This document shows positions 1 to 29,299 of a DNA stretch of 29,299 nt, one piece after another. The stretch spans positions 1-29,299 of IMG/VR virus record IMGVR_UViG_3300008448_007227; one strand, written 5' to 3'. This DNA comes from a virus. The translations under genes were made by a program, and so were the position numbers. How positions within the stretch are numbered: the stretch's first letter is position 1; each line of letters begins with the position of its first letter. Under the pieces are notes generated by a model. The model made no database searches. It saw nothing but the letters and a program-made list of their open reading frames with translations, and was not told the origin of the DNA.

Positions 1-1
1 C

Positions 2-403
2 TATGTACTACCTATAAATGAGTTTCACAAGTCTTATGTTTGTTTTAACTGCGGTTTTCAAACAAATGATTTAATGCGCGAAGGTGAGTTTAACTTTGAA
101 GAGTATGAGAATGAAATGCCAGAACTTTATAAAGAGATCAAGTACACAGATTCAGAAGGTAGAGTTTGGTATCCTCATGTAATTAATATTGAAGGTAAAG
201 GTACCGTATTTGCTAATGGATCATCAAAAGAAGATTGGCAATGGTCTGCAATCAAATCTGTACTTCTTACAGAAGAAGAGAAAGAAAGTCCTAAATTTAA
301 AGGAAAGCTATTTAAGTCAGACTCAAAGACTTTACAAAACTTTGGTAATGACTACTTTTCTGCTTGTGATTATATATCATTTTTTGATGTACAATTAAAT
401 TAA
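2..403 (+). CDS. 3' part of unrecognised protein with a CxxC pair (5' end outside window)
   Basis: The reading frame is open from base 2, so the internal Met codon at 74 is probably not the true start; 133 codons plus stop are visible. The visible part begins YVLPINEFHK and has a Cys-x2-Cys pair (visible residues 14 and 17, in 'VCFNCGF') that could be half of a zinc knuckle, the rest lying upstream. The remainder is acidic and aromatic-rich with no catalytic motif I recognise. It ends four bases before the first glycosyltransferase gene, so it may share that transcript. A phage protein of unknown function is the most I can say. Confidence 0.7.
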   Translation, partial: YVLPINEFHKSYVCFNCGFQTNDLMREGEFNFEEYENEMPELYKEIKYTDSEGRVWYPHVINIEGKGTVFANGSSKEDWQWSAIKSVLLTEEEKESPKFKGKLFKSDSKTLQNFGNDYFSACDYISFFDVQLN

Positions 404-407
404 TGTT

Positions 408-1028
408 ATGGCTACAATTAGTTATGCTATCACTGCTTGTAATGAGCACGTTGAATTAGATAGATTATTAGAGATGTTAACTAACTCTATAAGACTAGAA
501 GATGAGATAGTTATACAACTTGATAAAACAGCAACAGCAGAAGTTAGATCTGTTTGCTTTGATTTTGGTAGGCCTAATCTTAGAGTAGTAGAGTATCCTT
601 TAAATAATGACTTTGCTTCATTTAAAAATAACTTAAGTAAAGAGTGCTTGAAGGACTACATCTTTCAAATTGATGCAGATGAATATCCCCATGAGCATTT
701 AGTCTTATCACTAGATGATATTGTTTCTTATAATCAAACAATTGATGTATTTTTAGTTCCTAGAATAAACACTGTTTCTGGATTGACTCAAGAACATATA
801 AATAAGTGGAGATGGCAAGTGAATGAGAATGATTGGGTTAATTTTCCAGATTATCAGTGGAGGATATGGAAAAATAAAAAGGGCATTCATTGGATAAACA
901 AAGTTCACGAGAGACTTAATGGATTCAGTCAATATTCTTTATTACCTCAAATGGAAGAATATTGTTTATTTCATCCTAAAGATATAGAAAGACAAGAAAG
1001 ACAAAATCAATATTATAATACAATTTAG
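408..1028 (+). CDS. Family 2-type (GT-A) glycosyltransferase, short
   Basis: Predicted inverting glycosyltransferase that would transfer a sugar from a nucleotide donor in the cytoplasm. The N-terminus 'ISYAITACNE' is the usual GT2 opening strand, and 'QIDADEYP' (about residues 87-94) supplies the metal/nucleotide-binding DxD motif. At 206 aa it resembles the compact WaaE/KdtX-like group rather than processive synthases, and it has no membrane segment. The start is preceded by GTT directly before ATG, as at many starts in this window. It opens the sugar operon, and the next gene begins two bases after its stop. The class is fairly secure; donor and acceptor are unknown. Confidence 0.82.
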   Translation: MATISYAITACNEHVELDRLLEMLTNSIRLEDEIVIQLDKTATAEVRSVCFDFGRPNLRVVEYPLNNDFASFKNNLSKECLKDYIFQIDADEYPHEHLVLSLDDIVSYNQTIDVFLVPRINTVSGLTQEHINKWRWQVNENDWVNFPDYQWRIWKNKKGIHWINKVHERLNGFSQYSLLPQMEEYCLFHPKDIERQERQNQYYNTI

Positions 1029-1030
1029 TT

Positions 1031-2392
1031 ATGTCAAAAAAAGAACTGTATCAAGATCTAGAAGGTTACGAATTTACAGAGAAAGAAATACTACAATTAG
1101 TAGAAAGTTATATAAAAGAAAAACACAGTCAAAAAACATGGAAACCAGGTGAAGATTGGGTACAATATGCCGGACCTTATTTTAACTCAGATGAATATGT
1201 TGCCGCTGTTAAAAGTTTACTTAGTGAGTGGTTAGTATTAGGAGCTGATGCAAATAAATTTGAAACTAAATTTCCTAGATTATTTGGTAAAGAGTACGGT
1301 TTATTAGCTAATTCAGGATCGAGTGCTAACTTAATGATGATGTTAGCAATGACTTCTAAAAGAGGTTTAAATCTACCTAAAGGAACAAAGGTAATTACTC
1401 CTATTGCTGGCTTTCCTACAACAATTAATCCAATACTTCAAGTAGGTTTTCAGCCATTATTTGTTGATATTGAATTGGAAACACTTAATCTAGATCTAGA
1501 CCAAGTAGAACAAGCATGCATTGATAATCCTGATGCTAAAATAATTACATTCGCTCACGTATTAGGAAATCCACCTAATATGAATAAACTAATGGAAATA
1601 GTTGAAAAGTATAAACTAATCCTATTAGAAGACTGTTGCGATGCTTTAGGATCTTCATTTGAAGGAAAACCGCTAGGATCTTTCGGTGAAATGGCCAGTT
1701 GCTCTTTCTACCCAGCCCATCATATGACTATAGGTGAAGGAGGATTCGTTGCATGTAAAGACCTAAATACAGAAAGAATCATTAGGAGTTTTAGAGAGTG
1801 GGGTCGTGGTTGTTACTGTATAGGAAAACAAAATCTATTAGAGAAAGGATCTTGTGGTTGTCGCTTCAATACATGGCTACCATCGCTACCAGATGATCTA
1901 TTTGATCACAAATATGTTTATGAAGAGATAGGGTATAATTTGAAACCTATTGAGCTACAGGCATCAATTGGATTAGTTCAAATGGAAAAGCTTGAAGAGA
2001 TAGGTAGGATGAGAAGAGAGAACTATAAGAATCTATTCAAAGCATTTAAAAAATATAAAGATCACTTTCATTTACATGAAGCGCAACCAGGTTCAGATGT
2101 AGATTGGTTTGCATTCCCTATAACAGTTAAGGATAGCTCACCATTTAAAAGATCAGACATTTGTCAATTTTTTGAAGCAAATAAAATTCAAACTAGACCA
2201 TACTTCGCAGGAAATATAATGTTGCAACCAGCTTATCAAGGATTAATGGATCCAAAAGAAGTTATTGAAAAATTCCCTGTAGCAAGAAAAGTTACAACAG
2301 ACACTTTCTTTTTAGGAACATCACCAGTAATTAATAAAGAAAAGACTGACTACGTTGAAATGATTCTTGATAAATTTATGAACAAATTATGA
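1031..2392 (+). CDS. rfbH: RfbH/E1-like NDP-4-keto-6-deoxyhexose 3-dehydratase, [2Fe-2S] and PMP-dependent
   Basis: Member of the DegT/DnrJ/EryC1 fold, but of the dehydratase branch that removes the C3 hydroxyl of a nucleotide 4-keto-6-deoxyhexose en route to 3,6-dideoxy sugars. Two signatures support this. The Schiff-base lysine position is a His-His pair (residues 230-231, 'YPAHHMTIGEGG'). The iron-sulfur ligands of E1, C-x57-C-x1-C-x7-C, appear as Cys203-x57-Cys261-x1-Cys263-x11-Cys275, with four extra residues in the last spacer. Length is 453 aa against about 437 for RfbH. The enzyme normally needs an E3 flavin/[2Fe-2S] reductase, and none is encoded in the window. Its stop overlaps the next start (ATGA). 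The true nucleotide, CDP or dTDP, cannot be told from sequence. Confidence 0.9.
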   Translation: MSKKELYQDLEGYEFTEKEILQLVESYIKEKHSQKTWKPGEDWVQYAGPYFNSDEYVAAVKSLLSEWLVLGADANKFETKFPRLFGKEYGLLANSGSSANLMMMLAMTSKRGLNLPKGTKVITPIAGFPTTINPILQVGFQPLFVDIELETLNLDLDQVEQACIDNPDAKIITFAHVLGNPPNMNKLMEIVEKYKLILLEDCCDALGSSFEGKPLGSFGEMASCSFYPAHHMTIGEGGFVACKDLNTERIIRSFREWGRGCYCIGKQNLLEKGSCGCRFNTWLPSLPDDLFDHKYVYEEIGYNLKPIELQASIGLVQMEKLEEIGRMRRENYKNLFKAFKKYKDHFHLHEAQPGSDVDWFAFPITVKDSSPFKRSDICQFFEANKIQTRPYFAGNIMLQPAYQGLMDPKEVIEKFPVARKVTTDTFFLGTSPVINKEKTDYVEMILDKFMNKL

Positions 2393-3372
2393 AAATAGCT
2401 TTTCTTACAGAAATGGGTTTTATAGGAAAGATAAATGAAGACTTTCCTAATATGAGAACCGAGTTTGCTTGGATGCACGCTCTAGATGCAGATCACTACA
2501 ATATAAGATCTTTTGAATCTATTAAAGATTATGATCATGTATTCATAATATTTCCAAAAGGAGAAGTATATCTAAATTCAATAGGACTAAAACTCATAAA
2601 CAAAACCAATCCAGTTTCAGATATACTAAGATCTAATCTAGTTAATAAATTAAAATCTAAGAATAAAAAAGTTCACTTTGTACAAGAAGGTCCTCATTGG
2701 TTGTGGAATGATTATGAAATTTATGATCAAATATACTTTTACAATTTAATACAAGAATGTGATTCTATATTTGCCCATAATCAATCAGATACACAATATT
2801 ACAAAGGATTATTTCCAAACAAAGAAGTAAATACTATTCAGACTTTAATGATAGAAAAAAATGTCTCTTCAATAGTCCCTACTAAAGAAGACTTATGTAT
2901 CATTGGAGGAAACTTTGCTAGATGGTATGGGGGTTTTGAGAGTTATATAGTAGCATCTAAGTTCTCTACTCCTATATATGTTCAAGATTCACATGCTAAG
3001 AGAGACGCAGAACAGATGATGGATGGATTGAATCATTTACCAAGAATGGAATGGCTAGATTGGATGAAACAATTATCCAAGTTTAAATACGCAGTACATC
3101 TAATGCCTACAGTAGCTGCTGGAACATTTAGTTTAAATTGTGCTTATTTTGGAATACCTTGTATAGGAAATGAAGATGTAGATACTCAAAATATATGTCA
3201 TCCTCACCTGTCTGTTAAAGTTGGAGATGTAGAAAAAGCTTTGCACTTAGTAAAAATGCTAAAAGAGAACGAAAACTTTTATAAAGGATGTTCAGAAGCT
3301 GCAAAAGAAAATTATAAAAAATACTATTCAATACAAACTTGGAAAGAGAATATTTTAAAAATATTAAAATGA
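2389..3372 (+). CDS. Putative GT-B glycosyltransferase
   Basis: A 327-aa soluble protein that reads like a GT-B (group 1) transferase. The N-terminal half starts 'MKIAFLTEMGF' and alternates strands and helices. The C-terminal half holds 'GTFSLNCAYFGIPCIGNEDVDTQ' (about residues 246-268), which resembles the nucleotide-sugar-binding region of GT4-like enzymes (small residues, then G-x-P, then an acidic residue). The terminal 'SIQTWKENILKIL' helix is also typical of that group. It overlaps both neighbours by ATGA, so translation is probably coupled. Donor and acceptor are unknown. The call rests on fold-like motifs rather than an identified close relative. Confidence 0.6.
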   Translation: MKIAFLTEMGFIGKINEDFPNMRTEFAWMHALDADHYNIRSFESIKDYDHVFIIFPKGEVYLNSIGLKLINKTNPVSDILRSNLVNKLKSKNKKVHFVQEGPHWLWNDYEIYDQIYFYNLIQECDSIFAHNQSDTQYYKGLFPNKEVNTIQTLMIEKNVSSIVPTKEDLCIIGGNFARWYGGFESYIVASKFSTPIYVQDSHAKRDAEQMMDGLNHLPRMEWLDWMKQLSKFKYAVHLMPTVAAGTFSLNCAYFGIPCIGNEDVDTQNICHPHLSVKVGDVEKALHLVKMLKENENFYKGCSEAAKENYKKYYSIQTWKENILKILK

Positions 3373-3776
3373 AAAATGTTAAATGTGGAAATAATGTCAG
3401 CATATCTCATTTCACAAATTTATATGGATGTGAATTAGGAGATAATGTATTTGTTGGACCATTTGTAGAAATTCAATCGAATGTTAAAATAGGAAAAAAT
3501 AGTAGAGTCTCATCCCATTCATTTATATGTTCTAGTGTAGAAATAGGAGAGGATTGTTTTATTGCCCATGGAGTTATGTTTACAAATGATAAGTTCACAG
3601 AGAATAGAGATGGGTGGATAGAAAGAAAGACGGTAGTAGGAAATAATGTAAGAATAGGATCTAATGCAACAATATTACCAGTTAAAATAGGTGATGGTGC
3701 AGTAATCGGAGCAGGCGCAGTGGTTACTAAAGATGTACTACCAAATCAAATAGTTAAAGGAAATCCAGCAAAATGA
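3369..3776 (+). CDS. WlbB/QdtC/FdtC-like left-handed beta-helix sugar N-acyltransferase
   Basis: Hexapeptide-repeat acyltransferase predicted to move an acetyl (or other acyl) group from its CoA ester onto the 3-amino group of a nucleotide-linked aminosugar. Repeats of the I-G-x-x-x-x type run through most of the 135 residues. 'AHGVMFTND' (about 66-74) and the ending 'VVTKDVLPNQIVKGNPAK' are characteristic of the WbpD/WlbB and QdtC/FdtC group. I start it at ATG 3369, which overlaps the previous stop as ATGA; a longer reading from 3339 would add ten non-conserved residues. It ends immediately after the GNPAK motif, lacking the short tail of many relatives. The likely partners are the oxidoreductase at 6468 and the aminotransferase at 7477. 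Confidence 0.85.
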   Translation: MKNVKCGNNVSISHFTNLYGCELGDNVFVGPFVEIQSNVKIGKNSRVSSHSFICSSVEIGEDCFIAHGVMFTNDKFTENRDGWIERKTVVGNNVRIGSNATILPVKIGDGAVIGAGAVVTKDVLPNQIVKGNPAK

Positions 3777-4552
3777 AAATAAGCATAATACATAACACTT
3801 ATAGGTATAATCCATTTATAAGAGAGTCTGTAATATTAAATGTAAAAGCATTAAAAGAAGCGGGAATAGATTATCAATATATAGTTTTTAATGATAATGG
3901 AGATAAAGAAATAGAGACTCTTGTAAAAGATCTAGATATAGAATATCATTATAGTGATTTTAATTATGGTTTTAAAATGTGTAGTGGTGGTTGGGTAGGA
4001 GCTATTAAATTATTGTCTGGTGATTTAGTTCATAATATAGGACAAGACGATGTGTTTACTAGTTTATTTTACAAAAAAATATACGAGAAATTTGAAAAAA
4101 CTAATTGTGATTTAATATATTGCAATGGTTTTATGACTAATGAAAATCTAACCATGACAGGAAATTTACTAGGTCCTTTAAATGGTAATTGGGATTATAA
4201 AAATCCAAGAGAGGTTTTTAATAATTGGCTCGGAGTAGAAAACAAAAAGATAACAAAAGCAAATAATTACATACCAGCTCCAGGAACAGTCTATAAAGCA
4301 AAACTACATAATCAAATAGGTCCTCCAGATTTAGATAATTTTAGAGCTGTAGCTGATTTTGAATATTGGGTTAGAATTTTATATTATGAAAAATATATAG
4401 AGTACATTCAACTACCTTTGTGGCTTTATAGAATTTCTAAATACTCTGTTGGTAAAGAAGTAATTGATGGTAAAGTGAATGATAGAGATTTAGTTCCTTA
4501 TTATCATGAAAAATTAAAAGAAAAATATCAAAATTTATTAGATAATGAATAA
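3773..4552 (+). CDS. Family 2-type (GT-A) glycosyltransferase
   Basis: A 259-aa predicted inverting glycosyltransferase. The GT2 opening 'MKISIIHNTYRYN' is followed by 'HNIGQDDVF' (about 87-95), where QDD takes the place of the DxD metal-binding triad. Later 'ADFEYWVRI' (about 198-206) resembles the acidic catalytic-base segment usually written ED-x-E/D. No membrane helix is present, so it is a cytoplasmic or peripherally attached enzyme. It is coupled on both sides (ATGA upstream, ATGAATAA downstream). Sugar specificity cannot be read from the sequence. Confidence 0.8.
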   Translation: MKISIIHNTYRYNPFIRESVILNVKALKEAGIDYQYIVFNDNGDKEIETLVKDLDIEYHYSDFNYGFKMCSGGWVGAIKLLSGDLVHNIGQDDVFTSLFYKKIYEKFEKTNCDLIYCNGFMTNENLTMTGNLLGPLNGNWDYKNPREVFNNWLGVENKKITKANNYIPAPGTVYKAKLHNQIGPPDLDNFRAVADFEYWVRILYYEKYIEYIQLPLWLYRISKYSVGKEVIDGKVNDRDLVPYYHEKLKEKYQNLLDNE

Positions 4553-5480
4553 TGCAATTATTACTGGAGGTGCTGGATTTGTTGCTTCTCATTTAGCAGA
4601 GGCTATTGAAGATAAATACGATAAGATTTATCTTATTGATAATTTAGTTCGCACAGAAAGTCTTAGAAATATAGAACATTTATCTAAACACAAATTTATT
4701 TTTATAGAGGCAGACATTTCTAAATTTGATTTTAATACTATAGATGCAAGTGTAGTATATCATTTAGCTGCTACAAGAATTAATAGATGCGCAAAGTATC
4801 CTGATGAAGGACACACCTTTTTAGCAGACGGAGGATTTAATGTTGTAAAACATTGTGCAGAAAATGGATTAAAACTTTTCTTTTCGTCTACTGCTTCTGT
4901 TTATAACAATCCTAAAAAATTTCCAATAGAAGAAACAGATCCATGTGAACCTCACACTATTTATGGAGCAGCAAAATATTACACAGAAAGTCTAATGAGA
5001 TCTTTTGCAAAGACTCATGGTCTGAAGTATTCTATCTGTAGATTTTTCTCTGTGTATGGAGTTAGAATGGATTGCGAAGGAGCCTATACAGAGATTATTT
5101 TTAATTGGCTAAATGCTATTAACAGAGGAGAGAGAAAAGTAACAGTATTTGGAAATCCTAATGAAAAAGTATTAGATTTAGTTTATGTTAAAGATATTGT
5201 AAATGCTATTCTAAAAGTAACTGAGGTGTGGGACAATGAAGTGTACAATGTATCAACAGAGCAAGGTGTCACTATCACTGATCTTATTAAAACTATTTCA
5301 GAAACACTAAATGTAAATTTAGAAGTAGAAACTAAGCCTGAGAATAGAACAGATATAGAAAAGAAAAGAGTGGGTTCTGTAGAAAGACTTAGAGGAATAG
5401 GATGGGAACCAATATATGATTTATCAAAAGGAATAAAAGAAACATACGAATGGATAAATTACCTAAATGGTCAGAAATAA
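4545..5480 (+). CDS. NDP-sugar epimerase/dehydratase (extended SDR, GalE-like)
   Basis: NAD(P)-dependent extended short-chain dehydrogenase acting on a nucleotide sugar. The dinucleotide motif is 'GGAGFVASH' (8-16). The active-site segment 'FFSSTASVY' leads to the YxxxK pair Tyr140/Lys144 ('YGAAK'). 'RFFSVYG' and 'DLVYVKDI' are the usual substrate-side motifs of UDP-glucose/UDP-GlcNAc 4-epimerases. At 311 aa the length is normal. It lacks the TDE triad of RmlB-type 4,6-dehydratases, so a C4 epimerase is more likely. The upstream overlap is 8 bases, and the downstream acetyltransferase overlaps its 3' end by 31 bases. Confidence 0.85.
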   Translation: MNNAIITGGAGFVASHLAEAIEDKYDKIYLIDNLVRTESLRNIEHLSKHKFIFIEADISKFDFNTIDASVVYHLAATRINRCAKYPDEGHTFLADGGFNVVKHCAENGLKLFFSSTASVYNNPKKFPIEETDPCEPHTIYGAAKYYTESLMRSFAKTHGLKYSICRFFSVYGVRMDCEGAYTEIIFNWLNAINRGERKVTVFGNPNEKVLDLVYVKDIVNAILKVTEVWDNEVYNVSTEQGVTITDLIKTISETLNVNLEVETKPENRTDIEKKRVGSVERLRGIGWEPIYDLSKGIKETYEWINYLNGQK

Positions 5481-5902
5481 AAAATGAAGTAGGTCATAAG
5501 TACAATGACTTCTGCATATTAAGAGGAAAAGAAAATATCTTTTTGGGCGATGATGTGTGGATAGGATATTTTACACTATTAGATGGTAGTGCTAAATTAG
5601 AAATAGGATCAAAAGTTGCCATATCTTCAGGAGTTCACATATATACACATGATACCTCTTTTCACAAAGCTATGAATACTCCTAAATTACCAGAAGGAGC
5701 GCATGTACTAAGAGCGCCAGTTAAGATAGGTAACAACGTTCAAATAGGAGCAAACTCAATAATACTACCTGGGGTTACTATAGGTGATAATGTTATAATA
5801 GGAGCTCTGTCTTTAGTAAATAAGGATATTCCTTCTAATAGTATAGCAGTAGGAAATCCATGTAAAGTAATAAAAAATATAGAAAATGAAAAGATTAACT
5901 GA
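5450..5902 (+). CDS. Hexapeptide-repeat (LbH) acetyltransferase, maltose/galactoside O-acetyltransferase-like
   Basis: A 150-aa left-handed beta-helix acyltransferase. Hexad repeats cover about residues 28-60 and 92-130. The catalytic-type histidine lies in 'IYTHDTSF' (His67), as in the galactoside/maltose O-acetyltransferase and NodL group. The terminal 'SIAVGNPCKVIKN' is the common LbH closing motif. It therefore differs from the acyltransferase at 3369, which has the HGVMFTND motif instead, and may acetylate a hydroxyl of a sugar or of the finished glycan. Only the start at 5450 leaves the first hexads intact, so the 31-base overlap with the epimerase gene seems real. It overlaps the next gene by 17 bases. 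Confidence 0.85.
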   Translation: MDKLPKWSEIKNEVGHKYNDFCILRGKENIFLGDDVWIGYFTLLDGSAKLEIGSKVAISSGVHIYTHDTSFHKAMNTPKLPEGAHVLRAPVKIGNNVQIGANSIILPGVTIGDNVIIGALSLVNKDIPSNSIAVGNPCKVIKNIENEKIN

Positions 5903-6464
5903 AGTAGGACTTAAATGTAATACAGATAAAGCGTATGGACATGGCTTTACAGAAGTATATGATGATTTTTTCTCTAAATTTAAATCACCTAGAATATTAG
6001 AAATAGGTGTTTATAATGGAGGATCTATGGAAATGTATAATCAATATTATGATTATAGTTGTGAAATAATCGGTATAGATAATGGAGAGCAGCTTTCTTA
6101 TAAACCTAGCCATAAAAATATATCTATTCTAATAGCAGATCAATCAAAACCAGAAGAACTATTTTCAAGAGTAGATGGAAATTTTGATATCATTGTAGAT
6201 GATGGAAGTCATTTTGTAGAGCATCAGATTAATTGCTTTAATTTATTATATAAAAAATTAAATCCAGGAGGAATTTATATTATAGAAGATTTGCATTGTT
6301 GTTATCACCCATTTTATAATCCTAACAATGTAAAAAATACAATAGATTTTTTAAATACTATAGAGAAAGATTTTTATAACATAAAAAATGTAAGTATATT
6401 TTCCAATAAACCTCTTGAAGAAGCGGATAATTTAAGTAGCATAACATCTGTTATAGAATTTTAA
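5886..6464 (+). CDS. Class I SAM-dependent methyltransferase (CmcI/MycE-type)
   Basis: Predicted S-adenosylmethionine-dependent O-methyltransferase of 192 aa. 'DKAYGHGFTEVYDDFF' (about 14-29) is typical of the C-terminal domain of MycE/TylE-type sugar methyltransferases and cephalosporin-hydroxylase-like proteins. Motif I is 'ILEIGVYNGGS' (37-47), the ribose-binding acidic position follows in 'IIGIDNG', and 'IIVDDGSH' resembles the metal-binding segment of this group. 'GGIYIIEDLH' is motif III-like. A sugar hydroxyl in the operon's glycan is the plausible acceptor. The start overlaps the preceding gene by 17 bases. Confidence 0.8.
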   Translation: MKRLTEVGLKCNTDKAYGHGFTEVYDDFFSKFKSPRILEIGVYNGGSMEMYNQYYDYSCEIIGIDNGEQLSYKPSHKNISILIADQSKPEELFSRVDGNFDIIVDDGSHFVEHQINCFNLLYKKLNPGGIYIIEDLHCCYHPFYNPNNVKNTIDFLNTIEKDFYNIKNVSIFSNKPLEEADNLSSITSVIEF

Positions 6465-6467
6465 TTT

Positions 6468-7472
6468 ATGATAAAAGTTTGTTTAATAGGATACGGTTAT
6501 TGGGGGAAAAATTTATTAAGGAATTTATCTTCTTTAGATAATTGTAAAGTTGAATGTGTTTGTGAATTAAATAAAAACACTCAAGATAAAATAAAATCTT
6601 TATACCCTAATATAGAGATAGTATCTAATTATGATGATGTATTTAAAAATTATAATGTAGATGCTGTAGTAATAGCTACTCCTACTCATACACATTTTAA
6701 TTTAGCAAAAAAAGCATTAGACAATAATAAGCATGTCTTAGTAGAAAAGCCCTTCACTACCTCTGTAGAAGAGGCTGAATCTCTAATAGATTTATCCATT
6801 AGTAAAAATTTAACACTAATGGTAGATCACACATTTTTATATAGCGGAGCAGTAGAAACAATAAAAGATTTAGTAAAAACAGATACTATAGGAAAACTAA
6901 AGTATTTCGACTCCACTAGAATTAATTTAGGATTAATACAATCTGATGTGAATGTTTTATGGGATTTGGCACCGCATGATTTATCTATATTGTCTTATAT
7001 TCAAAATGAGGATCCAATAAGCGTAACAGCTACCGGAGTATCACATACAAATAATCAAATAGAGAATATAGCATATATGACTATAAACTATCCATCAGGT
7101 TTTATAGCTCATTTAAATTGTTCATGGTCATCACCAGTAAAAGTAAGAACAACTTTAATAGGCGGAGATAAAAAAATGATTGTGTATGATGATATAAATC
7201 CTACAGAAAAAGTAAAGGTCTACGATTCAGGATTTGATTTTAAAAATGATGAAGATAAATCTAAAATATATGTAGACTATAGAATAGGAGATATCTATAT
7301 ACCTAAATTGAAAACAGATGAACCTCTAAGAAAAATGTTGCAAGACTTTATAAATTCAATATGGTTCTCTAATATTCCGGTATCAAATTATAATATAGGA
7401 TTAAAAACAGTTAAGATACTAGAAGCATCACAAAAATCTATAAAACAAAATAGTAAACAAATATTAATATAA
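6468..7472 (+). CDS. Gfo/Idh/MocA-family sugar oxidoreductase (WlbA/WbpB-like)
   Basis: NAD(P)-dependent oxidoreductase of 334 aa acting on nucleotide-linked sugars, probably at C3. The Rossmann motif is 'IGYGYWGKN' (about 7-15), with the family's 'VEKPFTTS' lysine-containing motif (Glu93-Lys94-Pro95). 'WDLAPHDLSI' (about 165-174) matches the active-site D-x-G/A-x-H-x-x-D pattern of WlbA/WbpB and of 3-ketosugar reductases. The PLP aminotransferase that starts four bases after its stop makes a 3-oxidation then 3-amination pair likely, as in UDP-GlcNAc3NA synthesis. A 3-keto reductase role, as in deoxysugar pathways, is the alternative. Confidence 0.83.
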   Translation: MIKVCLIGYGYWGKNLLRNLSSLDNCKVECVCELNKNTQDKIKSLYPNIEIVSNYDDVFKNYNVDAVVIATPTHTHFNLAKKALDNNKHVLVEKPFTTSVEEAESLIDLSISKNLTLMVDHTFLYSGAVETIKDLVKTDTIGKLKYFDSTRINLGLIQSDVNVLWDLAPHDLSILSYIQNEDPISVTATGVSHTNNQIENIAYMTINYPSGFIAHLNCSWSSPVKVRTTLIGGDKKMIVYDDINPTEKVKVYDSGFDFKNDEDKSKIYVDYRIGDIYIPKLKTDEPLRKMLQDFINSIWFSNIPVSNYNIGLKTVKILEASQKSIKQNSKQILI

Positions 7473-7476
7473 GAAT

Positions 7477-8643
7477 ATGAGTACAAAAATACCTTTAGGT
7501 AAACCTTATTTAAATACTGAAAATATATTAGAAGAAATTAGAAAAGTATTAGATACAAAATGGATCAGCGGTGGACCTACTATTGCTAAGTTTGAAGAAG
7601 AAGTTAAGACATATATAGGAGGGGGATTTCCTGTAGCTGTATCAAATGGTACTATAGCAATAGATATGTCGTTGTTAAGACTAAATAACGGTGAGAGATA
7701 CAAATTAGAAGATGAAATAATAGTTCCTTCTTGGAGTTGGGTAGCAACTGGATTTTCACCTATAAATGTTGGTGCAACTCCTGTATGGTGTGATGTCAAT
7801 GAATATGGCGTTGTAGATGCAGAAGAACTTGAAAAGTTAATAACAGTTAATACAAAAGCAATCATTATAGTTCATCAAATGGGTGTCCCATGTGATCTAG
7901 ATAAGATAAATGAACTATCAGAAAAATATAATATTCCTATTGTTGAAGATGCAGCTTGTGGATTCGGTGCAGAATTTAAAAATAAGAGAATTGGAAACAG
8001 CAGAAATTTAGTAACGTTTTCTTTACAAGCAAGAAAGTGTTTAACAACAGGAGAAGGCGGATTAGTAATAGGAAGGAATTCAGAAGACGCAGAATGGTTT
8101 AAATCTTATAGAGCTTTTGGAACTAGTGTATCTCCTTTAGAAAGAGATAAGGCTCAATTCTTACTTAAAGAACAATTTAACATAGTAGGATCTAATTTTA
8201 AGATAAGTGATATAACAGCAGCTGTAGGTTTAGCTCAATTAAAAACTTTCGATGAAGAAGTAATTAAAAGAGATAAAGCTGGAATCAACTATAATAAATT
8301 AGTTGTAGAGCATCTATCAGAATATGCTGAAGTAGCTAACATAGTTCCTGATTATTGTACAAGATATAATTGGCAAAATTACCACATTTTATTAAATAGT
8401 AATATAAATAGAGACTTAGTCGTTGATAGATTAAGAAAAGAAGGTATAGGGTGTAAATGGGATATACAATGCATTCATATAGAGCCTGTGTTTAATAAAA
8501 AATACGAAAGCATAATTTTACCAGGATCTATGAAATTTCATAATCACGGATTGTGGCTACCTTTCTTTGCAGAAATTTCTGATGAAGAACAACTCTTTGT
8601 TATTAATACACTTAAAAAAATAATAAAAGAAATAGTAGCTTAA
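7477..8643 (+). CDS. DegT/DnrJ/EryC1 PLP-dependent sugar aminotransferase
   Basis: A 388-aa aminotransferase that would convert a keto nucleotide-sugar to an amino sugar, usually with glutamate as donor. 'VSNGTIAIDM' corresponds to the PLP-phosphate-binding SGT segment. 'PIVEDAACGFGAEF' carries the Asp that contacts the pyridine nitrogen. 'QARKCLTTGEGG' keeps the Schiff-base Lys187, in contrast to the His-His pair of the dehydratase at 1031, so this copy should be a true aminotransferase. It lies between the Gfo/Idh oxidoreductase and two transferases. Its stop TAA shares its last base with the next ATG. The product is most likely a 3-amino sugar, judged from context. Confidence 0.88.
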   Translation: MSTKIPLGKPYLNTENILEEIRKVLDTKWISGGPTIAKFEEEVKTYIGGGFPVAVSNGTIAIDMSLLRLNNGERYKLEDEIIVPSWSWVATGFSPINVGATPVWCDVNEYGVVDAEELEKLITVNTKAIIIVHQMGVPCDLDKINELSEKYNIPIVEDAACGFGAEFKNKRIGNSRNLVTFSLQARKCLTTGEGGLVIGRNSEDAEWFKSYRAFGTSVSPLERDKAQFLLKEQFNIVGSNFKISDITAAVGLAQLKTFDEEVIKRDKAGINYNKLVVEHLSEYAEVANIVPDYCTRYNWQNYHILLNSNINRDLVVDRLRKEGIGCKWDIQCIHIEPVFNKKYESIILPGSMKFHNHGLWLPFFAEISDEEQLFVINTLKKIIKEIVA

Positions 8644-9542
8644 TGAAAATATTAGTAACAGAAACTTTCCTACACTTTTTACCAAATGGATTAGGATGGA
8701 TAGAGGGTTTTGAAGATCTAGGACATACTGCCTATGGTTTACAGTCTCATGTTAATAACATCAATGATATAGATGAACAATTGGATATTTTAATATTCAT
8801 GGGCATGCACACATTAAACTATGATGATGTTGTTAAATTTAAAGATAAATGGCCTGAAACTAAACTAATAGCCGTATGTGCTAACTTTGATGAATCTTAT
8901 TTAAAATTAAAACCATACATACACACTTGGGTTCAACATAACTATAAACACTCAATAAGCGATAGATTATTTAGTGAGGCAGGAATGAATCTTATACACG
9001 TTCCTCTAGCATCTAGTCCTAAACTATTTACTAAATTAGATTTAAATAAACAGTTTGATGTTTCTTTTATAGGACAGTTTGGAGAGAATAAGGGACATGG
9101 ATATAGAGAGCAAGACTATTATTTAGATCCTATAATTAAATCCAATTTAAAAGGGTTCTATTCTGGATTTTATAACTATCCTCATATAGCAATTAATGAT
9201 GTGAATAAAGTTTATAATGCTACTAAAGTTAATTTAAATTTCCATTATCCATACCAAAAATTAGAATCAGAATTAAGTACTGACTCTATAGACTTCAATA
9301 GTAGAGTATTTGATATTTGCATGAGTGGAAATTTTCAATTATGTGATCATCCATATGTAGGTGAACTTTTTGATAAAGGATTAAAATACACAAGCAAAGA
9401 AAATTGGTTAGACACTTTAGAGTATTATTTGAATAATGAAGAAGAAATGTTTATTTTAACTAGAGAAGCACAAGAAGAGTGCTTATCTAAGCACACATGG
9501 AAATCTAGAATGTCTGAGTTTTTAAATAAAATTACCAATTAA
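8643..9542 (+). CDS. CgeB/group-1-like GT-B glycosyltransferase
   Basis: A 299-aa protein with the C-terminal signature of CgeB-type glycosyltransferases: 'DFNSRVFDICMSGNFQL' (about 219-235) followed by 'DHPYVGELFDKG' and a closing 'HTWKSRMSEFLNKI' helix. The N-terminal half lacks a strong motif, as is common in the nucleotide-free lobe of GT-B enzymes. Soluble and without a signal peptide, it should act on the cytoplasmic side. It is coupled to both neighbours by TAATG. The following gene appears to belong to the same broad family, so the two may add consecutive sugars. Substrates are unknown. Confidence 0.72.
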   Translation: MKILVTETFLHFLPNGLGWIEGFEDLGHTAYGLQSHVNNINDIDEQLDILIFMGMHTLNYDDVVKFKDKWPETKLIAVCANFDESYLKLKPYIHTWVQHNYKHSISDRLFSEAGMNLIHVPLASSPKLFTKLDLNKQFDVSFIGQFGENKGHGYREQDYYLDPIIKSNLKGFYSGFYNYPHIAINDVNKVYNATKVNLNFHYPYQKLESELSTDSIDFNSRVFDICMSGNFQLCDHPYVGELFDKGLKYTSKENWLDTLEYYLNNEEEMFILTREAQEECLSKHTWKSRMSEFLNKITN

Positions 9543-10480
9543 TGAAAAAAGTTTTATTCTTAATGAGGCTGAGAGAGCCAAACAATGAATATACTACTGC
9601 TATATTTAATTGGTTCGGGCCATTAGAACACTTAGGATATGAAGTTCACTATTATGAATACAATAATTATAATCCTGACGAATTCTATGAATATGCAAAA
9701 TCTCTAAAACCAGATTTTATTTTTCATCCAACATATGAAAACTTCCATCCAGAGTTTATAAGACTCAGAGAGTTCTCAAAAGTTTATTGTATACATTCTG
9801 ATGATGATTGGAGATTTGAAAATTATGTAAAGCATTGGATACCGTTTACAGATGGAGCAATAGGATATCAAAATCAGTTAAGTAGTTATGTTGATGCTGG
9901 AGCTTCTCAAAATTATTATCATAGGGCAAGATGGGCATTCAATCCTAATACTATGGTGTTTAATTTTAATAGTGAAAAAACTTATGGTTTAAGTCATATA
10001 GGAATTCTACATGGAACTAAATCACAAAAATTAAAATATCTACAGGATACAGGATTAAAAATAGATCAAATAGAATTAAAGTCTCCTAGCTATTCTAATT
10101 ACATGGAAACTTATCATAGATCTGTAGGATCAATATGTTTTACAAATAATTCTTTAGGCACAGCTACTCAAAGTAAAACTAGGTTAGCAGAGATGCCATA
10201 TTATTGTGCACTAATAAGTGAGCCATGGCCTAACATGGAAATGTGGAATATGGAACCTAATACTGATTTTATATTATTAGATGGATCATCTAATTCAATA
10301 GAGCTTGTAAATAAATTATTAAGTGATAAACAATTTGCTAAAGACATGCATAAGAGGTCTAAAGAGATTTTAATAAATAAAAATACAGTCTATCACGAAT
10401 GGGATACCATAATGGAAAAAATAGATGAGGATTATAAAAAAGTTGATATTAATTACATACTAAAACAATTTAATTTATAA
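9542..10480 (+). CDS. CgeB-like GT-B glycosyltransferase, second in tandem
   Basis: A 312-aa predicted transferase with the same general plan as the gene before it. 'SKTRLAEMPYYCALISEPWPN' (about 211-231) matches the R-x-x-E-x-x-x-x-G/A region of CgeB-like enzymes, and 'FILLDGSSNSIELVNKLLSD' corresponds to the usual 'y-d-d-x-e-e-L' segment after it. The N-terminal half contains 'VYCIHSDDDWRFENY', an aspartate run that also occurs in this family. Identity to the upstream gene is low by eye, so this is not a recent duplication. It has TAATG coupling at both ends. Donor and acceptor are unknown. Confidence 0.65.
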   Translation: MKKVLFLMRLREPNNEYTTAIFNWFGPLEHLGYEVHYYEYNNYNPDEFYEYAKSLKPDFIFHPTYENFHPEFIRLREFSKVYCIHSDDDWRFENYVKHWIPFTDGAIGYQNQLSSYVDAGASQNYYHRARWAFNPNTMVFNFNSEKTYGLSHIGILHGTKSQKLKYLQDTGLKIDQIELKSPSYSNYMETYHRSVGSICFTNNSLGTATQSKTRLAEMPYYCALISEPWPNMEMWNMEPNTDFILLDGSSNSIELVNKLLSDKQFAKDMHKRSKEILINKNTVYHEWDTIMEKIDEDYKKVDINYILKQFNL

Positions 10481-11445
10481 TGAGTACTAAGACTAAATTG
10501 GTAGTAGCAGATATGTATAGAGCGAAGAATAAATTAGCATTCTTTGCAATGCATCAAATATTGAATAGACTTCCAGAATTTGATATAGAATTCCATATAA
10601 TATGGGATGATCCAAGATATGAAGACGAATGGACTGAGAAAATAAATAATTTAGATTGTAAAACAACGTCTTATTCAAAAGAGATGTTAAACAATTACTG
10701 TAGAGAACTTGGAATTAGCGAAGATAGAATAGAATCATTTGATAAATTTAAATCAATATACTTTATTATTCATGGACACTATCTAAAAAATAAAAGTATA
10801 TCAAATTATTATTTAATCTATGATGATGATATTATTTTAAAAGAAGATATTCAAGAGTTTAAAGATTGCTTAAAAAATGAAGTGCCGTGTCTTATAGCAG
10901 AGCCAATGAATGCAGGTTGTGATAAAGTACTATTTAATCAACTTCTAAATTTATATGGAGGACAAGAAGCTTATAACTATTATCTAAGTGTAAATCCATC
11001 AATGCTAGGATTTAATGCAGGTATACAAGGTATAAGTTTAGATATGTATGAAGATTTTTTAGATCCAGAATATTTTAAATACTTATTAGATTTATTTAAC
11101 TATAGAGGAATATTCAATGAAGACGGAAGAGAAATAACAGGTCCAGAACGAACAGCTATAGATACTCAACAGCAATCTTTTTTTGGTATTATGAATATAA
11201 TAAGATCTAAAAAGCAACCTGTTATATTAGATCCACAAAAATATTTTATATGTCCTAACTGGGGATATCATCCAATTTATGGAGAGATAAATTCTCAAAA
11301 TGAATATAACGGATGGGATATTAATATGAAATCTAAAATAGTACACTTTATAGGACATACTGTACTAGAAGGAGTTTATTATGGTAAGCCAAAAATGTAT
11401 CATCAATTAGTTGACGAGTATTTAAAAAAGAATAATATAGTATGA
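10480..11445 (+). CDS. GT-A glycosyltransferase with DDD metal-binding motif
   Basis: A 321-aa predicted nucleotide-sugar transferase. 'YYLIYDDDIILKED' (Asp115-117) is a hydrophobic strand followed by a DxD-type triad, and the C-terminal 'KIVHFIGHT' (about residues 286-294) recalls the H-F-x-G metal-ligand motif of GT8-like retaining transferases. I cannot assign the CAZy family with certainty. It has no membrane helix. It ends with an ATGA overlap into the RmlB-like dehydratase, and base composition begins to rise in G+C after this gene. Confidence 0.65.
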   Translation: MSTKTKLVVADMYRAKNKLAFFAMHQILNRLPEFDIEFHIIWDDPRYEDEWTEKINNLDCKTTSYSKEMLNNYCRELGISEDRIESFDKFKSIYFIIHGHYLKNKSISNYYLIYDDDIILKEDIQEFKDCLKNEVPCLIAEPMNAGCDKVLFNQLLNLYGGQEAYNYYLSVNPSMLGFNAGIQGISLDMYEDFLDPEYFKYLLDLFNYRGIFNEDGREITGPERTAIDTQQQSFFGIMNIIRSKKQPVILDPQKYFICPNWGYHPIYGEINSQNEYNGWDINMKSKIVHFIGHTVLEGVYYGKPKMYHQLVDEYLKKNNIV

Positions 11446-12398
11446 CAAAGGTAGTTTACGTAACAGGTTGTTTTGGACTTATAGGAAGTCACATAACAAG
11501 AGCATGTTTAGAAAAAGGTTGGTACGTTAAAGGAGTTGACTCATTGACTTATGCAGCTAATGAAGATTTGATAGAAGAATTCTGTTTCTATGATAAGTTC
11601 TCTCTTGTAAAAGATGATATAAATAATCTTAAGTTTTTATATGAGTGCGACTATATTATTAATACTGCAGCAGAAACACATGTAGGTAATTCAATTGCCA
11701 ATTCAGATAAGTTTGTATCTTCTAATATTAACGGAGTTCATAACTTACTTGAGCTATTAAGAAACTATAGACAAGAAACAATTAAGGTTCCTATCTTACT
11801 CCATTTCTCAACAGATGAAGTGTATGGTGATATTGAAGATGGTACTCATAATGAAAAAGATCTTCTTAAACCTTCTAATCCATATTCAGCAACTAAAGCT
11901 GCAGCTGATCAATTAATATTGGCGTGGGGTAGAACATATAAAATACCGTATGTAATTGTAAGACCAACCAATAACTATGGAGTAGGTCAATATGTAGAGA
12001 AACTTATACCTAAAGCATGTAAGTATCTATCATTAAATAGAAAGATACCACTTCATAATGGAGGATCTCCAATACGTAACTGGCTTCATGCAGCAGATAC
12101 CGCTCAAGCTGTGATTACTATAGTTGAGTCTGGTGTACAAAATGAAATATTCAATATCGCAGGTGGTTATGAGCAAAGTAATTTATCCACTGTAGAGAAA
12201 GTTATACATAATTATACTGGATTAAGTACATTTGATATAAATGAATATATTGATACAGACTACTCAAGACCTGGTCAAGACGTAAGATATGCTTTAGATG
12301 ATAGTAAGTTAAGAAGTCTTGGTTGGGAACCAAAAAAACAATTTGACTCAGAAATAAAAGAAATTGTACAGTATTACAAATCAAAGTTTATATGGTAA
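11442..12398 (+). CDS. RmlB-like NDP-hexose 4,6-dehydratase
   Basis: Extended SDR predicted to turn an NDP-hexose, classically dTDP-glucose, into the 4-keto-6-deoxy intermediate. It has GxxGxxG at Gly9/12/15, the diagnostic 'STDEVYGD' with Thr124-Asp125-Glu126, and YxxxK at Tyr148/Lys152 ('YSATK'). 'NNYGVGQYVEKLIPKA' and 'PIRNWLHAAD' are close to the RmlB forms. At 318 aa it is slightly shorter than typical RmlB (about 340-360). It lacks the TGHTGFKG motif of CDP-glucose dehydratase RfbG. It would feed both the RfbH-like enzyme at 1031 and the aminotransferase branch. Whether its base is dTDP, CDP or UDP is open. Confidence 0.85.
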   Translation: MTKVVYVTGCFGLIGSHITRACLEKGWYVKGVDSLTYAANEDLIEEFCFYDKFSLVKDDINNLKFLYECDYIINTAAETHVGNSIANSDKFVSSNINGVHNLLELLRNYRQETIKVPILLHFSTDEVYGDIEDGTHNEKDLLKPSNPYSATKAAADQLILAWGRTYKIPYVIVRPTNNYGVGQYVEKLIPKACKYLSLNRKIPLHNGGSPIRNWLHAADTAQAVITIVESGVQNEIFNIAGGYEQSNLSTVEKVIHNYTGLSTFDINEYIDTDYSRPGQDVRYALDDSKLRSLGWEPKKQFDSEIKEIVQYYKSKFIW

Positions 12399-14173
12399 AA
12401 GTAAGTGACGTTATCGCAGACTATCTAAAAGAGAAAGGTGTAGAAGTAGTATTCGGTATTATTGGATCTGCTAACTCTCATATCTTTGATTCTATTAATA
12501 AATTAGGTTACACTAAAATCATTAATACACATCATGAGCAGGCAGCAGTGCTTGCAATGGGTGCATACTATAGAGCATCCGGTAAATTATCTGCTGCCAT
12601 AGTTACTGCAGGAGGTGGATCAACTAATGCTGTTACAGGAGTTGTAAGTAACTGGGCAGACTCTGTACCTGGTATTATTATCTCAGGACAAGAGAACTAT
12701 AACTATGTAAGTACACAAGAAACATTGAGAATGTATGGTACTCAAGGATTAAATATAACTAAGATGGTATCAGAGGTAACTAAGAAAGCAGTGGCCTTTG
12801 ATGATCAAATGAGTATCTATAAAGTATTAGAAGATCTTGATAAAGAAACAATATCAGGTAGGCCTGGCCCTGTATGGTTAGATGTTCCTATGAACTTACA
12901 AGCAAAAATGGTAGAGAAGAGAGATTGGAACTTCTACTCTAAAGCACTTAAACATGTATATGTTGATGACATTATTGATGCCATAAACCAATCAGAAAGA
13001 CCTGTTATTATTGGAGGAAATGGTATTAGACTTTCAGGAGCTAAAGATATATTTAGACAGTTTGTTAACTATGCTAGAGTTCCTGTATTGCTTAGTTGGT
13101 CTGGTATAGACTTGCTTGATGATAACAATGAATACTATTTTGGTAGGTTTGGTTTGTATGGACAAAGAGCAGCAAACTTCATCGTACAAAATGCAGACAC
13201 TATTATTGTATTGGGAAGTAGGTTAGCACTACCACAAGTAGGTTATGACTTCAGTCAATTTGCAAGAGGCGCTAAAATAATTGTGATTGATATAGATGAA
13301 CTTGAAGCTACTAAATATAAAATACATCAACACATAAAAGCAGATTGTTATGATACTATATACAATCTTATAGCTAAGACATTTATGCTATGGGGATATA
13401 AGAAAGAGTGGATGGCATATTGTCAAGTAATGAAGAATAAGTATCCTCTAGTAGAAAACTATCATGAAGATAATGGATACCTGAACTCTTATAGGTTCAT
13501 AACTAAGATGTCAGACTATTTGAAAGACGATCATATAGTGGTAACTGATATGGGAACAGCTTTATTGAGTGGACATCAGAATATAAAGCTTAAACCTAAC
13601 CAGACCATGTTTACGTCACAAGGTCTTGGTGAGATGGGTTATGGCCTTCCTGCTGCATTAGGTGCGGCTCTTGCATGCCCAAACAAGCCTGTGCTATGTA
13701 TGAATTGTGATGGTGGAATGATGATGAACTTGCAAGAACTTCATACAATTATAGAAAATAATCTTCCTATTAAGATTATCATCTTCAACAATGATGGATA
13801 TCTGATGATCAAACATACTCAGAAGATGTTATTTAAAGGAGACTATGTTAGTGTAAATAAAAAGACAGGAATAGGCTTACCTAAGTTTGATAGAGTTATG
13901 CCGGCTTTTGGGTATAAGTATTATGATCTCAAGTCATGGGATAACTTTGATCAAGTTATGTCTTATTTTATAAATGAACCAGGTCCTGCTTGTCTAGAAG
14001 TATTTATGGATCCAGAACAAGATTTTATACCTAAAGTTAAAGGCGTATTGAGAGAGGATGGAAGTATATTCCCTCCACCAATTGAAGAGATGTCTCCATT
14101 ACTTTCTTTAGAAGATGTAAAACAAAACATGGTAATAGAGATTAGTGAAAAATCTAAATTAATTAAGAGATGA
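12392..14173 (+). CDS. Thiamine-diphosphate enzyme, acetolactate synthase-like (YerE-type candidate)
   Basis: A 593-aa ThDP enzyme with the three expected domains. The Pyr domain carries the cofactor-activating Glu49 in 'NTHHEQAA' and 'GGGSTNAVTGVVSNWADSVP' (compare GPGATN in acetolactate synthase). A central TPP_enzyme_M-type domain covers about 190-330. In the PP domain the GDG motif reads Cys439-Asp440-Gly441 followed by NN about 25 residues later. Such enzymes decarboxylate a 2-oxo acid and transfer the acyl group. In a sugar operon beside a 3-deoxysugar enzyme, the closest precedent is YerE, which adds a two-carbon branch to a 4-keto-3,6-dideoxyhexose. An acetolactate synthase for metabolism is the alternative, but no other amino-acid genes are present. 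Confidence 0.82.
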   Translation: MVKVSDVIADYLKEKGVEVVFGIIGSANSHIFDSINKLGYTKIINTHHEQAAVLAMGAYYRASGKLSAAIVTAGGGSTNAVTGVVSNWADSVPGIIISGQENYNYVSTQETLRMYGTQGLNITKMVSEVTKKAVAFDDQMSIYKVLEDLDKETISGRPGPVWLDVPMNLQAKMVEKRDWNFYSKALKHVYVDDIIDAINQSERPVIIGGNGIRLSGAKDIFRQFVNYARVPVLLSWSGIDLLDDNNEYYFGRFGLYGQRAANFIVQNADTIIVLGSRLALPQVGYDFSQFARGAKIIVIDIDELEATKYKIHQHIKADCYDTIYNLIAKTFMLWGYKKEWMAYCQVMKNKYPLVENYHEDNGYLNSYRFITKMSDYLKDDHIVVTDMGTALLSGHQNIKLKPNQTMFTSQGLGEMGYGLPAALGAALACPNKPVLCMNCDGGMMMNLQELHTIIENNLPIKIIIFNNDGYLMIKHTQKMLFKGDYVSVNKKTGIGLPKFDRVMPAFGYKYYDLKSWDNFDQVMSYFINEPGPACLEVFMDPEQDFIPKVKGVLREDGSIFPPPIEEMSPLLSLEDVKQNMVIEISEKSKLIKR

Positions 14174-15018
14174 TTAAAGCTGGAATTATAGGAACAGGCA
14201 ATATTGGTACTGACTTACTATTGAAAATACTGAAGACAAACTATATTAAACCTGTAATATTTGCAGGCCGTAGAATGGATTCAGATGGTATCAGAATAGC
14301 GCAATCAAAAGGTATAGAAGTTACAGATAAAGGTATTCAATACTTTATTGATAATCCTAATTGTTGTGATGTAGTATATGATTGCACAAGTGCAGCAGAC
14401 GCTAAAGAACATGCTAAGGTATTTTCTGAACAGGGGATTAAAGTGATAGACTTGACTCCTGCTAAAGTTGGACCTTTGTGTGTACCTAGTATTAATTCTA
14501 GAGTTATATTAGATTCTGGTAATGTCAATATGATTACATGTGGCGGTCAAGCATCAATGCCTATGCTTAATCTTATATCTAAGTATTGTGATAAGTTAGA
14601 CTATATAGAAGTTGTATCTCAAATTGCATCTAAGAGCGCAGGTATGGCAACAAGGATTAATATCGATTCTTATATTCATACCACAGAAATGGCCATAAAA
14701 CAATTCACTAAATGTGATAATTGTAAAGTGATATTGAATTTAAATCCTGCTGAACCATGCGTTGATATGCAAACTACTATGTTCTTGAAGTTTCAAAATA
14801 TTGATTTTGAAGATCTAGTTGAAGAGATCTATAAGAAGATTAAGGAACTAAAGACATATATACCACATTATGAATTGGTATTGCCACCAGTTATTAATGA
14901 TGATATACTTGTGTTGAGTATCAAAGTGAAAGGATCTGGTGATTATTTACCAGAGTATGCAGGTAACTTAGACATTATTAATTGTGCTGCAATTGAAGTA
15001 ACTAAAAATTTATTGTAA
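14170..15018 (+). CDS. Acylating acetaldehyde dehydrogenase (MhpF/DmpF-like)
   Basis: Predicted to interconvert acetaldehyde plus CoA and acetyl-CoA with NAD(H). 'IIGTGNIGTDLL' (7-18) is the dinucleotide motif. The catalytic thiolate is Cys124 in 'MITCGGQAS', and 'QIASKSAGMATRINID' and 'ILNLNPAEP' are family-specific segments. It is 282 aa against about 310 for MhpF/DmpF, with shortening spread through the protein rather than a lost domain. It directly precedes its usual partner aldolase (TAATG coupling), and in degradative operons the two form a channelling complex. Here the company is sugar-biosynthetic, so a biosynthetic direction is likely. Confidence 0.88.
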   Translation: MIKAGIIGTGNIGTDLLLKILKTNYIKPVIFAGRRMDSDGIRIAQSKGIEVTDKGIQYFIDNPNCCDVVYDCTSAADAKEHAKVFSEQGIKVIDLTPAKVGPLCVPSINSRVILDSGNVNMITCGGQASMPMLNLISKYCDKLDYIEVVSQIASKSAGMATRINIDSYIHTTEMAIKQFTKCDNCKVILNLNPAEPCVDMQTTMFLKFQNIDFEDLVEEIYKKIKELKTYIPHYELVLPPVINDDILVLSIKVKGSGDYLPEYAGNLDIINCAAIEVTKNLL

Positions 15019-16016
15019 TGAGTAAGATCATAATAACAGATTCATCTTTAAGAGATGGTAACCACGCAGTCAAACATACAATTAATCTTGAACAAATAAA
15101 AAGATATTGTGAATTTGCAGATAGGGCAAGAATTCCTATTGTAGAAGTAGGGCATGGTAACGGTTTAGGAGCGTCGTCTTTATTGATTGGACAATCTCCA
15201 TATACAGATAAAGAAATATTAATTACTGCAAGAGAGAGTCTTAAAAGATCTAGACTCGGTATTCATATTATTCCTGGAATTGCTACAGTCAAAAAAGATA
15301 TAGAACAAGCAATTGATTTAGGTGTAGATGTATTTAGAATTGCAACACACTGTACTGAAGCCACTTTATCTAAGTCTCATATAGAATATTTAAAGAGTAG
15401 AGATAAAACAGTATTTGGTGTATTAATGATGAGTGCATTGGCTGATACTAAAACATTAGTAGAGAATGCTAAGACTATGGAAGAGTATGGAGCAGAGGCA
15501 ATAATCATTATGGATTCTACAGGTACATACTTACCAAAAGATGTATATGAAAGAATTGACTCATTAAAGAATAGTTTAAATATTGAAGTTGGTTTTCATG
15601 CTCACGATAATTTAGGATTGGCCACAGCAAATTCATTAACTGCTGCAAATTATGGAGCAACTTATATTGATGCATGTATTAGAGGTTTTGGAGCAGGGGC
15701 AGGCAATGCACATTTAGAAATGATCATCCCTGTATTAGAGAAGAGTGGATATGAAGTAGACATAGACTTTCAAAAAGTTATCATAGAAGCAGATAAAGTC
15801 ATGGACTATCTAGTACCTTCAGCACCGATATCTACTCCAGTTAATATCTTAACAGGATTGAATAGACTATTCTCAGGATTTGAGAAGCCTATTATCAAAG
15901 CATCTAAATTATTTGGCATAGAATATTCATCATTAATATTTGAACTTGGAAATAGAAAGTTAGTTGCTGGTCAAGAAGATCTTATATTAGAGGTAGCACA
16001 AAAGCTGAAGAAATGA
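15018..16016 (+). CDS. 4-hydroxy-2-oxovalerate aldolase-like enzyme (MhpE/DmpG, HMGL family)
   Basis: A (beta/alpha)8 aldolase of 332 aa. The N-terminal 'DSSLRDGNHAVKH' gives Arg12, Asp13 and His16, matching the catalytic residues of DmpG. 'VEVGHGNGLG' follows, the metal ligands His194 and His196 are in 'GFHAHDNLGLA', and 'GFGAGAGNAHLE' is also conserved. The C-terminal region resembles the DmpG communication domain that binds the dehydrogenase. Known homologs split 4-hydroxy-2-oxopentanoate to pyruvate and acetaldehyde, reversibly. Together with the gene before it, it could make that 2-oxo acid from acetyl-CoA and pyruvate. Its use by the ThDP enzyme upstream is my inference. Confidence 0.88.
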   Translation: MSKIIITDSSLRDGNHAVKHTINLEQIKRYCEFADRARIPIVEVGHGNGLGASSLLIGQSPYTDKEILITARESLKRSRLGIHIIPGIATVKKDIEQAIDLGVDVFRIATHCTEATLSKSHIEYLKSRDKTVFGVLMMSALADTKTLVENAKTMEEYGAEAIIIMDSTGTYLPKDVYERIDSLKNSLNIEVGFHAHDNLGLATANSLTAANYGATYIDACIRGFGAGAGNAHLEMIIPVLEKSGYEVDIDFQKVIIEADKVMDYLVPSAPISTPVNILTGLNRLFSGFEKPIIKASKLFGIEYSSLIFELGNRKLVAGQEDLILEVAQKLKK

Positions 16017-16780
16017 AGATACTAATTACAGGTGCAAATGGTTATATAGGAAGTTCTTTATATAATGCACTTAAAGATAAGTATGAAGTAACTGCTATTA
16101 GTAGAGATGATTTTAATCTAGTAGATATTGAAAGAATGATTAAGTTCTTTAATGGTAAGTATTTCGATGTAGTACTCCATTGTGCTATAGCAGGAGGAAG
16201 CAGATTAAAAGAAGATAGTTGGGAAACAATGGATATTAATTTAGCAATGTACTATAATTTATTGCAGTGCAAAGTACATTATGCAAAGTTAATCCAGTTT
16301 GGTTCAGGAGCAGAGTATGCACAAGACGATAAGCCATATGGATTTAGTAAGAGAGTTATATCTAAGTCTATAGAGAATAGAGACGGATTCTATAATCTAA
16401 GAATATATGCAGTGTTTGATGAGTTAGAGTTAGATACCAGGTTTATTAAGTCTAATCTAAAAAGATATATAAATAAAGAAGACATGCAGATACACCAAAA
16501 CAAATACATGGACTTCTTTTATATGCAAGACCTAATTAAGTTAGTAGACTATTACATACTGCATGATGGTCTACCTAAACAAGTTGATTGTACGTACGAA
16601 GACATTAAGAGTCTAAAAGAAATATGTGAGTTTATAAATACTCTTGACGATCATAAAGTGGGTATACAATACCAAGAACAAGGACTAGTAAAAGGATATG
16701 TGGGATTCAATAAAACTTTACAGTTAGACTACATAGGACTTAAACAAGGAATAATTAACACATACAATAAATTGAAATGA
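16013..16780 (+). CDS. Short NDP-sugar SDR reductase/epimerase (RmlD-like)
   Basis: A 255-aa extended-SDR-type protein. The cofactor motif is 'ITGANGYIGSS' (5-15), the active site 'QFGSGAEYAQDDKPYGFSK' has Tyr109/Lys113, and 'KYMDFFYMQDLIKLVDYY' resembles the RDF-x-Y/H-V-x-D segment. It is shorter than GalE or RmlB proteins (310 aa or more), with a reduced substrate domain, as in RmlD-like 4-keto reductases. It follows the ThDP/dehydrogenase/aldolase trio, so reduction of a keto group, perhaps on a newly attached side chain as YerD does in yersiniose synthesis, is attractive but unproven. It has ATGA junctions on both sides. Confidence 0.78.
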   Translation: MKILITGANGYIGSSLYNALKDKYEVTAISRDDFNLVDIERMIKFFNGKYFDVVLHCAIAGGSRLKEDSWETMDINLAMYYNLLQCKVHYAKLIQFGSGAEYAQDDKPYGFSKRVISKSIENRDGFYNLRIYAVFDELELDTRFIKSNLKRYINKEDMQIHQNKYMDFFYMQDLIKLVDYYILHDGLPKQVDCTYEDIKSLKEICEFINTLDDHKVGIQYQEQGLVKGYVGFNKTLQLDYIGLKQGIINTYNKLK

Positions 16781-18060
16781 AACAAATAAGCTTTATAACT
16801 AATACAGGACCTAACACATTAGAGTATACTAAACTGTTGTTAGAGTCTTTAAAAAATAATTTAGTTGGTAAAGAACATGAGATCATAGTCTTCGTAGATA
16901 AAGATACAGATGATACGTATGAATATCTTAAGAGTATTAAGAATGACTTCTATGATCTTAAAATAGTTACACACAAATTACAAGGACCCGTAGGCTATCA
17001 AAGAAACTCCAACTTACTTGTTGATATAGCTAAGCATGATATTGTAAGTTATCTCCAATCAGATATGGTTATAGGTCCTGATTATGATGTCAACATTCTA
17101 TCTCAACTAGAAGACAATTGTATATTATCTGCTACAAGAGTAGAACCACCATTACATGGATATTCAGACTACACTATAACGTACGATTTTGGAACAGATC
17201 CTACAGTATTTGATATGGATAAGTGGAATAACTATTCTAAGATAGTAAAAACAAGTCAAGCAGCAGAATACTTCTTTGCTCCTATAACATTCTATAAGAA
17301 GGTGTGGCAAAGTATCGGTGGTTATGATACCATATTTAGAAGATCAAGAGAGGATTCTGATTTTGTTCAAAGGTGTGTTCATGCAGGAATAAAAATGATA
17401 CAAACTTGGCAAGCTAATGTTTATCACTTTACTTGTATAAGTTCCAGAGGAAAGAATTGGTTTGATGAGAACAACCAAGAAGCAAAAGACAGGGTTGAGT
17501 TACAGAAGATAGCTGATGGAATAGAGATCAGAAGGTTCCTAAAGAAATGGGCTGGATTTAATCATGGTGAACAGAAGCTAAAAAAGATAGATATAGATCT
17601 TATAATAAAAGATGAGAAGCAATTAAACCCTCTGTTTATAGCACAGTTAGAAGTATATTCATCTAGAGTATGGTTAAAATCTCAAGAGTATGTAAACGTG
17701 ATGATGCAGACATTCAGCAACGAACAGGATCCAGCTAATGAACTTTTAGGATATACAAAAGAAGGGTGGGAGGAAGCCAAGCATCTATTTAGAACTACAG
17801 ATTTTCATAGTATCTATAATGTAGGTGAACCAATAGACTTCAATGTAAAGATAGAGGTTGACTTTACAAATGTAGATCCTAGCCAAGATCAATTCTTACA
17901 AAATGTAACTCGCTTGGGTGACATTCTGGATGGTGCAGAACCAGGAATATATGAATTAGGATGTGCAAAAATAGAGGTCAGAAACATTGTGGATTTAACC
18001 ATGGATCAAATAATTGTACAGAATCCATCATTTGATATGTCATTATTAACCATAGAGTAA
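16777..18060 (+). CDS. GT2 glycosyltransferase with unrecognised ~180-residue C-terminal domain
   Basis: The first ~230 residues are a GT2-type catalytic domain: 'ISFITNTGPNTLEYTKLLLESL' opening, 'SYLQSDMVIGPDYD' with the nucleotide-binding acidic site near Asp96, and 'RRSREDSDFVQRC' (about 190) with the catalytic-base ED. Residues about 250-427 form an extra region rich in acidic and amide residues with no motif I know. It is not membrane-spanning and could bind an acceptor or be a small beta-domain. As the last gene of the sugar operon, separated by 21 bases from the next gene, it may carry out the final attachment. The extension sets it apart from the six shorter transferases. Confidence 0.8.
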   Translation: MKQISFITNTGPNTLEYTKLLLESLKNNLVGKEHEIIVFVDKDTDDTYEYLKSIKNDFYDLKIVTHKLQGPVGYQRNSNLLVDIAKHDIVSYLQSDMVIGPDYDVNILSQLEDNCILSATRVEPPLHGYSDYTITYDFGTDPTVFDMDKWNNYSKIVKTSQAAEYFFAPITFYKKVWQSIGGYDTIFRRSREDSDFVQRCVHAGIKMIQTWQANVYHFTCISSRGKNWFDENNQEAKDRVELQKIADGIEIRRFLKKWAGFNHGEQKLKKIDIDLIIKDEKQLNPLFIAQLEVYSSRVWLKSQEYVNVMMQTFSNEQDPANELLGYTKEGWEEAKHLFRTTDFHSIYNVGEPIDFNVKIEVDFTNVDPSQDQFLQNVTRLGDILDGAEPGIYELGCAKIEVRNIVDLTMDQIIVQNPSFDMSLLTIE

Positions 18061-18081
18061 GATATTTATATATAAAAAGAT

Positions 18082-18396
18082 ATGGCAGAAGCTATTAGTC
18101 CTCTATTTGGTATAACTGTAGGAGGAAAGAAATATAAACTTAGATTTGATGTAAATGATAATCCCACTAAAAAGGGAGTAAAGATGCAGTTCATATTAGA
18201 TCAAGAGTTTGAAGATCCTAGAGATAAGCAAATGCTAGCTAATGAAATTAGTGTAGCTTTACAGAAAAGGCTTGGAGCTTCTGGAGTTATGGTTGACTAC
18301 GACGATCGTAATCCATATAAAAATGTAATAGGATTCATTGTACCTTTAAATTCAGTAGCAATGATGATTATTAAAGCCATGAAAGGAGGAGGATAA
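18082..18396 (+). CDS. Unrecognised small phage protein
   Basis: A 104-aa protein I cannot assign. The sequence suggests a mixed alpha/beta domain: 'FGITVGGKKYKLRFDVNDN' looks like paired strands, then an amphipathic helix around 'DKQMLANEISVALQKRLGASG', another strand ('VIGFIVPLNSVAMMIIKAM') and a glycine tail. The C-terminal stretch is hydrophobic but too short and interrupted to be a confident membrane helix. It follows the sugar operon after 21 bases that read AT-only for a dozen positions. Unlike the transferase genes it does not overlap its neighbours, so it may start a separate structural or DNA-handling group. Confidence 0.75.
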   Translation: MAEAISPLFGITVGGKKYKLRFDVNDNPTKKGVKMQFILDQEFEDPRDKQMLANEISVALQKRLGASGVMVDYDDRNPYKNVIGFIVPLNSVAMMIIKAMKGGG

Positions 18397-18414
18397 ACCA
18401 AACCTAAATTAGTT

Positions 18415-18774
18415 ATGAAAAGAAGAGTTGTGAGAGCCTTGTTTGACCAACCAGAATTACTTAGGTCAGAAGATATAGCCGAGTCTCAGATATTAAAAGA
18501 ACTTCTTAAGATACATGTTCCCAATTCCGTAGAGGACGCCATAATCAATGGCAAAATATATGCGTGTATATTTGAGATAAATGATTCTAACCATTACATA
18601 GAGATCCACAAGAACCACTGGATCCAGGCATTAGAGACTTGTTTACTTTGGTATGTTGAAGATGAGAACTATGAGATGTGCAATCACATAAAGAACATCA
18701 TACAATCTATTAAAGATAAGAGTAAGATCAGTAAAGTATCTATTAAAAAGAAAAAAGATGGAGAAGGACTTTAA
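18415..18774 (+). CDS. Unrecognised phage protein with lysine-rich tail
   Basis: A 119-aa protein of unknown function. It begins with a basic patch ('KRRVVRALF') and ends with a strongly basic stretch (about residues 98-115, including KKKKDGEG). The middle is acidic and aromatic ('ALETCLLWYVEDENYEMCNHI'). The basic ends could contact nucleic acid, but no known DNA-binding fold is visible. The start is preceded by GTT directly before ATG, the leader seen at many genes here. Its 3' end overlaps the next gene by 17 bases. Confidence 0.75.
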   Translation: MKRRVVRALFDQPELLRSEDIAESQILKELLKIHVPNSVEDAIINGKIYACIFEINDSNHYIEIHKNHWIQALETCLLWYVEDENYEMCNHIKNIIQSIKDKSKISKVSIKKKKDGEGL

Positions 18775-19165
18775 GCAAATACAGTTAGGAGTAGATTCGA
18801 TAATAGGTACTAAGACTATCATAAGGAGAAAGAAGAAGTCTACAGCAGACAAGAAGAGAGAACTGTTCTTCAACTTAATAAATGGTATTGATGAACTAAA
18901 TGTTAGACAGAATATCATGTATGGAGATCTTAGTTTAGACTTTGCAGACTACGATGAGAAGTTCTTTACTGTTATTGATATGCTGATATACATGCACTTT
19001 GGTAAACAGTGCACAGAACTCATAGGCTTTTATTTATATGAAAGAGTAAACGTAGATGGTACGATTAATCCGGTTATAGTGAATGATAATGAGGAAGTCA
19101 TATTAGAAACTCCATACGATCTATGGAATTTAATATGTAAAGTAAACCCGAAGATAGATGAGTAA
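18758..19165 (+). CDS. Unrecognised phage protein
   Basis: A 135-aa protein I do not recognise. Residues about 20-35 are very basic ('TIIRRKKKSTADKKREL'); the rest is a mostly helical acidic domain ending 'ETPYDLWNLICKVNPKIDE'. The ATG at 18758 lies within the previous gene, and the next gene starts 8 bases before its stop, so the three genes form a coupled run ending in the HNH-like gene. A scaffold or adaptor role in virion assembly or packaging would fit such a run but nothing in the sequence proves it. Confidence 0.72.
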   Translation: MEKDFKQIQLGVDSIIGTKTIIRRKKKSTADKKRELFFNLINGIDELNVRQNIMYGDLSLDFADYDEKFFTVIDMLIYMHFGKQCTELIGFYLYERVNVDGTINPVIVNDNEEVILETPYDLWNLICKVNPKIDE

Positions 19166-19913
19166 GCAATATAACTTTACTAAAGAGAAGATGGCCAGAG
19201 ATAAAAGGCCAGAAACTTGGTGGCATAGAGGACTTCAATTAACAGAAGCACAGTTAAGAGAAGCCATGGCAAATACACGTAGTAATAAAGAAGCCGCAAG
19301 ATGGCTTGGCATTACAGACATAACATACAAGAAGTATGCAAAGAATACTTTTGATGAAGCAACAGGAAAAAGCCTGTTCGAACTTCATTTGAACCAGTCA
19401 GGAAAAGGTATGCCAAAAAACTGGGCTGGTGGTAAATGGAAAAAGAATCTAGATGAAATGCTAATCGAGAATCAACCTATCAATTCTAAAAAGATATTAA
19501 GGTTGAAAGAACTACTCATGACAGATGGTAGACTTGGATTTAAGTGTTCTGCTTGTGGTTATTGTGAGAAGAGATTAACTGATATGAAAGCTCCTTTGTT
19601 ACTTAACTTTAAGAACGGTAAGAAGAGTGACTGGAGAATAGAGAACTTACAATGGCTTTGTTACAATTGTTATTTCCTTTTTATAGGCAATCCTTTCACT
19701 AACAAGATGTTAGAGAAGATAGAGACAATGCCATTTGAAACACCAGAGATAAAAGAAGAAGTACAAGAGCTTTATCAACTCGATGAATTCTATTATGATC
19801 ATCTAAAGAAGCTAGGTTTAGATGGACAAGGAGATCTATTATTCAAAGAAGAGGATCTCATAGACTACAAAGATCCAGACGATGGATCAGAATTCATTGA
19901 TATTCGTAAGTAA
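19158..19913 (+). CDS. Helix-turn-helix plus degenerate HNH zinc-finger protein
   Basis: A 251-aa probable DNA-binding protein. Residues about 29-62 ('LTEAQLREAMANTRSNKEAARWLGI' region) read as a helix-turn-helix of the kind that senses repeated DNA sites. Residues about 128-175 have the layout of an HNH nuclease: CxxC (130, 133), a central strand, 'RIENLQWLC', and a second CxxC (168, 171). However, the catalytic His positions read 'LLLNFKNG' and 'CYNCYF', so both histidines seem lost while the zinc-binding cysteines remain. A structural, non-cleaving role is therefore likely. It is the last gene before the first regulatory cassette. Confidence 0.75.
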   Translation: MSKQYNFTKEKMARDKRPETWWHRGLQLTEAQLREAMANTRSNKEAARWLGITDITYKKYAKNTFDEATGKSLFELHLNQSGKGMPKNWAGGKWKKNLDEMLIENQPINSKKILRLKELLMTDGRLGFKCSACGYCEKRLTDMKAPLLLNFKNGKKSDWRIENLQWLCYNCYFLFIGNPFTNKMLEKIETMPFETPEIKEEVQELYQLDEFYYDHLKKLGLDGQGDLLFKEEDLIDYKDPDDGSEFIDIRK

Positions 19914-19939
19914 CTTATTGGTTTTCAATCACTTATGCA

Positions 19940-19964
19940 TAACTAATTGATAATCAATCAGTTA
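19940..19964. repeat. Palindrome I, cassette 1
   Basis: Inverted repeat of 12-base arms (TAACTAATTGAT and ATCAATCAGTTA) around one central A, with a single mismatch at arm position 6. It begins 26 bases after the preceding stop. The identical 25 bases recur at 21724 and 25618. Dyad symmetry and exact copies suggest a protein-binding site. It could fold as a weak AT-rich hairpin, but the copy at 21724 directly follows a good terminator, so a terminator role is not needed there. Confidence 0.9.
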
Positions 19965-20001
19965 GGGATTTTAATTATTTTTTAGCGTTTTACAAAGATC
20001 T

Positions 20002-20016
20002 TTGAAGAATATTCAA
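20002..20016. promoter_or_regulatory. Palindrome II, cassette 1 (operator candidate)
   Basis: TTGAAGA-A-TATTCAA, an imperfect copy (one mismatch) of the perfect 7+1+7 palindrome at 25683. Its first base is exactly 94 bases upstream of the promoter's TA, as in the other two cassettes. The fixed distance suggests an activator or repressor site tied to the promoter. An A/T tract (20029-20061) lies between it and the promoter and is also conserved. Confidence 0.65.
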
Positions 20017-20079
20017 TGAATCCTAGACTTTACTAAATGAAACAAAAAGTTTAAAAAAAGTTTAGAAAAAAGTGCACCG

Positions 20080-20104
20080 GTTAAAAAATATGTCTTAATT
20101 TTAC
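20080..20104 (+). promoter_or_regulatory. Promoter of block 1 (cassette 1)
   Basis: GTTAAAAAA begins 16 bases upstream of TAATTTTAC, which fits the Bacteroidota -7 form TAnnTTTG with A for G. A GTGC at 20072-20075 lies 20 bases before the TA in all three cassettes. Transcription would start close to 20106-20112, giving a very short leader before the ATG at 20122. The following 25 bases, including the ATG and two further codons, are identical in cassette 2. Confidence 0.65.
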
Positions 20105-20121
20105 TATGTAACAAATCAATA

Positions 20122-20535
20122 ATGAATATGAGCATCATCATCAACACCCTCAGTATCAGTACTTCAAATTTTATTCAAGGTCGTAAAGGAACGTACAGGG
20201 CGATAGTAAAATGTCCTGCTGGCTTTTATACTGTTTCGACTCTTAGAACTGACTATGAAGGATTTAAGCCTTCCGATATCCTTACCTTCTTTAAGGCAGG
20301 CGGACTTGCTACTATTGAGTTCAAGGCTGACGAATCTACGTATGATACTTGGCTTACTGTATTTGCAATGAAAGGTAAGAAGTGTGTTACTATTGATCAA
20401 GACATTATGAAGGACTTGACTGTGGGTATCATCAATCAATATTGGGTAGATACCAACCTCTACTCTCAAATGCAATATGCTATAGTGAATGCTAAGACAT
20501 GGGTTGATAAGGCATTCATACAGAACGCAGCCTAA
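20122..20535 (+). CDS. Unrecognised phage protein, first gene of block 1
   Basis: A 137-aa protein of unknown function. The sequence looks beta-rich in the first half ('IINTLSISTSNFIQGRKGTY', 'AIVKCPAGFYTV') followed by an alpha/beta part. It contains two cysteines and no metal or nucleotide motif. As the first gene behind a strong-looking promoter it should be made in quantity. Its G+C content is visibly higher than that of the sugar operon. The ATG at 20122 is chosen because the same leader-plus-ATG occurs at 21908; an ATG six bases on (20128) is the alternative. Confidence 0.8.
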   Translation: MNMSIIINTLSISTSNFIQGRKGTYRAIVKCPAGFYTVSTLRTDYEGFKPSDILTFFKAGGLATIEFKADESTYDTWLTVFAMKGKKCVTIDQDIMKDLTVGIINQYWVDTNLYSQMQYAIVNAKTWVDKAFIQNAA

Positions 20536-20561
20536 TTATCTAACCAATCAAAATAAAAGTT

Positions 20562-20756
20562 ATGTCATACACAAAAAGAGAACTAGAAAATTTAGAGACA
20601 ATAGAACAAGCGTGGGATGGTGATGAACTCAAGATCGAAGAAGAAGGATACAAAGTATGGCTCACTCACAGAGACAACAGAGCTTACAATGGAGACTACA
20701 CTATTGAGACTTTGGTAGACGGTAGATGGGAACAAGAAAATTGTATATTTGAATAA
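20562..20756 (+). CDS. Unrecognised small acidic protein
   Basis: A 64-aa acidic protein with three Trp and little else to go on. The leader 'AAAATAAAAGTT' directly before ATG is the repeated start signal of these blocks and supports a real gene. It sits 26 bases after the first gene of the block and 14 before the next, so all are probably co-transcribed. I cannot assign a function. Confidence 0.75.
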   Translation: MSYTKRELENLETIEQAWDGDELKIEEEGYKVWLTHRDNRAYNGDYTIETLVDGRWEQENCIFE

Positions 20757-20770
20757 ATAAAAAATAAGTT

Positions 20771-21022
20771 ATGAAAGCTTATCAAGTATTTAGAGGAGAT
20801 CACGACAAACACGGTCGTCAACGTTTCGACTTAGTAGCTACATACTTAGACAGACAACGTGCAATAGATCATGCGGAGAAAATAGCTCAGGAAACTCCAT
20901 TGCATGGTGACGTTTTAGAATTTGACGGATGGTGGGCAGAAGGAAAATACTGCAGTTGGAGTGCTGTAGGGTGGGAGAGAATGACCTTAGCTCAATTTGA
21001 AGAGATCGAAATTACAGAATAA
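20771..21022 (+). CDS. Unrecognised small protein
   Basis: An 83-aa protein with a regular alpha/beta look: 'AYQVFRGDHDKHGRQRFDLVATYLDRQRAIDHAEKIAQET' reads as strand, charged loop, strand, helix, followed by a Trp-rich part ('FDGWWAEGKYCSWSAVGW'). The strand-helix layout resembles small phage and plasmid proteins that often follow early promoters, but I recognise no family. The start has the AAAAATAAGTT leader before ATG. Confidence 0.75.
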   Translation: MKAYQVFRGDHDKHGRQRFDLVATYLDRQRAIDHAEKIAQETPLHGDVLEFDGWWAEGKYCSWSAVGWERMTLAQFEEIEITE

Positions 21023-21032
21023 AAAATAAGTT

Positions 21033-21230
21033 ATGAATAAGAAAGAATTAGAAAGGATCATTAGTCTAAGTCAAAAACAGTACATGAAAGAAAATCCAAA
21101 CTATGAACTCATGTTCCCAGAGGGATGGGATGATGATAGTAAGTGGCCAAGATTCGAGTATGACTACGACTCCTTTAGAAAGACCCAGATTGAGATCGAT
21201 GACTACATGGAGCGTATGGCCGGTTGTTGA
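21033..21230 (+). CDS. Unrecognised small acidic protein, last gene of block 1
   Basis: A 65-aa acidic protein, mostly charged, with 'PEGWDDDSKWPRFEYDYDSF' in the centre and no known motif. The leader AAAAAATAAGTT precedes the ATG, as for its neighbours. Its stop lies only seven bases before the tRNA-like element, so the RNA element would be part of the same transcript and would need processing from it. Confidence 0.75.
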   Translation: MNKKELERIISLSQKQYMKENPNYELMFPEGWDDDSKWPRFEYDYDSFRKTQIEIDDYMERMAGC

Positions 21231-21237
21231 TCAAAAT

Positions 21238-21314
21238 AGTCAGGTGAGCGTAATGCGGGACGGTCCCAAATCTCTTAATGAGTTGCTTATCCGGTTCGAG
21301 TCCGGCCCTGACTA
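21238..21314 (+). tRNA. tRNA-like element (intact acceptor and T arm, degenerate D arm)
   Basis: Seventy-seven bases with tRNA geometry. The acceptor stem AGTCAGG/CCTGACT pairs 7 of 7 with discriminator A. The T arm is CCGG-TTCGAGT-CCGG, with one mismatched pair at its base, and the variable loop is 5 bases (GCTTA). The anticodon arm, placed by standard numbering, pairs 4 of 5 (AATC-type arm with an A-G mismatch) around the loop TCTTAAT, giving a nominal UUA anticodon but C instead of U at position 33. No canonical D stem forms; instead GGGA-CGG-TCCC can make a small hairpin. CCA is not encoded. This could be a decayed tRNA, a divergent phage tRNA or a processing signal; decoding ability is doubtful. 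Confidence 0.5.
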
Positions 21315-21365
21315 CAAAAAACAAAATAAAAAAAAGTGTTCCACTATAAAAATCAATATATATAG

Positions 21366-21390
21366 GTTCACAAAAAAGTCTTACATTTAT
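21366..21390 (+). promoter_or_regulatory. Promoter of the single-gene HTH unit
   Basis: GTTCACAAAAAA begins 16 bases before TACATTTAT, the same spacing and elements as in the three cassette promoters (GTT-A-rich, then TAnnTTTA). Unlike those, it has no GTGC 20 bases upstream of the TA, and neither palindrome is present. It would transcribe only the HTH gene, which has its own terminator. Confidence 0.55.
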
Positions 21391-21423
21391 CATATATTAA
21401 AAACAAAACAAAAACAAGCAGTT

Positions 21424-21669
21424 ATGCAAACAACAAACCGCCCAAGTAGCTACACTAAGCTTAGCTACATCCAGAAAGTTAGCCGTGTTAACCGTAAGCT
21501 CCGCACTGGAGACATTACTAAAGTTGCAGAAAACACTGGCTTTAGTCCTAACTACACCTCCGAGGTTCTCTCAGGTAAGTACTTCAACGATCGTATCGTT
21601 AATGAAGCTTATGACATGACAAGGGGTCGTATCGCGAACCCAGTTAAGTTGTCCAGTTTGGAAGCTTAA
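21424..21669 (+). CDS. Small helix-turn-helix protein (possible phage regulator)
   Basis: An 81-aa basic protein, read from ATG 21424 behind the GTT leader rather than from the far upstream ATG at 21103, which would run through the tRNA-like element. Residues about 29-60 ('DITKVAENTGFSPNYTSEVL' and the following 'GKYFNDRIVNEAY') fit an XRE/lambda-repressor-like helix-turn-helix: helix, Ala-x-x-x-Gly turn, recognition helix. It has a private promoter and a strong terminator, so its supply is independent of the flanking blocks. The repeated palindromes nearby are obvious candidate targets, but that is inference. A nucleoid-type DNA-binding protein is the alternative. Confidence 0.8.
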   Translation: MQTTNRPSSYTKLSYIQKVSRVNRKLRTGDITKVAENTGFSPNYTSEVLSGKYFNDRIVNEAYDMTRGRIANPVKLSSLEA

Positions 21670-21691
21670 TCTATCGCTTATTGATTGTTAC

Positions 21692-21722
21692 GGCCTGGGA
21701 TTCTCTATCCTGGGCCTTTTTT
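21692..21722 (+). terminator. Rho-independent terminator after the HTH gene
   Basis: A 10-bp stem, GGCCTGGGAT against ATCCTGGGCC with two G-U pairs, a 5-base loop (TCTCT), then six T residues. It is the only GC-rich hairpin with a T-run in the window. It ends one base before palindrome I of cassette 2, so it insulates block 2 from the HTH unit. Confidence 0.9.
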
Positions 21723-21723
21723 A

Positions 21724-21748
21724 TAACTAATTGATAATCAATCAGTTA
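21724..21748. repeat. Palindrome I, cassette 2
   Basis: Exact copy of the 25-base palindrome at 19940. It starts immediately after the T-run of the terminator. Here a terminator function would be redundant, which favours a binding-site role. Confidence 0.9.
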
Positions 21749-21787
21749 TGATTTTACTAAATAATCTTTAATCCGGTCCAAGATATA

Positions 21788-21802
21788 TTGAAGAATCTTC
21801 AG
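21788..21802. promoter_or_regulatory. Palindrome II, cassette 2 (operator candidate)
   Basis: TTGAAGA-A-TCTTCAG: arms of the perfect palindrome at 25683 with one end mismatch. It starts 94 bases upstream of the promoter TA and 64 bases after the start of palindrome I. ATTTTACTAAAT occurs twice in this copy (21751 and 21813), flanking palindrome II. Confidence 0.65.
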
Positions 21803-21865
21803 AGTTTTGTATATTTTACTAAATGAAACAAAAAGTTTAAAAAAAGTCTGCAGAAATGTGCTCCA

Positions 21866-21890
21866 GTTCAAAAATGTGTTGTATATTTAC
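21866..21890 (+). promoter_or_regulatory. Promoter of block 2 (cassette 2)
   Basis: GTTCAAAAA starts 16 bases before TATATTTAC; GTGC at 21858-21861 lies 20 bases before the TA. The leader that follows (21892-21916) is base-for-base the same as in cassette 1, through the ATG and into the coding sequence. It drives the block from 21908 onward. Confidence 0.7.
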
Positions 21891-21907
21891 AATGTAACAA
21901 ATCAATA

Positions 21908-22285
21908 ATGAATATGGACATCAAGATCACGGTTATCAACCACTTTACCAGGAAAACAATCATCGACAGTGTAGCTACTGTCCCTAATGATTGGTCAGTT
22001 GTAGAAGCCAACCACAAGGCTTTCTCTGAAATGCATCCCGATTGTTATGTCAATTTCGTATGTGAAGAGACTAGGTCTTACATTTGCTCTCAGCCGTACA
22101 ATGAGTTACAGGATGAGCGTGCTTACGACGAGGGTCGTATGACATGGGAACAGTATTGTGACAAGTGGTACAAAGGTGCCCTGTCCGGTTGTAATGAGGA
22201 CGACATGCCTGACTATGAGATCGAGCGTCAGATTGATGAGATCCGTGAGGCTGAGTGGAACGCTATGGACTCTATTTGTTATTAA
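21908..22285 (+). CDS. Unrecognised protein, paralogue of the gene at 27173
   Basis: A 125-aa acidic protein of unknown function, first gene of block 2. It aligns by eye with the protein at 27173: 'FTRKTIIDSV' with 'FTKKKVTKII', 'HKAFSEMHPDCYVNF' with 'HSKNNPNCSVVV', 'PYNELQDERAYDEGRMTWEQYCDKWYKGALS' with 'PYNMTLDQVRVEDEDYPTMTMDQF' followed by 'TKKWYGKIS'. The shared part is an N-terminal beta-strand pair, a PYN turn and a KWY helix; the C-terminal acidic tail ('EIERQIDEIREAEW') differs. Codons are unusually GC-rich for the window (29 G+C in the 60 bases from 22141). Confidence 0.82.
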   Translation: MNMDIKITVINHFTRKTIIDSVATVPNDWSVVEANHKAFSEMHPDCYVNFVCEETRSYICSQPYNELQDERAYDEGRMTWEQYCDKWYKGALSGCNEDDMPDYEIERQIDEIREAEWNAMDSICY

Positions 22286-22304
22286 TTAATTCAAAATAAA
22301 GGTT

Positions 22305-22793
22305 ATGAATAAAATAGTAATAGATCTCACAGACGTATCAATTTCAGAAATGGTAAAGTCCCAAGGAGACTTTAATCGATCTGATAAAGAGAACAACGAT
22401 TGTACAGTACTAGCCATGTCTGCGTCATTTGGAATTTCGTATGACAAAGCAAATGAGTATTTCAAAAAGAACCTTGATCGTGTAGAAGGTAAAGGAGTCA
22501 GGTTGACAAAACTCAGATCTCATTTTGACACAGTAGAACAGGTTAGGATAGGCGACGTTACAAAGTCTGTACGTCCTGTAGATACTAAGAACGCTTATGT
22601 CTATAAGAGGACAGGCAAAGTCAACTACTGCAGAATGAACCTGAATTCATTCATAAAGAAATATCCTAAAGGATCATACTACATGGTCGCAGGTTCACAT
22701 GCCTTCGTCATCAAAGACGGAAAGGTTATCGACCACGACTATATGAAAAGTAAAATGAATCGAGTAGTTAAAAACGCATGGCAAATAAAATAA
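22305..22793 (+). CDS. Papain-like (C39-type) cysteine-peptidase-fold protein
   Basis: A 162-aa protein with the order of residues expected for a small papain-fold peptidase. An N-terminal 'NNDCTVLAMSASFGISYDKA' (Cys33 at the start of a helix) is followed by a central variable part, then 'GSYYMVAGSHAFVIKDGKVIDHD' (His132 on a strand, Asp144 possible third residue). The same Cys-helix and H-A-x-V-x-DG-x-x-x-D pattern occurs in peptidase C39-like proteins and in many phage proteins annotated as hypothetical. Activity is not proven. It may cleave a host or phage protein soon after infection, or act as a deamidase or amidase. The start has the AAAATAAAGGTT leader. Confidence 0.68.
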   Translation: MNKIVIDLTDVSISEMVKSQGDFNRSDKENNDCTVLAMSASFGISYDKANEYFKKNLDRVEGKGVRLTKLRSHFDTVEQVRIGDVTKSVRPVDTKNAYVYKRTGKVNYCRMNLNSFIKKYPKGSYYMVAGSHAFVIKDGKVIDHDYMKSKMNRVVKNAWQIK

Positions 22794-22798
22794 AAGTT

Positions 22799-23185
22799 AT
22801 GACAAAATTAGAATTTATGCAAATGGCAAATGAGCAGGCAAAAGCAATGGCAACTGAAATGGTAGGCGATGGACAGAGTCCTAACAAGTTCTTTGTGACT
22901 TCCTCACCTTACTACATGGTAGTAGACGAATTTGGAGATAGAGAGTCTGAGTTACTTGACGGATACGATATTAAACATGGAGAGACTAGAGTATTTGATA
23001 GTCTTGAAGAGGCAGAGGAATATTATGATCAGGTTGATCTTGATATCTATGAAGGTATAGGATCAGTCATGATAGAAGATCGTAAGTCTGGTACTATAAG
23101 AGAAAAGTGCTTGGAAAAAATAGTAAAGGTAGACTATATAGTGAGTGAGTATGATGACACAAAACTTTTTGGATATAAAAAATAA
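22799..23185 (+). CDS. Unrecognised acidic protein
   Basis: A 128-aa protein. I use ATG 22799, directly behind the AAAATAAAAGTT start leader; an ATG 21 bases upstream (22778) would overlap the peptidase-like gene. It begins with a Met-rich amphipathic helix ('EFMQMANEQAKAMATEMVGD'), then alternating acidic strands and helices ('TRVFDSLEEAEEYYDQVDLDIYEG'). The 'V-F-D-S-L-E-E-A-E-x-Y' segment is a common strand-helix unit in small phage proteins, but I cannot name a family. Confidence 0.75.
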   Translation: MTKLEFMQMANEQAKAMATEMVGDGQSPNKFFVTSSPYYMVVDEFGDRESELLDGYDIKHGETRVFDSLEEAEEYYDQVDLDIYEGIGSVMIEDRKSGTIREKCLEKIVKVDYIVSEYDDTKLFGYKK

Positions 23186-23188
23186 GTT

Positions 23189-23419
23189 ATGAAAGCAAAA
23201 ACAGCAGTAGAATGGTTGTACAAAGAACTTTACGAAACACCTCGTACATTATGGGAAGATCAATTGATAGAGATATTTAAACAAGCCATGGAAATGGAAG
23301 AGGATCAAATCAAAGAAGCGTTTCAACTTGGTGAATTAAATGAGAATTCCTTTCAACATGTTGGTAAAAGAATCCACAAAGACAAACAGGAATACTATAA
23401 CAAATCTTATAAAAAATAA
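23189..23419 (+). CDS. Small conserved-type phage protein of unknown function
   Basis: A 76-aa helical protein: 'AVEWLYKELYETPRTLWEDQ' then 'IFKQAMEMEEDQIKEAFQLG' and a Lys/Tyr-rich end 'KQEYYNKSYKK'. This order (AVEWL, F-x-Q-A-x-E-M-E, D/E-Q-I, then Y-Y-N) is one I have seen in many Bacteroidota phage proteins of unknown function, which supports the host guess. Start leader AAAAAATAAGTT. Four bases separate its stop from the next start codon. Confidence 0.8.
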   Translation: MKAKTAVEWLYKELYETPRTLWEDQLIEIFKQAMEMEEDQIKEAFQLGELNENSFQHVGKRIHKDKQEYYNKSYKK

Positions 23420-23423
23420 ATGT

Positions 23424-23648
23424 ATGGACAACAACATCAAAATAAAAAGTAGCTACATTCCAGAAGAGACTATGGACGTTAACGAATGGTGTGAAATGTT
23501 TAAAGTAGGTAGTAGAGTAGAAAAATATAGAGGAGAAGATCGTAGTGGCTTTCTCAACTCTCAATATGACTTTGTAAAACTATTTGAATCCACTGAGAGG
23601 TTAAGTTTCTTGGGTAAAATAAAAAATCTTATATTAGTAGATCTATGA
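23424..23648 (+). CDS. Unrecognised small protein
   Basis: A 74-aa protein read from ATG 23424. An open frame also extends upstream to 23340, but that part lies inside the preceding gene and looks like its shadow. No motif is visible; the composition is mixed, with a charged centre ('KVGSRVEKYRGEDRSGF') and a hydrophobic end ('KIKNLILVDL'). Its stop overlaps the next start as ATGA, so it is likely co-translated with the SWIM protein. Confidence 0.65.
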   Translation: MDNNIKIKSSYIPEETMDVNEWCEMFKVGSRVEKYRGEDRSGFLNSQYDFVKLFESTERLSFLGKIKNLILVDL

Positions 23649-23968
23649 TAATTGTTCACACGTTTCAGGTACCGTTTTTCTGGACTGATGAAGTCGGTCC
23701 TTATGTAATTGAAGACGGAGTTAGGAGAGATCTTCCAAGTGGTACTACTAGGAAGGATCTTATATGGTTCAGACGCCCATATCCAGGAGGTAAGAATGAG
23801 GCATTCAAAACAGAGATGGAATGGGAAGTCCCAGGATCTGGTACTAAGAAATACAGTGTGGCTTTATATGGAGACTCTTGGTCCTGTAATTGTCATGCCT
23901 ATAAATTCTCTGGAAACAAAAGAAGCTGTAAGCACGTAGAGGAGATCAAGTCTTCATATTTATCATAG
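23645..23968 (+). CDS. Small SWIM-type zinc-finger protein
   Basis: A 107-aa protein whose C-terminal third matches the SWIM pattern CxC-x(n)-CxH: Cys81-x-Cys83, eleven residues, Cys95-x-His97 ('WSCNCHAYKFSGNKRSCKHV'). SWIM fingers bind DNA or proteins in MuDR transposases, SWI2/SNF2 helicases and Sws1-type recombination factors. Here the finger stands almost alone after a beta-rich N-terminal part, so it could be a minimal adaptor for recombination or transcription. No helicase or transposase domain is attached. Confidence 0.78.
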   Translation: MIIVHTFQVPFFWTDEVGPYVIEDGVRRDLPSGTTRKDLIWFRRPYPGGKNEAFKTEMEWEVPGSGTKKYSVALYGDSWSCNCHAYKFSGNKRSCKHVEEIKSSYLS

Positions 23969-23994
23969 GATCCCTTAATCTAAAAAGGCTTACT

Positions 23995-24588
23995 ATGAAC
24001 AAGAAGACTAAAGACTTTATCAAATATGTCAAGAGTGAATGTAAGAAGTACGGAGTTAAGTGTGACCTACGAAATACAAAGTACGTCAAACTCTCAGGAA
24101 ATATAAAGTGCTCAGGATATTTTGATGAAGAGGTTCCGGCTTTAGTATGTTCAATGAATAGGCCAGATGCAATAGAGATCCTTGCCCACGAGTTCTGTCA
24201 CCTTACACAATGGGTAGATCAGATTGATCTTTGGAAAGGTTGCAATGTTTCTATGCCACTCGTTGATGAGTGGTTAAGTGGAGCAGAGGTTCCTAATATA
24301 AAGAAGCACTTAGGAGTTTCTAGAGATCTTGAATTAGACAATGAGAAGAGGGCAGTGAAGTTAATCAAGAAGTTTAATCTGGACATAGATGTGGACCATT
24401 ACATTAGAAAGGCTAATGCGTATGTATTTTTCTATAACAGACTATTGGCCACTAGGAAGTGGGCCACTCCACAAAATAGTCCATACACAAACCAAAGGAT
24501 AATAGAGAAAATGCCCAGATACTTTAGGGCAGACTATTCAGTCACTCCAAAAAGAATTGAAAAGGTATTTATCCAAGAAAATCTATAG
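23995..24588 (+). CDS. Zincin-like HExxH protein (putative metallopeptidase) 1
   Basis: A 197-aa putative metallopeptidase. The HExxH motif is 'ILAHEFCHLTQW' (His65-Glu66-His69). A third ligand is plausible at Glu113 or Glu117 in 'SRDLELDNEKRAVKLIKKF', the ELDxE spacing seen in IrrE/ImmA-like and related zincins. The C-terminal part ('PYTNQRIIEKMPRYFRADY') is basic and unfamiliar. No signal peptide, so it acts inside the cell or in the virion. It is followed two bases later by a second, shorter HExxH protein. Confidence 0.72.
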   Translation: MNKKTKDFIKYVKSECKKYGVKCDLRNTKYVKLSGNIKCSGYFDEEVPALVCSMNRPDAIEILAHEFCHLTQWVDQIDLWKGCNVSMPLVDEWLSGAEVPNIKKHLGVSRDLELDNEKRAVKLIKKFNLDIDVDHYIRKANAYVFFYNRLLATRKWATPQNSPYTNQRIIEKMPRYFRADYSVTPKRIEKVFIQENL

Positions 24589-24590
24589 TC

Positions 24591-24980
24591 ATGACAGATC
24601 AAATAAAGCCTACGAGAAAACATGTGAATAAGATATTTGAATGGTGTGTTAATCAATACGGCAAATCTAAGTTCAATAAGACTCTTCCTGTAGTTGAGTT
24701 CAAGAAGCCAGATTATTATACAGAAGGATGTATGGCATTCTATGATGAGATAGAGTCAGTCATATACATCAATAAGGAGCAAAATGATAACCTACCAGAG
24801 TTGGTAAATAGTATTATTCATGAGTATGTGCACTATAAACAAAACATGAAGCATTATCAGATACTTAGTTTATATTTACCTGATAATAAGAATCCTATGG
24901 AAATAGAAGCCATTAAGATTGCCAAAAGAGATACAAAAAAATGCCTTAAAGAGGTATTTGATATATCAATTTTAAAGTAA
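24591..24980 (+). CDS. Zincin-like HExxH protein (putative metallopeptidase) 2
   Basis: A 129-aa putative metallopeptidase. HExxH lies in 'SIIHEYVHYKQNM' (His77-Glu78-His81), and a Glu about 25 residues later in 'NPMEIEAIKIAKRD' (Glu104/Glu106) is a suitable third zinc ligand. The small size and H-E-Y-x-H-x-x-Q form resemble minimal SprT/minigluzincin-type domains. It directly follows another HExxH protein, to which overall similarity is low, so the pair is not a simple tandem copy. Confidence 0.72.
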   Translation: MTDQIKPTRKHVNKIFEWCVNQYGKSKFNKTLPVVEFKKPDYYTEGCMAFYDEIESVIYINKEQNDNLPELVNSIIHEYVHYKQNMKHYQILSLYLPDNKNPMEIEAIKIAKRDTKKCLKEVFDISILK

Positions 24981-25016
24981 GATTAATATTTATTGTTATA
25001 TTAAAAAACTAATATA

Positions 25017-25307
25017 ATGATCCTATTGGACGTGGTGGAAACAAATGGCATCAGAGAATATTTTTTACAATACGGTGTTTTAGGACTACTGGCTTTTATT
25101 CTAGGGTATTTTGCATGGATGCAGTATCAAAGACTTGTGAAAAAGAATGATGAATTAGAAATTAAAGTAGATAAGCTGCAAGAAGAGATGATGCAATTAT
25201 TAGTACAAGAAAGAGATAGACTTGCTGAATTGATCAAAGAGAATTCAGAAGCGCTTAGAGAATTACAGAAAACTATATTGAAATACATGGTTAAAAATAA
25301 TGAGTGA
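25017..25307 (+). CDS. Single-membrane-helix plus coiled-coil protein, BhlA/holin-like candidate
   Basis: A 96-aa protein with one hydrophobic helix (about residues 18-36, 'YGVLGLLAFILGYFAWMQY') followed by a charged helix that should form a coiled coil (about 40-90). The layout of a short lumen-side N-terminus, one helix and a long cytoplasmic K/E-rich helix is that of BhlA/UviB-type holin-like proteins. That would give a role in lysis or membrane disruption, but holin calls from layout alone are unreliable, and other small membrane anchors look the same. No endolysin is visible nearby. Its TGA overlaps the next ATG by one base. Confidence 0.6.
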   Translation: MILLDVVETNGIREYFLQYGVLGLLAFILGYFAWMQYQRLVKKNDELEIKVDKLQEEMMQLLVQERDRLAELIKENSEALRELQKTILKYMVKNNE

Positions 25308-25612
25308 TGGATTACAAAAGACTTTCTTTAAGCAAAATGGGAGATAAGCTTATTAAAACATTAGAAGCTAAAGAACATTTTGATCGTCGAGAACAAGAAA
25401 AGTCGTATATAAAAAAAGTATTAATTCTCAAAGAGATATTAACCACAGAATTTAAGTTCGTTACACAAAATAAGGTAGCGCATCCAGCATATGCCACACG
25501 CGCACAGGTCCTCGAGAAGCACATCAATTACGTTAAGAAGATACAGAACAACAAGGTATTTGAGACTTCAGATAAGCAAATAATTGATCAACTTCTAGCT
25601 AAATATAGCTAA
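25307..25612 (+). CDS. Unrecognised basic helical protein
   Basis: A 101-aa, lysine-rich, mostly helical protein ('LIKTLEAKEHFDRREQEKSYIKKVL', 'VLEKHINYVKKIQNN'). I begin it at ATG 25307, which shares its first base with the preceding TGA; a GTG three bases upstream is possible. It may interact with the membrane coiled-coil protein with which it is translationally coupled. No catalytic motif. It closes block 2, and palindrome I of cassette 3 starts six bases after its stop. Confidence 0.72.
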   Translation: MDYKRLSLSKMGDKLIKTLEAKEHFDRREQEKSYIKKVLILKEILTTEFKFVTQNKVAHPAYATRAQVLEKHINYVKKIQNNKVFETSDKQIIDQLLAKYS

Positions 25613-25617
25613 TTTCA

Positions 25618-25642
25618 TAACTAATTGATAATCAATCAGTTA
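25618..25642. repeat. Palindrome I, cassette 3
   Basis: Third exact 25-base copy of the palindrome at 19940 and 21724. It lies between the end of block 2 and palindrome II of cassette 3. No GC-rich terminator precedes it here, so it could contribute to ending block 2 transcription, but no T-run follows. Confidence 0.9.
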
Positions 25643-25682
25643 GGAATCCCACTAAATAATTTTCAATCCAGGATAAGAATCT

Positions 25683-25697
25683 TTGAAGAATCTTCAA
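25683..25697. promoter_or_regulatory. Palindrome II, cassette 3 (perfect operator candidate)
   Basis: TTGAAGA-A-TCTTCAA, a perfect 7+1+7 palindrome and so the best guide to the consensus. It starts 94 bases before the promoter TA, as in the other two copies. It is followed by the A/T tract at 25710-25741 (ACTAAA, AAACAAAAAGTTTAAAAAAAG). Confidence 0.7.
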
Positions 25698-25760
25698 TGA
25701 ATCCTAGGTTTTACTAAACAAAACAAAAAGTTTAAAAAAAGATTGAAAAAAAGTGCTTTG

Positions 25761-25785
25761 GTTCAAAAATAGTTAGTATATTTAC
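25761..25785 (+). promoter_or_regulatory. Promoter of block 3 (cassette 3)
   Basis: GTTCAAAAA begins 16 bases before TATATTTAC; GTGC at 25753-25756 is again 20 bases before the TA. Unlike cassettes 1 and 2 the leader downstream ends in AAATAAAGGTT-ATG, i.e. the general start leader has replaced the cassette-specific one. Confidence 0.7.
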
Positions 25786-25808
25786 AATGTATCAAACAAA
25801 TAAAGGTT

Positions 25809-26678
25809 ATGAATAATCAAATTGTCCTCTCTGCACTTACCACACAACTGACATCTAAACAAGCAGAACTTAGCAATTACGAGCAAACAGTACATGAGCC
25901 TGAAGTAGCTCGTATAAATGATCAGATCTTACAGTGGTTCAAAGATAATGTCTGTGAGCACGTCAAAGGCGTCAAGGCTGTAGAAAATCAAGTTTCAATA
26001 CAAAGTCACGCAAGTACATATAGCCGCACTCATTTGACAATAGAGCGCAGATGGAAAGACACCGAAGACTATATGAGATTCAATACTTACTCTACTGATT
26101 TTAAGACTGGCGAAGACAACGATAGGCTTGACACGATTGTCAATGGTAAAATAGGTGAGCACTTCTACGCTATTCAACATGTGTTTAGTAATGTATGGAA
26201 CCCACTTTTCCAGAAAGCATCAGAGCCTCTAAACAATATGTACTCTGAGGTAGAACAATTGGATCGTAGTATCCGCATACTTAAGTCAGAGATGGAAAGT
26301 CAAGCTAAAGATCAATACAAGAAAGTCGGTTTTGCTTGTCAACTCAACCCTGAGAAATACATCAAAAATCAGTGGAGTAATGAAGGAGCTCCTGAATTGA
26401 TAGATCAAAATCATACCATAAGATTGCAAACAGGTAGAAGCAACTATGACTACATGTATGTAAACTCTTTCAAGATCAAAGCGATAAACAAGTACAAGTG
26501 TACTTTGGAAGTCTCTAATGGAGATAATATAAAAGACTACGAGGTTACTGTGACCGCCATGAAATTCAATAGCTTCATCGACCAAGTATTCGAATGGCAG
26601 AATGGTAAGTCAGAGAAAGCAGCGGCTAGTATGACAGAAAGGTTCAATAGGCTTTATGCTAAATATGAGAATGCTTAA
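25809..26678 (+). CDS. Unrecognised coiled-coil protein, first gene of block 3
   Basis: A 289-aa protein, the largest in the small-gene blocks. The N-terminal 30 residues form a probable coiled coil ('ALTTQLTSKQAELSNYEQTV') and another lies around 145-170 ('MYSEVEQLDRSIRILKSEME'). Between and after them are Trp- and Tyr-rich stretches of no known fold ('FYAIQHVFSNVWNPLF'). No catalytic or metal motif. As the first gene behind a cassette promoter it should be abundant. Start chosen for its AAATAAAGGTT leader. Confidence 0.82.
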   Translation: MNNQIVLSALTTQLTSKQAELSNYEQTVHEPEVARINDQILQWFKDNVCEHVKGVKAVENQVSIQSHASTYSRTHLTIERRWKDTEDYMRFNTYSTDFKTGEDNDRLDTIVNGKIGEHFYAIQHVFSNVWNPLFQKASEPLNNMYSEVEQLDRSIRILKSEMESQAKDQYKKVGFACQLNPEKYIKNQWSNEGAPELIDQNHTIRLQTGRSNYDYMYVNSFKIKAINKYKCTLEVSNGDNIKDYEVTVTAMKFNSFIDQVFEWQNGKSEKAAASMTERFNRLYAKYENA

Positions 26679-26699
26679 TCAAATTAAAAAATAAAAGTT

Positions 26700-27155
26700 A
26701 TGGGACTAGACATGTATTTATACAAGAAGAGTTATCTCTTATCAGGAGATTGGATTAAAGAGGAAGCTAGAGAGTCGGTGACTATCACTAAAGGTGGCCA
26801 ACCACATCCTAACATCAAATCTGACAGAGTTAAGTATATCATCGAAGAAGTCGGATATTGGAGAAAGGCGAATGCCATTCACAAATGGTTCGTCGATAAT
26901 GTTCAAGATGGAGTAGATAATTGTAGTATCTATGACGTGAGTACAAGTCAATTGGAAGATCTTCTTAGTTTATGTAAAACAGTTTTAGAAGATAAAGACA
27001 AGGCTCCAGAATTATTGCCAGCTCAGTCAGGCTTTTTCTTTGGTAACACTGACTACGATGAGTATTATTTTGGAGACTTGATACAAACAATGGAGATCAT
27101 TGAAGACTGTTTATCTGATAATGACGCTGAATTTCAATATTCATCTAGTTGGTAA
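26700..27155 (+). CDS. Conserved 'MGLDMYL' phage protein, function unknown
   Basis: A 151-aa member of a family I recognise from many phage genomes by its start 'MGLDMYLYKK', the central 'VGYWRKANAIHKWFVDNVQ' and 'DNCSIYDVS', and the later 'SGFFFGNTDYDEYYFGD'. Its function has not been established to my knowledge. It is a soluble mixed alpha/beta protein with a conserved Trp/His/Trp cluster that could be a binding pocket. The start leader AAAAAATAAAAGTT fits the block pattern. Confidence 0.85.
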   Translation: MGLDMYLYKKSYLLSGDWIKEEARESVTITKGGQPHPNIKSDRVKYIIEEVGYWRKANAIHKWFVDNVQDGVDNCSIYDVSTSQLEDLLSLCKTVLEDKDKAPELLPAQSGFFFGNTDYDEYYFGDLIQTMEIIEDCLSDNDAEFQYSSSW

Positions 27156-27172
27156 AATAAAAAATAAAGGTT

Positions 27173-27514
27173 ATGATAACGTGTAAATTGACATTGACAG
27201 ATTGGTTCACTAAAAAGAAGGTGACTAAGATAATTATGCCAAAAGATCCTGTAGTGGCTGCAAAGATCCACTCTAAAAACAATCCTAATTGTAGTGTAGT
27301 GGTCGAGTATCATGATCCAAGATCAAAGAGGATTGTAGAACTTCCTTACAATATGACCTTAGATCAGGTTCGTGTAGAGGATGAAGACTATCCTACAATG
27401 ACCATGGATCAATTCACCAAAAAGTGGTATGGCAAAATTAGTAAAGCCAAGATAAAAGAAATAGAACAAGAAGTCGAATCAGAATATGAAACAGAAAATC
27501 ATGAAGACATTTAA
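27173..27514 (+). CDS. Unrecognised protein, paralogue of the gene at 21908
   Basis: A 113-aa protein sharing the whole plan of the protein at 21908: an F-T-K/R-K strand, H...P-x-C-x-V, R...PYN, then MT/MD-x-x-x-x-K-W-Y. The acidic C-terminal tail ('IEQEVESEYETENHEDI') replaces the longer tail of its paralogue. The two sit in different cassette-driven blocks, pointing to duplication along with, or after, the cassettes. Function unknown. The next gene overlaps its end by 14 bases. Confidence 0.82.
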   Translation: MITCKLTLTDWFTKKKVTKIIMPKDPVVAAKIHSKNNPNCSVVVEYHDPRSKRIVELPYNMTLDQVRVEDEDYPTMTMDQFTKKWYGKISKAKIKEIEQEVESEYETENHEDI

Positions 27515-27770
27515 AGACTTGGAATTCGTAGAAATGAAAAGTAACTTCTACAATGGAGTTCAGTCTGTAGTACAGTTTGATAATGGATATGGAGCTAGTA
27601 TCGTTAGACATAACTTTAGTTATGGAGGTAGAGAAGGACTCTATGAACTTGCGGTACTAGATGAAGATGGAAATATTCATTACGATAATCCTGTGGCAAA
27701 TGGAGATGTTAGAGGGCATTTAACGCCTGAAAACGTAACAGAATTACTAAAACAAATTCAAGAGTTATGA
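27501..27770 (+). CDS. Unrecognised small protein
   Basis: An 89-aa acidic protein starting 'MKTFKDLEFVEMKSNFYNG'. ATG 27501 gives a 14-base overlap with the paralogue gene; an ATG 15 bases upstream (27486) is also in frame. A run of glycines and aromatics ('FDNGYGASIVRHNFSYGGREGLYELAV') suggests a small beta-sheet domain with 'DEDGNIHYDNP' as a turn. I know no family. It overlaps the next gene by ATGA, so the two are coupled. Confidence 0.75.
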   Translation: MKTFKDLEFVEMKSNFYNGVQSVVQFDNGYGASIVRHNFSYGGREGLYELAVLDEDGNIHYDNPVANGDVRGHLTPENVTELLKQIQEL

Positions 27771-27970
27771 AAAAGTATTGTAAAGTTTGTGGAGATCTTA
27801 TTCATCCAAAAAGAGTTGAGCTCGGATATTCTACTACATGCGTAAAGCATTCAACAGCTTCCAAATACACAGGAATTGTAGCGGCAGGATCTAAGAATGA
27901 CTTTGAAGTTCATGTAATTAAAGATCCTGAGTTAGGTAAAAGACTTGTTGATATGTCCAATATTTATTAA
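27767..27970 (+). CDS. Small zinc-ribbon-like protein
   Basis: A 67-aa protein with an N-terminal Cys-x2-Cys ('YCKVCGDLIHP', Cys5/Cys8) and a matching Cys-x2-His ('TTCVKH', Cys25/His28), spaced like a treble-clef or zinc-ribbon knuckle. The rest is a short unassigned tail. Such small zinc proteins in phages often bind RNA polymerase or nucleic acid, but nothing more specific can be said here. Confidence 0.75.
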   Translation: MKKYCKVCGDLIHPKRVELGYSTTCVKHSTASKYTGIVAAGSKNDFEVHVIKDPELGKRLVDMSNIY

Positions 27971-27979
27971 AAAACAAAT

Positions 27980-28255
27980 ATGAACTACGTTAATCCAGTT
28001 GAATATAGTAAGAAGATCATGTCTTTGATGGAAGATGAGATACCTGTATCTGAAGACACTGTACCTGTTAAAGGAGAGATGACTATGAAGGAGAGAATCT
28101 CTAAATTATCTCCAGATGAGAAAACCAAACTACAGGAATACGTTGATGCTATTAAAGAGATCAAGAAAGAGATCTATGAACTTCTCCACAAAGATCAAGT
28201 AGAAGAAGCAGGTGGAAACATGAGTTCAGGATTATACCTTAGTCCAGAAGAATAA
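27980..28255 (+). CDS. Unrecognised acidic helical protein
   Basis: A 91-aa acidic protein, probably mostly helical ('MTMKERISKLSPDEKTKLQEYVDAIKEIKKEIYELLHKDQ'), with a flexible start and a Gly/Ser-containing end. It resembles small assembly or anti-host proteins only in composition. The leader before ATG (AAAAAACAAAT) lacks the GTT of its neighbours. Confidence 0.7.
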   Translation: MNYVNPVEYSKKIMSLMEDEIPVSEDTVPVKGEMTMKERISKLSPDEKTKLQEYVDAIKEIKKEIYELLHKDQVEEAGGNMSSGLYLSPEE

Positions 28256-28272
28256 AACAAAATAGAAAAGTT

Positions 28273-28614
28273 ATGAATAATTTAGTTGCGGGAATATTAT
28301 GGGGAGTTATAGGTCAAGTCTTATCATTTATCCAATTACAAGCAGGAGTAAAATGGGGTTGGACTGAGAAATACAGTATAGCTCTTATGTTTGTAGGACT
28401 TCCCATTAGTTGGGCATTCATGAAGAGTGTTCATAACTTTATCACAGCATTTGATGGTGCACAATGGCCTTCAAGACTATTAGGTTTTGGGATTGGAGTT
28501 GTAGTATTCACTGCTTTAACTTGGGTAATGTTTAGAGAAAGTATTACACTTAAGACTTCAATTTGTTTGTTTCTTGCATTATGTATAATTTTGGTACAAA
28601 TACTGTGGAAATGA
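28273..28614 (+). CDS. Four-helix inner-membrane protein
   Basis: A 113-aa integral membrane protein with four hydrophobic segments at about residues 3-22, 36-57, 69-88 and 93-112. The loop 'FDGAQWPSRLLGFGIGVVVF' joins helices 2 and 3. I recall similar small proteins in marine T4-like phages, of unknown role. Candidate roles are host-membrane modification or exclusion of other phages. Its TGA overlaps the ATG of the phosphoesterase gene (ATGA). Confidence 0.8.
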   Translation: MNNLVAGILWGVIGQVLSFIQLQAGVKWGWTEKYSIALMFVGLPISWAFMKSVHNFITAFDGAQWPSRLLGFGIGVVVFTALTWVMFRESITLKTSICLFLALCIILVQILWK

Positions 28615-29299
28615 AAACTATTGTATTAGGAGATACTCATGGGAGATCAAACTGGAAACTGGCTATTTATCAAGAAGAACCGGTCGATAGAGTTATCTTC
28701 ATAGGTGACTACTTTGATTCTTATGATCTAAGTGGAGTAGAGCAAATCAATAATTTCAAAGAGATTATAAGATATAAAGAATCTAATCCTCAAGTAGAAG
28801 TCATAATGTTAATAGGTAACCATGATCATCATTATTTTCCCGAGATAGGATATACTGGTACCAGTGGATACCAAAGTAGGATAGCGCCATCAATTACTCA
28901 GGTTATAGATGAGAATAGACAACACTTACAAATGGCTTATCAAATGGATGAGTTTTTATTCACTCATGCTGGAGTAAGTCCTGTGTTTATGGATGAAGTG
29001 TTTGGTAATAATGGATGGCAAAAAGAAAATGTAGCAGAAGATCTAAATGAATTGTTTAGATATAAACCTAGAGCATTTGAATTTAATGGTTTTGATGCTT
29101 ATGGAGATAATACAACACAAACTCCAATTTGGATTAGACCTAGATCATTAATGTCTGCAAATAAGAAACATGATAAAGGCTTAAAAAAAGATTATATCCA
29201 AATTGTAGGCCACACAGGAATGAAGAAACTTGATTTAAAAGGTAGTGATCAATTTACAGGTGGCAGATATTACTTCATTGATACAATGGAAACATCAGG
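28611..29299 (+). CDS. PPP-family calcineurin-like phosphoesterase (3' end outside window)
   Basis: The frame runs open from ATG 28611 to the window edge, 229 complete codons. Metal-binding motifs of the PPP superfamily appear in order: 'GDTHG' (7-11), 'GDYFD' (32-36), 'GNHDHH' (about 69-74), 'THAGVSP' (about 123), and 'VGHTG' (about 206). These build a two-metal site that hydrolyses phosphate esters. Phage members include lambda protein phosphatase (PP-type) and Ap4A-hydrolase-like enzymes; the substrate cannot be told. Its ATGA coupling with the membrane protein suggests the two genes are expressed together. Confidence 0.9.
   Translation, partial: MKTIVLGDTHGRSNWKLAIYQEEPVDRVIFIGDYFDSYDLSGVEQINNFKEIIRYKESNPQVEVIMLIGNHDHHYFPEIGYTGTSGYQSRIAPSITQVIDENRQHLQMAYQMDEFLFTHAGVSPVFMDEVFGNNGWQKENVAEDLNELFRYKPRAFEFNGFDAYGDNTTQTPIWIRPRSLMSANKKHDKGLKKDYIQIVGHTGMKKLDLKGSDQFTGGRYYFIDTMETS

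Follow-up and report, generated by a model that had tools for sequence, protein, structure and literature searches.

The stretch of viral DNA analysed here over its full length of 29,299 nucleotides (IMG/VR record IMGVR_UViG_3300008448_007227), referred to below as the window, probably encodes a phage route to an erwiniose-type sugar, branched at C4 and nucleotide-activated, and the gene set for this rare ten-carbon sugar appears to be near-complete in T4-like phages of environmental DNA. Erwiniose is a ten-carbon sugar branched at C4 (PMC8657720; PMC9912281), and such sugars occur, as far as is known, only in a few polysaccharides of bacterial surfaces. The first-pass annotation of the window had known of no described phage system of this type, and none was found in the literature searched or in annotated phage genomes; the chemistry itself, however, has already been described in bacteria. 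What is new is therefore limited to the phage setting and its details, namely the conserved trio, the RmlB-type front end, the repeated joining of the gene modules and the aldolase signature. The reading builds on gene content, homology, catalytic residues, gene neighbourhood, the aldolase signature and one prediction that succeeded. The features concerned are, in window coordinates:

1031..2392, + strand: RfbH/E1-type NDP-4-keto-6-deoxyglucose 3-dehydrase (453 aa)
11442..12398, + strand: RmlB-type NDP-glucose 4,6-dehydratase (318 aa)
12392..14173, + strand: ThDP carboligase, YerE-like, JanthE/CDG type (593 aa)
13706..13714, + strand: CDG form of the GDG motif that binds ThDP (C439-D440-G441), in common with JanthE
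14170..15018, + strand: acylating acetaldehyde dehydrogenase, AcDH (282 aa)
15018..16016, + strand: 4-hydroxy-2-oxopentanoate aldolase (332 aa)
15264..15266, + strand: codon of aldolase His83 (BphI L87, DmpG L88)
15870..15872, + strand: codon of aldolase Phe285 (BphI Y290, DmpG Y291)
16013..16780, + strand: SDR NDP-sugar ketoreductase (255 aa)
16777..18060, + strand: family 2 glycosyltransferase, candidate sugar user (427 aa; PF00535, 33 bits)

The four overlapping open reading frames of the ThDP enzyme, AcDH, aldolase and SDR had been placed correctly in the first-pass annotation, and the profile search confirmed their families, but RfbH and the RmlB-type dehydratase had been overlooked. Adjacent cluster genes in the window overlap by 1-7 nt, with ATGA junctions in most, including that between the SDR and glycosyltransferase genes, an arrangement that resembles a translationally coupled operon.

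The ThDP enzyme contains three TPP domains (PF02776, PF00205 and PF02775), and its catalytic Glu, E49, is invariant. It scores 585 bits against JanthE of Janthinobacterium sp. HH01 (PDB 8rph; 46% identity), as opposed to 246 bits for its best acetolactate synthase (AHAS) match, with 32% identity to AHAS, and 250 bits for PDB 5ahk, which we take to be the YerE homologue PpYerE. JanthE is a bacterial enzyme, whereas the window enzyme comes from phage DNA, yet both carry the rare CDG motif; four of the five active-site residues studied are identical, and Y268/P293/Y297/K567 of JanthE correspond to Y256/P281/Y285/K548 here. According to PMC12188165, in which the CDG motif is described, JanthE takes 4-hydroxy-2-oxovalerate as donor with benzaldehyde as acceptor, accepts ketones in separate reactions, and is promiscuous, pyruvate also being accepted; its physiological substrates are stated there as unknown. 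AcDH and aldolase genes adjoin that of a Rugamonas homologue 98.7% identical to JanthE (L038), which suggests the native donor of JanthE. These data support a YerE-like enzyme of the JanthE subtype, for which acylation of a sugar ketone is predicted.

Two bacterial systems offer precedents for such a reaction. As given in PMC12247030, ErwE of Pectobacterium atrosepticum joins 4-hydroxy-2-oxo acids to CDP-4-keto-3,6-dideoxyglucose, leading to the ten-carbon erwiniose, and YerE of Yersinia pseudotuberculosis performs a ThDP carboligation onto the same CDP-sugar in the synthesis of yersiniose A. The window set is likened to the ErwE system by the described reaction, not by sequence: both would combine a ThDP enzyme, a 4-hydroxy-2-oxo acid and a 4-keto-3,6-dideoxy sugar. 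They differ in that the bacterial system uses a CDP-activated acceptor, whereas in the phage set RfbF and RfbG are missing and the dehydratase is RmlB-type. Yersiniose A, in contrast, has a two-carbon branch from pyruvate and needs neither aldolase nor dehydrogenase, both of which are present in the window. The earlier proposal that the ThDP enzyme would add a four-carbon branch to a keto sugar is thus backed by the likeness to JanthE and the precedent of ErwE. A 2022 paper by Steitz on ErwE may already name the enzymes that make the erwiniose donor.

AcDH reaches 323 bits against TIGR03215 (cut-off 282), and its nucleophile motif CGGQ aligns with those of 7z3s and 4jn6. The aldolase reaches 332 bits against TIGR03217 (cut-off 286), contains a DmpG_comm domain (58 bits) and keeps all of the DmpG catalytic residues R17, D18, H21, H200 and H202. 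Both enzymes share their fold families with DmpFG and BphIJ, but these are catabolic systems with L88/Y291 (DmpG numbering), whereas the window aldolase has His83/Phe285 and lacks the Leu87/Tyr290 pair of the catabolic (4S)-type DmpG/BphI. At the BphI L87 position, His was found in all 132 cluster aldolases, as opposed to Leu in 5/5 references and 35/35 sampled L/Y-type aldolases; family-level sampling was used here, as sampling of the whole class gave few matches. The BphI Y290 position is occupied by Phe in 127 of the 131 readable cluster aldolases and by Met in the other four, against Tyr in all catabolic-type controls, so that the H/F pair is present in 127/132. None of the 35 L/Y-type aldolases adjoins a ThDP gene. 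One prediction from the signature succeeded: an H/F aldolase from outside the original scan (L225) turned out to belong to a full RfbF-RfbG-RfbH-ThDP-AcDH-aldolase cluster.

In BphI, the double substitution L87N/Y290F reverses the stereospecificity from (4S) to (4R) (PMC3962088); the L87 variants in the literature found included L87N and L87W, but not L87H. Since the H/F pair lies at these same sites, the cluster aldolases are predicted to form a (4R) product, the mirror form of the compound of their catabolic relatives. Erwiniose is probably a D-gulo-octose, and its formation would then call for a (4R) donor. Aldehyde length is set in BphI by L89; this site is Ile or Met in the cluster aldolases and not a small residue, which favours acetaldehyde as the aldehyde. 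Taken together, the family scores, catalytic residues and H/F signature bear out, at the level of sequence, the earlier suggestion that AcDH and the aldolase would make 4-hydroxy-2-oxopentanoate; the purely degradative aldolase that was to count against it is at odds with the non-catabolic signature.

Relatives of the ThDP enzyme occur on more than 80 viral contigs, and the contigs of some of these loci also carry T4-type capsid and terminase genes. AcDH and aldolase flank the ThDP gene in 58/82 related viral loci, and the trio is present in 73/80 bacterial loci. Its order is kept across phages and many bacterial phyla, and because the three genes are contiguous in 55 of the 58 viral loci holding all of them and the trio recurs in so many bacterial loci, this order is not due to chance. 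A second phage lineage (L138, L142, L143 and kin) combines a bacterial-type trio, about 64-74% identical to Oxalobacteraceae relatives, with a phage-type RfbH and RmlB-type enzyme (62-71%); the trio and the phage-type front end have thus been joined at least twice. Loci without the trio contain HpcH/HpaI or NeuB family enzymes near the ThDP gene, enzyme types that are able to form 4-hydroxy-2-oxo acids. Among INPHARED phages, the ThDP matches were AHAS-like only, with at most about 31% identity. Several of the INPHARED matches come from records that resemble host contigs.

RfbH of the window scores 458 bits against NF011936 (cut-off 423), and its best PDB matches are the CDP-4-keto-6-deoxyglucose-3-dehydrase structures 3bcx and 3bb8 (327 and 323 bits); the PLP lysine is replaced by His (SFYPAHHMTIGEGG), and the CYC...CGC cysteines are those of an iron-sulfur site. 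The RmlB-type enzyme scores 285.9 bits against TIGR01181, under the equivalog cut-off of 365.1, as opposed to only 72 bits against the CDP-type TIGR02622, and its motifs (STDEVYG, YSATK) and best structures (PDB 2hun and RmlB) are RmlB-type; it is therefore called RmlB-like, with the nucleotide left unassigned. Bacterial loci contain RfbF in 55/80 and RfbH in 59/80 cases, and RfbF, RfbG and RfbH each score above the NCBIfam cut-off in L016. No RfbF above cut-off was found in any of the 46 viral contigs (the window being a fragment, its virus is judged through its relatives), no RfbG in the 82 viral loci, and no E3-type reductase for RfbH in the viral loci. The phages thus appear to lack the CDP-glucose genes and to have an RmlB-type gene in their place, and given the absence of RfbF, the activated sugar must be supplied by the host. 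The acceptor could also be NDP-4-keto-6-deoxyglucose, the RmlB-type product, instead of a 3-deoxy sugar, with RfbH serving a separate sugar, as the RmlB-type and ThDP genes are direct neighbours in 42/58 viral trio loci and RfbH lies 9 kb off in the window. This is unlikely, since the RfbH model matches in 45/50 viral contigs (20 above cut-off), the aligned members of the shorter phage-type relatives (380-383 aa) also have His for the PLP lysine, as expected of a 3-dehydratase, and RfbH adjoins the trio in many bacterial loci.

A different donor for the ThDP enzyme, pyruvate or another 2-oxo acid, would give a yersiniose-like two-carbon or other branch, the AcDH/aldolase product being used elsewhere or having a different chain. 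The promiscuity of JanthE would allow it, as would the phages L011 and L103-L110, which have the ThDP gene and an SDR without AcDH or aldolase. It is nevertheless improbable: the trio is closely linked in most loci, Ile/Met at the L89 site favours acetaldehyde, and neither pyruvate nor acetaldehyde serves as a donor for ErwE (PMC12247030). Very improbable is an ordinary acetolactate synthase beside a catabolic AcDH/aldolase remnant in incidental order. The ThDP enzyme does have the AHAS domain plan, with 318-329 bits against AHAS models, and aromatic catabolism is the best-known setting of AcDH and aldolase; however, it falls below every AHAS equivalog cut-off (317.8 bits against 538 for TIGR00118), is closer to JanthE, and stands in a conserved trio whose aldolases lack the catabolic L/Y pair. 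Scores, identity and gene context argue against acetolactate synthase, which was to have spoken against the original proposal. That the ThDP enzyme and AcDH form a pyruvate-to-acetyl-CoA bypass for phage metabolism, with AcDH supplied by acetaldehyde from a ThDP decarboxylase, is hardly credible, as it leaves the aldolase, SDR, RfbH, glycosyltransferases and the sugar context of the viral and bacterial loci unexplained.

The SDR is of the NDP-sugar type in the domain search (motifs TGANGYIG, SGAE and YGFSK), and the closest folds to its AlphaFold model (pLDDT 93.8) are GDP-fucose synthase and GDP-heptose C4 reductase. This agrees with the branch-ketone reductase proposed previously, but the SDR is absent nearby in 12/51 scorable trio loci, so that its role is the least secure of all the assignments. 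Reduction of the branch ketone, by YerF, is the expected next step in yersiniose A synthesis.

Every reaction of the erwiniose-type pathway, with its direction and stereochemistry, is inferred, as are the nucleotide carrier and the acceptor at the end; the proposed steps are as follows. Host-made NDP-glucose would be converted to NDP-4-keto-6-deoxyglucose by the RmlB-type enzyme, and RfbH would remove the 3-OH to give the 3,6-dideoxy-4-keto acceptor. AcDH would form acetaldehyde by reduction of acetyl-CoA and pass it on to the aldolase, which would join it with pyruvate to 4-hydroxy-2-oxopentanoate, predicted to be (4R), the overall inputs being acetyl-CoA, NADH and pyruvate. The ThDP enzyme would decarboxylate this acid and attach the CH3-CHOH-CH2-CO- unit at C4 of the keto sugar; the product would be a ten-carbon sugar with a tertiary alcohol. 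The SDR would then reduce the branch ketone in a YerF-like role, and the cluster glycosyltransferases would transfer the sugar to an acceptor.

More tentatively, T4-like phages may start from dTDP-glucose of the host and make their own activated C4-branched sugar, using a phage-type front end (the RmlB-type enzyme and RfbH or the shorter His-type dehydratase) and swappable donor modules (AcDH/aldolase, HpcH/HpaI aldolases, NeuB) that alter the branch; without flippase or polymerase genes, the sugar would be attached to virion protein or DNA and not to the host envelope. With its two residues, the H/F signature is a simple marker by which branched-sugar clusters can be recognised in sequence data, and it leads to a testable claim, that nature has arrived at the kind of change with which engineers reversed BphI. 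The cluster context also suggests a native donor for JanthE, and the repeated joining of the same modules shows that branched-sugar synthesis moves between phages and bacteria.

The four open reading frames from which the first-pass annotation had proposed a route to a carbon-branched sugar lie exactly at the positions it assigned, and adjacent frames share 1-7 bases. Two further window genes that it had left unnamed, RfbH and an RmlB-type gene, could, judging from their sequences, make the acceptor.

1031-2392, RfbH (458 bits, cut-off 423; His for Lys; cysteine motif)
11442-12398, RmlB-type 4,6-dehydratase
12392-14173 (+), ThDP enzyme
14170-15018 (+), acetaldehyde dehydrogenase (AcDH)
15018-16016 (+), 4-hydroxy-2-oxopentanoate aldolase
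16013-16780 (+), SDR

The AcDH and aldolase calls hold, as TIGR03215 and TIGR03217 both exceed their curated cut-offs, while the acetolactate-synthase type assigned to the ThDP enzyme stands only in that AHAS models match it, with scores far under every equivalog cut-off. The enzyme also matches PHROG 11199, a family without assigned function. Among solved structures, 8rph is its top match by a wide margin (585 bits), followed by 5ahk (250 bits) and E. coli AHAS I (246 bits). 8rph is JanthE, a YerE-like enzyme with an uncommon CDG motif, which accepts ketones and, in reactions with benzaldehyde, uses 4-hydroxy-2-oxovalerate as its donor (PMC12188165). The window enzyme shares 46% identity with JanthE, carries CDG at C439-G441 and keeps Y268, P293, Y297 and K567 as Y256, P281, Y285 and K548, whereas V121 is replaced by T117. 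In Rugamonas rivuli (locus L038), AcDH and aldolase genes come after the gene of a ThDP enzyme 98.7% identical to JanthE, which suggests 4-hydroxy-2-oxopentanoate as the native JanthE donor.

ErwE from Pectobacterium atrosepticum makes erwiniose by joining hydroxylated 2-oxo acids, e.g., 4-hydroxy-2-oxopentanoate, to CDP-4-keto-3,6-dideoxyglucose; pyruvate is not a substrate (PMC12247030). Erwiniose is a C4-branched sugar of ten carbons (PMC8657720, PMC9912281). The four-carbon branch proposed in the first-pass annotation is therefore an existing kind of reaction, and with ErwE as precedent the sequence evidence supports this interpretation.

Loci were chosen by their ThDP gene: two scans of viral sequences and one of genomes gave at least 82 viral and at least 80 bacterial loci. 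AcDH and aldolase complete a trio with the ThDP gene in 58 of the 82 viral and 73 of the 80 bacterial loci listed. Of the 58 viral trio loci, 55 have the three genes contiguous in the order ThDP-AcDH-aldolase, and 42 have an RmlB-type gene adjoining the ThDP gene. The viral contigs are real phages: T4-type gp23 is present on 9 of 20 and Terminase_6N on 8 of 21 searched, and on one contig of 162 kb the cassette has genes for DNA polymerase, GroEL, endolysin and exonuclease directly upstream; the searches found no phage hallmark genes in the window, a 29-kb fragment. In six loci (L115-L118, L151 and L076, the last from a Pelagibacter contig), the layout is divergent and the aldolase gene lies on the other strand. 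In one phage (L233), QueE-like and GTP cyclohydrolase genes (977-1768, 4825-5463) upstream of the cassette point to 7-deazaguanine synthesis, possibly for DNA modification.

The acceptor genes of the 80 listed bacterial loci include RfbF in 55, RfbH in 59 and, at a strict blast threshold, RfbG in 23. RfbF reached its cut-off in none of 46 viral contigs and RfbG was found in none of 82 viral loci; an RmlB-type gene is present in 64 of these 82. The RfbH model is matched by 45 of 50 viral contigs, 20 of them above cut-off. Many of the rest have a shorter enzyme of the His type that lacks the iron-sulfur cysteines (SFYASHVITAGG, four phage examples aligned) and resembles a 3-dehydratase such as ColD.

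A residue signature distinguishes the aldolases. BphI makes and uses (4S)-4-hydroxy-2-oxopentanoate only, Y290F abolishes stereocontrol, and L87N/Y290F or L87W/Y290F switches it to the (4R) form (PMC3962088). The equivalent window residues are H83 and F285, whereas the reversing variants described there carry Asn or Trp at 87 (PMC3962088). Position 87 (L88 in DmpG numbering) is His in all 132 cluster aldolases; position 290 (Y291 in DmpG) is Phe in 127, Met in four (L116-L118, L151) and unreadable in one. All five catabolic-type reference aldolases have Leu/Tyr. An additional sample comprised 35 L/Y and 27 H/F aldolases and one truncated sequence: no L/Y aldolase had a ThDP gene within 1.5 kb, 20 of the H/F aldolases did, and six others came from genomes already known to contain the cluster. 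The remaining one (L225) came from a genome absent from the first scan, and additional DNA revealed RfbF-RfbG-RfbH-ThDP-AcDH-aldolase with a GDG-type ThDP enzyme just 30% identical to that of the window; the signature thus predicted a cluster not picked up by the ThDP scan. The cluster aldolases are predicted to give the (4R) product. Erwiniose is probably a D-gulo-octose, in which C-7 would be R and would so need a (4R) donor.

Some loci have other donor genes, as assigned by family searches on L122, L157, L159 and L160 and by sequence cluster for the rest. L122 (11761-14367), L139, L140 and L144 lack AcDH and aldolase; their ThDP gene, of the GDG type, is instead accompanied by two genes of the HpcH/HpaI family and one for an LdpA-like 4Fe-4S protein. 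In L157-L163 the ThDP gene, again of the GDG type, has a NeuB-family gene nearby (e.g., L160, 8913-16587), in some loci together with a DHQ-synthase-like gene, possibly for a cyclic or longer branch donor; the L157 group, at only 37-39% identity, may do something else. Both the HpcH/HpaI and NeuB families include enzymes forming 4-hydroxy-2-oxo acids, and the variants look like exchanges of the donor module. The stretches examined of L011 and L103-L110 contain no donor genes.

In a quick ThDP enzyme tree, five phages (L136, L138, L141-L143) fall within a bacterial clade. Their aldolase and AcDH are closest to Oxalobacteraceae relatives (64-74%), but their RfbH and any RmlB-type enzyme are of phage type (62-71%, with bacterial RfbH at about 40%). 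The donor and acceptor modules were therefore joined on two or more occasions, an argument for their acting together. A Flavobacteriaceae MAG (L016) has the opposite mix, phage-like ThDP, AcDH and aldolase genes adjoining bacterial RfbF-RfbG-RfbH, each above its NCBIfam cut-off, a possible phage-to-bacterium transfer.

A cofactor motif and YxxxK are present in the SDR, and its fold is closest to GDP-fucose synthase and GDP-heptose C4 reductase, which would fit keto sugar reduction; the SDR is not nearby in 12 of 51 scorable trio loci. At window 3339-3776, 5450-5902, 6468-7472 and 7477-8643, a Gfo/Idh dehydrogenase, a Lys-type DegT aminotransferase and two hexapeptide acyltransferases are predicted parts of a second pathway in the same cluster, to an acylated amino sugar. 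The neighbouring frames 23995-24588 and 24591-24980 each contain an HExxH zinc-protease-like motif (HEFCH, HEYVH).

By a crude hydropathy count of frames of at least 200 aa, none of 1172 viral frames on the cassette strand and 60 of 794 bacterial-locus frames have at least four membrane spans; the phages thus seem to bring no flippase or polymerase within these stretches, and the sugar may therefore go onto phage proteins or DNA or feed into a host pathway. The chemistry is best classed as a phage version of a known kind, that of erwiniose and YerE-like enzymes; what is newest is that phages carry it, that its front end is RmlB-type, that it was assembled repeatedly and that its aldolases bear the residue signature.

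Follow-up and report, generated by a model that had tools for sequence, protein, structure and literature searches.

Repeated promoter cassettes with operator-like palindromes as probable landing sites for accessory genes in Immutovirus-related phages

The stretch analysed in this study (the window) was a virus contig of 29,299 bases that carried a glycan-synthesis island followed by small genes. About 17 kb of genes at 1-18060 of this phage contig resembled sugar-nucleotide and glycosyltransferase enzymes, and the last of them (16777-18060), the only gene there whose family match was checked, was Glycos_transf_2. Three conserved genes on the plus strand preceded the repeated cassettes: an HNH endonuclease-like gene at site 1 (19158-19913; phrog_10822, E 2.6e-8; found in 20 IMG/VR relatives), a gene for a small HTH protein of 81 aa at site 2 (21424-21669), and a small ORF at site 3 (25304-25612). 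The genes directly behind cassettes 1, 2, and 3, on the same strand, were 20122-20535, 21908-22285 (with a paralogue at 27173-27514), and 25809-26678, respectively. No match to known protein families was found for most module genes.

Palindrome I, a 25-mer (TAACTAATTGATAATCAATCAGTTA), was present at 19940-19964, 21724-21748, and 25618-25642 on the plus strand and was identical in all three copies, while 0 copies at up to 3 mismatches were expected by chance (100 shuffles). Palindrome II started 62, 64, and 65 nt from palindrome I in cassettes 1, 2, and 3, at 20002-20016 (TTGAAGAATATTCAA), 21788-21802 (TTGAAGAATCTTCAG), and 25683-25697 (TTGAAGAATCTTCAA), respectively. Counted from the start of palindrome II, GTGC (20072-20075, 21858-21861, and 25753-25756) lay at exactly 70 nt and the TA of TANNTTTAC at exactly 94 nt in 3/3 cassettes, with the -7 elements at 20096-20104 (TAATTTTAC), 21882-21890 (TATATTTAC), and 25777-25785 (also TATATTTAC). 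With the T of TA set to -12, a numbering taken from F. johnsoniae promoters (PMC6847099), the predicted starts were near 20108, 21894, and 25789, which is 14-20 nt 5' of each ATG. The original prediction had given these palindrome I copies, their distances to palindrome II, and the fixed spacing of GTGC and TA, and all of them held. Its description of the cassettes as near-identical was too strong: palindrome I is identical, but the full cassettes of 165-168 nt showed an identity of 77-79% (maximum in shuffled sequence, 60%). The three copies it listed were all real, but the inventory missed an extra tandem operator-like unit (TAACTTATTGGTTTTCAATCACTTA, 19911-19935, plus strand), in which the HNH stop codon, TAA, forms the first three bases; this unit abuts copy 1 and is conserved in two relatives (L006 and L011). 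Degenerate middle units also lay near -122 in cassette 2 (21760-21772) and cassette 3 (25655-25667). No known RNA family was found in the window.

The proposal of a Bacteroidota-type promoter held in part. The -7 element agreed with the Bacteroidota consensus at T-12, A-11, T-8, T-7, and T-6, but the G at -5 of the sigma-A consensus (TTTG / TAHHTTTG) was absent from the cassettes, which have A at this position (TTTAC). This G is near-invariant in Bacteroidota host promoters, for which the -12/-11/-8/-7/-6/-5 numbering comes from F. johnsoniae (PMC6847099).

IMG/VR was searched by exact sequence and by protein, and the further copies in related phages for which the original prediction had suggested a search were present in about 25 contigs. 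These contained 66 promoter-plus-palindrome matches, some of them weak or antisense and left out of cassette counts. The relatives were metagenomic contigs, except for Flavobacterium phage immuto and the crAss-like phages. Two cassette forms were distinguished, with positions counted from the T of TA. The window has type A, in which palindrome I, the degenerate middle unit, and palindrome II lie near -152, -122, and -91, respectively; type B, found in distant relatives, has three tandem 25-nt units (TAACTNATTGATNNTCAATNACTTA). In both forms, nearly every copy had the putative promoter TANNTTTAC at a fixed position. The core of the promoter-proximal unit in 34 type B cassettes started at -66 (23), -65 (8), -56 (2), or -57 (1); the shift of about 10 bp between -66/-65 and -56/-57 is one helical turn, in few cases. 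Since palindrome II is unlike the tandem units, type A and type B arrays may be only partly homologous. The arrays of a 162-kb contig (G006) were confined to 69-83.5 kb, and its other matches were at the 3-mismatch limit. No TTG-N5-CAA array was found in isolated phages, whose palindrome matches were all short and came mainly from crAss-like phages.

RNA-stem covariation was assessed in 83 distinct type B units against shuffled units, and no position pair was paired above the shuffled level. Positions 4/22 were paired in 13 of the 83 units (21.7 expected), with a common C-C mismatch. T8, T9, and G10, as well as C16, A17, and A18, were each kept in at least 81 of the 83 units, forming a near-invariant TTG-N5-CAA core. 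Because stem covariation is lacking and this core is nearly invariant, the palindrome units are probably DNA operators and not terminators, and the TTG/CAA pattern is that expected of a site bound by a dimer, not of an RNA stem under selection. It is quite improbable that palindrome I is instead an AT-rich terminator or an mRNA 3' stem-loop, which would make the cassette a promoter-terminator composite and a true promoter early stem-loop (PeSL). Palindrome I does lie 3-30 nt past stop codons at sites 1 and 3 and folds at about -8 to -9 kcal/mol, and in one Bacteroidota MAG the palindrome is often 3' of genes, sometimes with A and T tracts, with flanks that pair beyond chance. However, the phage units lack covariation, the C-C mismatch at 4/22 is common, the tandem units hold a constant distance to the promoter, and a T run directly after palindrome I is missing at cassettes 1 and 3. 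Moreover, a GC-rich intrinsic terminator (21692-21722, plus strand; -17.1 kcal/mol) lies directly 5' of cassette 2, and in many contigs the HTH-site array is immediately preceded by such a terminator; termination of the upstream transcript therefore does not require the palindromes. An RNA terminator was unsupported by covariation in the phage units. When up to 2 mismatches were allowed, the 23-mer palindrome occurred 1126 times in the MAG in question, Microscillaceae Prado074 (L119 and other JALONJ01 loci); most of these copies were intergenic, and their flanks paired, the pairing result being from a set of genomic copies of which most came from this MAG. Because the flanks there pair beyond chance, the terminator reading may hold in Prado074.

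The surroundings of the cassettes were also compared among the relatives. Cassettes recurred after the HNH gene, after the small HTH gene with its GC-rich terminator, and after the ORF at 25304, and a fourth site lay downstream of poorly defined genes. As far as automatic ORF calls allow counting, seven gene families stood directly behind the cassette at site 1, five at site 3, and five at site 2, with three further first genes at the latter. Several families were common to more than one site: family 20122 occurred at all three main sites, being also found 3' of sites 2 and 3 elsewhere, family 21908 at three (elsewhere usually at site 1), and families 20562 and 21033 at two. The gene at 25809-26678 was the commonest gene at site 3. 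Contigs G008 and G001 shared 98.3% identity along the 3.9 kb that lead to the cassette and 96.1% along the 2.3 kb that follow it. They differed by one family-20122 gene (15261-15668; 135 codons and a stop), which in G008 comes immediately after the cassette and whose left junction falls 23 nt downstream of where the -7 element starts.

Grouping the type A copies by upstream gene gave a strong similarity in the flank and palindrome I, which was weak in mid-cassette and gone at the promoter and leader; the flank segment takes in the last part of the upstream gene, and some of this association is therefore expected. The association with the downstream gene was weak, and the 5' part of type A cassettes tracked the site, neither the genome nor the downstream gene. 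Since type A similarity follows the upstream gene and site, the cassettes look fixed and the gene modules mobile, the modules appearing to move more than the cassettes. The cassette as a jumping unit was rejected, as type A flanks group by site and not by genome. The unit that spreads, as originally proposed, is therefore better described as gene modules exchanged at cassettes that mostly stay where they are. A crossover inside the cassette is not proven as the general route, given the weak downstream-gene association. The same weak association would suit conserved promoters that merely mark gene borders without aiding recombination, the swaps being ordinary illegitimate exchange; places that tolerate insertion must be intergenic, and promoters are there too. 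This explanation is unlikely, since identical gene families reappear behind different cassettes and the G008/G001 difference is a clean single gene with its junction at the cassette 3' end.

The small HTH protein is a candidate ligand of the array. It was highly conserved (seven relatives at 68-96% identity), and its gene lay directly 5' of an array at 11 IMG/VR loci, usually with the first unit 60-80 nt past the stop; at two of the loci (L230 and L236) the strict match picked up a later array unit only. Its putative promoter (TACATTTAT, 21382-21390, plus strand) has no palindrome upstream, and none was found within 320 nt upstream of this promoter in the relatives except for one match in L234. 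No known protein family and no homologue among phage records were found for the protein. Its predicted fold was helical with an HTH (pLDDT 71, modest confidence); a comparison with Cro-type chains gave a weak match (E 0.18), and Foldseek returned a best E of about 1 with weak matches mostly to XRE/Cro/SinR/Aca. Because operator-like arrays adjoin this conserved gene, one regulator for all cassettes, as first suggested, is plausible.

A host protein could also be the ligand, given that similar single palindromes occur in crAss-like phages and some Bacteroidota genomes. It is possible, though on balance doubtful, that the operators are bound by a host Bacteroidota regulator or nucleoid protein and not by the phage HTH protein. 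This would agree with TTGATNATCAA palindromes, which occur in crAss-like phages and in a small number of Bacteroidota genomes and in some cases lie near TANNTTTG-like promoters, and with distant HTH homologues (61% identity) in two large contigs that have no array. Against it, the 23-mer (up to 1 mismatch) was found in only 4 of 248 sampled Bacteroidota genomes, and the HTH gene, besides its position before the array at the 11 loci, is missing from immuto, which has no arrays. As a general Bacteroidota motif the palindrome was rejected on the same count (4/248 genomes, with Prado074 as the one outlier MAG); the 247 other sampled genomes held almost no 23-mer copies. Within or close to intergenic regions, Carjivirus communis (crAssphage, L254 1050-1100) and gut phage csAssE-Sib (L255 800-950) had one or more palindromes of the TTGATAATCAA type; those of csAssE-Sib looked like a degenerate tandem array upstream of TATATTTGCAC. 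In three rumen Bacteroidales contigs (L117, L131, and L132) the palindrome lay a few bases 5' of a TANNTTTGC-like promoter.

From sequence comparison, we consider it likely that a Bacteroidota-type phage promoter and, upstream of it, an array of dimeric DNA-binding sites make up each cassette, and that accessory genes use the cassette as a fixed landing site. The TTG-N5-CAA units would be bound by a regulator dimer. In the tandem form their centres are near -72, -97, and -122 from the predicted start, in every case 5' of the polymerase site, a placement suggestive of activation or silencing and not of simple occlusion. All cassettes would then respond together, and the long homology between the repeated cassettes would let recombination set new modules directly behind a working promoter. 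A more specific version is offered tentatively: the phage HTH regulator, made from an operator-free promoter, would control the landing sites, and up to three cooperative operators at a fixed distance would drive whatever gene recombination had placed behind them, giving a regulon defined by position and not by gene.

The PeSLs of T4-like phages are repeated promoter cassettes where modules shuffle (Arbiol 2010, Comeau 2014, as related in PMC4503421). The cassettes share with PeSLs a repeated regulatory element with a promoter, many intergenic copies, and exchange of modules there. The likeness in concept noted earlier stood, as the cassettes of relatives occupy fixed sites and are followed by differing genes, and the comparison supports a function close to PeSLs and gene shuffling of the same kind. 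Unlike PeSLs, the palindromes of the window gave no evidence of a stem-loop or terminator (covariation was absent, folding was weak, and cassettes 1 and 3 had no T run), the cassettes have a Bacteroidota -7 element and up to three tandem operator-like units, and the sites are stable while the modules change. A test of the stem-loop gave it no support, and the cassette was therefore not classed as a PeSL. In the Campylobacter group II phages, 1-3 kb repeat arrays move 28-55 kb modules, according to the part of PMC4546147 consulted; these are likewise extragenic repeats that bound exchangeable modules, but that part describes no promoter design for them.

The nearest isolate was Flavobacterium phage immuto (Immutovirus, NC_055915, 160 kb), in which glycan genes are followed by the HNH gene in the same order as in the window. 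The equivalent region after this gene (L092, NC_055915.1 60930-76190) also has a repeated promoter, with 24 near-identical units in 15 kb (0-1 in reversed sequence), about one per small gene. The unit reads AGTTGC-N-TATATTTAGGTATCAATAATTAAAA with the -7 element TATATTTAG. Unlike the window, immuto contained no TTG-N5-CAA palindromes or array, and hairpins are found in some of its own spacers: 8 of 25 -33/-7 spacers fold at -5 kcal/mol or lower. Some units have a hairpin and a T run in this spacer, such as GAGTTGCTAGCGCAGCTCTTTTTT, a promoter-terminator overlap. That immuto has another kind of repeated promoter in this region suggests that the strategy arose more than once.

At the oR and oL operators of phage lambda, three tandem dimer sites about 25 bp apart lie beside a promoter, and a small HTH gene is adjacent. 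The cassettes resemble these in the three tandem dimer-type sites of about 25 bp at a promoter and in the adjoining small HTH gene; they differ in that the array is upstream of the promoter and not over it, and in the several copies per genome. In contrast to lambda, no integrase or lysogeny signs were seen in the stretches examined. A literature search on the palindrome core found nothing relevant.

If the landing-site reading is true, cassette-mediated shuffling, known in T4-like phages, would extend to uncultured Immutovirus-related phages of Bacteroidota, with a design unlike that of PeSLs in that operators take the place of stem-loops. It would also provide a rule for accessory-gene discovery, namely to read the gene behind each cassette, and make testable how newly acquired phage genes gain regulation at once.

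Two minor observations were made between the cassettes. A tRNA-like stretch at 21238-21314 has a GTCAGG...CCCTGAC acceptor-like stem and a T-arm-like CCGGTTCGAGTCCGG; ARAGORN made no call there, the stretch was missing at the same place in one relative (L010), and its fold z-score was only -1.2. The adjacent small genes 23995-24588 and 24591-24980, to which no PHROG function was assigned, encode the HExxH motifs HEFCH and HEYVH, and their products are likely zinc metalloproteases.
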